From Prolixibacteraceae bacterium (GTDB lineage Bacteria; Bacteroidota; Bacteroidia; Bacteroidales; Prolixibacteraceae): a stretch of 64,000 bases of DNA. How positions within the stretch are numbered: the first letter of the stretch is position 1; every line of letters begins with the position of its first letter. This document shows, one piece after another, positions 1-64,000 of this stretch. A model generated the notes under the pieces. The model was not told the DNA's origin. It did no database searches and saw nothing but the letters and a program-made list of their open reading frames with translations. The translations under genes were made by a program, and so were the position numbers. The stretch spans positions 1-64,000 of the forward strand of contig JANXYV010000051.1 in the NCBI GenBank assembly GCA_025355875.1. The letters run 5' to 3'.

Positions 1-207
1 GTTGCCCCCCAGCAGAGCCCTTCTCCGCTTGACCAGACTAACCAAAGATAAAACAGGAACAACAAAAAAGTAAATTGAGTTATTAACAACCAAGTTGTCA
101 GTTCTATCTTTTTTGTCACCTATATTTATGAAATGACACCACCTGGACTTGAAACTTGAAACTTGGAACTATTTTAATAAAATAACAACCACTAAAATAA
201 CAATATC
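1..207. other. Gene-free left edge
   Basis: No convincing coding region is visible. A reading frame from 149 runs into the real gene at 208 in another frame and is its shadow. I see no clear TAnnTTTG promoter box; the stretch is AT-rich and probably carries the leader of the 208 gene. Confidence 0.4.
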
Positions 208-1200
208 ATGGGCAGACCAGTCACGTTATTTACCGGCCAATGGGCCGATCTTACCTTTGAAACCATTTGCGAAAAAGCGCTTGAGTTTGGCTACGATGGC
301 CTCGAACTTTGCACCTGGGGCGACCATATGGAAATAGACAAAGCCGATCAGGCCTATTGCGATGCACGCAAAGAAACGCTTGCCAAATACGACCTTCAGC
401 TTTTTGCCATTTCAACCCATTTGGTTGGACAGTGTGTTTGTGATTTAATCGACGAACGCCACAAAGGCATCCTTCCCGACTACATCTGGGGCGATGGCGA
501 TCCGGAAGGAGTTCGCCAACGTGCAGCAGCTGAAATCATTAAAACCGGAGAAGTTGCCAAAATGCTGGGACTCGACACGGTTATTGGTTTTACCGGAAGC
601 TCAATTTGGCACATGCTGTATTCCTTCCCGGCCGTCAGTCAGGAACTGATCGACAAAGGTTACGCCGATTTCGCCAGACGCTGGATTCCGATTTTGGATG
701 AATACCAGAAAATGGGCGTCAAATTTGCGCTCGAAGTTCACCCGACCGAAATTGCCTTTGACATCGCCACAGCCCGTCGTGCATTGAAAGCACTGAATTA
801 TCATCCGGCATTCGGATTTAATTACGACCCAAGCCACCTTGGATATCAAGGTGTTGACTATGTAAAATTCATTTACGAATTTTCCGACCGCATTTTCCAT
901 GTTCATATGAAAGATGCTTATTGGAGCGATCATCCGATGGAAATCGGTGTTTTCGGCGGCCATACTGATTTTGGAGACAACCGTCGTTACTGGAACTTCA
1001 GGAGTTTGGGCCGTGGAAAAATCGATTTTGAAAACATCATCCGTGCATTGAACGACATCAAATACCAGGGACCACTTTCAGTAGAATGGGAAGACAGCGG
1101 CATGAACCGCGAAGCCGGGGCTGTTGAGGCTTGCGATTTTGTTCGTTACAGCGACTTCGATCCTTCGGATGTAGCTTTCGACGATGCTATGCAGAAATAG
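208..1200 (+). CDS. Sugar phosphate isomerase/epimerase-type TIM barrel (xylose isomerase-like)
   Basis: 330 aa, no signal peptide, so cytoplasmic. The fold is inferred from the AP-endonuclease-2/xylose-isomerase-like pattern. Candidate metal ligands are a Glu in ALEVHPTE (about residue 177), the Asp/His of NYDPSHL, HVHMKDA, and the last strand SVEWEDSG. Length is normal for the family. It is followed after 107 bp by a Tat-exported Gfo/Idh/MocA oxidoreductase, a pairing common in Bacteroidota and often linked to metabolism of oxidised (for example 3-keto) sugars. Substrate cannot be read from the sequence. A hairpin with a T-run lies just downstream, so the two genes may be partly uncoupled. 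ATG at 208 is the first start compatible with the domain. Confidence 0.85.
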
Positions 1201-1232
1201 TTTTAAGTTCCAGATTTCAAATTTCAAGTTGG

Positions 1233-1271
1233 CTGATCCGATGAACTTTCAGGTCATCGGATCAGTTTTTT
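1233..1271 (+). terminator. Rho-independent terminator-like hairpin
   Basis: A 12-bp stem (CTGATCCGATGA with TCATCGGATCAG) with a 9-nt loop is followed by six T. It sits between the TIM-barrel gene and the oxidoreductase gene and could attenuate read-through. Confidence 0.6.
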
Positions 1272-1307
1272 ATCAAAATATAACATCAGAATTCTAATAC
1301 TCTAAAA

Positions 1308-2624
1308 ATGACCAATAGAAGAAATTTCCTGAAAACATCGACCACAGCTGCAGTCGGGTTGAGCCTTGCTGCTGCCATGCCATTACCTATGAGCGCCTGT
1401 GTAGGTGCCAACGATAAACTTCGTTGCGGAGTAATTGGTGTGAATGGAATGGGATTTGCCGATCTGGCCGCTTTTCTTCGCCAGAAAAACACAGAATGCG
1501 TTGCCATTTGCGATGTCGATAGCAATGTACTCAACAAACGCGCCGCTGAAACCGAAAAAGCACAGGGATTTAAACCTCGTTTATATAGCGATTATCGCAA
1601 GTTGATCGAAGACAAAGACGTGGATGTAGTAATCATCGGAACTCCCGACCACTGGCATTGTTTGCCCATGGTTGAAGCCTGCCAGGCCGGAAAATATGTT
1701 TACTGCGAAAAGCCTCTGGGCAATTCCATCGAGGAAATCAACATCATGGAACGTGCCGCCAACAAATACAATTCGGTGGTTCAGGTGGGAATGTGGCAAC
1801 GTTCCGATCCGCATTGGATGGCTGCAGTTGACTTTGTCAAATCGGGCAAGCTAGGAAAAATCCGCACGGTTCGTACCTGGGCATACCAGGGATGGATGGA
1901 ACCTGTTCCGGTAAAACCTGATGGCGAAGCCCCGGCAGGAGTTGATTATGATTTCTGGCTCGGACCTGCTAAAAAACGTCCTTTCAATCCGAATCGTTTC
2001 CATTTCAACTTCCGGTGGTTTTATGACTATGCCGGTGGTTTGATGACCGACTGGGGCGTTCATATCATCGACTATGGTCTTTTCGGAATGGGCGATCCTT
2101 CTCCAAAGTCAATCATGTCGATGGGTGGAAAATATGCCTATCCTTTTGATGCGGCCGAAACTCCTGATACGCTTCAGGCTTTGTTCGAATTCGATGGTCA
2201 TACCATGTTGTGGGATCATGGAACAGGAATTGATGCCGGATATTATGGCCGGAATCATGGTGTTGGCTATGTTGGAAACAACGGTACACTTGTGGTGGAC
2301 CGCGACGGATGGGAAGTTATTCCTGAACGAAAGAAAAATGCCGACCTGATGGAACGGGTACCTTTGCAAAAGGGAACCGGTAAAGGTCTTGATTATCATA
2401 TGGCCAATTTCATCGATGGGATCAAAAGACATAACCGAAACCTGAACGCCAGCATTACCATTGCTGCAAACACTGCAAGGGTAGCCCATCTGGGAAATAT
2501 CGCCCTGCGTACCGGCCGTCGTCTCTACTGGGATTCGAAAGCCAGCAAATTCATCAACGACGAAGAAGCCAATAAATTTTTGGTCCCTCAATATCGGGCT
2601 CCATGGGTCTTGCCTAAGATTTAA
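1308..2624 (+). CDS. Gfo/Idh/MocA family oxidoreductase, Tat-exported
   Basis: 438 aa. The N-terminus is a twin-arginine signal (TNRRNFLKTSTTAAVGLSL) followed by a hydrophobic stretch and a small-residue region. The Rossmann dinucleotide-binding motif reads GVIGVNGMGFADL, and EKPLGNSIEE is the family EKP motif; the C-terminal part is the usual alpha/beta domain. A tight NAD(P)(H)-dependent oxidation or reduction of a sugar in the periplasm is expected from the family. It is a homologue of the minus-strand oxidoreductase at 5333-6667 (both end in YR.PW.LPKI). Convergent with the DoxX fusion gene, with a strong hairpin between them. Confidence 0.88.
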   Translation: MTNRRNFLKTSTTAAVGLSLAAAMPLPMSACVGANDKLRCGVIGVNGMGFADLAAFLRQKNTECVAICDVDSNVLNKRAAETEKAQGFKPRLYSDYRKLIEDKDVDVVIIGTPDHWHCLPMVEACQAGKYVYCEKPLGNSIEEINIMERAANKYNSVVQVGMWQRSDPHWMAAVDFVKSGKLGKIRTVRTWAYQGWMEPVPVKPDGEAPAGVDYDFWLGPAKKRPFNPNRFHFNFRWFYDYAGGLMTDWGVHIIDYGLFGMGDPSPKSIMSMGGKYAYPFDAAETPDTLQALFEFDGHTMLWDHGTGIDAGYYGRNHGVGYVGNNGTLVVDRDGWEVIPERKKNADLMERVPLQKGTGKGLDYHMANFIDGIKRHNRNLNASITIAANTARVAHLGNIALRTGRRLYWDSKASKFINDEEANKFLVPQYRAPWVLPKI

Positions 2625-2644
2625 CTTTGAAAACGTAACCATGC

Positions 2645-2679
2645 AAAAAGGTCAGGATCGCAACATCCTGACCTTTTTT
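2645..2679. terminator. Bidirectional terminator
   Basis: A perfect 14-bp stem (AAAAAGGTCAGGAT) with a 6-nt loop and A/T runs on both sides lies between two convergent genes ending at 2624 and 2706. It should work in both directions. Confidence 0.8.
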
Positions 2680-2705
2680 ATGAAACATTGAATTGGTTCT
2701 CCAAA

Positions 2706-4262
2706 TTACCCGTACCATTGCCTGACACGCTTGGTTTTATTCAGGCAGTTGATAGCGATGTTCACATTGTTGACGATCTGGAAGTCGAACATTCCGACGC
2801 AAATAAAATCAGCTCCGTTATCGTAGGCCCACTGGAAACCATCCTGTGGCTGGATTGCTCCGGCTGCCAAAACCTTGAATCCCATTACCGGAACGGTAGC
2901 TTTGCTCACGAATTCCACTGTTCGTTCAGGGAAAAGGCAGAACATATTATTGTGGAACCGGTTGTGGTCCAGGTATTCTTTTCCGTCAACCTCAAACGGA
3001 AACCGGTTTTCACGCGGATGTGCCGACCAATACTGATCGTGGTGCATGGTTTTCATGTAATAATCCGGAATGATTCCCTGATCGGCGCAGGCAATGAGCG
3101 ATTCCACCGAATGTGCAGCCAACCCTGCCGTATAGCCTTGTTTCCGGATGTGGTCGATCATTTCGTGGATCACTTCAATCCGGTTGTCGCGCACCAGCCA
3201 GTCGCACCAGTTTCCCTGTACCTGAATAATATCAGCCCCAAAATCGATGGCTTTATCAATGAATTCATAGTAAAGCTTCTTCTCGGTGGAAGGTCCGACT
3301 CCCGATAGTTTGGTATTATCCAAATGAGGATGAACCTGGGAGATAACCTTGATTTTACTTCCGGTCATCTTTTTGTATTTAGCCAGTAAAGGATTGGACG
3401 GATAACCAATGTTGATGGTATTAATCCCGGCATTTTCAGCCAGCATCAGTGTTTCGTAAACTTTTTGTTCAGTGTTATACGCCTTGAAAAGAGTATCGGT
3501 ATAGATTAAATCGCGGGCATGAGACCATCCTCCGATCAGGTTTCCGCCGGCAATCAAACGGCTGACTTCGTGTTTTCCAATTTTACCTTTGGGCAATTCA
3601 CCTTTCAGTTGATTCAGAGCCAATTGCTTCACCTGAATCGTTGCACCCGACATCACATCAACTCCATAGGTTTTAATGTTGCTTAATGCGCCCCAGCCCA
3701 TGGCTCCTAATATTGGAAGGGTGGCGAGGTTTTTCAACGCTTCACGACGCGATGAACTGCTTTCTGAATCCGGAATGATCGACTTTTTACGATTTTGCCG
3801 GACAGATAGCAACGAATCGATGCCGAATCCCTTTTCAGCAAAAAAGAAAAGAAAGATAAGCACTGATGTTTCAATGAAAAGCCTGTCAACAATGAACAAG
3901 TGGCCCTCGGAAGCACTTATCAGCGGGTTGCCAAAAGGTGGATAGGCAAAATAATACAGTGTGAGCAGCAATGCCCCTGCCAGTGAAGCAAACCGACAGA
4001 ATAGCCCGATGAAAAGTGCCAGCCCGATGAATAACAATCCATACATGTTCAGAATATCGGTTATCTGTAGGATCGAAGGTGAATTTGCTATCGAATGGTA
4101 AAAACCAGAAAATAGACCGGAAGTATTCATTAAAAAAGATGATGCCGTCCAGTTCCCCTGCATGATTTTGGACAATCCTTCATAGAGAAAGTGCCATCCA
4201 ATGGCCACCCGGAGAATGGTAATGATATAGCGAAATCGTGAATTGGATCTATTTGTATTCAT
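2706..4262 (-). CDS. DoxX-like membrane domain fused to a TIM-barrel domain
   Basis: 518 aa. Residues 1 to about 150 form four hydrophobic helices with the DoxX pattern (RVAIGWHFLYEGLSKI near the start). A charged linker is followed at about 170 by SSRREALKNLATLPILG, which looks like an internal twin-arginine signal and would place the rest outside the cytoplasm. The C-terminal 300 residues look like a TIM barrel of the aldo-keto-reductase/aldolase type (GINTINIGYPSN, VISQVHPHLDN, GADIIQVQGNW, GADFICVGMFDFQ). Neighbours are a TIM-barrel isomerase and a Gfo/Idh/MocA protein on the same strand, so a role in periplasmic oxidised-sugar metabolism is plausible. The exact reaction is unknown. Confidence 0.75.
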   Translation of the reverse strand: MNTNRSNSRFRYIITILRVAIGWHFLYEGLSKIMQGNWTASSFLMNTSGLFSGFYHSIANSPSILQITDILNMYGLLFIGLALFIGLFCRFASLAGALLLTLYYFAYPPFGNPLISASEGHLFIVDRLFIETSVLIFLFFFAEKGFGIDSLLSVRQNRKKSIIPDSESSSSRREALKNLATLPILGAMGWGALSNIKTYGVDVMSGATIQVKQLALNQLKGELPKGKIGKHEVSRLIAGGNLIGGWSHARDLIYTDTLFKAYNTEQKVYETLMLAENAGINTINIGYPSNPLLAKYKKMTGSKIKVISQVHPHLDNTKLSGVGPSTEKKLYYEFIDKAIDFGADIIQVQGNWCDWLVRDNRIEVIHEMIDHIRKQGYTAGLAAHSVESLIACADQGIIPDYYMKTMHHDQYWSAHPRENRFPFEVDGKEYLDHNRFHNNMFCLFPERTVEFVSKATVPVMGFKVLAAGAIQPQDGFQWAYDNGADFICVGMFDFQIVNNVNIAINCLNKTKRVRQWYG

Positions 4263-4329
4263 ATTCTTGGATTTGTCAGGTTATTAGAAATCAGTCTGTT
4301 TGTTGGAGATTGGAAATTTTAGAATTTGG

Positions 4330-5187
4330 TTAAAACTTTAAATTCTTCAGGTATTCGGCACTCGATTTCAGGCACTCGATTCCATCCTTTTCTCCATCTT
4401 TTTCGACGATGTAATGACGAATTCCCTGATCCCAGGCTTCGCGGAAGATCGGCCTGAAATCGATGATTCCGGAACCGGGACAGGCAAAGGATTTTTCAGA
4501 AGTCGAATCCATGTCCTTCACATGAAGGATTTCGTAACGCCCAGGATATTTCTTCAGGAATTCCAGTGGATCGGCCCCGCCTTTTTTAACCCAATACAGA
4601 TCCATCTCTGTTTTAACGGTGGCCGGATCGGTATTTTTCATCAGGAGATCGAATGGAAGTCCTTCAGAAGTTGCCTTCTGGAATTCCCAGTTGTGGTTGT
4701 GCCAGCAGAATTTAATTCCGCCCTTTTTACTGGCTGCTCCCAGTTTGTTCAGATTTTCGGCGGCAGTTTTAGCTTCGTCAGCAGTGATGTTTTTGGCATC
4801 TGTCAGCCATGGCCAATAGCAAACCCAGTATTTTTTACCCGATTCAAGCGCTTTCGCGATTTTTTTGTCGGTGTCCTTGAGCATGTCGCCCATGGACGAT
4901 CCTCCGGCGAAAGGATTCATGCCCAGATTTTTGCAGACCGATTTAAACTCGGAAAGCGATTTTCCCATGAAATCGCCAAATTCCATTTCCGTGTATCCTT
5001 GTTTGGCAAGTTTCTCGAGTGTTCCTTTCCAATCCTCTTTCAGGAAATTCTCTACGATTCCGGAAATGAACCCGATTTTTTCGAGTTTGTCTGCTTTTTT
5101 CTCAAAAGCCCATAAAGGGATTCCGGAAGATACTCCGATGGCTGAAACTCCAAGAGTAGTAATAAATTGACGGCGGTTGGTATTCAT
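4330..5187 (-). CDS. Sugar phosphate isomerase/epimerase-type TIM barrel, exported
   Basis: 285 aa from ATG at 5187. The N-terminus NTNRRQFITTLGVSAIGV is a Tat-type signal. The frame is open further upstream to 5580, but that extension crosses a repeat-rich leader and the 3' end of the next gene, so it is rejected. The barrel shows TEMEFGDFMGKS, FCWHNHNWEF, KTEMDLYWVKKGG and EILHVKDMD, the typical Glu/His/Asp metal set of xylose-isomerase-like sugar epimerases. Together with the oxidoreductase just upstream (5333-6667) and the DoxX fusion downstream (gap 67 bp) it forms a probable operon. Confidence 0.85.
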   Translation of the reverse strand: MNTNRRQFITTLGVSAIGVSSGIPLWAFEKKADKLEKIGFISGIVENFLKEDWKGTLEKLAKQGYTEMEFGDFMGKSLSEFKSVCKNLGMNPFAGGSSMGDMLKDTDKKIAKALESGKKYWVCYWPWLTDAKNITADEAKTAAENLNKLGAASKKGGIKFCWHNHNWEFQKATSEGLPFDLLMKNTDPATVKTEMDLYWVKKGGADPLEFLKKYPGRYEILHVKDMDSTSEKSFACPGSGIIDFRPIFREAWDQGIRHYIVEKDGEKDGIECLKSSAEYLKNLKF

Positions 5188-5200
5188 CGTTTTTAGATTT

Positions 5201-5332
5201 AAAGCCCCTCTCCAACCTCTCCCCAAAAGGGAGAGGCTTAATCGGCAGAGGTTCTGAGATTTATTGGATAAATGCAGATCTTTTAATGAGCTCTTTAAGC
5301 CCACTCTTTCGGAGGGGGTTTGGGGGAGGCTT
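5201..5332. repeat. Intergenic palindromic repeat pair
   Basis: Two imperfect inverted repeats of the AGCC-CTCTCC / GGGAGAGGCTT kind occupy 5201-5240 and 5297-5332. A related sequence is at 12883-12936. These look like the short pyrimidine-rich palindromes dispersed in many Bacteroidota genomes. This one sits in the leader between two genes of one operon. Confidence 0.55.
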
Positions 5333-6667
5333 TTATATTTTAGGCAAGGCCCAGGGTTTTCGGTATTCAGGAACAATGTACTGATTGGCTTTTTCTGAAT
5401 TGGAGAATTTACCTTTGGCTTCATCCCAAAGTAAAAGATTTTCGCCCGAGCGGACGGCAATGTTGGCACTGTGTGCAGCAACTGCGACCGCACGTCCGAT
5501 TTCCGGTGTACAAACCGGTTTCTGTCTCGACTTAACGCAATCGATAAAATTTCGGGCATGTTCCTGATGATTTTCTCCACCCTTATTCGATTCTTCTGCT
5601 TCGATCTTTGCTTTTTTCTCTTCTTCGTTCCACTGTGGAATCACTTTATATCCGCTACGGTCGACCACTATGGTTCCCAAATCGCCGATAAATTCCATTC
5701 CATATGGCTTGTTCCAGGGACCATTCTGGATTCCGGCAGTGTGTTGCCAGGTAATCTGGTAATCGTCCATCTCAAAAATCACCGACATGGTGTCGTAAGT
5801 TTCGTGGGCATTTTGTTTGAACGAAAGATTTGCTCCGGAAGCCAGAATCTTCCTGGGAGGTGTGGTCACGTCTTTGGCCCACAGAGCCATGTCGATCAGG
5901 TGAACGCCCCAGTCGGTCATCAACCCTCCGCCGTAATTCCAAAACATTCGCCAATCACCGTGAAACCGGGTTGGATTGAAGGTTCGCAAAGGAGCAGGCC
6001 CGAGCCACATATCATAATCCACACTGGCCGGAACCGGTGAATCAGGAGCAACCGGCATTCCGACTCCGTAGTTGAAATTTCCCCAGATGTTTACTTTTCT
6101 CAGGGTGCCAATGTGCCCTGTTTTGATCATCTGGTTGATTTTATTCCAGTGCGCTCCGCTGCGCTGTTGCTGCCCTACCTGAACCACTCGGTTGTAGCGG
6201 TTTGCAGCTTTAACCATCAGGTTGCATTCTTCAATGCTGTTTGCCATCGGCTTTTCAACATAAACATCCAAACCAGCTTCGCAGGCATTTACCATCGGGA
6301 GGCAATGCCAGTGATCCGGAGTTCCAATTACGACTGCATGCAAGTCCTTATTTTCAAGGAGTTTCCGGTAATCGCCATACAGTTTGGGCTTTTGATTGTA
6401 ATCTTTTAGGATTTCCGCAGCTTTTTCATTCAGCACATTCTGGTCGATATCGCAAAGTCCAATGCACTTTACTCCGGGAATGTTGAGATGATTTTTCAGG
6501 TCGCCGAACCCCATATTTTTACAGCCAATAAGTGCAATGTTGATTTGGTCGCTGGGGGTGACCATTTTTTGAGCTGCCCGGAGTCCTCCGGGAATACTGC
6601 TGGCAATTCCCAGACCGGCGGTAGCAGCCATCGAATTGAGGATAAATGTTCTTCGGTTTGTAGTCAT
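5333..6667 (-). CDS. Gfo/Idh/MocA family oxidoreductase, Tat-exported
   Basis: 444 aa with twin-arginine signal TTNRRTFILNSMAATAGLG. Rossmann motif ALIGCKNMGFGDL, family motif VEKPMANSIEE, and a conserved GGGLMTDWGVHLIDMALW block. It is similar along its length to the plus-strand protein at 1308-2624, including the C-terminal YRKPWALPKI, so the two are paralogues. Expected role: NAD(P)-linked sugar oxidation or reduction in the periplasm. It is the first gene of a probable three-gene minus-strand operon with the TIM-barrel and DoxX-fusion genes. Confidence 0.88.
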   Translation of the reverse strand: MTTNRRTFILNSMAATAGLGIASSIPGGLRAAQKMVTPSDQINIALIGCKNMGFGDLKNHLNIPGVKCIGLCDIDQNVLNEKAAEILKDYNQKPKLYGDYRKLLENKDLHAVVIGTPDHWHCLPMVNACEAGLDVYVEKPMANSIEECNLMVKAANRYNRVVQVGQQQRSGAHWNKINQMIKTGHIGTLRKVNIWGNFNYGVGMPVAPDSPVPASVDYDMWLGPAPLRTFNPTRFHGDWRMFWNYGGGLMTDWGVHLIDMALWAKDVTTPPRKILASGANLSFKQNAHETYDTMSVIFEMDDYQITWQHTAGIQNGPWNKPYGMEFIGDLGTIVVDRSGYKVIPQWNEEEKKAKIEAEESNKGGENHQEHARNFIDCVKSRQKPVCTPEIGRAVAVAAHSANIAVRSGENLLLWDEAKGKFSNSEKANQYIVPEYRKPWALPKI

Positions 6668-6772
6668 TTTGAGTTAATTAGTTGGTTTGATTTTTTCTTG
6701 CTTAAATATACAATCAAATTTCAGATTGTAAGATCAGGAACGCAAAAAATCAAAGGAAACCTCCAAACTGAA

Positions 6773-9100
6773 TCAGATGGCGACTCCTTCCATCGATTTT
6801 TCGAGTTCTTCGGCTTGCTGAAGGAATTGAGTGACCGATAATTCTCTGAAATAAATGAGCCCGTGGGTTGCCCTCACGAGCGGCCTTTCGTGCTGATAGA
6901 AGAAGTTTTTCCCAAGCAGAAGCTGGATCTGCTTGAGCTGCTCAACCCAAACCCGCTGTGTGAGTTTACTAAATTTGCCATCGAGCTGGTAACTTGGGAA
7001 TGATGCATTGACCTGACTCAGATAGCAGTCGGTGAACGACGAATCGAGAATAGCCAAAGCATTTAGCGATACTGGTGCAATCACTTCAGTATCTGCCGGG
7101 TGGTAACGAAACCAAACATTGCGGTAACCAATGATCCGGAGTTTCGATAAATCTTCCTCCTTCTTCCACTCTCTGACCGCAGCAGCAATGGCCTTCAATA
7201 CTTTGTAATGTGTATCGGGTCCGCTTCCTTCAGGATCCATAGCAAGACTGATCACGGTTGGCTTATGCTTCCTGAATTCTTCCAGGATAGGAATTATATC
7301 CCGCTTTTCGTCGGGCTGTTCAGTAAATAGATCTCCCTGGTAGAAACCAAGCCGGAGGTGGTGAACGTTTTTGACGGGTACGCCAAAATGAGCCCAAACC
7401 AATTCCTCTTCCATTTCCCTGATCATTCCTTTCAGTTTCTGAATTTCAGGTGGATTTTTGCTTCCGTCATAACTGTTTTTGAGAATTGAAAGTGTGTCGA
7501 CGATGTTGGTTACCAGCTCATCGGCATTTTTAACTTCCCAGATTTCAACCATAGCCCTTACCACCCGGTGGCAAACACCGCGGCGTTTTTCGGCTTCATT
7601 ACGGGCGGCCACACTATCGAGATAATGGTAGATATCCTTGTCCCACTTGTACTTATAACCTTCAGCAAAAAAATCAGGAAATTTGATCATCTCAATTTTG
7701 TCATTCCCGATCAGATTTAATGTTTCAGTCAATAAATCAATAATATATTGATTTATCACGGCGGTAAATCCGGAAGTCAAAACGGAAAAATGAAACTCGT
7801 TGCTGGCATCACGTAGCTGCCGGTTGGTATGGGGCATGATGCCCAACATGATGTCGTCATGGTGCGGGCCGGTATGGTAAAAAACCTGGTTCGACTCGCG
7901 TTCCATTCCTTTGTTGAACTTGGCGGTAATCGAATCAATGACCGTTTGAACAGTATTTTCATTCAGATTTGGAATCAACCTGCAATACCGGTCGTTCATA
8001 AGATCTTCTACTGTAATACGATGTCCGAATTTGTTGATTTTCGGGCAAAGGTCAATCACTGCCCGTTCTGTTTTCTGATGGGTCCATTCGCCGGACAGGT
8101 AATATTTATCAACACTGTCTGTCAGTTTCACTGCAGCTCCGTTGGTCATGTAAAAACGGCTGTTTGGCAGTTTGTGTAAACAGCTTGCAGGGTATTGGTT
8201 CGATGGTTCATTCTCGAGTGCGTCCCGAATCACATCTGCTTTGGCTTCCCCGGCTGCAAAAATAATAGCCAGAATGTCAGGATTATAGGTGATGGTTTCG
8301 AGTCCGATGGTGATCACAAGCCGGTTGCGGGAAACTTCAATCCCACCGAGGTCTCCTGCCGCAACCGCCTGCGTTTCAAAATTGGTTGCGGTAAGCCGGG
8401 TGGTCGAAAAATGATCGGTTCCGCGGGTATTGAATGCGATGTGACCGTCAGGTCCGATGCTAGTAAGGAATAATCCGATTCCTCCCTTTTCGCGTACTTT
8501 TTGTTCATACTCCGAACACCAGTCGTCAATGCTGAAAATAGACTTTTGCTGAAGTTTTTCCATAGCAGACCTGGCTTCGCGGAAACGTAAGGATAAATCG
8601 ATTTTCAAATCCGGAAATACTTCATGGTAAGTTTTTCCTTCAGATAGCGGGATTCGGTCTGAATTGATCATCAAGGCTTTGTTTGCATCTAGACCAAAGC
8701 CATTTAAGTAATAGTTTTCAACATAGTTGTAAAAACTATTATGCTGTTTTGACGAAATCGGATAAAATTCGTCCATCTGAACAAACTGAAGTCCGAGAAG
8801 ATCAGGCTTTTTTACTCCGGACAAGCCATAAGCATTCAGTAAATCCTGTCCTTTTTTATTGTCCCAGTTTTCCAGGAAGAAATGAGTGTACTTGATGAAA
8901 TATTCGGAGGTTTTCCCTGTTGGGAAACTGACTACACCAAATGGGTTTTGGGATACCCATTCCAGAAAGCGAAGAGATGCAAGCATTCCCAGCTTTGGAA
9001 AATTCTCAACAGTGATATATGGAATGCGTGAATTTATCTGTTCAATTCCTGCCTGATGCAGAAATATCTTTTCGACTTCGCTAAACAAAGTATTTCTCAT
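6773..9100 (-). CDS. NagB-like isomerase/deaminase fused to PIG-L-like deacetylase domain
   Basis: 775 aa, no signal peptide. The N-terminal 350 residues resemble glucosamine-6-phosphate deaminase (FPTGKTS substrate loop, FVQMDEFYPI near residue 128, LTSIGPDGHIAFN near residue 213). The second half carries HTGPHHDDIMLGIMPH (near residue 413), the metal-binding motif of PIG-L/LmbE N-acetylglucosaminyl deacetylases, and a conserved SLAMDPEGSGPDTHYK segment. A deacetylase and deaminase in one chain would suit amino-sugar catabolism, but the NagB half is divergent and may have lost or changed activity. A TAGATTTG box is present on the minus strand at 9166-9173 without a clear -33 element. Confidence 0.78.
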   Translation of the reverse strand: MRNTLFSEVEKIFLHQAGIEQINSRIPYITVENFPKLGMLASLRFLEWVSQNPFGVVSFPTGKTSEYFIKYTHFFLENWDNKKGQDLLNAYGLSGVKKPDLLGLQFVQMDEFYPISSKQHNSFYNYVENYYLNGFGLDANKALMINSDRIPLSEGKTYHEVFPDLKIDLSLRFREARSAMEKLQQKSIFSIDDWCSEYEQKVREKGGIGLFLTSIGPDGHIAFNTRGTDHFSTTRLTATNFETQAVAAGDLGGIEVSRNRLVITIGLETITYNPDILAIIFAAGEAKADVIRDALENEPSNQYPASCLHKLPNSRFYMTNGAAVKLTDSVDKYYLSGEWTHQKTERAVIDLCPKINKFGHRITVEDLMNDRYCRLIPNLNENTVQTVIDSITAKFNKGMERESNQVFYHTGPHHDDIMLGIMPHTNRQLRDASNEFHFSVLTSGFTAVINQYIIDLLTETLNLIGNDKIEMIKFPDFFAEGYKYKWDKDIYHYLDSVAARNEAEKRRGVCHRVVRAMVEIWEVKNADELVTNIVDTLSILKNSYDGSKNPPEIQKLKGMIREMEEELVWAHFGVPVKNVHHLRLGFYQGDLFTEQPDEKRDIIPILEEFRKHKPTVISLAMDPEGSGPDTHYKVLKAIAAAVREWKKEEDLSKLRIIGYRNVWFRYHPADTEVIAPVSLNALAILDSSFTDCYLSQVNASFPSYQLDGKFSKLTQRVWVEQLKQIQLLLGKNFFYQHERPLVRATHGLIYFRELSVTQFLQQAEELEKSMEGVAI

Positions 9101-9577
9101 AGAAAATTGGTTTGAAAGTATGTATTTATTTGGAAAACCATGAAGGAATTTAATAGACTGTGATGCAAATCTAACTATTATCTGCCAGTCATATTACTGA
9201 GTGGTTATAAAAATGAAAAGCGGTGGAAGCCCACCGCTTTTCACTAAACAAACAACTAAAATTACCTTACAAACTTTGCTTTTCACCAAAAACCAATCAA
9301 CTTAAGAAGTTCAAAAAATATTTAGGCAAAGTCGTTGAGGTTACGCTGTGTAGAGCATCATTGTTTCATTTATAGGAATATTTTAACAAATATTATCAAA
9401 TTGAATAGATAATTGCCTGATTTTCCCGAGTGATTAGAAGATAATTTTGTCTTCTAATTCTGTGCTATACAGAAATTTAGAAACATTGTTGTCCGGTAAA
9501 AGGAATAGAACCGAGCTAGCCGATAAAGGCTAACCCGGTATAGTTACCTTTGAAGTTACGAAGCAACAATTGTAACC
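9101..9577. other. Intergenic region with terminator and probable IS flank
   Basis: No gene is visible. The part near 9100 is the leader of the NagB-like gene. A strong hairpin lies at 9214-9243. From about 9400 the sequence probably belongs to the 5' untranslated end of the IS remnant whose transposase fragment starts at 9578, but I could not identify its inverted repeat. Confidence 0.4.
9214..9243 (-). terminator. Terminator-like hairpin after the xylan operon
   Basis: A 12-bp stem (GAAAAGCGGTGG with CCACCGCTTTTC) with an AAGC loop. It lies downstream of the minus-strand xylan genes and upstream of the NagB-like gene, and probably once ended the operon. Confidence 0.6.
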
Positions 9578-9757
9578 ATGGGTAAAAATATAAATTTTAG
9601 CGGACAGCCGGTCTTTAATCAGCTTATAAAGTTCATTGACAAAAGTGAAGTCAGAAAAATAGCGAAGAAACATGGAGCCGAACGTTATGTGAAAAAGTTT
9701 TCGACATTCAATCATGTTGTTGTAATCCTTTTCGTTTCGCTCGAAGGCTATCATTCA
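9578..9757 (+). pseudogene. IS4-type transposase N-terminal remnant
   Basis: About 60 codons are recognisable: GKNINFSGQPVFNQLIKFID, then HGAERYVKKFSTFNHVVVIL and GYHSL. This matches the N-terminal domain (DUF4372 type) of Bacteroidota IS4-group transposases. Similarity stops abruptly after GYHSL, and the rest of the transposase (about 300 residues with the DDE site) is missing. The frame continues to 9808 in unrelated sequence, which is the antisense of a signal-peptide gene fragment. Confidence 0.65.
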
Positions 9758-9863
9758 CTATGGAACTGCTTTCTTTGCCAGATTTACCGGCTTGAGCAAA
9801 AGAAGTAGTACCCATACATAGAAAGAGGCAGGCAATCAGAGCAAATATCTTTTTGTTTTTCAT
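9708..9863 (-). pseudogene. Truncated secreted-protein gene (signal peptide fragment)
   Basis: From ATG at 9863 the minus strand encodes KNKKIFALIACLFLCMGTTS, a clear signal peptide ending in FAQA, then about ten more residues. At about 9757 the sequence becomes the antisense of the IS4-type remnant, and the frame stops at 9708. The ATG lies 27 bp after the stop of the acetylesterase gene on the same strand, so this was the next gene of the xylan operon, destroyed by IS insertion followed by deletion. What the missing protein was cannot be told. Confidence 0.6.
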
Positions 9864-9889
9864 TTCAGGTTATCTGGTTTCCCCATCTT

Positions 9890-11827
9890 TCAGGGTTCGG
9901 TAGTGAATGGCGATGCGGGCAATCCTTCTTTGTTATAAAGATTGGCTCCTTGAGGATTATCGGCCCAGGCATAGCGAACAGATATCGGATTCGAAATGGA
10001 TTCGTTCCAAACAATCACTTTATTTCCTTTGATTTCTGCTTTTGCCCAAACAAATTTCCTGTCAGCACCGGCAATGGCAAAATGCTTCAATTCCTTGCCA
10101 TCGTTGGTGGCCAAACCGCTTCCACAATCAGAGAAAACCAGTTCGATTTTATTTCCTTTCACTTTCATCGATTGGTAGATCGGGCCCGAAGCAACTACCT
10201 TTTTATTGCCGTAAGCGAGCTTTTCAGCAGCAAGAGCAAGGCGTTGACCAACTTCTTTTTTCCATAGCGGGTGAATGTCGTTCTTTTCGCCCAGTCCGAT
10301 GGTAACTGCCATGGCGGTGTTGGGTACCGAAAGTGTTTTCAATTGTTGATTGCGCAAGTTTGCCCAATGTCCTTCCGAAGGTTCGTTCTTTGGTTCCATA
10401 AAGTCTGGAAGCTGAACAAAAAGGAATGGAAGATTACCTTGATCCCAGAGTTTTCGCCATTCGCCAATCAAAGCAGAAAGGACTGTTTTGTAATTGCCTG
10501 CCCGTTCAGCGTTTGATTCGCCCTGGTACCAAACCATCCCTTTCAGTGTATAATTTATGATGGGAGAAAGCATGGCATTGTACAATCCAAGCGGTTTTCC
10601 GGGGAAAAAAGTTGCGGTTGGACCTGGACCGCATTTCGCGCCAATCTGATATTTCCAGCTTCCTTTCAGATTGAAAATCCTGCCACCAACGGTCAACTGG
10701 TAAGGTTTTTCATGAATAAAAGCACCGATTGCCGACTGGCTGACTACCCGAACAGTAATGTTGTTTTTGCCAGCTTTCAAAATTCCGGGAGCAAGGATAT
10801 AGCGGCGTGGCGGGTATTGGTATCCTGTGGTTCCTGCAAACTTTCCGTTTATAAAAACTGAATCGCTGTCCACGATTCGCCCAAGTTCCAGAAGCGCCTG
10901 TTTTCCTGCACAACTTTCGGGTAAATCAATATCTTTCCGGAACCAAACCACACCATTTTTGAAATCCATTCCAGTCCCGGCAAAGGCCGAAGGCAGCTGA
11001 AAAGTTGGCCAGAGAGTATCATCGTATGACGGATCGAACCATGGACTTTTTTTTCTTCCAAGATCATTTTTAGCAAGTTCGCTAAACCAATTCCTTTGAT
11101 CGGTATTTTCCGATGCGATCAGATTTTTCAAATAGGTAGAGTCTGAAAGCTGTTTTGCAATCTTATATTGTTCGGGAAATGATTTGAGCGCTTCCTCACC
11201 GATCCAACTTTCGGCTGATGAACCACCGGCTGCACACTGAATAATCCCAACCGGAACTTTGTGTTTTTCATAGATTTCACGGGCGAAGGAATAGCCTACT
11301 GCAGTATATTTCAGGATATTCTGAGGATTGGCTTCTTCCCATTTCCCACCCTGAATATCTTGCTGTGGTTTATTGTAATTCCAGCGTACCGGAACCTGAA
11401 AAAGCCTGATGTTGGAATTTGTACTTTTCTCTATTTCTTTGCCGTATAAAGGCGCAACCCGGCTCATTGGCGTTTCCATGTTCGATTGGCCCGAGCAAAG
11501 CCAGACATCGCCAAAGAGAATATTCTTTATCCGGATTTGGTTGTTCCCCGTAATTTCCATTTCGAAAGGGCCTCCAGCCTTTTGCGCCGGAAGGGTAATC
11601 AGCCATTTCCCGTTTGCTGAGGCTACAGTTTCGAATGATTTTCCTTTGAAACGGACGCTCACCTTTTCGCCGGCACTAGCCCATCCCCAGATTTTTACCG
11701 GGATTTCCCGCTGAAGGATCATTCCATCGCTCACCAGTCTGGGCAATCGAACTTCGCTGAATCCAGTCGATACGACTAAAAATATCAGAATAATTAAAAT
11801 GCTGTAGCTTTTCAAGTTACGCTTCAT
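9890..11827 (-). CDS. Sialate O-acetylesterase-like SGNH carbohydrate esterase
   Basis: 645 aa with a signal peptide (SILIILIFLVVSTGFS). The SGNH catalytic blocks are visible: LCSGQSNM near residue 112 (nucleophile Ser), AAGGSSAESW (oxyanion Gly), WYQGESNA near 436 (Asn block), and a His near the C-terminus. A galactose-binding/jelly-roll type insert lies between the blocks (VWFRKDIDLPES, DSVFINGKFAGTT). The name sialate esterase is a family label; here, in an operon with GH115, GH10 and GH43, removal of acetyl groups from xylan is the more likely job. Periplasmic location is expected. Confidence 0.82.
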   Translation of the reverse strand: MKRNLKSYSILIILIFLVVSTGFSEVRLPRLVSDGMILQREIPVKIWGWASAGEKVSVRFKGKSFETVASANGKWLITLPAQKAGGPFEMEITGNNQIRIKNILFGDVWLCSGQSNMETPMSRVAPLYGKEIEKSTNSNIRLFQVPVRWNYNKPQQDIQGGKWEEANPQNILKYTAVGYSFAREIYEKHKVPVGIIQCAAGGSSAESWIGEEALKSFPEQYKIAKQLSDSTYLKNLIASENTDQRNWFSELAKNDLGRKKSPWFDPSYDDTLWPTFQLPSAFAGTGMDFKNGVVWFRKDIDLPESCAGKQALLELGRIVDSDSVFINGKFAGTTGYQYPPRRYILAPGILKAGKNNITVRVVSQSAIGAFIHEKPYQLTVGGRIFNLKGSWKYQIGAKCGPGPTATFFPGKPLGLYNAMLSPIINYTLKGMVWYQGESNAERAGNYKTVLSALIGEWRKLWDQGNLPFLFVQLPDFMEPKNEPSEGHWANLRNQQLKTLSVPNTAMAVTIGLGEKNDIHPLWKKEVGQRLALAAEKLAYGNKKVVASGPIYQSMKVKGNKIELVFSDCGSGLATNDGKELKHFAIAGADRKFVWAKAEIKGNKVIVWNESISNPISVRYAWADNPQGANLYNKEGLPASPFTTEP

Positions 11828-11899
11828 TACAGGTTATTTATTGAAAAATGCCTTTTGTTTTTCAATCTTCGGGATGAATCACATTCACAAAAGCATCTG

Positions 11900-12868
11900 T
11901 TATTCCTGACCTTCAATGGTTTTAATTGTTCCATCTTGGTTGTACTCCAGCTCAACCACTTTCAGGCTGCGCAACCATGTTCTTCCTCCTGAAGGGACAG
12001 AGTCGTGATAAAGCAAGTACCATTTTCCCCTGAACTCGGCAATTGCATGGTGGGTCGTCCAACCAACCACCGGAGTGAGAATCACGCCCTGATATGTAAA
12101 AGGTCCATAAGGATTATCTCCAGTGGCATAGCACAGCAAATGGGTGTCTCCGGTTGAATAAGAAAAATAATACTTGCCCTGGTAACGGTGCATCCATGAA
12201 GCTTCAAAGAAACGGTTTATCTGACTGGCTTTCATCGGAGTTCCATCCTGATTCAGGATCGTAACCGGCCGTGGTACTTCAGCAAAACCAAGCATGTCGT
12301 CCGACAAACGAACCACCCGTGATGGCAATGCCAATTCATCTCCGGAAGGCAGGTATGCACTTTCCAGCGCTTTGTTGTCTTTGTACCGTTGCAGTTGTCC
12401 GCCCCATAAACCACCGAAATACATGTAATGCGTTCCATCAGTATCTTCAAAAATGGCAGGATCGATACTGTAGCTTCCACGGATCGGATCGGGCTTAGGA
12501 ATGAATGGCCCGGCCGGATTGTCGGCAATAGCCACTCCCAAACGGAATATATCGGTTTTGTCCTTCAAGGGATAATACATGTAGTATTTGCCATTCTTAA
12601 AGGCCACATCACAATCCCACAATTGTCGTCCGGCCCAGGCAATATCACTAACTTTAAGCACAACACCATGGTCAGTCAACGGCTCATTTTCGATATCGGA
12701 AGTAGAAAAAACATGGTAATCATTCATGTCAAAATGATCGCCGTTGTCGTTCTCCGGAATACCTGATTCTCGGTCATGTGATGGATAGATATACAGTTTC
12801 CCTTCGAAAACATGAACAGCCGGATCGGCCATAAAATCATTTTCAACTAAATACTTTGCCTTTTTCAT
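11900..12868 (-). CDS. GH43 family beta-xylosidase/alpha-L-arabinofuranosidase
   Basis: 322 aa, no signal peptide, so it may act in the cytoplasm on imported oligosaccharides. Five-bladed-propeller GH43 signatures: general base Asp15 in FMADPAVHVF, pKa-modulating Asp at about 133 in YSIDPAIFED, and acid Glu at about 222 in RFFEASWMHR. HHAIAEFRGKWYLLYHD is the usual late-blade motif. Length equals a single-domain GH43. It lies between the GH10 gene (97 bp upstream) and the esterase gene in a minus-strand xylan operon. Specificity (xylose or arabinose) cannot be read from sequence alone. Confidence 0.88.
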   Translation of the reverse strand: MKKAKYLVENDFMADPAVHVFEGKLYIYPSHDRESGIPENDNGDHFDMNDYHVFSTSDIENEPLTDHGVVLKVSDIAWAGRQLWDCDVAFKNGKYYMYYPLKDKTDIFRLGVAIADNPAGPFIPKPDPIRGSYSIDPAIFEDTDGTHYMYFGGLWGGQLQRYKDNKALESAYLPSGDELALPSRVVRLSDDMLGFAEVPRPVTILNQDGTPMKASQINRFFEASWMHRYQGKYYFSYSTGDTHLLCYATGDNPYGPFTYQGVILTPVVGWTTHHAIAEFRGKWYLLYHDSVPSGGRTWLRSLKVVELEYNQDGTIKTIEGQE

Positions 12869-12882
12869 TGCTTAAATTTTGA

Positions 12883-12936
12883 AGCTCTCTCCAAACCTCT
12901 CCAGCCTTCGATAAACTCAGGCATCAGGGGAGGCTT
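12883..12936. repeat. Intergenic palindromic repeat
   Basis: AAGCTCTCTCC and GGGGAGGCTT form an imperfect inverted repeat in the gap between the GH10 and GH43 genes. It is related to the repeats at 5201-5332. Confidence 0.5.
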
Positions 12937-12965
12937 AAAAAAAGCAAATTCTCAAATAGCTCGTT

Positions 12966-14087
12966 TCATTTTTTAGCTTTGGTTTTTTCTGCCAGTTTAA
13001 TCATCTCATCCACAACTGGTTTGCGCTGGTTATTGCGGTCGAAAAGCATAGGATAATCTTTTCTGCCACGGATCGGGAAGTTATTCAGCCAGGTTGTGTT
13101 ATCCGTCAAACCCCAAACGGTTACGCGGTCGACAACATCTTTGTATTTCAGGAATAGTCCAAACATATCCAACATCCGTTTATTCCATTTCTGTTGGATG
13201 GAATCTGGTACTCCTTCGCGATATGGATCCATTTCTTTGGAATAATTGAAATTGGTTGAAATATTTGCCCCATCATAAGGACTTGGGAGAACCGATATAT
13301 CCCACTCAGTAACAAGGATATGCACGCCTGCAGCTTTTAGTTTGTTGAAACTGGTTTCAGTAGCTTCAACTGTAGGCGATTTCATATGCCAGTGTGCCTG
13401 CGTACCAACCGCATCGATCCGGCATCCGGCAGCTTTGAGTTCTTTCACCAGTTGGACGATTGCATCGCATTTGGCAGGAGTTTCAACATTGTAATCGTTG
13501 TAATACAATTCGGCATCCGGATCGGCCTCATGTGCAAACTGAAAAGCATACTTAATGAAATCCTTACCTAAAATCTGGAAGAATTTACTGTTCCGGTAAG
13601 TACCGTTGTCTTCAAAAGCTTCGTTCACAACATCCCAGCCTTTGATGCGTCCTTTGTAGCGACTTACCACTGCAAGGATGTGCTGATGCATGCGTTCTTT
13701 CAGAATTTCAGGTGAAACATCTTTTCCATCCGCATCGATGAAGAACCAGCGGCCAATCTGTGAATGCCAAACCAGGCAATGACCGGTTACAACCTGTTTG
13801 TTTTTTTCTCCGAACGCCACCAGTTTATCGGCATCATCCCAAAAGTACTTGTTTTCTTCCGGATGGATCGGCTGTGGTTTCATACAGTTTTCAGGAACAA
13901 TGGCGCTGAATTCCTTAGCGATTAGTTCCGCCTCGACGGGGTTAACTCCCTTGACTTGCTGCATATTAACTGCAGCGCCAAACAGAAATTTACCTTTGGT
14001 GGCCTCAGCCAGGGTTTTTTGAGCCATAGTTGGTAAGGATGCCAGAAAAAACAGGGCAGTAATTGCGGTAATAATTTTGATTTTCAT
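12966..14087 (-). CDS. GH10 endo-1,4-beta-xylanase
   Basis: 373 aa with signal peptide (ITALFFLASLPTMAQ). Acid/base Glu at about 155 in GWDVVNEAF and nucleophile Glu at about 262 in ILVTEWDIS are both present, as is VTGHCLVWHSQIGRWFF. Single-domain length, no carbohydrate-binding module. It hydrolyses internal xylan bonds in the periplasm or at the surface. It lies 26 bp downstream of the GPH transporter gene and 97 bp upstream of GH43 in the same operon. The name is certain at family level. Confidence 0.95.
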   Translation of the reverse strand: MKIKIITAITALFFLASLPTMAQKTLAEATKGKFLFGAAVNMQQVKGVNPVEAELIAKEFSAIVPENCMKPQPIHPEENKYFWDDADKLVAFGEKNKQVVTGHCLVWHSQIGRWFFIDADGKDVSPEILKERMHQHILAVVSRYKGRIKGWDVVNEAFEDNGTYRNSKFFQILGKDFIKYAFQFAHEADPDAELYYNDYNVETPAKCDAIVQLVKELKAAGCRIDAVGTQAHWHMKSPTVEATETSFNKLKAAGVHILVTEWDISVLPSPYDGANISTNFNYSKEMDPYREGVPDSIQQKWNKRMLDMFGLFLKYKDVVDRVTVWGLTDNTTWLNNFPIRGRKDYPMLFDRNNQRKPVVDEMIKLAEKTKAKK

Positions 14088-14113
14088 TTTTTAAAGATTT
14101 AGTTGATAAGTAT

Positions 14114-15580
14114 TTATTTTGCGTTATCACTTCTGCGGGCTTTCAATTCTGTCTCAATTTTTGTTTCCATTTTCTTGTCAATGACATAGAAGAAAAGCAG
14201 TCCGACACCAATAAGGAACGGGATTGACGGGTAGATGCTTACAAGCAGTCTTGATCCTTCAGCAACAGAATGAGGTTGAATGATTTCCTGTCCGGCAATC
14301 GCGCTTTCCTTGGGAATATAACCGTATAAACTTAAAATCCACGCAACCAAAGCGCCTCCGATGGAAAGCCCTGCCTTAAGGCCAACCATCATGGCTGAAA
14401 AAATGATTGCAGTTGCCCTGCGCCTGGTTTTCATTTCAGAATAGTCGGCCACATCGGCAATCATGGCCCAAAGGATAGGAATGGTTATTCCATAGAAAAA
14501 TCCGTGCAGAATCTGCGAACCAAACATCAGGAAGACATTATCCGGTTTGAAAAGGATAAAAATCAGCACAAACAGGGTAGCAACAAGTAAACCATATTTA
14601 TAAACATCCCGTTTCCCATATTTGTCGGCCAGCTTTTTCGAAAATGAAATTCCTACAATCATGAAGATAATGCCTCCGGCGTTGAACAAACCAAAACCTG
14701 CTGCTACCGGATCAGATCCAAAGAAATTAATGCCCAAATCGGATAATCCAGCAATTACCGGACTGATAAAACTAGCCAGTTCAGCCTTATCGACGTAATT
14801 ATTAAAATAGTATACATACGAACCACCTTTCATGGCCAGAGTAATGAATACCAAAATCGTTAAGCTGAGCATGATCAACCAGGGTCTGTTCTTCATCAAA
14901 TCAGACAAGTCATCTTTTATGGATGATTTTTGTTCTACACTGGGAACAATGCGCTCTCTGGTTGTGAAAAATGTGATCAGTAACATGACCGTACCGACTA
15001 TGGCCATCCAGGTCATTACTGTTTCAATACCGGCTGCCTTGTCGCCGTGACCTGCATAGATAATGATGGGCAGCATAAACACCTGTACAAAGAACTGGGC
15101 AAACATAACCGCTACAAAACGATACGACGAAATGCTGTTCCGTTCGCCCATGTCGCCGGTGATTACACCACTCAAAGCTGAATATGGAAGGTTACTTGAA
15201 GCATACAACATCAACAAAAGTGAGTAGGTTGCTGCTGCATAAATGAGTTTTCCTTTGTATGCAAAATTTGGTGTTGAAAATGCAAGAAGTGCGACAACAC
15301 CCAGTGGAATCGCGGTATACAAAATCCATGGCCTGAATTTTCCCCATTTCGAATTGGTACGATCGGCCAAAACTCCGATGATTGGATTAAAAATAAAGGC
15401 AGCGGTCAATCCTACAGAAAGCATTATGATTGAAGCATCGGTACTTTTAAGTCCATAAATATCGGTATAGAAATAAGCCAAATAGGTAATTAATGTCTGG
15501 AAAACCAGATTGGCAGCCAAATCGCCAAGGCTGTATCCAATTTTCTCAAAAACAGATACTTTCAAGGAAGATGTTTTCAT
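14114..15580 (-). CDS. GPH-family sugar:cation symporter (MFS)
   Basis: 488 aa with about twelve hydrophobic segments. It starts with EKIGYSLGDLAANLVFQTL, the N-terminal signature of glycoside-pentoside-hexuronide symporters (XynP/XynT-like), and has the loop GVLADRTNSKWGKFRPWIL. Expected role: import of xylo-oligosaccharides or aldouronic acids across the inner membrane. It lies between the GH115 and GH10 genes, which supports a xylan-derived substrate. The 186-bp gap to GH115 is unusual for the operon and holds a MITE-like inverted repeat. Confidence 0.88.
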   Translation of the reverse strand: MKTSSLKVSVFEKIGYSLGDLAANLVFQTLITYLAYFYTDIYGLKSTDASIIMLSVGLTAAFIFNPIIGVLADRTNSKWGKFRPWILYTAIPLGVVALLAFSTPNFAYKGKLIYAAATYSLLLMLYASSNLPYSALSGVITGDMGERNSISSYRFVAVMFAQFFVQVFMLPIIIYAGHGDKAAGIETVMTWMAIVGTVMLLITFFTTRERIVPSVEQKSSIKDDLSDLMKNRPWLIMLSLTILVFITLAMKGGSYVYYFNNYVDKAELASFISPVIAGLSDLGINFFGSDPVAAGFGLFNAGGIIFMIVGISFSKKLADKYGKRDVYKYGLLVATLFVLIFILFKPDNVFLMFGSQILHGFFYGITIPILWAMIADVADYSEMKTRRRATAIIFSAMMVGLKAGLSIGGALVAWILSLYGYIPKESAIAGQEIIQPHSVAEGSRLLVSIYPSIPFLIGVGLLFFYVIDKKMETKIETELKARRSDNAK

Positions 15581-15630
15581 AGGTTGATTTTAAATTTAAG
15601 TTGAATTCCAATATTTATCATTATTTATTA

Positions 15631-15758
15631 AACTGCCTATCTCCTTCAGTCAAGCGAATTGGGGTAACTACTTAATATTTAAACAATTACAACTAGTAAG
15701 CAATGGCCTGTTTATTAATACTTTACGACATTTACTTGACCGAAAGGGATAGGCAGTT
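15631..15758. mobile_element. MITE-like element with terminal inverted repeats
   Basis: AACTGCCTATC at 15631 and GATAGGCAGTT ending at 15758 are perfect inverted repeats, and the similarity continues inward through AGTCAAG and CTTGAC for about 25 bp in total. The roughly 80-bp AT-rich centre has no coding capacity. TTATTA flanks both sides and may be a target duplication. The alternative is a long regulatory hairpin between two operon genes. Confidence 0.5.
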
Positions 15759-15766
15759 TTATTAAT

Positions 15767-18646
15767 TCACATTTTCTTCGATTCCATTGGTCCCAGGTAA
15801 GATGGTTTCAGTCCGCCGCAATCGATAACAATTCGTTGAAGGACCGGTCCCGGATCGACCATCCAGATTTTCAGGGTATGCTTGCCCGGCTTATTGATCT
15901 GATGGGATGAAACTAACTCATTGATGTTGCTACTCACCCAGCCTTCCCACGTTTTCAGCTGATTATCTTTGTTCATGTTCAAAATTACCGGGGCCTCATC
16001 GTCCAATGAAACGGCCAGCTTTGTCCCTCCATCGTTGAAATAGTTGAGCGTGGGCGACAGATAAAGGTTCACGTCCACCTTTCCGGCCTGAAATAAAAAC
16101 ACATCATATTCCAGACACGGACAGTTTTTGCCCGGAACCTGCGGTATGGCAGTCACCGGAAAAACTTTCATCCCCGACCTGGTTCTGCCCAAACCCGGAA
16201 TCACTTCCCATTTGACATCGTTTGCAGGAATATTCCGTGAAAAATGTTCGGCTTCCATAGAAACAAAACCTTCGGTTTCGACAAACCCTTTGAATGTTTT
16301 CAGATCTGTCGGATTAGATACAAATAAAGGAACTTTCACTGTAATCTCTTTACCGCCGGATTGCTTAATTTTCAGAATTGTTTCATGTTTCCCTTCAGGA
16401 ACTATACTCCAGTCGGCTGACATCGTTATCCGCAGTTCTTTTTCTACTTTTCCGGAAGACGGTTCTGCATTTAACCAGGGCTGTCCAGATGAAATCTGAA
16501 AATCGAATGGCTGTTTCCCGCGGTTAAAAAGATCAAAGTAGACAGTCCGTTTTGAAACTGCACTCATTTCAGGTAAAAGATCAGGAAACTCACCTTCGGT
16601 GGAAAACTTCTCTGAGCCTTCGATGGAAATCCCCATTTCCGCAGTTTCCGGCAAAATGATTTCTTTCAACTCCGGCATAGCATTTTTTTCAGGTTGCTGC
16701 CAGTAAGTGTAGCCAATATGTGTTTGTGCCATCATGAGATCCCATTTTCCGTTGGCAAGTTTTGTGTGGAAATAATGGGTGATATCGGCATCTTTCTGAA
16801 ACAGTTGTCTGGCTTTTTCGGCCCAGTTGCTGGCAGTTGCCCTTCCTTGTGCAGCAGCCTGATGATTTTTTGCTACAGCCAGATACAATTCATTCAGATT
16901 GGCACAGGCTGTTATTGGGTGTAAAACCAACTGGTAAAAAGCATCTTTTTGTTGAACCGGTATTTTTTCTTTCAGCATGGTCGCTTCTTTGGCAAGTCGA
17001 TTATAATCTTCAACTATACGCTCTGCTTCCTGAAAATTGATCAGGCTGTATGTTTCCGGCGAAAGCAATTCGGGTTTCCGGCGGCCATTGTATTTGGTAT
17101 ATAAATCCAGCATCCGGGCAATTTCTGAAGAATGTTCTCCTCCAAATTGCTCAGCAGCCCAGTTTACGGTGTACTCCGGAAGTCTTTCTTTCGGCCACTG
17201 TTCAGGATTCCAGGCATAATCGAGGAAAAACGAAATGGGCAGTTCCAAAGGTTTCAGATCGCCCACATTGACCAGCCAGATTCGGTCAACTCCGTGTTCG
17301 TATGCCATATTCATTTGCTCCCAAACGGCTGGCAGCGGACAGGTATTCAGCCACTTGTAATTGCGCGGTCCACCCACATAATCGAAATGATAATAAATGC
17401 CGTAGCCTCCGGCTCGTTTTGGTTCATTAGGTTTTGGTAATTTGCGGATATTGCCCCAGTTATCATCACACAGCAATAGAGTAACATCGTCGGGCACACG
17501 CATTCCCTGGTCGTAATAATCCTGAACTTCTTTATAAAGCGCCCACAATTGAGGTGTTTCAGAAGCCGGCTTGCCGGTCACATTTTCGATGATTTTCCGC
17601 TGATCGGCCACAATCCGTTCGAGCAATGCGATGTTCGTTTCGGCAGTCATGGCCATGTCGCCATCACCGCGCATTCCCATCGACACAATACTTTCACGCT
17701 TTCCCATTCGCTCAATTCCATCTTTCCAGAATTTCTGAAGAGAATCCTTGTTCGTTTCATAGTTCCAGGCTGCTCCTTTTTTGAGCTTCCACTCGGCATG
17801 GGCGCGCATCATAGGTTCGTGGTGGGTGGTACTCATCACAATACCCATTTCGTCGGCTAATTCAGGATTGACGGGATCGTCGGTATTGAAACTGGCCCAC
17901 CACATGGCTGGCCACAGGTAGTTTCCTTTCAGGCGAAGTATCAGCTCAAATACTTTTTCGTAGAACTCGTGGTTGAACCCACCGTAATTCTTTACCGCCC
18001 AGCGGCCCAGCGCAGGTTCTTCGTCGTTCAGGAAAATACCCCGGTATTTTACCTTGGGTTCTCCGGAAATGTAACGATTTGCCCTGACATACAATTCAGA
18101 ATGCTTTTTTGCCGGAACATCGCTCCAGAAATGCCAGGGTGAAACGCCCATCTGCCGCGACAATTCAAGCATTCCATAGATCGTTCCCCGTTTGTCACTA
18201 CCTGCAATTACCAGCGCACGTCTAGTTCCCGGGAAAGGTTTTTCGACCACCTGGATGAGCGAAGTTTCCCACTTGTTTTTCAGATCCGAAACATTGATTT
18301 TTCCGGAGGAAACCAGTTGGTCGATGATTTTGCTGTGCCCGATAGTTCCGGCAATGATAACAGATTCTGATTCTGGAATTTTGCCAAGCACCAACTCGGG
18401 TTTTACTGAAGTAACCTGAAATATATCCTCCTGAAATAGTTTAGCCACCCCTACAACCCCGGGGAAATCTTCAACACTGATCACAATTGGAGTCGCACGA
18501 CCTTCTGCCACCAATGTTAGTGCTTGTTTTTCATTTGAGAAAGCAATTAAACTGGTTCCGGATTGTTGCTTTTGAGCCAGGCCAAAAGTATTGAAAACAG
18601 GAATTAATAAGCACAGCGAAAGAATTTTTTGAGTTGGAAATCTCAT
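15767..18646 (-). CDS. GH115 xylan alpha-1,2-glucuronidase
   Basis: 959 aa with signal peptide (ILSLCLLIPVFNTFGLAQ). GH115 hallmarks include KYRGIFLNDEEPALGRWA, the GNYLWPAMWW motif, MSTTHHEPMMRAHAEW, MGMRGDGDMAMTAETN and LLCDDNWGNIRKLP. Length matches the family, including the C-terminal domain. It removes (4-O-methyl)glucuronic acid side chains from glucuronoxylan, also from intact polymer. It is the first gene of the minus-strand xylan operon; the leader 18647-18846 has no exact TAnnTTTG box that I can find. Its 5' side faces the left end of the putative island. Confidence 0.93.
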   Translation of the reverse strand: MRFPTQKILSLCLLIPVFNTFGLAQKQQSGTSLIAFSNEKQALTLVAEGRATPIVISVEDFPGVVGVAKLFQEDIFQVTSVKPELVLGKIPESESVIIAGTIGHSKIIDQLVSSGKINVSDLKNKWETSLIQVVEKPFPGTRRALVIAGSDKRGTIYGMLELSRQMGVSPWHFWSDVPAKKHSELYVRANRYISGEPKVKYRGIFLNDEEPALGRWAVKNYGGFNHEFYEKVFELILRLKGNYLWPAMWWASFNTDDPVNPELADEMGIVMSTTHHEPMMRAHAEWKLKKGAAWNYETNKDSLQKFWKDGIERMGKRESIVSMGMRGDGDMAMTAETNIALLERIVADQRKIIENVTGKPASETPQLWALYKEVQDYYDQGMRVPDDVTLLLCDDNWGNIRKLPKPNEPKRAGGYGIYYHFDYVGGPRNYKWLNTCPLPAVWEQMNMAYEHGVDRIWLVNVGDLKPLELPISFFLDYAWNPEQWPKERLPEYTVNWAAEQFGGEHSSEIARMLDLYTKYNGRRKPELLSPETYSLINFQEAERIVEDYNRLAKEATMLKEKIPVQQKDAFYQLVLHPITACANLNELYLAVAKNHQAAAQGRATASNWAEKARQLFQKDADITHYFHTKLANGKWDLMMAQTHIGYTYWQQPEKNAMPELKEIILPETAEMGISIEGSEKFSTEGEFPDLLPEMSAVSKRTVYFDLFNRGKQPFDFQISSGQPWLNAEPSSGKVEKELRITMSADWSIVPEGKHETILKIKQSGGKEITVKVPLFVSNPTDLKTFKGFVETEGFVSMEAEHFSRNIPANDVKWEVIPGLGRTRSGMKVFPVTAIPQVPGKNCPCLEYDVFLFQAGKVDVNLYLSPTLNYFNDGGTKLAVSLDDEAPVILNMNKDNQLKTWEGWVSSNINELVSSHQINKPGKHTLKIWMVDPGPVLQRIVIDCGGLKPSYLGPMESKKM

Positions 18647-18846
18647 TGAAATCAGGTTTTTTAGCTGGTTTATGCCCGAAAAAAATATGGGTACAATTTA
18701 GCAAATAGTGGACAATAAAAGGGGGAAAAATTTCAGAGAGTAAAAATCCTTTGCACTTGACCTATTTCTAAATTTTAAAAATAGGTCTCGAATTTGACAC
18801 CTTTTAGATCAAGAATAACCGTAAATTTTACTGGAGATTAAAAACA

Positions 18847-18881
18847 AAAAACGCTTGAAATCAAGGATTTCAAGCGTTTTT
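18847..18881 (-). terminator. Terminator-like hairpin beside putative left attachment site
   Basis: A 15-bp perfect stem (AAAAACGCTTGAAAT / ATTTCAAGCGTTTTT) with a 5-nt loop and A/T tails. No gene visible now ends here on either strand. If the island were absent, it would lie about 20 nt downstream of the tRNA-Asn 3' end, where a tRNA terminator is expected. Confidence 0.7.
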
Positions 18882-18901
18882 GTAAATTTTACTTATCATA
18901 T

Positions 18902-18908
18902 TGGCTCC
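18902..18908. other. Putative left attachment site (TGGCTCC)
   Basis: TGGCTCC is identical to the last seven bases (as plus strand) of the tRNA-Asn gene, 37638-37644. It sits just right of a terminator-like hairpin and where base composition turns AT-rich. Seven bases alone can match by chance; context is the main support. Confidence 0.45.
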
Positions 18909-19040
18909 CCTAATGGATGGAAGTTGCAACTTTATAACACTGATTATGACCTAATATCCAGCTCGGTCTTGAACCCTAATATTAGTGCAGAAATCAGGAT
19001 TTGTACCTATCTTAGCTAAATACATAAATTCAAACCGAAA

Positions 19041-19196
19041 ATGGAATCCATCGAATTCATTAACCGATACGAATCATATCTTGACGAAATTTCTCATGGA
19101 GAACTCAAGAGAAAAGCTCAATGGGCGAGTATTTCAATGACTGGAAACTCATGCTTCTTTTGTGCGCATAGCTGCGTTATGAATATTTTAACTTAA
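19041..19196 (+). CDS. Possible small protein with CxxC (51 aa)
   Basis: ATG at 19041 opens a 51-codon frame ending at TAA 19196. The second half reads AQWASISMTGNSCFFCAHSC, similar to QWASYPLIPGNPCPHCAL in a small frame at 28580-28732. The shared Q-W-A-S, G-N and C-x2-C positions suggest a common origin, perhaps the zinc-binding end of a longer gene family. The AATGGGCGA motif is part of the coding sequence here. It may be a fragment and not an expressed gene. Confidence 0.3.
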   Translation: MESIEFINRYESYLDEISHGELKRKAQWASISMTGNSCFFCAHSCVMNILT

Positions 19197-19236
19197 TGGG
19201 CGACTTAAACAAGACCCCAAAATATTCATGCCCATT
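19120..19236. repeat. Boundary repeat unit A (two AATGGGCGA copies plus inverted GCCCATT)
   Basis: AATGGGCGA occurs at 19120-19128 and 19195-19203, and GCCCATT at 19230-19236. An 11-bp inverted repeat (ATGAATATTTT / AAAATATTCAT) is nested around the second copy. The layout recurs at 28593-28730. Confidence 0.5.
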
Positions 19237-19465
19237 GACTCTCCTTTAACTTCCCCATAGCTTCAGACTAGAACTTGATCCCTTTTACATTTAAAATAAA
19301 TGATTTGACTTTAGACTTATATGGAAAGTTCAGGTTTTATAGAAATTAGACTTAAAACCCATTGTAAACAGTTCTTTGTGGAAACGATAATCTTGAATAT
19401 TGGTACGATGAAAAACTCAATCTATTATTTGTTTAATTTGTAAGTAACTTTATCAAAAAAGAACT

Positions 19466-20227
19466 ATGTACAGTGCGGTAATTATTGATGATGAAGAAGA
19501 TGGAATCAATGTTTTGGCTCAACTTCTGAATGATTTCACCTCGATAAAGGTAAAAGTCATGGATACAGCGACTAATCTTGATGATGGGATTCAAATCATT
19601 AAGAATTCCAATCCTGATATTGTTTTTTTAGATATTGACATGCCCGGCAAAAATGGAATGGCAATCTACAATTATTTTAATGAACCCAACTTCAAAATCA
19701 TTTTTGTCACTGCCTATCAACAATACGCAATAGGTGCATTAAACCATTCGGCATCAGGTTATTTACTTAAACCAGTCAGTTTTGTAGATTTACAGAAATT
19801 ACTACAAAAGGTCACAAAAGAACTTATACATGAGCAACAACAAAGAGAGTTGGAAGATCGGTTAAATATTTTGAGTACGGCAGAAATGACCGGTAAAAAT
19901 ATTATTCTTGATGTGGAAAATGGATTCATCATGGAGAATACCAAGAACATAGAGTATTGTTACGCCAATCAATCTTATTCTGTTGTGGTTTTGCATACCA
20001 AAAAAGAAATTGTTGTCACCAAATCTTTAAAGTCACTCCAGGAATTGTTACCTCAAAACCAATTTTACCGTACCCACAAATCGTATTTGGTAAATGTGTT
20101 TTATATCCGTAAATTTTTTAGAGGAAATGAAAGTTATGTGATTCTTAAAAGTGGCATAAAGGTAGCAGTATCAGTTCGGACAAGTGCAATTATTTCGAAC
20201 GACATCAAAAAAATGCTACTCCAGTGA
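19466..20227 (+). CDS. LytTR-type response regulator
   Basis: 253 aa. Receiver domain with acidic pocket IIDDEEDG at residues 7-14 and phospho-acceptor Asp56 in PDIVFLDIDMPG; the switch Lys is in YLLKPVSF. A LytTR DNA-binding domain fills residues 150-253 (YRTHKSYLVNVFYIRKF). Its stop overlaps the start of the sensor kinase gene (GTGA), so the two are translationally coupled and form one two-component system. LytTR regulators bind direct repeats upstream of targets; no target can be named. AT-rich like the rest of the island. Confidence 0.9.
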   Translation: MYSAVIIDDEEDGINVLAQLLNDFTSIKVKVMDTATNLDDGIQIIKNSNPDIVFLDIDMPGKNGMAIYNYFNEPNFKIIFVTAYQQYAIGALNHSASGYLLKPVSFVDLQKLLQKVTKELIHEQQQRELEDRLNILSTAEMTGKNIILDVENGFIMENTKNIEYCYANQSYSVVVLHTKKEIVVTKSLKSLQELLPQNQFYRTHKSYLVNVFYIRKFFRGNESYVILKSGIKVAVSVRTSAIISNDIKKMLLQ

Positions 20228-23200
20228 AAATCGGATATATAAAGTTTATCATCCTACTGATTTGTTTGCCATTGACTATCTTTTCTCAAAGCAAGCCATA
20301 TCTGGTTTTTACAGAAGATGATGGACTCCCAAGCAACGTGGTAAAAAGTATTACAAAAGACAAAGATGGTATTCTATGGATTGGTACAGAAAATGGGTTG
20401 TCGAAATATGACGGACAAAAATTCATTAATATTCAAAAACCTGATGGACTGCCTGGTAGTCGGGTTTGGGCACTTGCTTCCGATCATAAGAACACAATTT
20501 ATGCAGGATGTTACAGAGATGGACTTGCTGTGATCCAAAATGGCAAAGTTGCAAGAACCCTACATGTTAAATCTAAATTTCCGGATTCAATTCGAAGATT
20601 GTATTACAGTGATACTTTTCAAGTCCTATTTGTCGGGACTGATTTTGGAATTTATGTTTTAAAGGATACCACCTTCTTTGACATCCCATATTTAAAGGAT
20701 TCAACAGTTAAATCAAGCATTACTGCAATAATTGAATATAAAAACCAAATATATTTTACTGCTCCTTCTCCTAATACAAACAACGCATCAGGAGTGTATA
20801 AGTTAAGTGTTAACCGGGAAAATCCTTCCTTGTCAAAAGTTGACCGTAGTTTGAATGACAAAAAATTTGGATTTTCCTTAGCCGCCTTAAATGATACATT
20901 ATTTACCAACAATGGCGAGGAAATATATACATATCCAATTCAGAATTTATCTCAGAGAGAAACCATTATTACTGCAAAAGATCATTTTTTACCATGGGTC
21001 TCTAGTGTAATAGGCAACCACGAGATAATTATTGGGGGATTTAATAATGGCACTTACATTGGCGGATTAAGAATGCTGAATACAATTTCAGGGAAACTGG
21101 ATAAAACGGAATATGGGATCAGTAATCAATCAATCAATGACCTATTAAATGATCCTGAATCAGAAATAACATGGCTTTGTTCTGATGAAGGTCTTATTTC
21201 TTTAGTAAATACACCTTTTGAGAGTATAAAATACAAAGACATTAATGGCATTTTAGATATTGAAGAACAAGGTGACTCCCGTTACATTCTATCTAATGAT
21301 GGACTTTTTATCATCAGGGGTGGAAAAATAATTCAAAAGTTCAGCGTTAAAGAAATAGAAAGTGCCGTAATAAAGAAAAGAGACGATCTTTTTAGTCCTG
21401 ATACCACCAATTTTCGTCTCCTTATTAATGTTAGAGTGCCATTTTTAATTAATCGCCTTGCCAAGAATAATAACAAACTTTTTGTAGTTACCAATCATGG
21501 AAGCTTATCAATTCCTGACTTAAAAACATATTATCCATTTGAAACTGAGAAATGTATTTTTGATGATAAGGGAGGCGCTTATATTGTTCCGGATTACAGC
21601 AAACTTCGTTATTTCCCTTCCATACACAAACCTGTTTACAGTTTAATAAAAGGAAGTCAAGGCTATATTTCGGATATTTTGAAGATCATCGGAGTGAATG
21701 ATTTGTTTATTTTCGCATCTTATTTCAATGGTTTATATGCCATCAAAGACGGTCATGTCTATTACCTGAACGAATCGAATTCTGATCTGAACAACTATCT
21801 GACTGGTATTGATGCCGATAGCAACGGTGAAATATGGTGTACTACAATTGAAGGCAATCTGTTTAATATTGGCTTCGAAGACAAATTGTATATTAAACGA
21901 AAACTGAACAAACAGAACTCAAGTATCATTGGAAGCTCCTATAAGTGGATAAAATTCAATGAGGATAATTTATATATTGGAACAAATAAAGGTCTAAACA
22001 TCATTCCACTCACTCAATTGCGAAAGGATAGATCCGATTCGGTTCAATTTTTTAACAAGTCTAATGGGTATGATTTTATTTCGGCTGATTTTCCATTTAC
22101 TGACAGCAAAGGAAATGTTTATGTGAGGGCTTTGGACATGCTTATCAAAATAAACAACATTACCATTCCCCAAAATACACCCAAACTAATCGTTGAAAAC
22201 ATCATGTTTAACAATTCGCCTGCAAACATCGAAATGCTGGCCGATCAAACCTTGCCTTCATCAACTGAAAGAATTAACATTGATTTTTTACTCGTCAAAT
22301 ACCCGACTTCTAAAAATACAAGCTATCGTTACTGTGTAAATGATGGGATATGGAATGATGGTGGCAAACTAATTTTTGAATCCGTTAAACCCGGAAACTA
22401 TAAGATAGAACTTGAGGCAAAAGACATTGAAACAGGTAGAATATATACAAAATCGATCCGGTTTCAGATTAGTTTGCCATTACAACAAAGATGGTGGTTC
22501 ATCACTTTAATGATTTCAATCTTTTTATTAATCGCATGGTTTATTTTTAAACTACGGGTGAACGCTGTTAAAAAACAGCATCATGAGAAGTATCGGTTAT
22601 TAAGGGAAAATTCGGAATTACAAATTCGGTCGCTTCAGGTACAAATGAATCCTCACTTCATCTTTAATATCCTCAATTCTATTCAGAGCCTTATCATGCA
22701 AAGTAAAACCAAAGATGCCTTGCAATACCTTGGATCTCTGGGTAGCATAATCCGCATGAACCTTGAGAATGTATCGGAAGAATACATTCCTATTGAAGAT
22801 GAAATCCGATTCCTGAAAAAATATATCGAGGTTGAAGAACTCCGATTCAAAAGGAAGTTCCAAATAGAATTGAAAAATGATGTACCAAATATGAACCTAC
22901 TGGTGCCGCCTATGCTCATACAGCCCATCATCGAGAATGCCATTAAACATGGTGTTAGAGGTATGGATAATGGTTTAGTTATAGCTAGTTTCGGAATTGA
23001 AAATGAAAAACTTATTGTTACAGTTGAAGATAATGGAATCGGAAGAGTTGCTTCAAATCAAAATAAAATTCAACAACATTTGAGCAAAGGTCAGGGATTA
23101 ATTGAAAAGAGGTTGAAATTGCTGAATGAAAAAAACAAAACGACTACAAATTCAATTACCATAACCGATTTGGTAGAAAATGGCCATCCAGCCGGAACAA

Positions 23201-23238
23201 AAGTTATAATAACCTTAGAGGTCATTTGGGCGACTTAG
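20224..23238 (+). CDS. Sensor histidine kinase with two-component propeller (LytS-like kinase core)
   Basis: 1004 aa, GTG start overlapping the regulator stop. A signal peptide (FIILLICLPLTIFSQ) leads into a periplasmic beta-propeller with repeats of the type DGLPSNVVKSI/DGILWIGTENGLSKYDG, then a Y_Y_Y-type Ig-like domain, a transmembrane helix near 756 (WWFITLMISIFLLIAWFIF), and a His_kinase domain with LQVQMNPHFIFNILNSIQ near 807. The ATPase shows PPMLIQPIIENAIKHGV near 904 and VEDNGIGR near 932. It ends in EVIWAT, whose codons form the TTTGGGCGA boundary motif, so the last residues could derive from a junction. The sensed signal is unknown; many propeller sensors in Bacteroidota sense oligosaccharides. 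Confidence 0.9.
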   Translation: MKIGYIKFIILLICLPLTIFSQSKPYLVFTEDDGLPSNVVKSITKDKDGILWIGTENGLSKYDGQKFINIQKPDGLPGSRVWALASDHKNTIYAGCYRDGLAVIQNGKVARTLHVKSKFPDSIRRLYYSDTFQVLFVGTDFGIYVLKDTTFFDIPYLKDSTVKSSITAIIEYKNQIYFTAPSPNTNNASGVYKLSVNRENPSLSKVDRSLNDKKFGFSLAALNDTLFTNNGEEIYTYPIQNLSQRETIITAKDHFLPWVSSVIGNHEIIIGGFNNGTYIGGLRMLNTISGKLDKTEYGISNQSINDLLNDPESEITWLCSDEGLISLVNTPFESIKYKDINGILDIEEQGDSRYILSNDGLFIIRGGKIIQKFSVKEIESAVIKKRDDLFSPDTTNFRLLINVRVPFLINRLAKNNNKLFVVTNHGSLSIPDLKTYYPFETEKCIFDDKGGAYIVPDYSKLRYFPSIHKPVYSLIKGSQGYISDILKIIGVNDLFIFASYFNGLYAIKDGHVYYLNESNSDLNNYLTGIDADSNGEIWCTTIEGNLFNIGFEDKLYIKRKLNKQNSSIIGSSYKWIKFNEDNLYIGTNKGLNIIPLTQLRKDRSDSVQFFNKSNGYDFISADFPFTDSKGNVYVRALDMLIKINNITIPQNTPKLIVENIMFNNSPANIEMLADQTLPSSTERINIDFLLVKYPTSKNTSYRYCVNDGIWNDGGKLIFESVKPGNYKIELEAKDIETGRIYTKSIRFQISLPLQQRWWFITLMISIFLLIAWFIFKLRVNAVKKQHHEKYRLLRENSELQIRSLQVQMNPHFIFNILNSIQSLIMQSKTKDALQYLGSLGSIIRMNLENVSEEYIPIEDEIRFLKKYIEVEELRFKRKFQIELKNDVPNMNLLVPPMLIQPIIENAIKHGVRGMDNGLVIASFGIENEKLIVTVEDNGIGRVASNQNKIQQHLSKGQGLIEKRLKLLNEKNKTTTNSITITDLVENGHPAGTKVIITLEVIWAT
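23225..23233 (+). repeat. Boundary motif copy (TTTGGGCGA)
   Basis: One-base variant of AATGGGCGA-type motif overlapping the last codons and stop of the sensor kinase gene. A small palindrome (TTGCAGTGCAA) follows about 17 nt downstream. Confidence 0.35.
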
Positions 23239-23436
23239 GTTTCTTGCAGTGCAATATCTTCCCAACTAGACATGTTACGTTTATCCCCAATATCCATACG
23301 TTAAAAAAGTGGATTTAACTGAATGAAATGTAACTGTTAAGTTCGTTTCCAAAAGAATTCAAATGTTGTGGAATTCAAAGTTTACTCCTGTTAATCTCAC
23401 AAATTTGACCTCAAACGAATTATTAACAATATTGTC

Positions 23437-25623
23437 ATGAGAAAAATTCTTTCGACTCAACAAATCACTTCTTCATTCCTGAATAGTAAATCTTATAAAT
23501 CTCTTCTAATTGGATTAGCATTTTTGGGATTATTTACAACATCTTGTTCATCATTATTTTATCAAAATCGTTCTCTGAACAATAGTGTATTAATTACCTC
23601 AAATGTTGAAGATTTTTACATAGAATTTCCATTATTAAATGAAAAAACAAACAAATACAGCGGTTCCTTAACTGCATCATCAGGGAGATTAAATTACCAA
23701 CTTCCTAAACTAAAAAAACAGTATCAAACAATAGATATAAAGCATCCTAATTATGAAACCAAAAGAGTAAAATTAGACAAAGTTGTTCGTCCAGGAGCAT
23801 TAGCCATGGATATAGGATTAAGCATATGGACGTTTGGACTTCCTTTAATTATTGATCCTTTCAGAAGCGACTTTTACAAATTAACGAAGAATTCAAAAGA
23901 GAAAAACCTGAATTTGGATTTCAATCAGTCATTTATGGAACATGAATATCTCTTAATTCATAAATCCAAGGATCCACTTGTTTATATCAATTATATCCAG
24001 AAATACCCGAAATCAAAGATACTTCAACAGGTATATGATAAAAAAGATTCGTTAGAATTATCCATCGCACTATCTCAAAATCAAGAAAAAGCAATTGATG
24101 ATTTTATTTCGACTCATCCAAGATCAACCTACTTAATAGAAGCACAAAAAATTAAAGATGAATTGGAACAGGCAAGATTGGCCTTTGATCTGGCAAAGAC
24201 GGCAAATAATGTTAATTCATACGAAGGTTTTTTATTGAAATTTCCAAAATCACTTTTCAACATAGATGCACATGTTAGTTTAATTAATGCTGCCGAGAAA
24301 ATGGTTTTGTCTTCTAATAATTCAGGTCACATAGTCCAATATATAAACAACTATTTATATAAGTACAAGGATTTTTTGAGGGATGACAGTTTTTCGGATA
24401 AAAACAAATATGTAATGTCAGAACTTCAGAAGCAAATAATTAAGGAACATCCAAGGACAGATTATGCAGGGTATAGTGAATTCTGGAAACGTTTTCAGGA
24501 GGTTGATAATGAACTTACTCAGAGTTCTGACTTTTCACCTTTTGGAAGGACTTACAAACAGAGCATCTCGAATCTATTATTTGCGTCTTTGAAAGAATGT
24601 ACTTCTGAAAGTAAATACAACGAATTAAAGCAGAGCATTCTAAATGACTTTCCAGGTTTATATTCCGGGAGCATCCTGATATACGAGATACTCGATAATT
24701 CAAATAAAAAAGAAGGTTCAATCACACTTTATAACTCCAATTATCTTCAGTATAGTAGCATACAGAATATCAGCAAAACTAAGGTTAGAAATTCGAATAA
24801 TAGAATTGCTAAATACTCACTAAGTGACAGTTATAATTACAAAGGCGTAATGTTTGGAAATTTCCAAAACGTCACGTTAGAAAAGTTAAACTTCAAAGAG
24901 AATGAATTAGATGCACCTCAAGAAGCATTTTCATCATCTGAAATCATCTACAAAGTTGTTTTTGAGAACCAACATGCCAAAGAGGAGAATTTTTATCAAA
25001 ATGGCAAATTGGTTGTAACAAACTCTATGAATGAAAATAATACAATAAAATATACCTACGAATTTGATAACGGTAGAAATATCACTTTTGAAAACCTAGA
25101 TAAGAAAATTAAGGAAACTGACCAATTATTAAAAGAAAAGAAATACCAAGAGGCACTTGACAGTTATAATGAATTATCCAAAAATAACTTTCCAAGCGAC
25201 ATCGAAGCAAATATTAAATTAAGAGATCGGATTACAAAATGTGAAACTGCAAATAATGAACAAGTTCGAATTGCAGAGGAAAAAAAGAAACAAGCAATAG
25301 AAAGTTATGTCTTTTCTGTTACTGGAAATTACATTTCTAAGGATTATGAAGGGCCAATCACTTTAAATGGACTATATTTATATATAATACTTAATAAAAA
25401 AAATGTTATACTAATGGCAATGGGTCGGAGCTTTTCTGAAGCTTTCTCAGATGCAGCGAATGGTATGAGGTCAGGTCGAATAAAAAGTGGCTCTTATACC
25501 TATGATCAAAATTATATTAGCGTTACATGGAGGGATGGTAGCAAAGTGAGATGGCAAGATGGTGGTTTAGGGACTATACGGTGTGGAAATGGTATTACGT
25601 TAGAATTAATAGATGAGCAATAA
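23437..25623 (+). CDS. Large lipoprotein with TPR-like repeats, function unknown
   Basis: 728 aa. The lipobox LGLFTTSC is near residue 37, giving a lipid-anchored protein. After a beta-rich segment there are at least three helical repeats of about 35 residues with a Y/F...KYPKS or THPRS core (YIQKYPKSKILQQVYDKKD, FISTHPRSTYLIEAQKI, FLLKFPKSLFNIDAH), resembling tetratricopeptide repeats. The C-terminal third has a toast-rack-like part (YQNGKLVVTNS) and a final small domain. I do not recognise a named family. It is followed after 46 bp by a secreted protein gene, probably one operon. Confidence 0.65.
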   Translation: MRKILSTQQITSSFLNSKSYKSLLIGLAFLGLFTTSCSSLFYQNRSLNNSVLITSNVEDFYIEFPLLNEKTNKYSGSLTASSGRLNYQLPKLKKQYQTIDIKHPNYETKRVKLDKVVRPGALAMDIGLSIWTFGLPLIIDPFRSDFYKLTKNSKEKNLNLDFNQSFMEHEYLLIHKSKDPLVYINYIQKYPKSKILQQVYDKKDSLELSIALSQNQEKAIDDFISTHPRSTYLIEAQKIKDELEQARLAFDLAKTANNVNSYEGFLLKFPKSLFNIDAHVSLINAAEKMVLSSNNSGHIVQYINNYLYKYKDFLRDDSFSDKNKYVMSELQKQIIKEHPRTDYAGYSEFWKRFQEVDNELTQSSDFSPFGRTYKQSISNLLFASLKECTSESKYNELKQSILNDFPGLYSGSILIYEILDNSNKKEGSITLYNSNYLQYSSIQNISKTKVRNSNNRIAKYSLSDSYNYKGVMFGNFQNVTLEKLNFKENELDAPQEAFSSSEIIYKVVFENQHAKEENFYQNGKLVVTNSMNENNTIKYTYEFDNGRNITFENLDKKIKETDQLLKEKKYQEALDSYNELSKNNFPSDIEANIKLRDRITKCETANNEQVRIAEEKKKQAIESYVFSVTGNYISKDYEGPITLNGLYLYIILNKKNVILMAMGRSFSEAFSDAANGMRSGRIKSGSYTYDQNYISVTWRDGSKVRWQDGGLGTIRCGNGITLELIDEQ

Positions 25624-25669
25624 AGAATGAGTTATTTTCTTTTATGAAAACAACATGTTAAATTAACCT

Positions 25670-26455
25670 ATGAAAAATTTATCTCTAATCTGCACTTTAT
25701 TCCTTTCTTCATTATTTGTACTATATGATGGAGGTGTTGAAGCAACGAATTTAAAAAACAAATTAAATTCAGAGAATAATTCATTGGATGGTAAAATCCA
25801 TACATTTTGTTGGAATGATGTTTCAATACAATTTATTGATGGAGGAAATGCTACCATGACAAGATATGGGTCAAATGGTTCACTTATAAAACAATTCACA
25901 GGGTCATGGAATGAGTATGGATCTCCTACCGATTTGCCCGGCCAAACAATAAAGGCATCATTTAATGGATCTGAGTTTAGTTATACTCTGATATACGATG
26001 GATTTGGGAAACCATCAGTTTTGATAGATGGACAAGGAAGAAGGTATGAATTATGTAATGTGAGAGTCAGTCATGGACTAAACAATTCAGTTCATTCAAA
26101 CAATCCATTGGTGGGTAGTTATTCATTACCAAAGCGAGGGTTAAAGATAACTGTAACCGAAAGGAACGGAAAACTAATTGCAAAGATTACTAGAAATGGG
26201 AAACTTATAACGCGGAATACCTCTTGTGGTATTGTCTCAGAGTTTATTGAAACTGAAAGACGCGGAAGTTCAGATGACTATGCTGCTGATTTGTGCCTAT
26301 ATAATCCAGAGTGTGAAAAACCGATACATGAATATTTTATTGAAATTGATAATCTTAACGATTTATTTGATAAAGCTCATTATATGGTATTTGATACATC
26401 ATTGTGCAAAGAAATTTCAGAAACCAGTTTTAGAGATGTCTTAAAAAAGTTTTAA
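25670..26455 (+). CDS. Secreted protein of unknown function
   Basis: 261 aa. N-terminal signal peptide (NLSLICTLFLSSLFVLYDGG). The mature part has repeated short beta-strand-like segments (VSIQFIDGGNATMTRYGSNG, FSYTLIYDGFGKPSVLID) and three cysteines in the C-terminal third (CGIV, DLCLYNPECE). No family is recognised. AT-rich codon use matches the preceding lipoprotein, 46 bp away, and the two probably act together in the envelope. Confidence 0.6.
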   Translation: MKNLSLICTLFLSSLFVLYDGGVEATNLKNKLNSENNSLDGKIHTFCWNDVSIQFIDGGNATMTRYGSNGSLIKQFTGSWNEYGSPTDLPGQTIKASFNGSEFSYTLIYDGFGKPSVLIDGQGRRYELCNVRVSHGLNNSVHSNNPLVGSYSLPKRGLKITVTERNGKLIAKITRNGKLITRNTSCGIVSEFIETERRGSSDDYAADLCLYNPECEKPIHEYFIEIDNLNDLFDKAHYMVFDTSLCKEISETSFRDVLKKF

Positions 26456-26540
26456 GAGTTTCAATTATTCTGGAACTAAATGTTTAAGAATCTCCTCAAT
26501 CCTGGTATTTTCTGAAAAGGTTCGCCTTTTTCCCAAAATC

Positions 26541-26549
26541 ATTGGGCAA
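26541..26549 (+). repeat. Boundary motif copy (ATTGGGCAA)
   Basis: Degenerate copy of the AATGGGCGA motif, followed about 27 nt later by a hairpin (CGCTCA-ATA-TGAGCG). It lies just upstream of the next gene and makes a misleading TTG start possible. Confidence 0.3.
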
Positions 26550-26580
26550 CTCCATGATAAAGCGTTACATTGCGCTCAAT

Positions 26581-27171
26581 ATGAGCGTATTGATAATTCA
26601 TCCACAGGATCCATCAACAAATTTCCTGAAACCTATTTATGCCACAATCCAAAATAAAACCGTAATAACAGGTGGTATTTCAAAAACCGAATTGAAGGAA
26701 CTGATTAGAAATCATGACAGGATTATAATGTTAGGACATGGCACTCCCAACGGACTACTTTCAGTTGGTCAGTTTCCAATTGTTAGTTCATATGTTATAG
26801 ACTCTTCGTTTTCTGAATTACTTTCCACAAAGACAGACAATATTTACATTTGGTGTCATGCGAATTTCTTTGTCAATGAACACCGACTAAAAGGATTTTT
26901 TTCAGGCATGTTTATTAGTGAAAGTGACGAAACCTTTTACTGTGACTTGTGGGATGTTGATTTAAAGGTAATTGAAGAATCAAATAAATCATTCGTTTCA
27001 GCAGTTGCAAAATATATAGACGAACCTTTACATATATTGTACAAAAATGTAATCAACGAATACGGTGTATTGGAAAAAACGAATCCGATTGCAAAGTATA
27101 ACATGGAGCGGTTGTATTTTAATGACCAAAAGGTGAATTCATTCAACCTTAGATATGGATGTAGAACATAA
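26581..27171 (+). CDS. Possible caspase-like protein (His-Cys dyad), function unknown
   Basis: 196 aa from ATG at 26581. Earlier starts (TTG 26542 and ATG 26554) are inside the boundary motif and hairpin region and add no conserved-looking sequence. His53 lies in DRIIMLGHGTPNG and Cys92 in NIYIWCHANFF, each after a hydrophobic strand, which is the spacing style of clan CD (caspase/CHAT-like) peptidases with a GHG box. This is a pattern reading, not a recognised family; the protein is shorter than a typical caspase domain. It converges on the resolvase gene with only 4 bp between the stops. Confidence 0.55.
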   Translation: MSVLIIHPQDPSTNFLKPIYATIQNKTVITGGISKTELKELIRNHDRIIMLGHGTPNGLLSVGQFPIVSSYVIDSSFSELLSTKTDNIYIWCHANFFVNEHRLKGFFSGMFISESDETFYCDLWDVDLKVIEESNKSFVSAVAKYIDEPLHILYKNVINEYGVLEKTNPIAKYNMERLYFNDQKVNSFNLRYGCRT

Positions 27172-27175
27172 AGGT

Positions 27176-27796
27176 TTATCCAGTTATCAAAAGTCCATGT
27201 TTGACTCCCATTTTTTTGACCTTCATTACTGTTCGTGTGGAGACCCCAGATACTTTACTTGTTTCCCGGACTGTCAACCCTCTTTTCAAGGATTTAATCA
27301 CACTTACACTCAATTCCTTTTTAAGAAAATTCATCTCAGATTCATTTGATCCGGTAGGTCTTCCTAAAACGCCACCTTTTTGGACATAGACCTGACGGCC
27401 AACGGTAGTGCGTTCTTTAATATTTTCCAGCTCCATTTCGTAAAGAGAGGACATCACTGAACTAATCATCTTCCAAATCGGATTCTTTTTCCCATTAGGT
27501 CGAGATTGAAGACCGATATTTCTAACCACTACATTAACACCTTTTTCTTCTAGCCATTCCAGAGTACGAATTACGTCGCCTGTATTTCTCCCGATTCTTG
27601 AAAATTCTTCCAAACAGACAGATTCAACCAAACCGTCTTCAACTAATTTCGTGAGTTCTTTTCCTTTCGGGCGATCCTTAAAACTAACTGAGCCAGAAAC
27701 CTTATCCATCAGAACAAGATCATATACCTCTTTATCCATTGAAAACCGGTCCCCAGTCTGCTGAATGGTCGAAACGCGATTGTATTTTACTTTCAT
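27176..27796 (-). CDS. Serine resolvase/invertase family recombinase
   Basis: 206 aa. Catalytic Ser9 in VKYNRVSTIQQ; the active-site Arg region EEFSRIGRNTGDVIRTLEWL is intact. The C-terminal helix-turn-helix reads LTVRETSKVSGVSTRTVMKV. It is the small resolvase/invertase class, so it acts on a local site pair (resolution or inversion). Upstream (27821-27835) is a near-palindrome AAAAGTAATACTTTT that could be an operator or binding site. Its partner element is not evident, but it lies among the repeated boundary motifs. Confidence 0.85.
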   Translation of the reverse strand: MKVKYNRVSTIQQTGDRFSMDKEVYDLVLMDKVSGSVSFKDRPKGKELTKLVEDGLVESVCLEEFSRIGRNTGDVIRTLEWLEEKGVNVVVRNIGLQSRPNGKKNPIWKMISSVMSSLYEMELENIKERTTVGRQVYVQKGGVLGRPTGSNESEMNFLKKELSVSVIKSLKRGLTVRETSKVSGVSTRTVMKVKKMGVKHGLLITG

Positions 27797-28014
27797 TTGT
27801 ATTATTTTAATTCATACAATAAAAGTAATACTTTTTTACTAAAATGCAGCATTTTACGGGGTAAAAGATCAAATTATCTGCACCACTTTTATTCTTGATT
27901 ATTTGTAAAGCAGCCTGTTAGCTAATTTCGAAATCTTCAATCGTTATCGACTCTTTATAACGCGAAAATTGATTTTACATGTTACATTAGCCCGACTACA
28001 TTTAAAAATGGACT

Positions 28015-28551
28015 ATGGGAAAGACTGATGATTTATTTAGAAATGCGTTTGAAAAGACCTTATTGGAACATGGCTTTTCACAAACGAACAACATGGAGAA
28101 TATTTACCAATTGTCATGGAATAATAATCCCGACCAAGTTGTTACAGCACAATTTTTAGTGTCAGAACCTATTGACGAATTAATTCACGGTAGTCACAAC
28201 GGCAATAAAATACAAGCAATCGGTTACTTCAAATTCAGATTACCCCCTCCGGGGGTTTCAGAACCGGAAATCTTCATTTTCGGTTTCCATAATCTACCAA
28301 ATGATTGTGTGGAATTTATAATCATTCCAACTAATGAGATGAAAAGGAGACTTCGATCAAGAAATCGGTCTAAAAATGAAGATCAGATAATTGAGTTACA
28401 ATTTTGGCTTATGAATGACAACACTGTTTTTCAGACAAAGGATTTTTCCGGGGAAGGGGAATGGTGGTTAATCAATGGGCGGATGGCAGAAGATACGGAT
28501 TTGGACTATTCGGAGTTTCTCAATAATTGGGATGGAATGAAAATGACATGA
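28015..28551 (+). CDS. Hypothetical protein
   Basis: 178 aa, soluble, no signal. It starts MGKTDDLFRNAFEKTLLEHG; the next gene on the opposite strand, once repaired, also starts MGKKDD, which may be coincidence. The middle contains a C/G palindrome (positions 28243-28255) that encodes LPPPG. Acidic C-terminus. No family recognised. Tryptophan- and charge-rich composition suggests a folded cytoplasmic protein. A small frame begins 28 bp after its stop. Confidence 0.55.
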   Translation: MGKTDDLFRNAFEKTLLEHGFSQTNNMENIYQLSWNNNPDQVVTAQFLVSEPIDELIHGSHNGNKIQAIGYFKFRLPPPGVSEPEIFIFGFHNLPNDCVEFIIIPTNEMKRRLRSRNRSKNEDQIIELQFWLMNDNTVFQTKDFSGEGEWWLINGRMAEDTDLDYSEFLNNWDGMKMT

Positions 28552-28579
28552 GTTATCTCCACCAGGAAAATTCCGGGAC

Positions 28580-28732
28580 ATGAAGAAATATCAATGGGCG
28601 AGTTATCCTCTAATTCCCGGAAATCCATGTCCTCATTGCGCTTTAGTTGCGCGATTAGTGCGCTTACCAGGGCAAAGCATTATAGAAGTCAATGGGCGAA
28701 CGATTCACCATCTTTATCTAATTGCCCATTAA
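28580..28732 (+). CDS. Possible small zinc-binding protein (50 aa)
   Basis: ATG at 28580 opens a 50-codon frame ending at TAA 28732. It begins KKYQWASYPLIPGNPCPHC; C-x2-C at residues 17-20 and an HH pair at 43-44 could bind one zinc. It resembles the 51-aa frame at 19041-19196 (Q-W-A-S, G-N, C-x2-C). The 3' end overlaps, tail to tail, the end of the interrupted minus-strand gene by about 44 bp. It contains both AATGGGCGA copies of repeat unit B. Expression is uncertain. Confidence 0.35.
   Translation: MKKYQWASYPLIPGNPCPHCALVARLVRLPGQSIIEVNGRTIHHLYLIAH
28593..28730. repeat. Boundary repeat unit B
   Basis: AATGGGCGA at 28593-28601 and 28691-28699, then GCCCATT at 28724-28730. The spacing of the last copy to the inverted GCCCATT (26 nt) is nearly the same as in unit A (28 nt). 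Confidence 0.5.
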
Positions 28733-28985
28733 CAATGCTCTCCGGGATGTCATCACCGGTGGATATATCCTCAAGATGATCCCCAAAATTCGGATCCGGA
28801 TTCCAATACCGAGTTGATAATAAAACAAGTAGTGCAATAAAATCACGCCTATAACCGGAAAATGTAATTTTTTTAGTCTCATCATCAGGTATGTTGTACT
28901 CCCGTATGAACTTCTCGAAATTATATTCCGGAAAAAATGACGTATCTGTGTCTCCGTTTAGAAAATCATATAGCCTCCAATAAAT

Positions 28986-30196
28986 CACGGCTGTTCAATT
29001 CTATAAAAATTGTTGATAACTATATAAACTGTAATGGGACAGGCTGTTTTCGTACATTTCACCTTTGATGTTTGTGACATTATTTTTTCTCATGATGTTT
29101 AAAGCAAAGCTTCGAAGTCTGGCCATGTTGTCTGCATTGACCCTGATTCTCGAAAAATCTTCCTGCATGGAAACATCGCGCACATAATGGTTTGAGTTTT
29201 CGATCTTCCAGTGTTTTTGGATGCAGGGGAACGCTTGCCCTGCGGACAACCCACTATTTGACACATAATAAGCTGTTTCGTTGCTTGTTTCGTACAACTT
29301 GGTTTTTGTGTTTAGCGTTTGTGTGTTTCTTTCCACCCGGTAAATGGTTTTTATAAACCCCTGCCATTGCTTGTCTTCTATAAAATCACCATCGTTTGCA
29401 TATGCCATTAGTTTTCTCTTTTCGATCCTCCCATGTTCCAAGTTTTCTTCCTCATGCTGGCCGGTTGGCCGGACGAACCGCACCAAATCTTCGCAGTTGG
29501 ACAAAAGCCCTTTTTGGTTCTCTTTCAATTGCACGATTAACAGTTTGTCCTTTTCTTCGGCTATTTCAAAAGTTTTTTTTGGCAGTGAAGGGCATCTATC
29601 GTGTAATAATAACCCTCCAAACCGGTTTCTTCCAGTAGTTTCTGCACCATGGGTATTTCGTTGGTTTTTTCATCGATGACCTCGTGGGCAAGGATAAGCT
29701 TATCTTCTGTGCTGAACATGGATAGTATCTGCGTGGCTCGCCTGTCCTGAAAATGGTCATAACTCCCGCGAAGGACTTTCCCTTCAAGGGCAATAGTCGC
29801 TATTGAGCTGGCATTTTTCCTGTCAATAAGCGATTGGGTGTAAGCACGGAAACACGCCTCTAATTCGTCACTGTCAACGCCAATGATGATATTACGAATG
29901 GTCGTGTATCCGGGAGGTCTTGTCCAGGTTAACCCAAAATGACCTTTTAATACCTCAAAACGGGTCTTGATAAAACTGCTGATGTCCCGGTACGATTTGG
30001 CATTGCTTAAAAATGCCATGATACTGAAAAGAATAATGTGTTCCAATTTGTATCTTTGCCCTTGGGCTCTTCGATGATCTTGAAGGTCTGCGAGGAATGT
30101 TGAAATCATAAAACTTTGTTTTTTAGTTCATTACAAAGTTATCAACATTCCTCTGTTTTTAGAACTTCAGAATTCAATTAGAATTGAACAGCCGTG
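28986..30196 (-). mobile_element. ISAs1-type insertion sequence with 10-bp target duplication
   Basis: 1211 bp. The ends carry an 18-bp perfect inverted repeat (CACGGCTGTTCAATTCTA). TCCAATAAAT is present at 28976-28985 and again at 30197-30206, a clear target-site duplication, so this is a recent, complete insertion. The transposase gene runs on the minus strand in two overlapping frames. Confidence 0.92.
29001..30109 (-). CDS. ISAs1-family transposase, frameshifted
   Basis: The first frame (30109 to 29561, 182 aa) has the ISAs1 N-terminus (ADLQDHRRAQGQRYKLEHII), the DDE Asp in GKVLRG-type context and TIDALHCQKK. The second frame (to 29001) continues as FEIAEEKDKLLIVQLKENQ and ends with the conserved WKIENSNHYVRDVSMQEDFS block (Glu of the triad). 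The switch is a -1 shift at a run of eight A on the coding strand (29573-29580). Either programmed slippage makes the full protein, or a single-base change in the run has inactivated it. Standard ISAs1 elements use one frame, which favours mutation. Confidence 0.8.
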
Positions 30197-30227
30197 TCCA
30201 ATAAATAGTGTCATCCTTTTTTCCCAT

Positions 30228-30732
30228 ACATATAAATATCTGTGAATTGGGTTTTTGGATAGATTTTGGTGTTAATTTCTAAAATATAGTGTTAAAATAC
30301 CCGTCTTTCCAGTTCGCCCATTAACCTTAATTTTTCTCCCTGGGGGGATCTGAATGAATTGAACCTGGCGTTTATAATCCACCAAATTCGATTGACTGCC
30401 ATGTTTACAATTTTGTTGGTGCAGAAATTTTCAGCAAAACCCCTCCGGGGTTCAAATAGGGCTTAATCCCCACCGGTTAATTTTCAGTCATATATTGATC
30501 AACATTATAACAATCAAATTCCACTGGTAGTCTATCCTATCCCATATTTTAGTCATTCTGTCCCGTTTAAAACTAAACGAATTCGGAGTTGGACTTTATA
30601 AAAAAGGGCACGACATAAAAATCGTGAGCGGATACTAAATGCAAGACAAAAAACGGAAACGGCCAATAAAAATTTTTGGGGATAATCCGATTATTTTTAT
30701 TCGGTATTGTTGCTGATCTATCCGGTAATAAA
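30228..30732. other. Gene-free stretch with palindrome and boundary motif
   Basis: No coding region. It contains the reversed boundary motif (30314-30322), the C/G palindrome AACCCCTCCGGGGTT (30438-30452) and a related CCCCACCGG at about 30468. The right end is the promoter region of the next gene. Confidence 0.5.
30314..30322 (-). repeat. Boundary motif copy (reverse)
   Basis: TCGCCCATT, the exact reverse complement of AATGGGCGA, in non-coding sequence. Confidence 0.4.
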
Positions 30733-30740
30733 TACATTTG
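30733..30740 (+). promoter_or_regulatory. Bacteroidetes -7 box TACATTTG
   Basis: TACATTTG fits the TAnnTTTG -7 consensus; GTTG 19 nt upstream is a weak -33. A transcript starting a few bases later would exclude the ATG at 30741 and supports ATG 30762 as the start of the next gene. Confidence 0.45.
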
Positions 30741-30761
30741 ATGAAATCCAATTTAAACATT

Positions 30762-31823
30762 ATGAAAGTTCACATTACATCTATTCCGGGATATTCTAAA
30801 GAGAATATTGAGCAAGTCACTTCATTGTTAAGCGAAGTTAGGGGTGAAATCAGCTATTTCAAATGCGACCCAATAACCCCCGAACAGATGATGCTTATAG
30901 ACGATAAGTTTGAAGATTTTAATGGAGTTAAAACACTTTCATTTCAGGACTTTTTCAAAATTGCCAATAAATACAGGATAATAAAATCCATTCCGAAGGA
31001 AGACATTGTTGTTGTATTATCAACTGTTAAGCATGATCTTAATTGGTTTAGTGGCGGTTCAATCAATAATATATTTGTTGATACGCGAGGCTGGGAATAC
31101 ATTACCGATAGTGATTCCAAATACGGTATAGCCTACCAAATAATAGAAAATATTTTTCAACTGTTGGTTGGGATTGAATATGATAATGCGGTTACTGATC
31201 CAAATGTTCATCATACCTCAATCGGATGTATCAATGATATGTGTAAAAGCAAAATGGAGGTAATCTCAAAATTAAGAAGTGCTTATATCTGTGTTTCATG
31301 TCAGAAACGGGCAATCAACATGAACGTTGATACAATTATTTTGCTACAAATTATATCAACTATCCAAAAAATCAGGGATGGATTGATGAATTTTGATTTG
31401 ATTTTAAATAGTTTGAAACCCCTACCTACGGTTGTGGAAGAGAACAGTATAGTTAGAATTGGTGGAAAAGAAATCATGTTACAAGCTGTTCCAAAAACGC
31501 TATTCATCTTTTATTTATCAAATATTGATGGTGTCAAGGTTGACTCATTAGAGGATAATCATCACAAGGAAAAACTACTTGCAATTTATAGATCCATCAG
31601 AAGAGGAGGGAGAAGAGAAACTGTTGACAGCTTGTGCCTCCCTCAGAATAATGAGGGTTCAACATTCCCAAAAGTAAGAACTGAAACGAATAAATATTTG
31701 ATAAACGCATTTGATAAGGTCTTATCAGAATTTTATGTAATTAATAATATTCATGGGCCAGCGTATAACTTTTACAAAATACAATTACCTGCTGAATACC
31801 TAACTTTTAAACTCAATTTATAA
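30762..31823 (+). CDS. Archaemetzincin-like protein lacking the HExxH site
   Basis: 353 aa. ATG 30762 (MKVHITSIPGYSKENIEQV) is chosen over 30741 because the -7 box abuts the latter. Near residue 150 there is HHTSIGC-x4-C followed by C-x2-C (YICVSC) 15 residues later, close to the C-x4-C...C-x2-C zinc pattern of archaemetzincins. The region where HExxH should be reads QIIENIFQLLVGI, so the catalytic His residues are missing. The C-terminal part (about 230-353) may be a winged-helix-like domain. A structural or regulatory zinc protein is more likely than a protease. No close relative is named here. Confidence 0.5.
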   Translation: MKVHITSIPGYSKENIEQVTSLLSEVRGEISYFKCDPITPEQMMLIDDKFEDFNGVKTLSFQDFFKIANKYRIIKSIPKEDIVVVLSTVKHDLNWFSGGSINNIFVDTRGWEYITDSDSKYGIAYQIIENIFQLLVGIEYDNAVTDPNVHHTSIGCINDMCKSKMEVISKLRSAYICVSCQKRAINMNVDTIILLQIISTIQKIRDGLMNFDLILNSLKPLPTVVEENSIVRIGGKEIMLQAVPKTLFIFYLSNIDGVKVDSLEDNHHKEKLLAIYRSIRRGGRRETVDSLCLPQNNEGSTFPKVRTETNKYLINAFDKVLSEFYVINNIHGPAYNFYKIQLPAEYLTFKLNL

Positions 31824-31943
31824 CTTTTCGTAACCTTACAAACATAGTTCGGAACTTACTTAAAGTTTAGTAAGGTTATTTATTAATCATAATAATACGA
31901 CTCTTCGGATCTTCGTTGAAAATTAATTCTAAAAATTTTCAAC

Positions 31944-33638
31944 ATGAAAGATTCAAAATTCACACAGCCAAATTCCCAATTTAAAACAGGGAAAAACATT
32001 CAGAGAGTTAACCTCAATGATGTAGTTATTTCAGAAGTCACTTACAAGCTGTACGATTATTCCAATCGTGAGACTGAAATCCAAGCTCTGGTAGAGAGTA
32101 TTGATGAAATTGGTCAATGTGAACCAATTGTTGTATTACAGGTTGGTGACAAGTATCCTTTAGTTGATGGTGTATTACGCCTGATGGCATGTATTCGTTT
32201 AAATCTAAACGAAGTTGATGTGATTGTTTCCGATTTTGTTCCAACAAACGATTTTAGTTTGACGGATTTCATCATCCACCACCAAATTCGGAAGGAAAAA
32301 ACACCAGGTGAAAAGATGAATGAGATCCGGGAAATTCTCCGGATTGACCGGGAAGACAAAAACCCCCTGCGGGACAAAGAAAAGAGGGTAAAACTTGTTT
32401 CCGCTTTGATGGGTGGAAAAGGATGGGGTAGAAATAATGTCTTCAACCTCGAAAAGATCATGCGTTGGGAGAAATCTCATGATAACGGTCTAAACCTGTC
32501 TCAACAGGTGGTTTCTAATAATATAGCTACTTCAAGAGCTATTGAAGCTACCGAACTTATCGACAACAATAATTTCGATAAGTCCAAGGAGGACGAATCG
32601 TGTATTGTTAAGGAGTTCCTGAAGGGGTCTTATGAAAAAGACAGGGCCAGAAACCTTATGATAACATACGAGAACAAAAAGAATGTTCTACCAACGACAA
32701 TTGACCTTCAACCAATCGTTGCCCGGAACTTCAACATTATCAAAGGTAATATTGAAGTGATTGACCTACCTATCGATCTTCAAATCGATACCATTTTCAC
32801 CTCACCCCCTTACTACAAGATAGTTAAGTATGGTGATGATCCCAATGAATTGGGATGGGAACAAACCCCGGACGAATATGTGAAAAGGTTATCAGACATC
32901 CTGATGAAGTGTTTTGACAAACTGAAAAACTCTGGTTCGATGTTCGTGAACATTGGTGAAACATATGAAGACAGTCAATGTCTTGGTGTCATAGATAGGT
33001 TGACTTGTGAACTGATGTCTCGTGGTGTCCGTTTGGTTGATAAGTTAATTTGGAACAAACCCGGAAATAAACCAGTCGGAAACAATGTTAGACGTTTTTC
33101 CCCTGGATATGAGGTAATCCTTCATTTCTCGAAAACGAGGGATTACTACTTTGAAAAGTTCAGGGTACAGGGTGATAAACCCCTGAAGGTTTCACATGGA
33201 TGTAAGGAAAAGGGAAGTAACAAAGTCGGTTTCCACATCCCTAATAAACACCAGTATTTCCGGAATATCATTACTCCGGAGGAATTGACCAATGTTCTGA
33301 CAGTCCAGATTCAGAAAAACAGAACTCACCATGTTGAAGGTGAACAGATTCACCCCGCTACATTTTCATGGGATCTTCCCTTTTTACCACTCGTAACAAC
33401 ATGTCCTCCAAACGAAGGAACGGTAGTTTTTGACCCATTCATGGGTTCTGGTTCATGTGGTGTTACCGCTCTACAGTTGGGGTTCAAATTCGTTGGGGTT
33501 GAACTGTACGATAAGAATATCGTTACCGCCCGAAGAATACTGAGTGAAATTGAAACCGAGCTTGAGGAAAATGAGTTGAGTCCCATTATGGATGAGTGTG
33601 GAACAATAAACGATTCTGAAATAAGTATTGCTGCCTGA
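31944..33638 (+). CDS. ParB-like domain fused to N4/N6 DNA methyltransferase
   Basis: 564 aa. Residues 20-130 look like a ParB/Srx-type domain (PIVVLQVGDKYPLVDGVLRL, then HHQIRKEKTPGEK). The second half is a type beta-class amino-methyltransferase: catalytic TSPPYY near 284 and the AdoMet motif DPFMGSGSCGVTALQLGFKF near 496, with a target-recognition stretch between. Such solitary ParB-methyltransferase fusions are found on phages and integrative elements and probably methylate DNA without a cognate nuclease. No restriction gene is seen nearby. A terminator hairpin follows. Confidence 0.88.
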   Translation: MKDSKFTQPNSQFKTGKNIQRVNLNDVVISEVTYKLYDYSNRETEIQALVESIDEIGQCEPIVVLQVGDKYPLVDGVLRLMACIRLNLNEVDVIVSDFVPTNDFSLTDFIIHHQIRKEKTPGEKMNEIREILRIDREDKNPLRDKEKRVKLVSALMGGKGWGRNNVFNLEKIMRWEKSHDNGLNLSQQVVSNNIATSRAIEATELIDNNNFDKSKEDESCIVKEFLKGSYEKDRARNLMITYENKKNVLPTTIDLQPIVARNFNIIKGNIEVIDLPIDLQIDTIFTSPPYYKIVKYGDDPNELGWEQTPDEYVKRLSDILMKCFDKLKNSGSMFVNIGETYEDSQCLGVIDRLTCELMSRGVRLVDKLIWNKPGNKPVGNNVRRFSPGYEVILHFSKTRDYYFEKFRVQGDKPLKVSHGCKEKGSNKVGFHIPNKHQYFRNIITPEELTNVLTVQIQKNRTHHVEGEQIHPATFSWDLPFLPLVTTCPPNEGTVVFDPFMGSGSCGVTALQLGFKFVGVELYDKNIVTARRILSEIETELEENELSPIMDECGTINDSEISIAA

Positions 33639-33650
33639 CCCTGGTATCTT

Positions 33651-33685
33651 GAAAATGGACGTGGCTGATCACCATGTCCATTTTC
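33651..33685 (+). terminator. Terminator after methyltransferase gene
   Basis: GAAAATGGAC pairs with GTCCATTTTC across a 15-nt loop, followed by a pyrimidine-rich tail, 13 bp after the methyltransferase stop. Confidence 0.65.
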
Positions 33686-34061
33686 TTCTCTCTATACTTT
33701 AAAACGTACTTTCACTTCAACATGAATGAACATAGTAGATTTTAACCCCTCCGGGGTCATTCTAAGAGATTATTTTAGTTGAAGAGTACAATAGTCCCCT
33801 TTTAACGACGGTCTTTTGAATCGATTAAAAATGTTGTAATTAATTGAATGTAGCTTTATTACAAAATATTTGTTTGCATATTTTTTATTGTCATTTATTT
33901 TCCTTATATTTTATTAAACAGAGATTCTGAAACCCCCACCGGTGGGTTTCTAATCGACAATCCCAAAGTCTTATTAAGGCTAAAAAAATAAAGTCAAATG
34001 ACTAATGGAATTGGTATGTCAATAATTAAAGTTGAATTCTATTATTAAAAGGTTTTACACC
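33686..34061. other. Gene-free stretch with two GC palindromes
   Basis: No coding region. ACCCCTCCGGGGT at 33745-33757 and AAACCCCCACCGGTGGGTTT at 33929-33948 stand out in otherwise very AT-rich DNA. The right end is the leader of the next gene. Confidence 0.5.
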
Positions 34062-34769
34062 ATGAAAAAAAACAAAAACAGAAAAGGTTTATGGATACCC
34101 AAAGAATTACTTGAAAATCCAGAATTAGATTGTACCAATAAAATGTTGCTATCCGAAATACATTCTCTTCATGAATTGGAGAAGGGTTGTTTTGCACCTA
34201 ACGAATTCTTCTCAGATTTACTTGGAATGACAAAATCCGCAGCATCAAAGAGAATAACGCGATTAAAGAACCTTGGATATATCACTACTAAGAACATATA
34301 TGAAAAGGGCAATTGTATTGGAAGAGTTATTGTCCCAACGTTCAAGAAATTTAATTCAGAAATACGCCCCGAATCGAATAAAGGTAGTTCTCCAAAGAAT
34401 CAGGTGGTAGTTCCTGAACAATTGAATGGTAGTTCTCAAACGACATTGGAGGTAGTTCCAGAAATACCGGATGGTAGTTCCATTACGAACACAATTAATA
34501 CAACTACTAATTCAAAAGAACTAATACAAGTTACTAATACAGATGCTGGCGATGTTTCGGAGCTGTTTTTAACTGATAGCACGAAAATTGAATCTAAAAC
34601 ATCAATTCAGAAAGCGAGATCGGCATACAACGAATGGTTCGATGATTATCCAAATTGGGAAAGCGATCTGCTTTTATTAGGAATTGAGGAGTTTATTAGA
34701 CGAACAACAAAATATCATTCCAACAGATCGGAAGAAATTGCCATGATAAGATGGTACGCAACTTTATGA
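34062..34769 (+). CDS. Winged-helix protein of plasmid/ICE replication-initiator type
   Basis: 235 aa from ATG 34062 (MKKNKNRKGLWIPKELLENP); an upstream ATG at 34032 is possible. The first 100 residues form a helix-turn-helix/winged-helix domain (LLSEIHSLHELEKGCFAPNE, MTKSAASKRITRLKNLGYI) as in phage replisome organisers and accessory-element Rep proteins. The middle is a low-complexity, Ser/Thr/Asn-rich linker with GSSP/GSSQ/GSSI repeats, and the C-terminus is a small helical domain. Repeats and a long hairpin follow immediately, which would fit an origin. Confidence 0.6.
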   Translation: MKKNKNRKGLWIPKELLENPELDCTNKMLLSEIHSLHELEKGCFAPNEFFSDLLGMTKSAASKRITRLKNLGYITTKNIYEKGNCIGRVIVPTFKKFNSEIRPESNKGSSPKNQVVVPEQLNGSSQTTLEVVPEIPDGSSITNTINTTTNSKELIQVTNTDAGDVSELFLTDSTKIESKTSIQKARSAYNEWFDDYPNWESDLLLLGIEEFIRRTTKYHSNRSEEIAMIRWYATL

Positions 34770-35033
34770 TTCCAACAGAACGAAGTGATCAGGATTTTAA
34801 ACGGGCCTGATTTGTTGGAATGGCAAAGACAAAGACTCCAACTAAACTTGAATCTTATCGCGAGTATCCAGGATATAAAGAAAAAAACAAGCTCTCAACT
34901 TATGGGGTTTTAATCGATTTTGGGACGCTCAGTTTAAGAATAAACAAATCCATCCAATCAGAGCTGCCAATTCAGCCAGAACGTCTAATGCTATGTTAAA
35001 AACAAATATAAATAAATGTAATTCCAACAGAAC
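34717..35033 (+). repeat. Three iteron-like ATTCCAACAGA repeats with a long hairpin
   Basis: ATTCCAACAGA occurs at 34717, 34769 and 35021. The second copy pairs with TGTTGGAAT at 34813-34821; inside, TGATCAGG pairs with CCTGAT, so 34769-34821 can form one long imperfect hairpin. The first copy overlaps the end of the Rep-like gene. Confidence 0.5.
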
Positions 35034-35268
35034 ACCATGATAATATTTGATCAGATACCGCAGAGGAATACAGGTGTTAAAAAAACAATCCCAACCGACG
35101 AGGGACGAGGAGTTGAACCATCACTCCCCCAGTTGCGCTCACCCCTCTCTTCCAAAGATTTGAAGTTCTATCCTGGATTTATTCAACATGGCGAAATTCA
35201 ATCTAAGCACTAAATTGATAATTTCTAAAAGCATAAAAAGAAACAATAACATATAAAAAAGAAACAAA
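34822..35268. other. Gene-free stretch, possible origin region
   Basis: Short, broken frames only; no start-to-stop gene that looks real. It holds the third ATTCCAACAGA copy and the leader of the next gene. Confidence 0.35.
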
Positions 35269-35604
35269 ATGGAAAAGTTAATTGAAAAGATAGGGGCAGA
35301 CCGGTTGGTTATTCACCCTAATCATGTAGATAAAGTCAGTCTGACCTACAAAGAAATATTGGAAGGGTCATTAAAAAGAACGAGTAAGCAACCTGGAAAT
35401 TTAATCATCGCAGTCCCGATACTTGACTCCCAAATACCTGGTTATTATTGGGTGGTAGAGGGAAGGACGGCTCTGGGATTGATGATTCATAAAGGCTACT
35501 TCGAAGTGGAGGCTCTAGTTTATCAGATTACCAATGAATCCCAGATCATGGATCTGATTCGTAATCTGGAAGAACAAAATGGTCAAATTGATGATGAAAT
35601 ATGA
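35269..35604 (+). CDS. Small ParB/Srx-like domain protein
   Basis: 111 aa. VIHPNHVDKVSL...ILEGSLK followed by GYYWVVEGRTALGLMIHKGY resembles the ParB nuclease-like fold (the VEGRTAL segment matches the usual DG-x-R-R box), as in the N-terminus of the methyltransferase at 31944. No HTH is present, so it is not a complete ParB. It may be a regulator or modifier within the element. A perfect 14-bp palindrome overlaps its end. Confidence 0.6.
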   Translation: MEKLIEKIGADRLVIHPNHVDKVSLTYKEILEGSLKRTSKQPGNLIIAVPILDSQIPGYYWVVEGRTALGLMIHKGYFEVEALVYQITNESQIMDLIRNLEEQNGQIDDEI

Positions 35605-35616
35605 TAGAATTCTATC
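35603..35616. promoter_or_regulatory. 14-bp perfect palindrome
   Basis: GATAGAATTCTATC overlaps the stop of the small ParB-like gene. It could be a protein binding site for that protein or a weak terminator; no T-run follows. Confidence 0.3.
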
Positions 35617-35977
35617 GTCATCCTATCAAATGACAGGAAGTTAAAAAACCTACATTTTCTAAAAAGTTGGCCAGAATTTTTTTTTCTGATCTAAGTAAGT
35701 GTCTAATATATAGCCATTTCCCCTGGAAATTTTTTAGACGGATCCGTACATATCACATAATAGTCTGATTATCAGTATATAAGGGAAAGTACGAGGGAAG
35801 GAAGCCCGGAACCACCTACTCTCCCAGGGGGAATCACCGGATCTGGAGCACAATAGTCAATGGGCGACTACTTCTCTAGTTATCAGCTATTTATTTAGCA
35901 TTAAATTTACATTTAACCCCTTTCCGATTTGACTTTCTCAAAATTAAGGTTTATATTTTATTAAAACCTAAATTCAA
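35617..35977. other. Gene-free stretch before the recombinase module
   Basis: No gene. It contains a short palindrome CTGATTATCAG (about 35765) and a boundary motif AATGGGCGA at 35859-35867. Confidence 0.4.
35859..35867 (+). repeat. Boundary motif copy (AATGGGCGA)
   Basis: Exact copy in non-coding DNA, preceded by GTC as at 28688. No inverted GCCCATT follows within 60 bp. Confidence 0.4.
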
Positions 35978-36118
35978 ATGTTGAACGAAAAGGAATGTAC
36001 CCAAATACTAAACGAAGGAGATGAAAAATTCAATCTTGAAGAGGTAAAACTCATCCGTGAATTGCTAACAACACTGGTGACAATTGAATATGACTATTAT
36101 AAACAAGAATCTAAATAA
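35978..36118 (+). CDS. Small protein upstream of the recombinase (46 aa)
   Basis: ATG at 35978, stop 36118, 12 bp before the recombinase start. Reads MLNEKECTQILNEGDEKFNL then EEVKLIRELLTTLVTIEYDY. Small helical proteins with an EEVKLIR-like core are often found directly before serine or tyrosine recombinases in mobile elements. It may be a recombination directionality factor or a co-regulator; that is inference from position. Confidence 0.6.
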   Translation: MLNEKECTQILNEGDEKFNLEEVKLIRELLTTLVTIEYDYYKQESK

Positions 36119-36130
36119 AGATCAAAATAC

Positions 36131-37711
36131 ATGAATGTAATTTGCTATAAACGTGTTAGCACCGACGACCAGGCTGACAAGGGTTTCAGTTTACAGCATC
36201 AGGAAAAGATGTTAAGACAATATTGTGAATTTAATGATTACAATATTGTTGGAATGTACACGGAAGATTATTCCGCTAAAACCTTCGATAGGCCAGAGTG
36301 GCAAAAGATTCTAACATTCATCAAGAAGAACAAAAAAATGGTTGATGTTGTCTTATGTTTACGTTGGGATAGGTTTTCAAGAAATTTGTATGACGCATTA
36401 ACAACCATCAAAGAACTTCATAAACTGGGAGTAAAAATCACCACTATTGAACAACCGTTGGATTTAACCAATCCAGACAATAAGGTTTTATTGAGTATGT
36501 ACCTTACCCTACCTGAAGTAGAAAACGATAAGAATTCCAAAAGAACCAAAGACGGGATGCACAGAGCGAAGGTTGAAGGATGTTATACATCCAAAGCCCC
36601 GAAGGGGTATGTCAATTATAGGGATGGTAAAAATGCTACGGTCAGACCAAATAAAGATGCACCGCTAATTAAACAAGCATTTGAGCGAATGTCAACGGGC
36701 AGTTACTCCGCAGATGAAGTTCGTCGTTGGCTAAACAAAGAGGGTGTTACAATTTCAAAGCAGATATTTTTAAACACCCTGAGAAATCCAATTTATGCTG
36801 GTAAAATTCGCGTTTTTGCTCATGGTAATGAACCGGAACAAACAGTTATTGGATTACATCCGGCAATTGTATCTAATGACGTTTTTCACCGAGCCAATGA
36901 AGTTTTGGATGGTCGTAAGCGTAATATGAAGTTCCATGACGATAAATCCGATATATACCCCCTAAAAGGGTTTTTAACCTGTCCGACTCATGGAACATTA
37001 TTAACTGCTTATGCCTGTAAAAACCACATGGGAAACCTATACCATTATTATATCTGTACAAAATGTAAAGGTGATCAGCGCCATCCGATAAATGATGTAC
37101 ATGAAAGTATTGAAAACATACTATCAACCATTTCAATCTCAGCACAGACGGTCAATTTATATCGGAAGATGTTGGAAAAACTGTTTGATAAGGAAGACTC
37201 AATGAGAAAAGATGAAATTACCAAGACTGAAAGGGAGATTGAAAAGATTCGGAATCGTATTACATCACTTCAAGATCAGTTCATGGATAAACAGATTGAC
37301 CCTCAAGATTATCATTTGATGAAACAACGGGTTGAAAAAGACCAGATAGGACTAAGTTGCAAATTGAAAGACCTGAAAGCCGATAAGTCTCCCTTCAAGG
37401 AATACATTAAACACACGGTTCCTTTGTTGGAGAACTTGGTGTCATATTACAGGAAGTCGGATGGGAATACCAAAAAGAAGATATTAAGTTGCATCTTTTC
37501 GAAAAAAATCGTTTTGGAGAAATCAAAAGTTGCAACCTACGAATTCACTACACCCATTAAGGTTTTACTCAATGCCAGCAAGGTTTGCAGAGGGACAAAA
37601 AAAAGACAAGAGCTCGAAAATGAACTCTTGTCCTGTATGGCTCCTCAGGTAGGACTTGAACCTACGACCTACGGATTAACAGTCCGCCGCTCTAACCAAC
37701 TGAGCTACTGA
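36131..37711 (+). CDS. Large serine recombinase (integrase of the island)
   Basis: 526 aa as read. Catalytic Ser10 in ICYKRVSTDDQ, Arg block LRWDRFSRNLYDAL, recombinase domain APKGYVNYRDG to GLHPAIVSNDVFHRANEVL, zinc ribbon with CPTHG...CTKC near residues 285-325, and a coiled coil at about 365-420. It lies directly at the tRNA-Asn gene, in the position expected of an integrase next to its attachment site. The reading frame has no stop until it has crossed the tRNA terminator and most of the tRNA gene in antisense, so the last 40 or so residues (from about RGTKKRQELEN) are junction-derived and may not be native. Confidence 0.9.
   Translation: MNVICYKRVSTDDQADKGFSLQHQEKMLRQYCEFNDYNIVGMYTEDYSAKTFDRPEWQKILTFIKKNKKMVDVVLCLRWDRFSRNLYDALTTIKELHKLGVKITTIEQPLDLTNPDNKVLLSMYLTLPEVENDKNSKRTKDGMHRAKVEGCYTSKAPKGYVNYRDGKNATVRPNKDAPLIKQAFERMSTGSYSADEVRRWLNKEGVTISKQIFLNTLRNPIYAGKIRVFAHGNEPEQTVIGLHPAIVSNDVFHRANEVLDGRKRNMKFHDDKSDIYPLKGFLTCPTHGTLLTAYACKNHMGNLYHYYICTKCKGDQRHPINDVHESIENILSTISISAQTVNLYRKMLEKLFDKEDSMRKDEITKTEREIEKIRNRITSLQDQFMDKQIDPQDYHLMKQRVEKDQIGLSCKLKDLKADKSPFKEYIKHTVPLLENLVSYYRKSDGNTKKKILSCIFSKKIVLEKSKVATYEFTTPIKVLLNASKVCRGTKKRQELENELLSCMAPQVGLEPTTYGLTVRRSNQLSY
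37595..37632 (-). terminator. Terminator of tRNA-Asn, inside the recombinase frame
   Basis: GACAAGAG and CTCTTGTC form a stem; on the minus strand eight T follow. It is 6 nt downstream of the tRNA 3' end and lies within the recombinase reading frame. Confidence 0.7.
37638..37644. other. Putative right attachment site (TGGCTCC)
   Basis: This is the tRNA-Asn 3' end including CCA. TGGCTCC also occurs at 18902-18908. Recombination between them would leave an intact tRNA followed by the hairpin at 18847-18881. Confidence 0.45.
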
Positions 37712-37714
37712 GGA
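37638..37714 (-). tRNA. tRNA-Asn (anticodon GTT)
   Basis: On the minus strand the gene starts TCCTCAGTAGCTCAGTTGG and ends CTGAGGA-G-CCA. Acceptor stem TCCTCAG/CTGAGGA, D-loop with GGTTAGAG, anticodon arm CGGACTGTTAATCCG (anticodon at 37678-37680), and a T-arm with GGTTCAAGTCC are all present. CCA is encoded. It lies 1.2 kb from asnS, the cognate synthetase. Confidence 0.95.
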
Positions 37715-37797
37715 ATTTATTCAATATTTATACCTTTACCGGAAAACGTTTCCTTTAAAAGCGTTGCAAAAATAGTAGCTTTTCCGAAAAGAAAAAA

Positions 37798-37805
37798 TAT
37801 TTTTG
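37798..37805 (+). promoter_or_regulatory. -7 box TATTTTTG before the PfkB gene
   Basis: TATTTTTG fits TAnnTTTG and lies 15 nt before the ATG at 37821. The same octamer occurs before asnS (38913) and rpoN (48665). No clear TTTG at -33. Confidence 0.35.
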
Positions 37806-37820
37806 CAAAAAAATAAATTC

Positions 37821-38831
37821 ATGGATTCATTTAACGGCGCACAAATCAGGAGAAAATCGGTTCTCGGAATCGGAAATGCCCTCATTGATGTATTAATTAC
37901 CATTACCGATGATTCGGTATTGCAAAAATTTGGCCTGCCAAAGGGGAGCATGACCTTGGTTGACGCAATTCTTTCCGCAGAGATTAAAAAAGAAACAAAA
38001 AACAGTGCCCGAAACATTCAAACCGGTGGTTCAGCTGCAAACACTATCCACGGAATTGCTAAGCTAGGCGGTCAGTGCGGATACATTGGCAAAATTTCGG
38101 ACGATGAATTTGGAAATTTTTACCTCGAGGATTTTAAAAAGAATCAGATTAACACTCATTTCTATTTCAGCGAAACCGGTACCGGTCATGCAACCGGACT
38201 GATCAGTCCTGATTCGGAACGTACATTTGGTACTTATTTGGGTGCTGCCATGGAGCTGACTGCCGAAGAAATGAGTCATGAAATCTTTCAGAACTATGGC
38301 ATTCTGCACATCGAAGGTTACCTGGTTCAAAACCATGCCCTGATAGAAACAGCCATGCGGATCGCCAAAGAAAACGGACTCCTGGTTTCGATCGATATGG
38401 CCAGCTTCAATATCGTAGCGGCCAACCTTGATTTTCTGCACGACATGATCCGGAAATATGTGGACATTGTTTTTGCCAACGAAGATGAAGCTCAGGCACT
38501 AACAGGAAAAACTCCTGAAGAAGCTCTGACGGAAATTGCCGGAATGTGCAAAATAGCAGTTGTAAAACTTGGAGCAAATGGTTCATTGATTCAGTCTGGT
38601 GAGCGGGTAATCCGGATAGATGCCATTTCCGCCAAAAGCATTGATACCACAGGTGCTGGTGATATTTATGCTTCAGGATTTTTGTATGCTCTCTCAGAAA
38701 ACCTCGACCTCGAAGTGGCCGGAAAGATTGGTTCGCTTCTCGCCGGAAACGTGGTGGAAGTCGTTGGAGCCAAAATCCCTGAGGAAACCTGGAAAAGGTT
38801 GTATCCAGTTATTGAGAACCTGAAAAAATAA
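37821..38831 (+). CDS. PfkB-family carbohydrate/adenosine kinase
   Basis: 336 aa from ATG 37821; a TTG at 37803 lies in the promoter region and is rejected. Family motifs: GNALIDVL near the start, TGGSAANTIHGIAKLGG, ATGLISPDSERT, and the catalytic DTTGAGDIYASGFLYAL. The sequence is close to the adenosine-kinase-like PfkB group of Bacteroidota. It transfers phosphate from ATP to a sugar or nucleoside hydroxyl in the cytoplasm; the exact substrate is open. It is followed by asnS after 120 bp. Confidence 0.85.
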   Translation: MDSFNGAQIRRKSVLGIGNALIDVLITITDDSVLQKFGLPKGSMTLVDAILSAEIKKETKNSARNIQTGGSAANTIHGIAKLGGQCGYIGKISDDEFGNFYLEDFKKNQINTHFYFSETGTGHATGLISPDSERTFGTYLGAAMELTAEEMSHEIFQNYGILHIEGYLVQNHALIETAMRIAKENGLLVSIDMASFNIVAANLDFLHDMIRKYVDIVFANEDEAQALTGKTPEEALTEIAGMCKIAVVKLGANGSLIQSGERVIRIDAISAKSIDTTGAGDIYASGFLYALSENLDLEVAGKIGSLLAGNVVEVVGAKIPEETWKRLYPVIENLKK

Positions 38832-38912
38832 AGGTTTCCGGGTAGAATCTTAATTTTTCAGATCCTGAAATGCATTTGAGGATACCCTTCGGCGATTTCA
38901 GGTATAAAAATA

Positions 38913-38920
38913 TATTTTTG
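38913..38920 (+). promoter_or_regulatory. -7 box TATTTTTG before asnS
   Basis: Octamer matching TAnnTTTG, 31 nt before the asnS start. The -33 region is not consensus. Confidence 0.35.
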
Positions 38921-38951
38921 TACACACTAAAAATCAGCAAATACAATACAG

Positions 38952-40388
38952 ATGAAACGACTGAAGATCAAAGAACTCCTTGATGGAGCGTTAATTGGGC
39001 AACAGGTAGTTGTCAAAGGTTGGGTACGGACTAAAAGGGGCAGTAAAAACGTAAATTTCATTGCTCTGAACGACGGATCGACTATTCATAACCTTCAGGT
39101 GGTTGCTGATGTTGAAAAATTCGGAGAGGAATTGCTCAAAGACATCAATACCAGTGCGGCTCTTGGAATCACCGGTGAATTGGTAGCTTCACAGGGAAGC
39201 GGACAAATCGTTGAGCTGAATGCCACTGAAATTGTAATCTATGGAAAAGCTGATCCGGAGAAATACCCGATTCAGCCCAAAAAGCACAGCCTTGAATTCC
39301 TGCGCGAAAATGCCCATTTGCGCTTTCGCTCGGCAACATTCAGCGCGGTATTCCGCATTCGCCATGCCATGGCTTTTGCCATCCACAGTTATTTCAACAG
39401 CAAAGGTTTTGTTTACCTGCATACGCCAATCGTCACCGGATCGGATGCCGAAGGCGCCGGACAAATGTTCCGCGTAACCACACTTGATGCCAAAAATCCT
39501 CCATTATTGGAAGACGGATCGATCGATTATTCGCAGGATTTCTTTGGAAAACCCACCAACCTGACCGTTTCCGGACAATTGGAAGGGGAATTGGGAGCAA
39601 CCGCGCTTGGTGAAATTTATACTTTCGGACCCACTTTTCGCGCCGAAAATTCGAATACCGCCCGTCACCTGGCTGAATTCTGGATGATTGAACCGGAAAT
39701 GGCATTTTACGAACTTCAGGATAACATGGATTTGGCTGAGGATTTCCTGAAAAACCTGATCAGATATGCTTTGGATAATTGCAAGGACGACCTTGATTTC
39801 CTCAGCAAACGCCTTCAGGAAGAAGAAAAAAACAAACCAATGGATGAGCGCTCGATGGAGCTGATTGAAAAACTTCGCTTTGTAATGGAAAACGATTTTA
39901 TTCGGCTGCCTTATACCGAAGCCATTGAAATTCTGAGAAACTCGAATCATTACAAGAAAAATAAATTTCAGTATCCGGTGGACTGGGGAACCGATTTACA
40001 AAGCGAGCACGAACGTTACCTGGTAGAGAAACATTTTAAGAAACCGGTGATCCTGATTAATTACCCGAAAGAGATCAAAGCCTTCTATATGAAGCAGAAT
40101 GCCGATGGCAAAACAGTTGCTGCGATGGATGTATTGTTCCCCGGAATTGGCGAAATCATCGGAGGCTCGCAGCGCGAAGAAGATTACGACAAACTGGTCA
40201 GACGCATGGAAGAAATGAAAGTCCCGGTTCATGAAATGGATTGGTACCTCGATACCCGCCGGTATGGTACTGTGCCTCATGCAGGTTTTGGTCTTGGCTT
40301 CGAACGACTTCTCCTTTTCGTCACCGGAATGGGAAACATCCGCGACGTAATTGCCTTCCCGCGGACACCAAAGAATGCGGAGTTTTAG
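38952..40388 (+). CDS. asnS: Asparaginyl-tRNA synthetase
   Basis: 478 aa, normal length. N-terminal OB-fold ([19 protein letters not shown]), class II motif 2 ([19 protein letters not shown]) and motif 3 ([12 protein letters not shown]). The AsnRS type is indicated by [14 protein letters not shown] and by the insertion [12 protein letters not shown]; an aspartyl enzyme would have different motifs. It charges tRNA-Asn, whose gene is 1.2 kb upstream on the other strand. A bidirectional terminator follows. Confidence 0.95.
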
Positions 40389-40413
40389 TGAATGACACTA
40401 CTTTAAGACACAA

Positions 40414-40462
40414 ACAAAAAGGAGGTCTAAAATCAATTCAATGACTTCAGACCTCCTTTTGT
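40414..40462. terminator. Bidirectional terminator
   Basis: ACAAAAAGGAGGTCT and AGACCTCCTTTTGT form a strong stem with A and T tails, between asnS and the convergent small gene. Confidence 0.75.
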
Positions 40463-40479
40463 CTTAGACCAGTAAATTA

Positions 40480-40758
40480 TTATTTTTTCCAAATTTTACT
40501 GTTTTTACTATTTTCTGCATTGTTATGTCCACCAGACTTCCCTGGTGCATCTTGATGACCATTACCATAACCATTGTTGCCATGCGTTGGAGATCCCTCG
40601 GGACCACCTGCTTGAGCAGGATTACTCAGTAAAATCATCATCGTTGCAGCCGAAGCAGCAATATAACCGGTACGTTTAATAGCCTCTTTGCGCGAAATCT
40701 TTTTCTCTCCAAAATTTGCAATTTCCTTTTTTGCAATTTCTACCATCTCGTTTTTCAT
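40480..40758 (-). CDS. Small exported Gly/Asn/His-rich protein
   Basis: 92 aa. A charged N-terminal leader (KKISRKEAIKRTGYIAASAA) runs into a hydrophobic segment with a cleavage-like end (LLSNPAQAGG), then a tail rich in Gly, Asn, His and Pro (GPEGSPTHGNNGYGNGHQDA). The RKEAIKRTGYIA-x-SAATMMILL pattern recurs in small Bacteroidota proteins, often close to PqqD-HprK and nucleotidyltransferase genes (recalled, not checked). It could be the substrate of those enzymes, as a leader-containing precursor, or simply a small secreted protein. It is divergent from the kinase gene. Confidence 0.65.
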   Translation of the reverse strand: MKNEMVEIAKKEIANFGEKKISRKEAIKRTGYIAASAATMMILLSNPAQAGGPEGSPTHGNNGYGNGHQDAPGKSGGHNNAENSKNSKIWKK

Positions 40759-41383
40759 CTTTATTCTATTTTATAGGTTAATTGATATTTAAAATCCAAC
40801 AACATTATTTTGATTTTCAAATCAAAGATGGCATCTTTTATTCAGATCATTACCATCCTTTTCATTCAAAAAATCAGGCAATTACCAAACTAAGCTTTCC
40901 GATGATTAAACAGATCATCCGGTAGAGTAAAGCCGCTTGCCATAAAACCGTTTATTAATCCAACTTATCAGATTCACCTTCAACTACTCGTCTTTTTATC
41001 GTGGCAGATAAGCCGGACCGAAAATGAAGATTTGAAACGAACATGTTGGCGTCAACAAAAACACCAATGAAAATAATTTTCAACAACATGTGAGTTCCAT
41101 CAGACAATTAAAAAACAAGTTATTTACTGATGAAATAAAGGTAATTCAGATTAACAACATAGTCAATACGTAATTACCGACCCCACTGATGAAGATGAAG
41201 AAAGGATTCCATATATTATATGGGAAGGTACCTTTCGATTTCAAGACTATGGGAATCTTCGAATTAAACCATCGAAACTGTCCGACGATTTCATGATTTG
41301 AAAAGAGAATTCATCAACTGTTTTCATAAACCCATTTTGCCCTTCCAATAAAACAGCCCTTTTGCGTTTCGTTTCTATTTTAT
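40759..41383. other. Intergenic region with a decayed frame
   Basis: Leader of two divergent genes. At about 41165-41301 one frame without a start reads TDPTDEDEERIPYIIWEGTF and ends KPSKLSDDFMI; it looks like the end of a real protein and may be a gene remnant. Nothing else is seen. Confidence 0.35.
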
Positions 41384-41391
41384 ACATTTGA
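41362..41391 (+). promoter_or_regulatory. Bacteroidetes-type promoter
   Basis: TTTG at 41362-41365 and TACATTTG at 41384-41391, 18 nt apart, match the TTTG / TAnnTTTG consensus of the primary sigma factor. The start codon is 16 nt downstream. Confidence 0.65.
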
Positions 41392-41406
41392 CCAAAACGA
41401 TCGAAC

Positions 41407-42552
41407 ATGCCTCGCATCCCTTATCTCAAAGAAAAGATTAGACAATCATACCTGGTCTGGTTTCAAAACAGCAATTTGTACCTTCAGCTCGAAGAACCGG
41501 CTTGGTATGTACTCACCAAGACCCGTCAGCGGTACAAGGCTGAGACCCTTGCCTGTGAATTCGCCAACCGGTACGGATCAAGTATCGAAGAAAGCCTTTC
41601 TTTTATTCAGGATATACGGTTGAAAATTAACGAAGTGAACCAGCCCTCCAAGGTTCGTGACCTGAAATGTCCGGATCAGGCATCGCTGAATGGATATACT
41701 TTTTCTCCATTTGCCATTCACCGGTATAGGTTGGGAGATCAGTTTATTACTTTCTCATACGAAAAATCCACCTTTGAATATTACATCCATCCCTTGATCT
41801 GTCATCTGGAAACTCAATCAGAAAGCTATGAATGGCCTCTTTTTGAATTATTTGCACATGAGGATTCCATCGTGTTTCGTTTTGATGGCGAGGTGAAGGG
41901 GATTTGGAATCCCGATGAAACCAATTTGGTAAAAGGATTGATTTTTATGTTCCTGATAAACGTGATGTATCGGAAGACTGACCAGGACTGGCTAATGACC
42001 GTTCATGCATCGGCGGTTTCCAATGGGAAGAAAACCATTTTGTTTTCAGCGGCCCCTGGTAACGGAAAGACCACGATGGCTGCGCTCCTTCAGGCCAACG
42101 GCTATCGGCTTATTTCTGATGATTTTGTCCCGATCGACCGCCAGTCGCTAAATGCCTATCCATTCCCCATTGCCATGTCGGTCAAGGAAGGTTCGGTGGA
42201 TTTGCTGGCAACCCATTTCCCGGACCTGGAGCAACAACCACTCAACCAGATCACTCCCGAAAAAAGTGTACGGTATTTGGCCACAAGTGATCATTCCGAT
42301 TTTATCAAAAACATTTTCCCGGTCCAGGAATTCATTTTTATCCAGTACGAACCTTCAGTGGATTTCATGCTGGAGAAACTGGAACCACTGGAAGCCATCC
42401 GCTTACTGCTCGACCAGTGCTGGGTGACTCCGGTAAATGGTAATCCGGCAATCCTTTTCAAGCTTATCCAGCAGAAGTCGTTCTATCGCTTGACCTATTC
42501 GAATAATGAAAGAGCACTTGAGGCTATCACCAACCTTTTTGAAAATGACTAA
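41407..42552 (+). CDS. PqqD-like domain fused to HPr-kinase-like domain
   Basis: 381 aa. Residues 1-85 look like PqqD (YLVWFQNSNLYLQLEEPAWY, then ETLACEFANRYGSSIEESL), the peptide-binding fold of RiPP systems. The C-terminal part is HprK-like: P-loop SAAPGNGKTTMAALL near 217 and LISDDFVPID. HPr-kinase homologues phosphorylate some lasso-peptide precursors, so a peptide kinase is plausible. Its stop overlaps the start of the nucleotidyltransferase gene. No cyclase or leader protease is seen in the window. Confidence 0.78.
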   Translation: MPRIPYLKEKIRQSYLVWFQNSNLYLQLEEPAWYVLTKTRQRYKAETLACEFANRYGSSIEESLSFIQDIRLKINEVNQPSKVRDLKCPDQASLNGYTFSPFAIHRYRLGDQFITFSYEKSTFEYYIHPLICHLETQSESYEWPLFELFAHEDSIVFRFDGEVKGIWNPDETNLVKGLIFMFLINVMYRKTDQDWLMTVHASAVSNGKKTILFSAAPGNGKTTMAALLQANGYRLISDDFVPIDRQSLNAYPFPIAMSVKEGSVDLLATHFPDLEQQPLNQITPEKSVRYLATSDHSDFIKNIFPVQEFIFIQYEPSVDFMLEKLEPLEAIRLLLDQCWVTPVNGNPAILFKLIQQKSFYRLTYSNNERALEAITNLFEND

Positions 42553-43672
42553 CAAGGAACTCTTCTATTTTACCGGTAAATGCCTGACTCTGGACGAGCA
42601 CCCCGATTTCGTTCCTGAAATCATAGAGCTTTGCCAGGCCGGATCGATCGACTGGACGGAATTTGTATTCTTTTGCAGCAACCATCTGGTGTTGCCTGTA
42701 ATTTATCTGAAGTTCAGAAAGCATGGCATTCTTGGATATTTGCCTGAAGAGTTGGCTGAACATTTGCAAGAAATTTATGAATTAAATGTTTCCCGAAACC
42801 AACAAATCCGGATACAGCTTCAGCACATTACCGAAGTCCTAAATAGGAACCTGATTTATCCGATATTCATGAAAGGTTCAGGCAATTTGCTGGATGGAGT
42901 TTATTCGGACATAGGGGAACGCATTTTAGGAGATATCGATTTTCTGGTACCCGAGAAGGACTATCTTCGGGCGGGAAAACTCTTTGAAAGCGAAGGCTAT
43001 TCAAATACAAACGCAATTCAAAGGCATATCGATATCGAAAGTTCAAAGCATTATCCGCGACTTGCCCATCCCGGTTTTGAGGCAACCATTGAAGTTCACC
43101 GGATTCCTGTAGATGAAAACTATCTTAGCAAATATAATTTCACAATTATAGATTTGGAGAAAAAGGCAATTGAAACAATGCCAGGTTGTTTCGTTCTTTC
43201 TGAAAAGCATAAAGTTATTCACAATTTCATCCATAGTCAGTTAATTAATAGAAGTCATATTTATGGAATGGTATCCTTCCGTGACCTTTATGATTTGTAC
43301 CTCCTTTCAAAACGATCAGATATTAAACAAACCCTTCCATTCATAGAAAACAAGAAAAAAGCCATCGCTTATTTTGTTTTTGCGGGCGATGCCTTCGGAT
43401 TTTGCGGAAGATTCTATCCTAAAGTCAACTTTACCGCATGGGTACTTTTAAAAAAACATTCTCTGAATATGGATTCACAGGTATTCTATTCAGTACATCG
43501 GACGGTGGTTTATTTTGCATATCGAATGTTTAGGGGCTATATCGGCCAAACTCTGAAAGCTTTCTATTCAAAAAAAATGAGAAAATCGTTGGCAAGGCGA
43601 TTGAGTAATCCTGAATGGTACAAAATCCATTTTGTTTATTACAAAGAATTTTTCTCCCACAAACACAATTGA
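42545..43672 (+). CDS. Nucleotidyltransferase family protein (NTP_transf_5-like)
   Basis: 375 aa from ATG 42545, overlapping the kinase stop by 8 bp; a further upstream ATG (42506) lies inside the kinase gene. Motifs: LIYPIFMKGSGNLLDGVY, ERILGDIDFLVPEKD (the paired acidic residues of the transferase core), HPRLAHPG-type segment and EATIEVHRIPVDE (third Asp/Glu strand). This family is found beside HprK-like proteins in lasso-peptide-type clusters. Probable role: nucleotidyl transfer to a peptide or small molecule. Confidence 0.78.
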   Translation: MTNKELFYFTGKCLTLDEHPDFVPEIIELCQAGSIDWTEFVFFCSNHLVLPVIYLKFRKHGILGYLPEELAEHLQEIYELNVSRNQQIRIQLQHITEVLNRNLIYPIFMKGSGNLLDGVYSDIGERILGDIDFLVPEKDYLRAGKLFESEGYSNTNAIQRHIDIESSKHYPRLAHPGFEATIEVHRIPVDENYLSKYNFTIIDLEKKAIETMPGCFVLSEKHKVIHNFIHSQLINRSHIYGMVSFRDLYDLYLLSKRSDIKQTLPFIENKKKAIAYFVFAGDAFGFCGRFYPKVNFTAWVLLKKHSLNMDSQVFYSVHRTVVYFAYRMFRGYIGQTLKAFYSKKMRKSLARRLSNPEWYKIHFVYYKEFFSHKHN

Positions 43673-43788
43673 ATTCAGGTTATTTGCATTCCAATGGAAA
43701 ATCGTGATCTTTGCCGCTCAAATTTGGACTTGCCAATGGTGATGGCTGATAAAGGAAGTCGTCAGTTTTGCAGGTATAATTCGGGTTT

Positions 43789-45276
43789 ATGAAGCGGGAG
43801 AAAAGGAACATACCTAAATGGATTTTATTTATATTGATGTCGTTGTCGGTGGTCGCTGGCAAAGCCCAGAGCAATATGGCATTCTATCCAATGGAAGAAC
43901 AATTCAATTCATCAGGCTACAACCCTGCTTTTCTTTATTCCAAAGAGAAATTCACCTTCAGTATTTTCCCGTTGGGGGGAACCAACATCGGGTACAATAA
44001 TCAGGAAGTAATCAAAAAACTTGTGACAGAATCACTGCTTGGGGTCACTACGGATGCAGATTACAAAAATATCCTGAACAATCTGGCTGGTCGTGCATCG
44101 TTCAATCAGAACATTGAAAGTACACTGCTAAGCTTCACGTTTCGATCCCGGAAAGGCTTTTTCAATTTCCGGATCAACGAAAACCAAAACTTTTCTGCCT
44201 CACTAAATGGTGAATTGACCAGGTTCATATTTAAGAATGATATTGAAAGTGCCACGATTGACCGTATTCAGGAATTGCCCGCTCAGGGCATACACTATCG
44301 TGAATATAGTCTGGGTTACTCGCTTCCTGCCCGAAACCATAAATTTATCGCCGGAATCCGTGCAAAAATCTATTTCGGGAAAGCGGCTTTCTTTTCCGGG
44401 CTCTCGGGCTCAATTCAAAAAAAATCGGACAATTATATCCTGAATGCCGGAGGAAAGGTGAAATTATCTATTCCTCTGGTCCAAACAACTGAAAATGGAA
44501 AAACCAATGACGCCCTGAATTTGAGCGGACCTAATCTGATGAGTTACCTGACAAATCCGGGAAACCAGGGATTCGGTCTGGATCTGGGTTTCAATTTCAA
44601 ACTCAGCCCGGAACTCAGTTTTTCTATGAGTGTATTGGATCTGGGATGGATTGACTGGAAATCAAACGTGAATTCGAAGATTTTTACAGGGATATACCCT
44701 ATTTCTTCTGCAAATGTCACCAGCAATGTTTCGGTATATGGAGTCGAAACCATTACCAAGAATTTTCAGAATAAATCTTTTGCCGATACCATCTCAAACA
44801 GGTTAAAACAGAGTATTGATCATTCCGAATTTTCGAGTACCTTGCCCGTCAAGGTTTATGCAGGAATGAAATATGACTTGAATCCAAAGCTGAAAATCAA
44901 CTTGGTCGATCGTTATGTATACCTCAAAAATATGCAGTACAATAGCTTGTCCGCCTTGGTCAGTCTCGATGTTCGAAAGGCATTTTCGGTGAGTACCGGA
45001 TATTCCATGATTGGAAACTCTTACCTCAATATACCGGTGGCTATGTTGTTCAGGGAGGATTTTGGTCAGATCTACCTTGGAACTGACAATTTGTTGTCAT
45101 TTGTTATTCCTTCAATTTCGGATTTTGCTGGATTTACCTTTGGAGCATGTTTTTATCTGTTTAAAAATCAGGGCCGGGCCCATTCAACTTCAGAACACTT
45201 CCCTTTTTACGGGCTGAAAAAAGCCAGGAGAAATCAGAAGAATGGCTTGATCAGAAAAGAATACAAGGAATTCTAA
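43789..45276 (+). CDS. DUF5723-like outer-membrane beta-barrel protein, copy 1
   Basis: 495 aa with signal peptide (WILFILMSLSVVAGKAQS). Beta-rich with the motifs SSGYNPAFL, GIHYREYSLGYSLP, FIAGIRAKIYFGKA, NQGFGLDLGFNFKL and LSFSMSVLDLGWIDW. This is the pattern of the DUF5723/PorV-like outer-membrane group of Bacteroidota. Two paralogues follow in tandem. Function unknown; a surface or envelope role is likely. Confidence 0.7.
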   Translation: MKREKRNIPKWILFILMSLSVVAGKAQSNMAFYPMEEQFNSSGYNPAFLYSKEKFTFSIFPLGGTNIGYNNQEVIKKLVTESLLGVTTDADYKNILNNLAGRASFNQNIESTLLSFTFRSRKGFFNFRINENQNFSASLNGELTRFIFKNDIESATIDRIQELPAQGIHYREYSLGYSLPARNHKFIAGIRAKIYFGKAAFFSGLSGSIQKKSDNYILNAGGKVKLSIPLVQTTENGKTNDALNLSGPNLMSYLTNPGNQGFGLDLGFNFKLSPELSFSMSVLDLGWIDWKSNVNSKIFTGIYPISSANVTSNVSVYGVETITKNFQNKSFADTISNRLKQSIDHSEFSSTLPVKVYAGMKYDLNPKLKINLVDRYVYLKNMQYNSLSALVSLDVRKAFSVSTGYSMIGNSYLNIPVAMLFREDFGQIYLGTDNLLSFVIPSISDFAGFTFGACFYLFKNQGRAHSTSEHFPFYGLKKARRNQKNGLIRKEYKEF

Positions 45277-45421
45277 ATTTTGAAACTTTGATTTTTTTTT
45301 GATCTGAAACATACTGTAATCCTTTTTGCTGTTGATCCTTGTAGATTTTTACGATATTTACCGGAAAACAATTCCTGACTTAACTTTCTTCAAGGTTAGG
45401 TGAGAAAAGCAAACCGGGTTC

Positions 45422-46867
45422 ATGAAAACTGGATGGAGAGTGCTAATAAAGATGGTCTTGCTGATGGTCATGTCGCTCATGGTTTTGTGGGGTCAGGCTC
45501 AAACCAATCTGGTTTTTTACAACACCAACGACCAGTACAATGCCCCGGGATTTAATCCTGCCTTTTTAACCAATCAGAAAAAATTTACGCTCAGTATCTT
45601 TCCCCTGTCGGGAATGAGCGTGGCCTATAATAACCAGGAGCCTGTGCGAGGGATGCTTAATGATATCCTTGCCGGAAGTCTGACCAAGGAGAATATGAAT
45701 AAAGTATTAAACACCCTTTTAACCAAGGATTTATTTTCGCAAAGGTTCGAAATTCCGTTAATCAGTTTTGGGTACAATTCGCACCTTGGTTCTTTTAGTT
45801 TTCGCATCAACGAAATTGAGCAAATGAGAACTGCTCTGAAAGGTGATTTTACACAGTTCATCAGTAATCCGGAATTTCTGACAATAAAACTGAATCAGCC
45901 TCAAAACCTGTATGCCAATGCAGTTCACTATCGAGAATACAGTCTGGGATATGCCCGCGAAATTATTAAAAACAAGTTGTCATTTGGGATTCGGGCAAAA
46001 GTGTATTTTGGGAAGGCCTCCCTGTTTTCTGAAGTTCCGGGACAAGTGACCGAAAAAAACGGTTATTATTTTCTGGAAACAACGGGTCCTCTAAAAACCT
46101 CAGCACCTCTGGAATTTATTGTTGGAAATGATTCAATCATCACCGGTGCCAACCCTTCTAAAAATTTCACACCGCTCAATTACTTGTTTAATACCAAGAA
46201 TATAGGTATCGGAATTGATCTCGGGATTACCTATGAAGTGAATCCTGACTGGCAGGTTTCAGCCAGCATCGTTGATTTCGGTAAAATAAACTGGAATTAT
46301 AACCTGAACTCGATGAATTTGCATGGTAAATATGAAATCCTTCCGGAATATATCGTTGATAAGGGAGCGGATTATATCACCAAAGACCCGGCATTTATTT
46401 CAACCAACGTTAATTTCAACGAATTATTTAAAAGTGTCATTGATAGTACGTCCAGGTATTCCACAACTTTGCCTACTTCGTTTTTTGCTGGTCTGCAATA
46501 TCAAATGAATCCGACCCTCAAGTTTGGACTGGTCGACCGCTTTGTGAAATCGAAAGGGATGAACCAAAACAGCTTCTCTCTTACGGCCAATTATATGGTG
46601 AACTCAAAATTATCGCTCAGCGGCGGGTATGCCACCATTGGGAAAACCTACAACAATATCCCGTTTGCCTTAATTTATAATTGGGGTTCTGGTCAGGCCT
46701 TTCTGGGAACAGATAACCTGACGGCATTTTTGTTCCCATCGGCTGCCGATTATGCAGGCATTGCTTTCGGTACCTGCTTTTACCTGTTCAAACCAAAAGT
46801 GAAATACAGGGAATCGGAATACATTCCTTTTTACAAGGAAAAGAAACGTTCAATTCTCAGGAATTAG
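45422..46867 (+). CDS. DUF5723-like outer-membrane beta-barrel protein, copy 2
   Basis: 481 aa, signal peptide ending VLWGQAQT. The same blocks as copy 1 (APGFNPAFL, AVHYREYSLGYAREI, FGIRAKVYFGKASLF, IGIGIDLGITYEV, VSASIVDFGKINW), but the sequence is clearly divergent, so the duplication is old. C-terminus FGTCFYLFKPKVKY corresponds to FGACFYLFKNQG in copy 1. Confidence 0.7.
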   Translation: MKTGWRVLIKMVLLMVMSLMVLWGQAQTNLVFYNTNDQYNAPGFNPAFLTNQKKFTLSIFPLSGMSVAYNNQEPVRGMLNDILAGSLTKENMNKVLNTLLTKDLFSQRFEIPLISFGYNSHLGSFSFRINEIEQMRTALKGDFTQFISNPEFLTIKLNQPQNLYANAVHYREYSLGYAREIIKNKLSFGIRAKVYFGKASLFSEVPGQVTEKNGYYFLETTGPLKTSAPLEFIVGNDSIITGANPSKNFTPLNYLFNTKNIGIGIDLGITYEVNPDWQVSASIVDFGKINWNYNLNSMNLHGKYEILPEYIVDKGADYITKDPAFISTNVNFNELFKSVIDSTSRYSTTLPTSFFAGLQYQMNPTLKFGLVDRFVKSKGMNQNSFSLTANYMVNSKLSLSGGYATIGKTYNNIPFALIYNWGSGQAFLGTDNLTAFLFPSAADYAGIAFGTCFYLFKPKVKYRESEYIPFYKEKKRSILRN

Positions 46868-47080
46868 TTGCGCAATTTTATTTTTAATATAAGGTTCAGG
46901 TGTTTGAAATCCGGAAATTGGAATGATTTTTGGTCTGAGGATAAGTTCCTATCTTTGGGGCAATCTAACTGATGTAAATCGAAGGATATGTTCAAAGGAT
47001 GATTCAAAATCAGAGAGCAAAGGCATAGAGTTAAGAGAGAAGGATTTATATCAGACAATTGAAGCAATAACTATATTGGT

Positions 47081-48571
47081 ATGAAGTTCGGGCGAAGAAG
47101 TAAGCACATATATATTTTGTTGCTATGGTTGTTTGTGTTTGTTCTGGATGGGAAGGCTCAATCAGGACTCGAATTCTACTCCATTGAAAATAAATATAAT
47201 TCATATAATTTCAATCCCGCCTTTTTAAGTTCAAGAAGTCAGTTTACATTCAGCATATTTCCGTTTGCCGGAACAAGTCTCGGTTACGATAACCAGCAGG
47301 AAATTCAACGGATGATGAAAGAATTGCTCTCCGGAATAAATAGTGAGAATGAATACATTTCCCTTGTGAAAAACATGGTTAACCAGCCAAATTATAACCA
47401 AAGACTTGAAAGTGAATTGCTGAGTTTTACCTACGCTGCCAAAGAAGGATTTTTCAATTTTCGCATCTCCGAGGTAGAATCGTTTTCAGCCTCGGTAAAA
47501 GGCCCGGTGAGTCTTTTTATGATCGAACCGCAGGTAAAAAGCGTTGTTGTTGGCCAGATCCAGAATGTGCCAGCTTTGATTCTACATTATAGGGAATATA
47601 GCGTTGGCTATTCAACTCCTTCCAATCACCAAAAACTTACTTTGGGGATCAGGGCGAAACTCTATTATGGGAAAGGTGCTTTCTCATCAGGAATTTCAGG
47701 TTCCATAGAGGAACTGGCCGAAAGTTACAAATTGGAAATGCATGGAACGGGTAAAATGTCGATCCCTGAACAAAGGGCTCAAAACGATGATGGCACAATC
47801 ACCACTTCCCCGGGTTTTACAGAGACCTCTGTAAAAAGTTATCTGTTGAATTCAGGGAATCCTGGTTTTGGGATTGATTTAGGATTCAGGTATAAAATTA
47901 CACCCCAATGGTCATTTTCGATGAGCATGCTCGACCTTGGAAAAATTGAATGGAAAAACAACCTGAATTCAAAAAATTTTAATGGCAGTTATTTCCTGAA
48001 AGGATCAAGCGTACAACCAAGCCTGGAAAATGGAGTCAAAATGTTAACCAAAACTTCTGACAGCATTTCGTTTACCGATAATCTGTCAACGATATTCAAA
48101 GTCGTTCCGGATAATTCAAAGTTTTCAACAAAGCTACCGGCCACTTTCTATGCCGGCCTGAATTATCAGATCAACCCGGCCATCAGGATTAATCTGACTG
48201 AGCGCTATATCAAGCTCAAAAGTATGAACCACAATAGCCTTTCGCTGACTGCAAATTTTGAATTAACCAAAAAATTCACGGTTAATACTGGATACGCAGC
48301 CATCGGGAATACCTACAACAATGTTCCTTTGGCTCTCTTTTTTAACCAGGATTTTGGTCAGATTTACATCGGAACGGATAACTTATTGTCAGTTTTATAT
48401 CCTTCATCTTCTGAGTATTCCGGATACTCATTCGGAATGTGTTTCTATCTTTTCAGGAACAGAACCCTGTATCGCCCTCCCACCGACGAGCTACCATATC
48501 ATAGGCCCAAAAAAGTTAAAAAATCTAAAAATAGCGGACGCATCAAGAGAGAACATGATGCATGGTATTGA
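47081..48571 (+). CDS. DUF5723-like outer-membrane beta-barrel protein, copy 3
   Basis: 496 aa with signal peptide (ILLLWLFVFVLDGKAQS). Blocks YNFNPAFLSS, ILHYREYSVGYSTP, LGIRAKLYYGKGAF, PGFGIDLGFRYKI and FSMSMLDLGKIEW match copies 1 and 2. Closer to copy 1 than copy 2 by eye. It ends about 120 bp before rpoN. Confidence 0.7.
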   Translation: MKFGRRSKHIYILLLWLFVFVLDGKAQSGLEFYSIENKYNSYNFNPAFLSSRSQFTFSIFPFAGTSLGYDNQQEIQRMMKELLSGINSENEYISLVKNMVNQPNYNQRLESELLSFTYAAKEGFFNFRISEVESFSASVKGPVSLFMIEPQVKSVVVGQIQNVPALILHYREYSVGYSTPSNHQKLTLGIRAKLYYGKGAFSSGISGSIEELAESYKLEMHGTGKMSIPEQRAQNDDGTITTSPGFTETSVKSYLLNSGNPGFGIDLGFRYKITPQWSFSMSMLDLGKIEWKNNLNSKNFNGSYFLKGSSVQPSLENGVKMLTKTSDSISFTDNLSTIFKVVPDNSKFSTKLPATFYAGLNYQINPAIRINLTERYIKLKSMNHNSLSLTANFELTKKFTVNTGYAAIGNTYNNVPLALFFNQDFGQIYIGTDNLLSVLYPSSSEYSGYSFGMCFYLFRNRTLYRPPTDELPYHRPKKVKKSKNSGRIKREHDAWY

Positions 48572-48664
48572 TCATATTCCAATTCTCAAAAGGTATAGAT
48601 TGGTCTTGAAAGCCTTGGAGCCTTCTTTTTAAATCCGGATGTCACACCTTTCGATTAAAAATCT

Positions 48665-48672
48665 TATTTTTG
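48665..48672 (+). promoter_or_regulatory. -7 box TATTTTTG before rpoN
   Basis: TAnnTTTG-type octamer 18 nt before the rpoN start; no clear -33 element. Confidence 0.35.
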
Positions 48673-48689
48673 GGCAAAGATGAATTGGA

Positions 48690-50138
48690 ATGGCAGAGCA
48701 AAGGATTAGCTTACAACAGCGATTATTACAGAAACTTTCGCCGCAACAGATACAGGTGATCAAGTTGCTTGAGATTCCTACGATGCAGCTTGAACAGAGG
48801 ATCAAAAGTGAACTCGATGAAAATCCCATCCTGGAACTGATTGAAGGGGAAGATACTGATGAAAGCTATGACAATGATACGAATGATTCGCAATCGGATG
48901 ACGAATTCTCGCTCGATGATTATCTGAATGAAGAAGATGTGCCCAACTACCGTTTGTCGTCTAATAATTACTCGAAAGACGATAAACCGGTAGATATGCC
49001 ATACTCTTCCGGAGTTAGTTTCCACGATTCGCTGATTGAACAGATTGGTCTATCAAACCTGAATGAAGAGGAAGAAATGGTTGCCGAATACATTATCGGG
49101 AATATTGACGAAGATGGTTATCTCCGACGTGATTTGCTTTCGATTTCAGACGATCTGGCTTTTCACCTCAACCTCGAAGTAAAGCTGGCCGATCTGGAAC
49201 GGTACCTCAGAATTATTCAGGAATTTGACCCTGCCGGCGTGGGTGCACGCGACCTTCAGGAATGCTTGCTCCTTCAGATACTTCGCAAAAAAGGAAAGGG
49301 ATCAGGTTGCCTGGCAGCCAAAATCCTTCAGGATAATTTTGAAGAGTTTACCAAAAAACACTATGACAAAATCATCCGGAAATATGATATTTCGGAAGAG
49401 GAGTTAAAAGATGCAATCGATGAAATCCTGAAACTCAATCCAAAACCCGGCAGTTCGTACAGTAACCCGATGAGTAAATCTAATCAGGTTATTGTTCCGG
49501 ATTTCCTGCTCGATAATTCGGAAGGAGAACTGCAGCTGAGCCTGAATCAGAAAAATGCCCCCGATCTTCAGCTGAATTCCACCTATCTGGACCTGATGAA
49601 AACCTACGCCGGAAACAAAAGTCTGGCATCAAAAGACCAGAAGGAAGCTCTCATGTTTATGAAACAAAAGCTCGATTCGGCCAAATGGTTTATCGATGCG
49701 ATCCGTCAACGCCAGCACACCTTGATGACCACCATGTCCGAAATCATCAAGTTTCAGAAGGAGTTCTTTGAAGAAGGCGATGAAACCAAGCTGAGGCCAA
49801 TGATCCTAAAAGATATTGCAGACATTACCGGACTCGATATTTCGACCATTTCGCGTGTTTCGAACAGTAAATACATTCAAACCCATTTCGGTATTTATTC
49901 GCTGAAATTTTTCTTTTCAGAAGGAATGCAAACCGATACCGGCGAGGAAGTTTCGACCCGCGAAATCAAGCGGATTTTACAGGACTGCCTAAATAACGAA
50001 AATAAGCGCTATCCTTTGACCGACGAAAAACTGGCCTTGATCCTGAAAGAAAAATCGTATATTGTGGCCCGTCGGACGGTTGCCAAATATCGCGAGCAGC
50101 TTGGGATTCCGGTTGCCCGGATGAGAAAGGAACTGTAA
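48690..50138 (+). CDS. rpoN: RNA polymerase sigma-54 factor
   Basis: 482 aa, normal length. Region I (SLQQRLLQKLSPQQIQVIKL and LDENPILE), an acidic linker (DTDESYDNDTNDSQSDDEFS), the core-binding domain, and the C-terminal RpoN box ARRTVAKYRE preceded by LKEKSYIV are all present. It directs transcription from -24/-12 promoters with AAA+ activators, none of which is encoded in this window. Confidence 0.95.
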   Translation: MAEQRISLQQRLLQKLSPQQIQVIKLLEIPTMQLEQRIKSELDENPILELIEGEDTDESYDNDTNDSQSDDEFSLDDYLNEEDVPNYRLSSNNYSKDDKPVDMPYSSGVSFHDSLIEQIGLSNLNEEEEMVAEYIIGNIDEDGYLRRDLLSISDDLAFHLNLEVKLADLERYLRIIQEFDPAGVGARDLQECLLLQILRKKGKGSGCLAAKILQDNFEEFTKKHYDKIIRKYDISEEELKDAIDEILKLNPKPGSSYSNPMSKSNQVIVPDFLLDNSEGELQLSLNQKNAPDLQLNSTYLDLMKTYAGNKSLASKDQKEALMFMKQKLDSAKWFIDAIRQRQHTLMTTMSEIIKFQKEFFEEGDETKLRPMILKDIADITGLDISTISRVSNSKYIQTHFGIYSLKFFFSEGMQTDTGEEVSTREIKRILQDCLNNENKRYPLTDEKLALILKEKSYIVARRTVAKYREQLGIPVARMRKEL

Positions 50139-50226
50139 AATAGATATCAGATTAACGATTGCAGATATCTGATTCAATTACCTTTAATCGTTAATCGGGA
50201 ATCGTTAATAAAAACAATAAAAACGA

Positions 50227-50847
50227 ATGACTTCCAATAAAATACTGTTGCAATCTGCCCGGGTTATTTCCTTCGCCTTTCATCCCCTAATGATCCCGAC
50301 ACTGGGGTTTCTGCTGCTTTTCAATTCGGGTCTCTATTTTGCATTAATTCCATGGGGTCTGAAAAAAATGATTCTGTTAATCATTTTATTGGCTACCGGT
50401 GTATTCCCTGCGCTCAGTATCGGTCTTCTGGGCTTAAGCTCCAGGTTTGACCTGAATATGGAGAAAAACACCGATCGCGTTTTACCATTGATCCTGAGTT
50501 CAATCTTCTATTATTCCGGATATTTAGTTTTGGCCCAATGGCCGGTTTTCGCTATTTATAAGTTTCTTTTGGTGGCCGCAATCCTGGTTCAGATCGCTTT
50601 ATTGTTTATTTCGCTGAGATGGAAAATCAGCGCTCATTCGGCTGCAATTGGCGGTCTTCTGGGTGGATTTCTGGCTTTGGCGTATCTTTTTCATAAGAAT
50701 CCCTTGCTCATGCTGGTTTCCCTGATTTTGATTGCCGGATTGGTTGGTACTTCCAGGCTGATCCTTGAAAAACACACAAATTGGCAAGTCTATTCCGGAT
50801 TCCTGGTTGGATTTCTGATCATGAACCTGGTATTCTTCTTTGCCTGA
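50227..50847 (+). CDS. PAP2-like membrane protein
   Basis: 206 aa with about six hydrophobic helices. KISAHSAAIGGLLGG and GTSRLILEKHTNWQVYSGFL resemble the S-x-H and SR...H motifs of the PAP2 phosphatase fold, although the first motif (K..RP) is not obvious. It may hydrolyse lipid phosphates or be an inactive relative. It lies 88 bp after rpoN and converges on the aldehyde dehydrogenase gene. Confidence 0.65.
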   Translation: MTSNKILLQSARVISFAFHPLMIPTLGFLLLFNSGLYFALIPWGLKKMILLIILLATGVFPALSIGLLGLSSRFDLNMEKNTDRVLPLILSSIFYYSGYLVLAQWPVFAIYKFLLVAAILVQIALLFISLRWKISAHSAAIGGLLGGFLALAYLFHKNPLLMLVSLILIAGLVGTSRLILEKHTNWQVYSGFLVGFLIMNLVFFFA

Positions 50848-50873
50848 AAAGTTGTTTTAAAAACCGATCATTG

Positions 50874-52235
50874 TCAGACCAATCGTTTGATCCAATTGAG
50901 TTTTAATTTCGAATACGGAGAATATTTCAGATTTGGCTCACCCCAAAATGGTTTTACTAGAATGCTTTTGAAGTGCGAAAATGCAGCAAATCCGGCTTTG
51001 CCGTGATAACTCCCGATGCCACTGTCTCCAACACCACCAAAAGGAAGGTTTCCGTTTGAAATATGCATCACAGCATCGTTTACTGCTCCTCCTCCAAACG
51101 AAATTTCGTTTAATACTTTATTCCTGATTTGTTTATCGCTGGTAAAAACGTAGCATGACAACGATTTGGGTCGCGATTTGATCAGACCAATCGCCTCATT
51201 CAAATCGGTATAGGAAATGACCGGCAAAAGCGGCCCAAATATTTCGTCCTGCATGATGGGATCTTCAAAGCCAACATTGGTGAGTACAGTTGGTGCAATG
51301 TACCGGTCGAAAGCTTTGGTTTCGCCTCCGCAGTAAATTTCCTGAAGATCAATTAATTCGACCAGTCGATTGAAATTTTGTTCGTTGATGATCTGAATGT
51401 AATTGCTGTTTTCTAAGGAATAGTCAGCATTTTCAATATGGATTTTAATCTGTGAAAGAAGTTCCTTCTTCGCAACCTCCTCAACCAAAACATAGTCCGG
51501 GGCAATGCAGGTTTGGCCCGAATTCAGGAATTTAGACCATACCAGACGTTTAGCAGCTTTCCTGATATTACAGTTTGCCGAAACAATTGCCGGATTCTTG
51601 CCGCTAAGTTCAAGGGTTACCGGTGTTAGGTTTTTAGCCGCTGCCTGATAGACGATCTTTCCAACCCGGGAACTTCCGGTAAAAAAGATTTTGTCGAATT
51701 TTTGTTCAAGAAGTGTTGTTGTTTCCGGAATTCCACCTTCCACAACCACCAGAATTTCCGGTTGAAAATTCTCATTTATAATCCGGGCAATCACTAAACT
51801 GGTTTCAGGTGAAATTTCACTTGGTTTTAAGACAACCGTATTCCCCGCCGCAATGGCTGCCACCACTGGAATAAAGGTCAATTGGTAGGGATAATTCCAT
51901 GCTCCGATCACCAGGCAAACTCCCAAAGGTTCGGGAATGATATAACTTCGGGCAGGCAAATTAACCAAGTTGGTTTTAACCCGCTTTCGTGCCGACCATT
52001 TGGGTAGTTTCCGGATTGCTTCATCAATTTCATTATAAATGAGGCTCAATTCGGTAGCATAGGTCTCAAATTCCGACTTCCTGAAATCCTTATATATTGC
52101 TTCATACAACTCCGCTTCGTGACTTTTTAAGATTGTTCTGAGCTTCCTCAGTTGTTCTATTCTGAAGCGGATTTCCCTGGTCTGATTGGAATTGAAAAAA
52201 TCAGCCTGTTTTTTAATGATTTGTTGAAAGTCCAT
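50874..52235 (-). CDS. Aldehyde dehydrogenase (class 3-like)
   Basis: 453 aa. NAD(P) site LKPSEISPETS, general base Glu in LELSGKNPAIV, catalytic Cys in LNSGQTCIAPDYVL, and EIFGPLLPV. Short, class 3-like form. It is the last gene of a four-gene operon; its start (52235) is 3 bp from the aldolase stop. In that context it probably oxidises the aldehyde released by the aldolase, much as lactaldehyde is oxidised in fucose or rhamnose breakdown. Confidence 0.88.
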   Translation of the reverse strand: MDFQQIIKKQADFFNSNQTREIRFRIEQLRKLRTILKSHEAELYEAIYKDFRKSEFETYATELSLIYNEIDEAIRKLPKWSARKRVKTNLVNLPARSYIIPEPLGVCLVIGAWNYPYQLTFIPVVAAIAAGNTVVLKPSEISPETSLVIARIINENFQPEILVVVEGGIPETTTLLEQKFDKIFFTGSSRVGKIVYQAAAKNLTPVTLELSGKNPAIVSANCNIRKAAKRLVWSKFLNSGQTCIAPDYVLVEEVAKKELLSQIKIHIENADYSLENSNYIQIINEQNFNRLVELIDLQEIYCGGETKAFDRYIAPTVLTNVGFEDPIMQDEIFGPLLPVISYTDLNEAIGLIKSRPKSLSCYVFTSDKQIRNKVLNEISFGGGAVNDAVMHISNGNLPFGGVGDSGIGSYHGKAGFAAFSHFKSILVKPFWGEPNLKYSPYSKLKLNWIKRLV

Positions 52236-52237
52236 AG

Positions 52238-52900
52238 TTACTTGTTTTTTCTGGCCATGGATGAATATTTCCGGAGATAAAACTGGTGCATCAGGTGAGC
52301 CTCGAAAATATTGATTCCTTTGGCACCGCCTAAAAACTCAGCTTCTATAAATGCTTTACAGGCTTTTTCGAGCACCTGGCATACCACAAAAGCCTCTTCA
52401 ATATCACGACCCACACACACCGCACCATGATTGGCCATCAGTGCAGCCATTCGGCCACGAAGGGCTTTCACTGTTTTTGTCACAATACGTTTTGTCGAAG
52501 GAAGGGCATAGTCCGCACACCGAACCGAGGGACCGATGATCTGGACCATGTCATCGAGGATTGGCGGAACCTCACGGTGCGCAGCCGCAACTGTTGAAGC
52601 ATTCATCTGGTGCGTATGAATCACTGCATTGATCTCTTTCCGGGTCCGGTAAATTTCACAATGCAAATCTTTTTCAGAAGATGGTTTAATCGATCCCTCA
52701 TATTTTGAAGTATGGTAATTCACCAGAACGATGTCATCAGCAGTCAAATCGGTATAGGTTCGCCCACTCGGGGTAATCAGCATATGGTTTTCATCCACCC
52801 GCAGACTCACATTTCCCCAGGTTCGCGAGACCAGACCTTCATTCAGAAGTTTGATACCTGATTCGATGACTATTTGTTTTAGATTTTCCAGTGCAATCAT
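52238..52900 (-). CDS. Class II aldolase/adducin family protein
   Basis: 220 aa, the size of L-fuculose- or rhamnulose-phosphate aldolases. Zn-binding HTHQ (VIHTHQMNAS), ANHGAV for the third His, and the catalytic Glu in SSEKDLHCEIY are visible; WGNVSLRVD and ITPSGRTY bind phosphate. It should cleave a phosphorylated ketose into dihydroxyacetone phosphate and an aldehyde. It lies 18 bp after the kinase gene and 3 bp before the dehydrogenase gene. Confidence 0.88.
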   Translation of the reverse strand: MIALENLKQIVIESGIKLLNEGLVSRTWGNVSLRVDENHMLITPSGRTYTDLTADDIVLVNYHTSKYEGSIKPSSEKDLHCEIYRTRKEINAVIHTHQMNASTVAAAHREVPPILDDMVQIIGPSVRCADYALPSTKRIVTKTVKALRGRMAALMANHGAVCVGRDIEEAFVVCQVLEKACKAFIEAEFLGGAKGINIFEAHLMHQFYLRKYSSMARKNK

Positions 52901-52917
52901 TGTTTTACAATTAAATT

Positions 52918-54450
52918 TTAGCTTGCTTTTTTTTCTGAATTTGCCTGTTGATAGGCATGTTTCAATCCTGAATAAATTTGTTTGTAGGAATGAAACATGT
53001 GATCAAAAGTAGCTGAAGCAGATGGATTTGGAATATATGTTTTCTTAACTTTCACAAATCGATTAATGTCATTAAAACTTTCAAAAGTTCCTGAACCTAC
53101 GAAGGCGCAACATGCCGCGCCAAGTGCACCGGCCATGGTGGGCTGAGTGGTCGTTTCCACGATTTTTCCGGTGATATCTGCGATTCCTTGCATCCATTTG
53201 TCATTGACAGAACCTCCGCCGATGGCACGAATTTTCACAGGATGGAATCCAAAATCTTTTTTCAGGTTCTCCATGATCCAGCGAAGGTTGAACCCGATTC
53301 CTTCCAGAAGTGCATTGACAAAGTGACCCCGGTTGTGTTCCGGACCCAAATTAAAAACTGTTCCACGGGTACTTGTAGTGCTTACAGGGCAGCGTTCACC
53401 AAGCATCCACGGGGTGAAGATGAGATTATCTGAGCCTGCAGGAATTCCGGCAGTTTCCTTATTGATGAAATCGTAAATATTCCGGATTTCCGGATTATCT
53501 TTTTCGTATTTGTAGAATTTTTCGATGACCCATTCGAGGTTCGAACCGGCCGATTCGGTAATTCCAACCAAAAGGTTCATCGAAGGATCGGCACTCTGCA
53601 ATACAAATGCACCGTTTTTATGCTTCAGGTTTTCAGAAGTAGTTATTCCCAGCCAGGCCGAGGTTCCAAGATAGATATGCGCTTCTCCTTCACGGGCTGA
53701 ACCAGAACCAATTGCGGCGCTCTGGGTGTCGTCGCAACCACCAAAAACCCGGATCGATTCAGGCAAACCTAATTCTTCAGCAGCTTCTTTGGTTAAGGTA
53801 CCCACCACATCAGTCGAACGAACCAATGGGGGAAGTTTGTGAATATCGAACCCAATCAATTTGAAAAGCAGATTAACCCACTTCTTGGTCTTTAGGTCGA
53901 AAACATAGGAACAGGCTCCTGACCATTCGAAAACCATCTTCCCGGTTGCCCTGAATTTCAGATAGCCATTTACATCCAGAACCTTATCCATCTTTTGATA
54001 GATTTCGGGTTCATTCTGTTTCAACCACCGAAGTTTGGGCAAAACATCTTTCCCGGTGATTTCAGTGCCGATAATTTTGGTAAACAATGTTTTGCCACCC
54101 AGCAAATTCATCATCCAGCGAGCTTGATCATTGGCTCTTCCATCAACCCAGGTAATGTTATCCCGAAGCTTTTTGCCAGCTTTGTCAACCGGGATAATTC
54201 CCATTGCCTGTGTCGTAAAAACGATTCCCAGGATATCTTTTCCATCTATTTTTGAAGCCTCCATTACCCGGTGGGTATTGACAACCGAACCTTTCCAGTA
54301 ATCGTCCGGATCCTGTTCAACCCATCCGGGCCGGGTATGACTGATTCCATAAGGAGCAGTGCTGTGGGCCATTATTTCGCCGGTATCTTTGATCAAGGCA
54401 GTTTTTACGCTGCTGGTTCCCACATCGTGGGCAAGTACATATTTACTCAT
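52918..54450 (-). CDS. FGGY-family carbohydrate kinase
   Basis: 510 aa. ATP-binding start AHDVGTSSVKTALI, catalytic Asp in WVDGRANDQA, FGGCDDTQSAAIGSG, and the C-terminal IGGGSVNDKWMQGIAD. Similar to xylulokinase and other FGGY members; substrate not determinable. It would phosphorylate a sugar or keto-polyol to feed the adjacent class II aldolase. It starts 22 bp after the aminotransferase stop. Confidence 0.9.
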   Translation of the reverse strand: MSKYVLAHDVGTSSVKTALIKDTGEIMAHSTAPYGISHTRPGWVEQDPDDYWKGSVVNTHRVMEASKIDGKDILGIVFTTQAMGIIPVDKAGKKLRDNITWVDGRANDQARWMMNLLGGKTLFTKIIGTEITGKDVLPKLRWLKQNEPEIYQKMDKVLDVNGYLKFRATGKMVFEWSGACSYVFDLKTKKWVNLLFKLIGFDIHKLPPLVRSTDVVGTLTKEAAEELGLPESIRVFGGCDDTQSAAIGSGSAREGEAHIYLGTSAWLGITTSENLKHKNGAFVLQSADPSMNLLVGITESAGSNLEWVIEKFYKYEKDNPEIRNIYDFINKETAGIPAGSDNLIFTPWMLGERCPVSTTSTRGTVFNLGPEHNRGHFVNALLEGIGFNLRWIMENLKKDFGFHPVKIRAIGGGSVNDKWMQGIADITGKIVETTTQPTMAGALGAACCAFVGSGTFESFNDINRFVKVKKTYIPNPSASATFDHMFHSYKQIYSGLKHAYQQANSEKKAS

Positions 54451-54471
54451 ACTAAAAGCTTCCCCTATTTT

Positions 54472-55944
54472 TTAAACTCCTTCAATATTCCTGAACACAT
54501 TTTCAAACCGCACCAGCGCTTCATCAATGATTTCGTCGGTGTCGGCCATGCTGGTGTACATGCGGCTTCCGGCCAGTGTGACCAGACCTTCGGCCATATA
54601 GGCCGCGCCAATTTCTTCCATCATGTGCTTTCTGACTTTTATTTCTTTCAGTGCTGCCGGTATGGTCCAGGGTCTCATGAAATTTACCCTAACGAACATG
54701 GTTCCTGATGTTTCCAGATGGCAAACCGAACCCTGATTATAGGCTACAAAAGGCAAATTGTATTTTCTGATCAGTTGTTGCAATCCTTTGGTCAAACGGT
54801 CGCCGGCTTTTCCGGCCTTTTCGCAGGCATTGGTGCGCTCAATTTCAAGCAAAGTGTAATATCCGGCTGCCGAACTGAGCGGATTGGCAGCCATGGTGCC
54901 TCCAACCATCGCGCGTTTACTGCCACCCTGAAGTCCGGCTGCCAGCAGCGCCATCAAATCCCTTCGTCCACCTAAACCCCCGGCGCCAGGATAACCTCCG
55001 GCGATCACTTTACCGAAGACGGTAAGATCGGGTGTAACTTTATAGTATCCCTGAGCGCCACTCAGGCCAATACGAAAAGCCGAAACCACCTCGTCGAGAA
55101 TCAGGAGAGCTCCGTATTTGTTACACAATTCATGAACTTTTTGATTGTAATCGTAATCCACCGGTCGCGTACCACTTTCAGGACCAATCGGTTCAAGGAT
55201 TACCGCGGCTGTTCCACCGCGAAACCGATTAAGTTTTAACTTCCTTTCCAACGATGCGATACTGTTTGGCCAGACCTCCTGGGTATGTTTTCGGCAACTG
55301 CGGGGAATACCATGAGCTTCGAAACCGCCGGTACCAGGAATACGCAGTGCATAAACCATCTGGTCGCTCCAGCCGTGATAAGCCCCGCCGACCTTGATGA
55401 TTTTCTTTTTACCGGTTGCCAGCCGGGCCACACGGATTGCCACCATCACAGCTTCGGTACCGCTCCCCAGCATACGAAACATTTCAACCGAAGGAAAATG
55501 ATCACAGATAAATTCGGCAATTTTCAATTCATATTCATGAAACAATCCGGTTGAAGGACCGCAATAGTCAATCAATTCCTTTACTTTTTCCTTTACAAAG
55601 GGATAATTGCTTCCCAAAACCGTCGGCCCGCCCGCCTGGATAAAATCGATGTACCGGTTTCTATCTTCATCGTAAAGAAATGCTCCTTCAGCCCGGCTAA
55701 AAACCAAGGGGAACGGGTAATTAAAGGCGAGATTGTGCTGTACTCCGCCAGGAATAAAATTTTTAGCCCTTTCAATAATCGGTTTTGAACGAACACATTT
55801 TGTTTCAAAATAATTGAGGTACTCCGCCATGGCCGACCGCTTCACTGGACGGATAGGTTGTGCCAGCAAGAGTTCAAGCTTCCAGTTAATATCTTTTACA
55901 TCGTGGTATTCGCTGATGGCGAATCCGTTTCCTAAATTTTCCAT
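54472..55944 (-). CDS. Class III aminotransferase (glutamate-1-semialdehyde aminomutase-like)
   Basis: 490 aa. PLP-binding Lys in TVFGKVIAGGYPGAGG, Asp in LLILDEVVSAFRIG, aldehyde-binding SGTEAVMVAIRVAR, and GGAYHGWSDQMV. It is longer at the N-terminus (about 45 residues) than HemL, and a biosynthetic role in haem is unlikely because the operon contains kinase, aldolase and dehydrogenase. It probably transfers or removes an amino group from an amino-sugar or amino-polyol. First gene of the operon. Confidence 0.88.
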   Translation of the reverse strand: MENLGNGFAISEYHDVKDINWKLELLLAQPIRPVKRSAMAEYLNYFETKCVRSKPIIERAKNFIPGGVQHNLAFNYPFPLVFSRAEGAFLYDEDRNRYIDFIQAGGPTVLGSNYPFVKEKVKELIDYCGPSTGLFHEYELKIAEFICDHFPSVEMFRMLGSGTEAVMVAIRVARLATGKKKIIKVGGAYHGWSDQMVYALRIPGTGGFEAHGIPRSCRKHTQEVWPNSIASLERKLKLNRFRGGTAAVILEPIGPESGTRPVDYDYNQKVHELCNKYGALLILDEVVSAFRIGLSGAQGYYKVTPDLTVFGKVIAGGYPGAGGLGGRRDLMALLAAGLQGGSKRAMVGGTMAANPLSSAAGYYTLLEIERTNACEKAGKAGDRLTKGLQQLIRKYNLPFVAYNQGSVCHLETSGTMFVRVNFMRPWTIPAALKEIKVRKHMMEEIGAAYMAEGLVTLAGSRMYTSMADTDEIIDEALVRFENVFRNIEGV

Positions 55945-56045
55945 ATTCTGTTTTAATTATTTTCCTGTTCCTGCTTTTGGTATTTCTATTGACTATCTTA
56001 TCTTTATGAGATTACTTTTTCGTTTTGCAACTAAACTCTGAATCG

Positions 56046-57305
56046 ATGAAAGTTTCTCCTTACCGCTGGGTTATTCTTGTTGTTTTTATGCTGATTACTA
56101 TGTCCGTTGAAATTCAGTGGCTAACCCATGCAGCGGTTCTTCGTCCGGCTGAAGTATTTTACAAAGGACAATTTGATCCGGCCTCTTTCCTGAATCTTGA
56201 TTTCCTGGCAGTTTCGTACATGCTGCTGTTTTTGATAATGAGTTTTCCATCGTCGTATCTGATTAATCGTTATGGTATCAAAAAAACATTGAGTTGGTCC
56301 TCAGCTGCAGTTGGTTTCTTCAGCCTGGGCAAAGCTTTATTTGCCACCAGTTTTACCGGTGTTGTCGTATCACAAATTGGTTTAGCCATTGCCCAGCCAT
56401 TTATTCTGAATGCAGTGACAGCGCTCACTGTTCGCTGGTTTCCGCTGGCAGAGCGGGGTCTGGCTGCCGGATTTTCTGCACTTGCACAGTATATTGGAAT
56501 CATAATTGCCATGTTGGTTACTCCTGCCCTTGTTGGTTCAAATCCCGACCTGGCAAGCTATGGCAGTGGTTTTGAACGTATGCTGTGGATCTATGGTATT
56601 GTTTCATTGATTTCTGCTTTAGCTGTCATTATTTTTATGAAAGAACTTCCCGATGGTTATGAACTTTCTGATCAGGATGTCCGTCAGGACTTTGGAAAGG
56701 GAATGCTTTCCATCCTGAAAAACCGCGACATGAAAATCACCATCATTTTGTTTTTTGTCGGACTTGGGATCTTTAATGCCATCAGTTCGATGACCGACAG
56801 CATTTCGGAGCATGCCGGTGTCAAAGATTCTGACGGACTGATCGGCGGTTTAATGCTGATCGGCGGTATTATTGGTGCCATTGTACTGCCCATTCTTTCA
56901 GACAAATACCGTAAGCGGAAACTGTTTCTGGTCATTTGCCTGGCCGGAATGGTTCCCGGAGTTTTCGGTTTGTCGTTTGCCGGTGATCTCGGTTTAAGTC
57001 CGGAGAATATCTATTTATTGTTGCTTGCTTCATCGTTCATCATTGGTTTTTTTGTCATGAGCGCCGGCCCCATTGGCTTTCAATATGCTGCCGAAGTGAG
57101 TTATCCTGCTCCTGAATCCGCTTCACAGGGAACACTCCTTTGGATCGGCCAGATTTCAGGAATATTATTTGTAAGCGGCATGAGCATTGACAATCATTCA
57201 CATCTGGGATCATTTTTAGTCTGGTTTGCCATCCTTTCTGTTTTTTCGCTGATTGCAGTGTTCTTCCTGAAAGAAAGCATCCTAATCAGCAGCGAAAATG
57301 CATAG
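56046..57305 (+). CDS. MFS transporter (FLVCR-like)
   Basis: 419 aa from ATG 56046; the TTG at 56025 adds 7 unlikely residues. About twelve hydrophobic helices. The loop NRYGIKKTLSWSSAAVGF and RWFPLAERGLAAGFSALAQY resemble the FLVCR/choline-transporter-like MFS group. Divergent from the aminotransferase operon with a shared 101-bp control region, so it may import the substrate of that pathway. Confidence 0.8.
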   Translation: MKVSPYRWVILVVFMLITMSVEIQWLTHAAVLRPAEVFYKGQFDPASFLNLDFLAVSYMLLFLIMSFPSSYLINRYGIKKTLSWSSAAVGFFSLGKALFATSFTGVVVSQIGLAIAQPFILNAVTALTVRWFPLAERGLAAGFSALAQYIGIIIAMLVTPALVGSNPDLASYGSGFERMLWIYGIVSLISALAVIIFMKELPDGYELSDQDVRQDFGKGMLSILKNRDMKITIILFFVGLGIFNAISSMTDSISEHAGVKDSDGLIGGLMLIGGIIGAIVLPILSDKYRKRKLFLVICLAGMVPGVFGLSFAGDLGLSPENIYLLLLASSFIIGFFVMSAGPIGFQYAAEVSYPAPESASQGTLLWIGQISGILFVSGMSIDNHSHLGSFLVWFAILSVFSLIAVFFLKESILISSENA

Positions 57306-57588
57306 AAATCTCCGGCCTTGCTGAAAGCAAAGCGATTAGTTGGGGCAAAACCCCTATGCCGGTATAAAAAATGCTCAGAAGATTGAATAGTCCTGATTAT
57401 GCGAATCTAAAGTTGGATTTTTAAACCCGAAGGGTTGATATGATTGTAGAAAATGTTGAAAAAGCAGTATTAAACCACGAAGTGGTGAAATGATCATGCC
57501 ATGCCTTCACCATTTTGGCTTGTTTCCATAACTAATTGCTATAATTATTCCATGCCTATGGCATTCTGCTTCAATTATTTCAAAACGC

Positions 57589-59952
57589 TTACTTCACATT
57601 ATTAATGATTTCCGGAGCGCTCACTGTTTTAACTACAAACCTGATTTTTAATTCCGAATCATCCTGAAAATCACAATCGAATTTCATTTGATGCTTGCCT
57701 TGCGTCAATTCAGGAACCGCATGGTCCAGAGCGAGTTCCTTGTCAAAACTACCTTTATCATTATACAGTTTGATACTTTTCCCATCGCATACAATTGAAT
57801 ATCCAGCTTTAAATTCACCCGCGAATTCGAGTTTGTTGTAGGCATCCAATTCAATCCACGGATTGCTGACGGTTCCCTCTTTTCCCATGATGGTCATTGT
57901 AAAAGTGAGAGATTGAGCGGCATCCTTGTTTTCAAATTCCCATTCCGAGAAAGTCGGCTGACCGGGCTGAAGAACTTGTTTTGTATGCTCAAATCTGTAT
58001 TTTTTATAAGGGAAAAGTTTCCATTCCTGATCGCCTTTTTCAAGGTGAAAATCGTTTTCCGGATTTTTTAGTCTTGTTTTCTGGTCAGCATTGAAAATAC
58101 CGGAGCGCGAGGCTTCCTGCCAGATGTTAATCAGATGGAGTAACTGTTCGGTATTTGGATTCTTTTGCAGGCTTTTATACGCTGCCACCAGTGCAAAATC
58201 CGCATGATATCCGGTAGCACGGGCCATCATCCATTCAATATCTTCAGGAACAGTGGTGGACGAAAGCAAAAACCAGCCCAGCATGTTGGGCATATAATTG
58301 CGCTCGAGCAAGGGTTGATTTTCGAGCCGGTAGTCGCCCTGCGATTCACGAAATCCGCCATACCAGGGTTCGCCCCAGTTCCAGTAATTGCAAATGTGCC
58401 AGTAGAAATGGCTCGAACGACTGGTTCCGTTCACCAGGGTATGATCGGTCTCGCGAAAAACTTTTTCGGCAAATGCCTGCATGCCATAATCGCCTTCTCC
58501 GGAAGAATAGCAACCTTCGTGTCCGTCGAAATCCATCTGTGAGACTCCGGTTTCGTTGAAGAAACGGGCGAGATTTCCGGCAATTTCCTGTTGTAATCCG
58601 AAATTCGGGAAGAGCGTCCGGTACGGATAATCGAGCATCATCCCAGTCATTTCACCTTTTGGGTGTGCCGAAGCTTTGGTCTCGTATGCACCGCGCTGAC
58701 AGTCGAGCAATTTGTAAGGTGCGTCTTTACTTACCTCCCGAAAACGAATAATCTCATCTCCGATTCGCACGGCATGCAGTGTGCTTGGTTTCAGGTTTTT
58801 GAAATACTCATCAGACTCAACCGGTATTTCTTTGGTGGTGTCGCTGATGTTTTGGGTCAAAACAGAAGAACCGGTCAAGGCCAGCCGATGATCAGGTACC
58901 GGCGTAATATACGGATCGTTGGTATTGATGAAAGAGGTCAGTGTATGCGTACCAATGCGCAAACCCATTTTGGCCGCCTTTTCAACACAAGTCTTCATTC
59001 CCGCGTTTCCATTCGGAAATTTCTTCGGATCCAGAATAAAATGGCCCCAGGATTTGAACGGTCCTTCGTGGTAAAGCGACATCAGACCTGCCTGTTTGGT
59101 ATAGGTGAGCATCGCATCAATGTTGGATTCATCAAAATCAGAAATCAGGTAAGCACGACCGGTTTCGGGTGATTGCTTGATCCAAATACCATTGATCATC
59201 GGATGAGGCAAACCTTCAGCAAGTTCAATCTCACCTATTCGCTTTAAAGCTTGTTTTTCAGGACAACCAAACAAGGCTATTTTAGAACCCAGAGTCGTTT
59301 CACCGACAATTGGCTCCACCGGCATATTGGGATAATTTTGATCCCAAACCATAATTTTATGTGGCTTTGAACGGTCAAGGCTGAAAGCCTGCAAACTGCT
59401 TCCATACGGCTGGGTAATGGCTGCAGTTCCACGGGTAAAGTCGGCGCCTTCGGCATTGCTCAGTAAGCCACCGAGCGTTTTGGTATTCAGTGATTGTATC
59501 CCGATGGCAAAATCATCATCGCGGACCACGCCCACCACTTCTCCAATGGTTTTACCGATTAGGGTTGGATACGGCCCCCAGCAAACTGCATTGACCTGAT
59601 CGGCAGGATTTAGACTGATCAGTTCAAAAGCCAGATGGGTCTTTTTCTGTTCCATCTTGATTTCTGCCGTGATTTTGGACACCGGAAACCGAAGTATGAG
59701 GACTCCGGTTCCGGAGTTAAATTGGACCTGTGAGGGTTCTTCCCATTCGGTGCCTGTCCTGATTTTCAGAAACGGTGCACTCTGGCCCGGTGCAAGGTAA
59801 TTCTTTCCGAAGGCTGGATCTGAGAGTTCGGTAAGCTGTCCGGTTTCTGAAATGGAAAGGCCAAAGTCGTCGGTTTTAAAATTGATCGGTTGGGCCGATA
59901 GTACCGAAAAAAGCATCAAATGAACGAGCAGAAAAGAAAAGAATGTTTTCAT
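57589..59952 (-). CDS. Secreted glycosidase-like TIM-barrel protein of unknown family
   Basis: 787 aa with signal peptide (LLVHLMLFSVLSAQ). An N-terminal beta-sandwich (about 1-230), a barrel-like middle (GLMSLYHEGPFKSWGHFILD, GLRIGTHTLTSFIN) and a C-terminal beta domain (TFTMTIMGKEGTVSNPWIEL). In the barrel, VSQMDFDGHEGCYSSGEGDY has acidic residues on a strand end as in clan GH-D or GH31-like retaining enzymes. I do not recognise an established GH family. Neighbour of the GH92 gene, with 19 bp between them, so probably the same operon. Confidence 0.65.
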   Translation of the reverse strand: MKTFFSFLLVHLMLFSVLSAQPINFKTDDFGLSISETGQLTELSDPAFGKNYLAPGQSAPFLKIRTGTEWEEPSQVQFNSGTGVLILRFPVSKITAEIKMEQKKTHLAFELISLNPADQVNAVCWGPYPTLIGKTIGEVVGVVRDDDFAIGIQSLNTKTLGGLLSNAEGADFTRGTAAITQPYGSSLQAFSLDRSKPHKIMVWDQNYPNMPVEPIVGETTLGSKIALFGCPEKQALKRIGEIELAEGLPHPMINGIWIKQSPETGRAYLISDFDESNIDAMLTYTKQAGLMSLYHEGPFKSWGHFILDPKKFPNGNAGMKTCVEKAAKMGLRIGTHTLTSFINTNDPYITPVPDHRLALTGSSVLTQNISDTTKEIPVESDEYFKNLKPSTLHAVRIGDEIIRFREVSKDAPYKLLDCQRGAYETKASAHPKGEMTGMMLDYPYRTLFPNFGLQQEIAGNLARFFNETGVSQMDFDGHEGCYSSGEGDYGMQAFAEKVFRETDHTLVNGTSRSSHFYWHICNYWNWGEPWYGGFRESQGDYRLENQPLLERNYMPNMLGWFLLSSTTVPEDIEWMMARATGYHADFALVAAYKSLQKNPNTEQLLHLINIWQEASRSGIFNADQKTRLKNPENDFHLEKGDQEWKLFPYKKYRFEHTKQVLQPGQPTFSEWEFENKDAAQSLTFTMTIMGKEGTVSNPWIELDAYNKLEFAGEFKAGYSIVCDGKSIKLYNDKGSFDKELALDHAVPELTQGKHQMKFDCDFQDDSELKIRFVVKTVSAPEIINNVK

Positions 59953-59971
59953 GATCCTAGGTTTTATCTCA

Positions 59972-62254
59972 TTACTTGAACAAATCCATATTTGGTTCCG
60001 GGCCCATCAGCAATTCGAGTTTTCCCCCACTAACCACCTGACTGAACGGAAGAACCGGACTTTTTATAGCAATTCCGTTCAGCTTTGCCGACTGGATATA
60101 TACATTTTCAGCTGAATTATTGATGGCGGTGATTGTAAATGGTTTTCCTCCGTTGTACCTTTTGTCGATATGGATCACTACCTCATCAAAAAGCGGCGAG
60201 CTTAGGTCAAATGCGGGTTCGGCGGTAACGCCACCATTCATCTCAAATAATCCCATGGAGGCAATCACAAACCAACCGCCCATCTGTCCTTCATCTTCAT
60301 CGCCTTCCCAGCCGTGGTATGGCGTATTTCCATAGAATTTCTCAAGGATGGCCCGCGAGTATTTTTGAGTCAGCCAGGGCTTTCTGGAGTAGTTGAAGAG
60401 GAACGAAGCCTGCATATTTCCTTCGTTTCCATGGTTAATGTAATACTCAAAAGCGGTATCCTGATGGCGGTCGAAGGCATGCGCCGCGAAATTGTGCTTT
60501 ACCGATTTCTGAAAACCTTCTTCCAGCCGCTGGTTAAAAAGGTCTTTCCCCATCAATGAAACCAAACCCGGAATATCGTGAGGAACGTACCAGGTATATT
60601 GCCAGCTGTTTCCTTCAACCCAGTGTTTTCCTGAAAAGGGATCAAAATCCTTCATCCAGTTTCCGGTTGAATCTTTCGGAACCTGAAGTTTTAAGTCCGG
60701 ATGAAACTGGTTTTTCCAGTTTTCTGACCGCATGAGGAAGAAGGAATAATCATCATCATGATTCATTGCTTTGGCCAGCTGGGCCGCACAGAAATCGGTA
60801 TAGGCATAATCCAGCGTTCGGCAGGCCGCATCTTTTTCGAACGGAACATAGCCAAGGCGGTTATAAATATTCAGGCGTTCCATTCCGGCTAAACCTCCTC
60901 CCGGAAACCGTTTCCCCTGAACCATTCCGTTGTGGCGAACGGCATCATACAATTTACTGACATCGTAATCCCTGATTGCTTTCTGATAAGCCGAAACCAT
61001 GAGGGCAATTTCGTGCGTTACTTCCATGATACCGGTGTGTTTCAATCCGGTGGGGCCATTGTTTGTCCATCCTGTTTTGTCGAAAAGCTCCAGTTCGGTT
61101 TTCACCCAGTTGTTCATGAACTCCGGAGCAACCAGCGAAAGAATAGTATTGAAGTTCCAAAAGGTATTCCAGAATGCATCGCCGCCATACATCACCCCAC
61201 CCTGAGGCAACTGTTGAATTTTGTTGAACTGGTCGACATACCGGCCATCGGCATCGCTCCATGTTTGTTTGGCAAAACTCCGGTAGAAATTGGTATAGAA
61301 TTTTTCCTTATTTACCTCGCTGCCTTTTACCTCAATCCTTGAAAGGATGTCATTCCATTTTCCGCGTGCAGCCGCAGCAACCGCTTCGAAATCCCACCCA
61401 AAGGCATCCAGTTCCGTTTTCAGGTTGTTACGTGCACCTTCCATATCCACCAGTGATAGTCCGACTTTCATCATGATGGTTTCATTTTCGGTGGTTGAAT
61501 AATTTACAAATGCGCCGATGTCTTTACTTCCTGAAAACTGACCGACATTGGATTTGATGGTATCGCCGCACCAGCCATTGAGCGAATTGAACGGTTTATT
61601 GAACTGAATGGTAAAGAAAAGTTTGTAGGACCCATACGTGGCCTGGGTTTCGGCATAACCTTCAACGGTATGGTCGTTTGTTTTGCGGAACGAAGCCTCA
61701 TTTATCCGGATAGAATATTCCGTAGGGAAATTCAGAACCAACAGGATTCGGGCATCGCCGTTTTCATGAAAAGTATATTTATGAAATCCGCAATGGGTGG
61801 TGGCGGTGAGTTCGGCTTTGCAATCGGCATCGTAAAGTTCGCAGGAATAATAGCCCGGCGACGCTTTTTCGGTTTCTTTCAGAATCCGGGAATGAAATCC
61901 AGCACCAGCACCCCGGTATGCTTTTGATGACGCACCGTTTTCTTTGGTGAAATCCTGAGTGGCTGGCATCACCATTAGTCCGGCCATCGTCCAGGCGTGA
62001 ATGTGGCTAAAACCGGTCACGTTCATGATCGAATAATCATATCCGGCCATCCATCCCGATTCCTGATTATCCGGACCAAGTTGCACCATTCCGTATGGAA
62101 CTCCGGCATACGGACCAAGCATCCAGCGCGAATTGGAGGTTCCGGTAAACACATTCACATAGTCAACCGGCTCTTTTTGAGCCTGCGCGTATCCATTCTG
62201 AAGGAACCCTGTCACGAGAAGTATTCCAAAAATCAATCGTTTTAATGTTTTCAT
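59972..62254 (-). CDS. GH92 family alpha-mannosidase
   Basis: 760 aa with signal peptide (FGILLVTGFLQNGYAQA). GH92 blocks: VNVFTGTSNSRWMLGPYAGVP near the start, GYDYSIMNVTGFSHIH, acid Glu in WVEGNSWQYTWYVPHD, and DEDEGQMGGWFVIASMGLF with acidic residues (usual form GNDDCGQMSAW). The last motif differs at several positions from the usual one, so specificity may differ from alpha-1,2-mannosidase. Calcium-dependent, inverting. 12 bp gap to the upstream Omp85-like gene. Confidence 0.88.
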   Translation of the reverse strand: MKTLKRLIFGILLVTGFLQNGYAQAQKEPVDYVNVFTGTSNSRWMLGPYAGVPYGMVQLGPDNQESGWMAGYDYSIMNVTGFSHIHAWTMAGLMVMPATQDFTKENGASSKAYRGAGAGFHSRILKETEKASPGYYSCELYDADCKAELTATTHCGFHKYTFHENGDARILLVLNFPTEYSIRINEASFRKTNDHTVEGYAETQATYGSYKLFFTIQFNKPFNSLNGWCGDTIKSNVGQFSGSKDIGAFVNYSTTENETIMMKVGLSLVDMEGARNNLKTELDAFGWDFEAVAAAARGKWNDILSRIEVKGSEVNKEKFYTNFYRSFAKQTWSDADGRYVDQFNKIQQLPQGGVMYGGDAFWNTFWNFNTILSLVAPEFMNNWVKTELELFDKTGWTNNGPTGLKHTGIMEVTHEIALMVSAYQKAIRDYDVSKLYDAVRHNGMVQGKRFPGGGLAGMERLNIYNRLGYVPFEKDAACRTLDYAYTDFCAAQLAKAMNHDDDYSFFLMRSENWKNQFHPDLKLQVPKDSTGNWMKDFDPFSGKHWVEGNSWQYTWYVPHDIPGLVSLMGKDLFNQRLEEGFQKSVKHNFAAHAFDRHQDTAFEYYINHGNEGNMQASFLFNYSRKPWLTQKYSRAILEKFYGNTPYHGWEGDEDEGQMGGWFVIASMGLFEMNGGVTAEPAFDLSSPLFDEVVIHIDKRYNGGKPFTITAINNSAENVYIQSAKLNGIAIKSPVLPFSQVVSGGKLELLMGPEPNMDLFK

Positions 62255-62266
62255 CCTGCATAAATA

Positions 62267-63547
62267 TTAAAAATCCATACTGTACCAATGCTTTCCATTT
62301 CCACGATAAGCATAATAAAAACTAATGCCCAGCCAAGGAATCATCGGGATCACGAATCTGATCCGGCTTCCTACGGAATAGAGCGGACTGGTTTTAAACA
62401 GATTCAGGTACACGTCACCGGCATTCCCGATATCAAAGAAAAACGATTGATCAACCGCAAACCAATCGCGATTCAGGTAAGTAAAGTTAGCAGAAACAAT
62501 TGCTGAATAGATCGATTGTCCCGATCGTTCGCCACTCAAAATACCTTTCACCTGTCCCGGTCCAAGGTAATTGATCAATGAAGGCAATTTCGCAGTAGTA
62601 TAGGAGGTGGAAAAACCGGCATCCAACTCAATCACCTTATTCAGGAGCTTTGCAACAATCCCGTTTAATCCGACAGAAACATACCCCGGACTTTCAGGAT
62701 TTAATCCGATACCAACGCCAAAACCGGCTGAAAGCATGCTGCCATCCTTCTGATTCCGGATGTGATTGATCATACCGATCGATTCGCTGGTAGAGACAAT
62801 TAAATAGTTGACCTTATAGTTGCCGCTGGAAGGTATTCCGGTTTGCAAAAGTGCGGAATCCGTTTTCTGGCTTAAATAACTGATGCCAAGATTGGGGGAG
62901 AAGGTGTAGTAATAATCAGTATGGTAAGGATTTCCGATACTGAAAGTAGCTAATTTTTGCAGGTAGGCAATTCCTGAAGATTTTACCTCGTTGATGTACG
63001 TGTAATTCTGCGCTTCGCCTAACATAAATCCGCCGTGGAGAGTCATGTTCCGGTAGAGCAACTGTCGCGGGATGCTGATGCTGATATTGGAATATCGCGC
63101 ATTGGTGCCGAACGATCCTGCCAAAGCCAGGCTGATATTACGGCCCAGAAAGTTGTTGTCGTTAACTCCCAGGGTAAGCAGGTATTCGTTCTTGTTCCCG
63201 GTAAACGAAAAGTTGGGCATGATGGTGAATGCATCCTGTGCATTGATGTTCAGAACCAGTCTTTTATCACTGAGTGTATCAATACTGTAATTCACCTTTG
63301 CGAAATTTCCCATATTCCATATTTTCGAAATGGCGGTCTGAATTTCATCCGCTCTGACGCTGTCTCCTGCATGGATGGCAAGTTCGCGCATGATAATACT
63401 TTCCCTTGTCCGCCAGTTTTTGCGTATGCTGATTGAATCAATTTTAATCCGGTCTTTCGGTGTTGACGAATTCTTACCCAAATTTGTCAGGCTGAATCCA
63501 AACAAGAAAACGAGATTGAATGTGATCATTCGAAGGACTTGATTCAT
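62267..63547 (-). CDS. Short Omp85/BamA-like outer-membrane protein
   Basis: 426 aa, signal-like N-terminus. One POTRA-like domain (SISIRKNWRTRESIIMREL, GDSVRADEIQTAISKIWNM) is followed by a beta-barrel of about 300 residues ending in aromatic WYSMDF, typical for outer-membrane insertion. Shorter than BamA (five POTRA domains) and TamA. It lies within a glycoside hydrolase operon, so it may export or assemble an envelope component. Function not proven. Confidence 0.72.
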   Translation of the reverse strand: MNQVLRMITFNLVFLFGFSLTNLGKNSSTPKDRIKIDSISIRKNWRTRESIIMRELAIHAGDSVRADEIQTAISKIWNMGNFAKVNYSIDTLSDKRLVLNINAQDAFTIMPNFSFTGNKNEYLLTLGVNDNNFLGRNISLALAGSFGTNARYSNISISIPRQLLYRNMTLHGGFMLGEAQNYTYINEVKSSGIAYLQKLATFSIGNPYHTDYYYTFSPNLGISYLSQKTDSALLQTGIPSSGNYKVNYLIVSTSESIGMINHIRNQKDGSMLSAGFGVGIGLNPESPGYVSVGLNGIVAKLLNKVIELDAGFSTSYTTAKLPSLINYLGPGQVKGILSGERSGQSIYSAIVSANFTYLNRDWFAVDQSFFFDIGNAGDVYLNLFKTSPLYSVGSRIRFVIPMIPWLGISFYYAYRGNGKHWYSMDF

Positions 63548-63556
63548 GTATTTCGG

Positions 63557-64000
63557 TTAATACTTCGGCTGTTTTTGAAATAGGAGAGTGGTCACACTTT
63601 CAGGAGAAACCGTAATCGACTTTCCATCCGGATATGGAACTATTTTTGAAAGGCTCGACTTTTCCGAAGTTTCCCATGCCGAGAATTTCCCTTCGGGCAA
63701 ATTTTTCAGCCGGATAGCTTGTTTTTCAGGCTTCATATTGATGACCACAACGACCAGATCATCGCTGCCTGTATTTTGATAGGCCGAGACGAAAAGTTTT
63801 TTGTCACGCTTTCCTTTTACTTCGACGCGAACCGCTCCGGGCCGGATAAACTGACTGAAATTTCCCATCGCCCATAGGGTTTTCGAATCGGTCAATCCCG
63901 ATCCGTCCCGGTTGGCATAAACCAATCCGTCTTTAAAGTCGGCTGTCGAAATTCCGAGCCACCAGCACCATGCCGAAGCATTTCCATAGACTAAATCGTG
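63557..64000 (-). CDS. GH30 family glycoside hydrolase, C-terminal part (partial)
   Basis: The frame is open to the window edge; 147 C-terminal residues are visible. NASAWCWWLGISTADFKDG, MGNFSQFIRPGAVRVEV and the following beta-sandwich (LVVVVINMKPEKQAIRL) are typical for the end of GH30 enzymes. The catalytic Glu residues lie outside the window. Possible activities in the family include glucuronoxylanase, xylobiosidase and beta-glucanase. It is probably the first or early gene of the GH92 operon. Confidence 0.75.
   Translation of the reverse strand, partial: HDLVYGNASAWCWWLGISTADFKDGLVYANRDGSGLTDSKTLWAMGNFSQFIRPGAVRVEVKGKRDKKLFVSAYQNTGSDDLVVVVINMKPEKQAIRLKNLPEGKFSAWETSEKSSLSKIVPYPDGKSITVSPESVTTLLFQKQPKY

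Follow-up and report, generated by a model that had tools for sequence, protein, structure and literature searches.

The window, a stretch of 64,000 nucleotides from a Prolixibacteraceae bacterium, carries on its plus strand (36131–37711) a gene for a large serine recombinase (LSR), which codes for 526 amino acids in the chromosomal reading and belongs to a family found at 46 loci (see below). The protein has a Resolvase catalytic domain (PF00239, 1.2e-32) followed by a Recombinase domain (PF07508, 8.8e-10), which is the layout of large serine recombinases; a zinc ribbon (PF13408) scores 15.8 bits, under the 25.3-bit cut-off. S10 and its adjacent residues, as well as C284 and C309, are invariant among 15 homologues. 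AF2 modelling of the integrated protein (mean pLDDT 74, pTM 0.33) gives a folded body with long helices at residues 338–417 and a pLDDT below 50 for residues 485–526; the part of the protein that is exchanged upon recombination is therefore a tail.

The reading frame of this gene runs into a tRNA gene. Its stop codon, TAG at 37709–37711, lies within a minus-strand tRNA-Asn(GTT) (37638–37714) and no stop occurs earlier. About 38–40 C-terminal residues come from a tRNA terminator hairpin with its T-run (minus strand, approximately 37597–37633, identified by its fold), whose plus strand codes for KKRQELENELLS, and from antisense tRNA sequence, which makes up the final 24–25 codons of the integrated gene and provides its stop. 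The chromosomal end of the protein reads SCMAPQVGLEPTTYGLTVRRSNQLSY. These results agree with the original prediction, which had placed the stop at the same position and had attributed about 40 residues to the terminator and the antisense tRNA. Near position 37598 the window has a run of eight A, which is nine A long in L021/L066 and L032/L073; these copies lack most of the recombinase N-terminus, and their longer run was read as decay.

The recombinase gene lies at the right end of an integrated element (18902–37644), which is bounded by direct repeats of the core TGGCTCC. The right copy (37638–37644) is the CCA end of the tRNA, read antisense, and the tRNA is intact; the left copy (18902–18908) is followed on the plus strand (18909–18954) by a predicted circle-state tail (LMDGSCNFITLIMT) and a TAA stop at 18952–18954. 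The first part of this tail is conserved in same-genus left ends, and more weakly in the related element G455. Just outside the element, at 18850–18882 on the minus strand, lies the displaced native terminator of the tRNA. It resembles the hairpin that adjoins the tRNA in four relatives with an empty site (L071, L074, L075 and L080). The cargo (19466–23238, 27176–27796, 29001–30109 and 31944–33638) includes a LytTR response regulator, a propeller histidine kinase, a small resolvase, a transposase-like gene split in two (PF13808) and a DNA methylase that has a weak ParB domain.

Searching 61 genomes with the tRNA plus the adjacent gene yielded 17 strong same-genus loci (L066–L082), six of which have an empty site (L071, L072, L074, L075, L077 and L080). 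In these six loci, a sequence similar to the left flank of the window, with its terminator hairpin, is placed directly against the tRNA, the match stopping about 14 nt before the tRNA in L077. Twelve further places, distributed over 5 of the 61 genomes, match the left end of the window. Most of TGGCTCCCCTAATGGATGGAAGTTGCAAC is common to 10 of the 12 and is found weakly in L278; the match in L271 covers the outer part of the left end only and is probably due to chance. At four of the 12 places (L272, L275, L277 and L278), the C-terminal sequence of a recombinase is joined via the core to a left end, an arrangement that looks like a tandem insertion and has the sequence expected of a circle. A hairpin of the right-end type is present at the left end in L274 and some others, and the tandem copies themselves are mostly truncated. 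This type of tRNA-Asn element forms arrays in the window's genus, either tandem or made of remnants, in which right-end hairpins connect to additional left ends (L272, L274, L275, L277 and L278).

The same-genus empty sites and the tandem copies, compared at the sequence level, confirm that the joint at TGGCTCC (18902–18908/37638–37644) is real. Across this joint the recombinase frame continues as ENELLSCMAPLMDGSCNFITLIMT, and the circle form ends in MAPLMDGSCNFITLIMT before the TAA at 18952–18954. Read in silico from the two ends and in the tandem junctions, the frame thus spans the att core in both states. The prediction that the frame would stay open across the junction and stop near 18954, giving the protein one C-terminus when the element is integrated and another when it is excised, is borne out for the junction, both frames and both stops. 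The natural tandem junctions have the predicted joint rather than one in another frame, and a recombinase of the same clade at a site unrelated to tRNA does not share the junction-like end. The latter (L027:11500–11560) lies beside the core GCTCC, apparently within a host gene, and its tail is KKAPFCGFTFDTYNHM. No copy of the element was found among 50,697 phage records (tblastn, E 1e-40, queries from the window and L046) or 72,556 plasmid records (same threshold, query L046), and a scan of viral contigs gave no match.

The family was collected in three ways. A scan of genome contigs gave 33 related loci; 395 Bacteroidota genomes were surveyed at E 1e-70, and 27 of them, the window's included, had a match, which added 29 loci (L036–L064), one matching place being left out; and four others came from the genus of the window, including two (L126 and L129) at tRNA-Lys genes. 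The recombinase abuts a minus-strand tRNA at 46 loci: the window, 20 loci from the scan, 23 of the 29 from the survey and two from the genus. These form 36 clusters at 80% identity. The frame count leaves out fragments (L021 and L032), a masked end (L002), loci whose tRNA is not adjacent (L004, L005 and L039) and loci where no tRNA abuts the gene or a contig end cuts it. The targets are tRNA-Asn, Arg (four anticodons), Met, Lys (two), Pro (two), Glu (two) and Leu. In a tree of the recombinase bodies the target changes repeatedly, tRNA-Met occurring in three separate places.

None of the 36 clusters has an in-frame stop within the last 66 nt before the tRNA, compared to 28 and 33 of 36 for the other two forward frames. 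The coding stretch contains a terminator hairpin for the tRNA strand in 35 of the 36 clusters, versus one and two at control offsets within the gene. Moreover, 33 clusters, over at least 13 tRNA anticodons, share one phase of entry into the tRNA, in which the antisense T-arm is read as G(L/F/I)EP or a close variant of it (RLEL, RIEL or GFKP, in L025, L044, L047, L051 and L059). L029 and L043 have a different entry phase. L053 (genome G021) has a stop at the tRNA boundary and one base fewer in its hairpin than L176; it is likely frameshifted, and was retained in the counts as phase 2. The distribution of the open frame, judged from these comparisons, goes beyond chance and makes it a trait of the family.

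L006–L010 are nearly one element at tRNA-Asn, on contigs labelled as different families (Rhodobacteraceae for L006), which reflects either recent transfer or a binning error. The recombinases of L126 and L129, in the same genome (G412), have identical tails at two tRNA-Lys genes, and both contigs stop about 18 kb upstream of the recombinase, which suggests that the element is repeated.

Left ends were sought in other clades. Exact repeats alone gave many chance matches of 8–9 bases, and comparison with empty sites and conserved patterns were used instead. The tRNA-Met left-end pattern was found at 47 places in 31 of 249 genomes of one genus, with no match in a reversed control. Among the 33 distinct left ends that could be read, 31 keep the recombinase frame up to a stop at codon 20–23, and the peptides, of which VAGSIQLSNQFFEDYYSIIACAS is typical, are similar to one another; the exceptions are L191, with one extra base, and L234, with an early stop. 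The pattern for tRNA-Arg(ACG) is looser: it matched 54 places in 28 of the 249 genomes, against about 27 matches in the reversed control, and 45 places were taken as left ends, judged by the matched strings. The spacing fits the frame in 33 of these 45, is one base short in 11 and one base long in one. Of 19 distinct frame-fitting Arg left ends (25-nt span), 17 stop at codon 22–25, as in VTSTGQITTSFLDDLKKLAYYM and its relatives, and two stop at codon 11. The one-base-short class recurs (L187, L245, L256 and others, 11 places) with the sequence GTGACCTTACTGAACAATTTACAA; it preserves the peptide, but in a frame other than that of the recombinase. No start codon that would serve the tail alone was seen between the core and the peptide.

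In the recombinase frame, the dN/dS of these short stretches is 0.61 for the Met left ends (27 sequences) versus 1.32 and 1.17 in the other frames, and 0.64 for the Arg left ends (14 sequences) versus 1.27 and 0.93, near-duplicates being removed in both cases; overall, the other frames span 0.92–1.32. About 2% of column shuffles gave equally low values. A motif-filtered Arg set of 13 sequences gave 0.52, the filter having dropped L254, which has an early stop. The tails of these two clades look selected rather than accidental, as far as such comparisons go. The weakest case for a selected tail is the window's own clade: the tail is variable past MAPLMDGSCN in same-genus left ends, most of which, however, belong to decayed arrays. 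Many Met tails end in ALAS, ACAS or AYAS, which resembles the end (NYALAA) of the host ssrA tag, GENNYALAA in five of five genomes. The LAS/CAS-type ends might be a degradation tag, by analogy with that of the phage BPs (see below), but this does not suit the Arg and window tails, whose ends are of another type.

Both ends could be assigned in seven elements, the nearest left end being paired with the recombinase where a genome has several (G507, G170 and G481). The frame is kept in six of them: the window, G455 (Asn), G222 and G507 (Met), and G170 and G481 (Arg). The G455 recombinase is 60% identical and its tail is MAPLTDERCNYNKLHFTF. In the seventh, G025 (Arg), which is a full-length element, the assigned left end is one base out of frame. 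The C-terminus is predicted to differ between the integrated and circular forms in all seven. Two candidate left ends, in G459 (50 kb away) and G025_Met (reading VADK and a stop), were left out of the counts. In the tRNA-Asn group G456–G460 no convincing left end was found, and none was recognised in G517 and G474 (60 kb each), G516 (40 kb) and G021_ArgACG (19 kb).

The best explanation, to which we give a probability of about 0.62, is that attP lies in the 3' end of the recombinase gene, that integration swaps the tails, and that the activity or stability of the enzyme changes from one form to the other. As long as the element is an excised circle, the gene would be whole, made of the body and the tail encoded at the left end of the element. 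Integration at the tRNA 3' end would cut the gene at the core and fuse the body to antisense tRNA sequence, which would then supply the last residues and the stop, while the right-end bases would rebuild the 3' end of the tRNA and bring a new terminator on the opposite strand. The right end of the element would have three roles at once, as coding sequence of the recombinase, as 3' end of the tRNA and as its terminator, which the hairpin and frame data support. What is read directly from the sequences is the joint, both frames, the open frame throughout the family and the conserved left-end tail in two clades; on this basis, the location of attP within the gene and the existence of two state-specific isoforms are well supported. 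Both forms would be made, and the exchange may alter the activity or stability of the recombinase, as reported for the phage Mx8. A first guess, based on this analogy, would have the circle form tuned to integrate and the integrated form altered in activity or stability; we infer such a switch between the isoforms. A point against the best explanation is that 12 of the 45 Arg left ends, that of G025 included, are out of frame by one base; another is the near-constant distance between body and core, which might on its own preserve the phase.

The main competitor of a meaningful exchange is harmless read-through, in which only the body of the recombinase matters and the frame ends wherever the neighbouring DNA stops it, the att half-site and the tRNA terminator leaving no space for a stop before the core. 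This would account for the variable left-end tails of the window's clade, for the out-of-frame Arg left ends, for the different tail of the same-clade recombinase at a non-tRNA site and for the low confidence of the tail in the structure model. In addition, the element cannot shape the part encoded by the tRNA. Harmless read-through sits poorly, however, with the absence of any stop before the core in 36 clusters, with the near-fixed stop of the Met left-end tails and with a dN/dS clearly below 1 in the recombinase frame only, for both Met and Arg (one other Arg frame is at 0.92–0.93), and we consider it rather unlikely. The original prediction left open whether the exchange is meaningful or harmless; the evidence leans to a meaningful one because all 36 clusters are stop-free before the tRNA and because, in two clades, the left-end tail has a near-fixed stop and no other frame has so low a dN/dS as that of the recombinase.

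Two other explanations have less in their favor. The T-arm peptide G(L/F/I)EP could be a functional tag of the integrated state, for which the phase would be kept; indeed, the phase that gives it is found in 33 of 36 clusters over at least 13 anticodons. However, the spacing from body to core is near-constant (the last 50 codons are gap-free in an alignment of 15 proteins), so that the phase could persist by itself. L029 and L043 enter in another phase, five loci have variants of the peptide, and the constraint on the tRNA precludes the use of conservation as a test. Such a tag seems improbable. Finally, the window gene could be decaying and have lost its stop, as several same-genus copies at tRNA-Asn are truncated or frameshifted, but the window copy is full length, has the invariant residues of the family and shares its open layout with 45 other loci, which makes decay very improbable.

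The principle of an att site inside the integrase gene, with exchange of the C-terminus, is already known from Mx8 and from the streptococcal ICEs in rumA, as they are described in the sources cited here. In the Myxococcus xanthus phage Mx8, attP is inside the integrase gene and integration replaces 112 C-terminal residues by 13 (PMC4701971, PMC6070905); the integrated form is described as less active (PMC4701971) or as altered in specificity (PMC6070905). The layout is the same here, but the Mx8 enzyme is a tyrosine recombinase in a single phage system, whereas the present family consists of serine recombinases with many tRNA targets and a short tail on both sides. In the rumA ICEs, the single serine integrase has the att site inside its own gene, and the 3' ends are exchanged, which alters the C-terminus (PMC4701971). 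According to that account, however, these ICEs disrupt a protein-coding target and both genes change their reading frame, whereas here the tRNA 3' end is rebuilt, one entry phase is found in 33 of 36 clusters and there is a conserved counter-tail. In the integration-dependent immunity of the mycobacteriophage BPs, attP is also inside a gene whose C-terminus is changed by integration, but this gene encodes the repressor: its free form has an ssrA-like degradation tag, and truncation makes the integrated form shorter by 33 residues (PMC4557955).

Like the tRNA-gene genomic islands collected in Islander (2015), the element lies in a tRNA 3' end and the tRNA is restored. Those islands have tyrosine integrases, some of which are mentioned as extending across attP, and according to the article, no serine integrase was known to target tRNA genes (PMC4383910). 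The present family shows, in contrast to this 2015 statement, that Bacteroidota have serine integrases at many of their tRNA genes. In the open-licence literature we found neither a description of such integrases at Bacteroidota tRNA genes, an absence that is not thereby proven, nor one of a serine integrase family that combines many tRNA targets with one antisense phase and a conserved counter-tail. The apparently undescribed part is the combination of many tRNA targets with a conserved frame.

A stretch of about 60 bases here carries protein code on one strand and a tRNA end and terminator on the other, and genome annotation may mistakenly cut off such C-termini, taking them for spurious reading frames antisense to a tRNA. 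Serine integrases are widely used in genome engineering, and vectors derived from such enzymes should include the circle tail. How these integrases are controlled to integrate or to excise is a long-standing question. It is possible, although we regard the idea as tentative, that serine integrases of a wide family use their own recombination to change their C-terminus and thereby possess a built-in switch, for directionality or self-limitation. Any tRNA gene could donate the "integrated" tail, since the antisense T-arm in the kept phase gives nearly the same G(L/F/I)EP, while the circle would have its own selected tail. A natural family whose tail is rewritten by recombination would make tail-dependent control directly testable.
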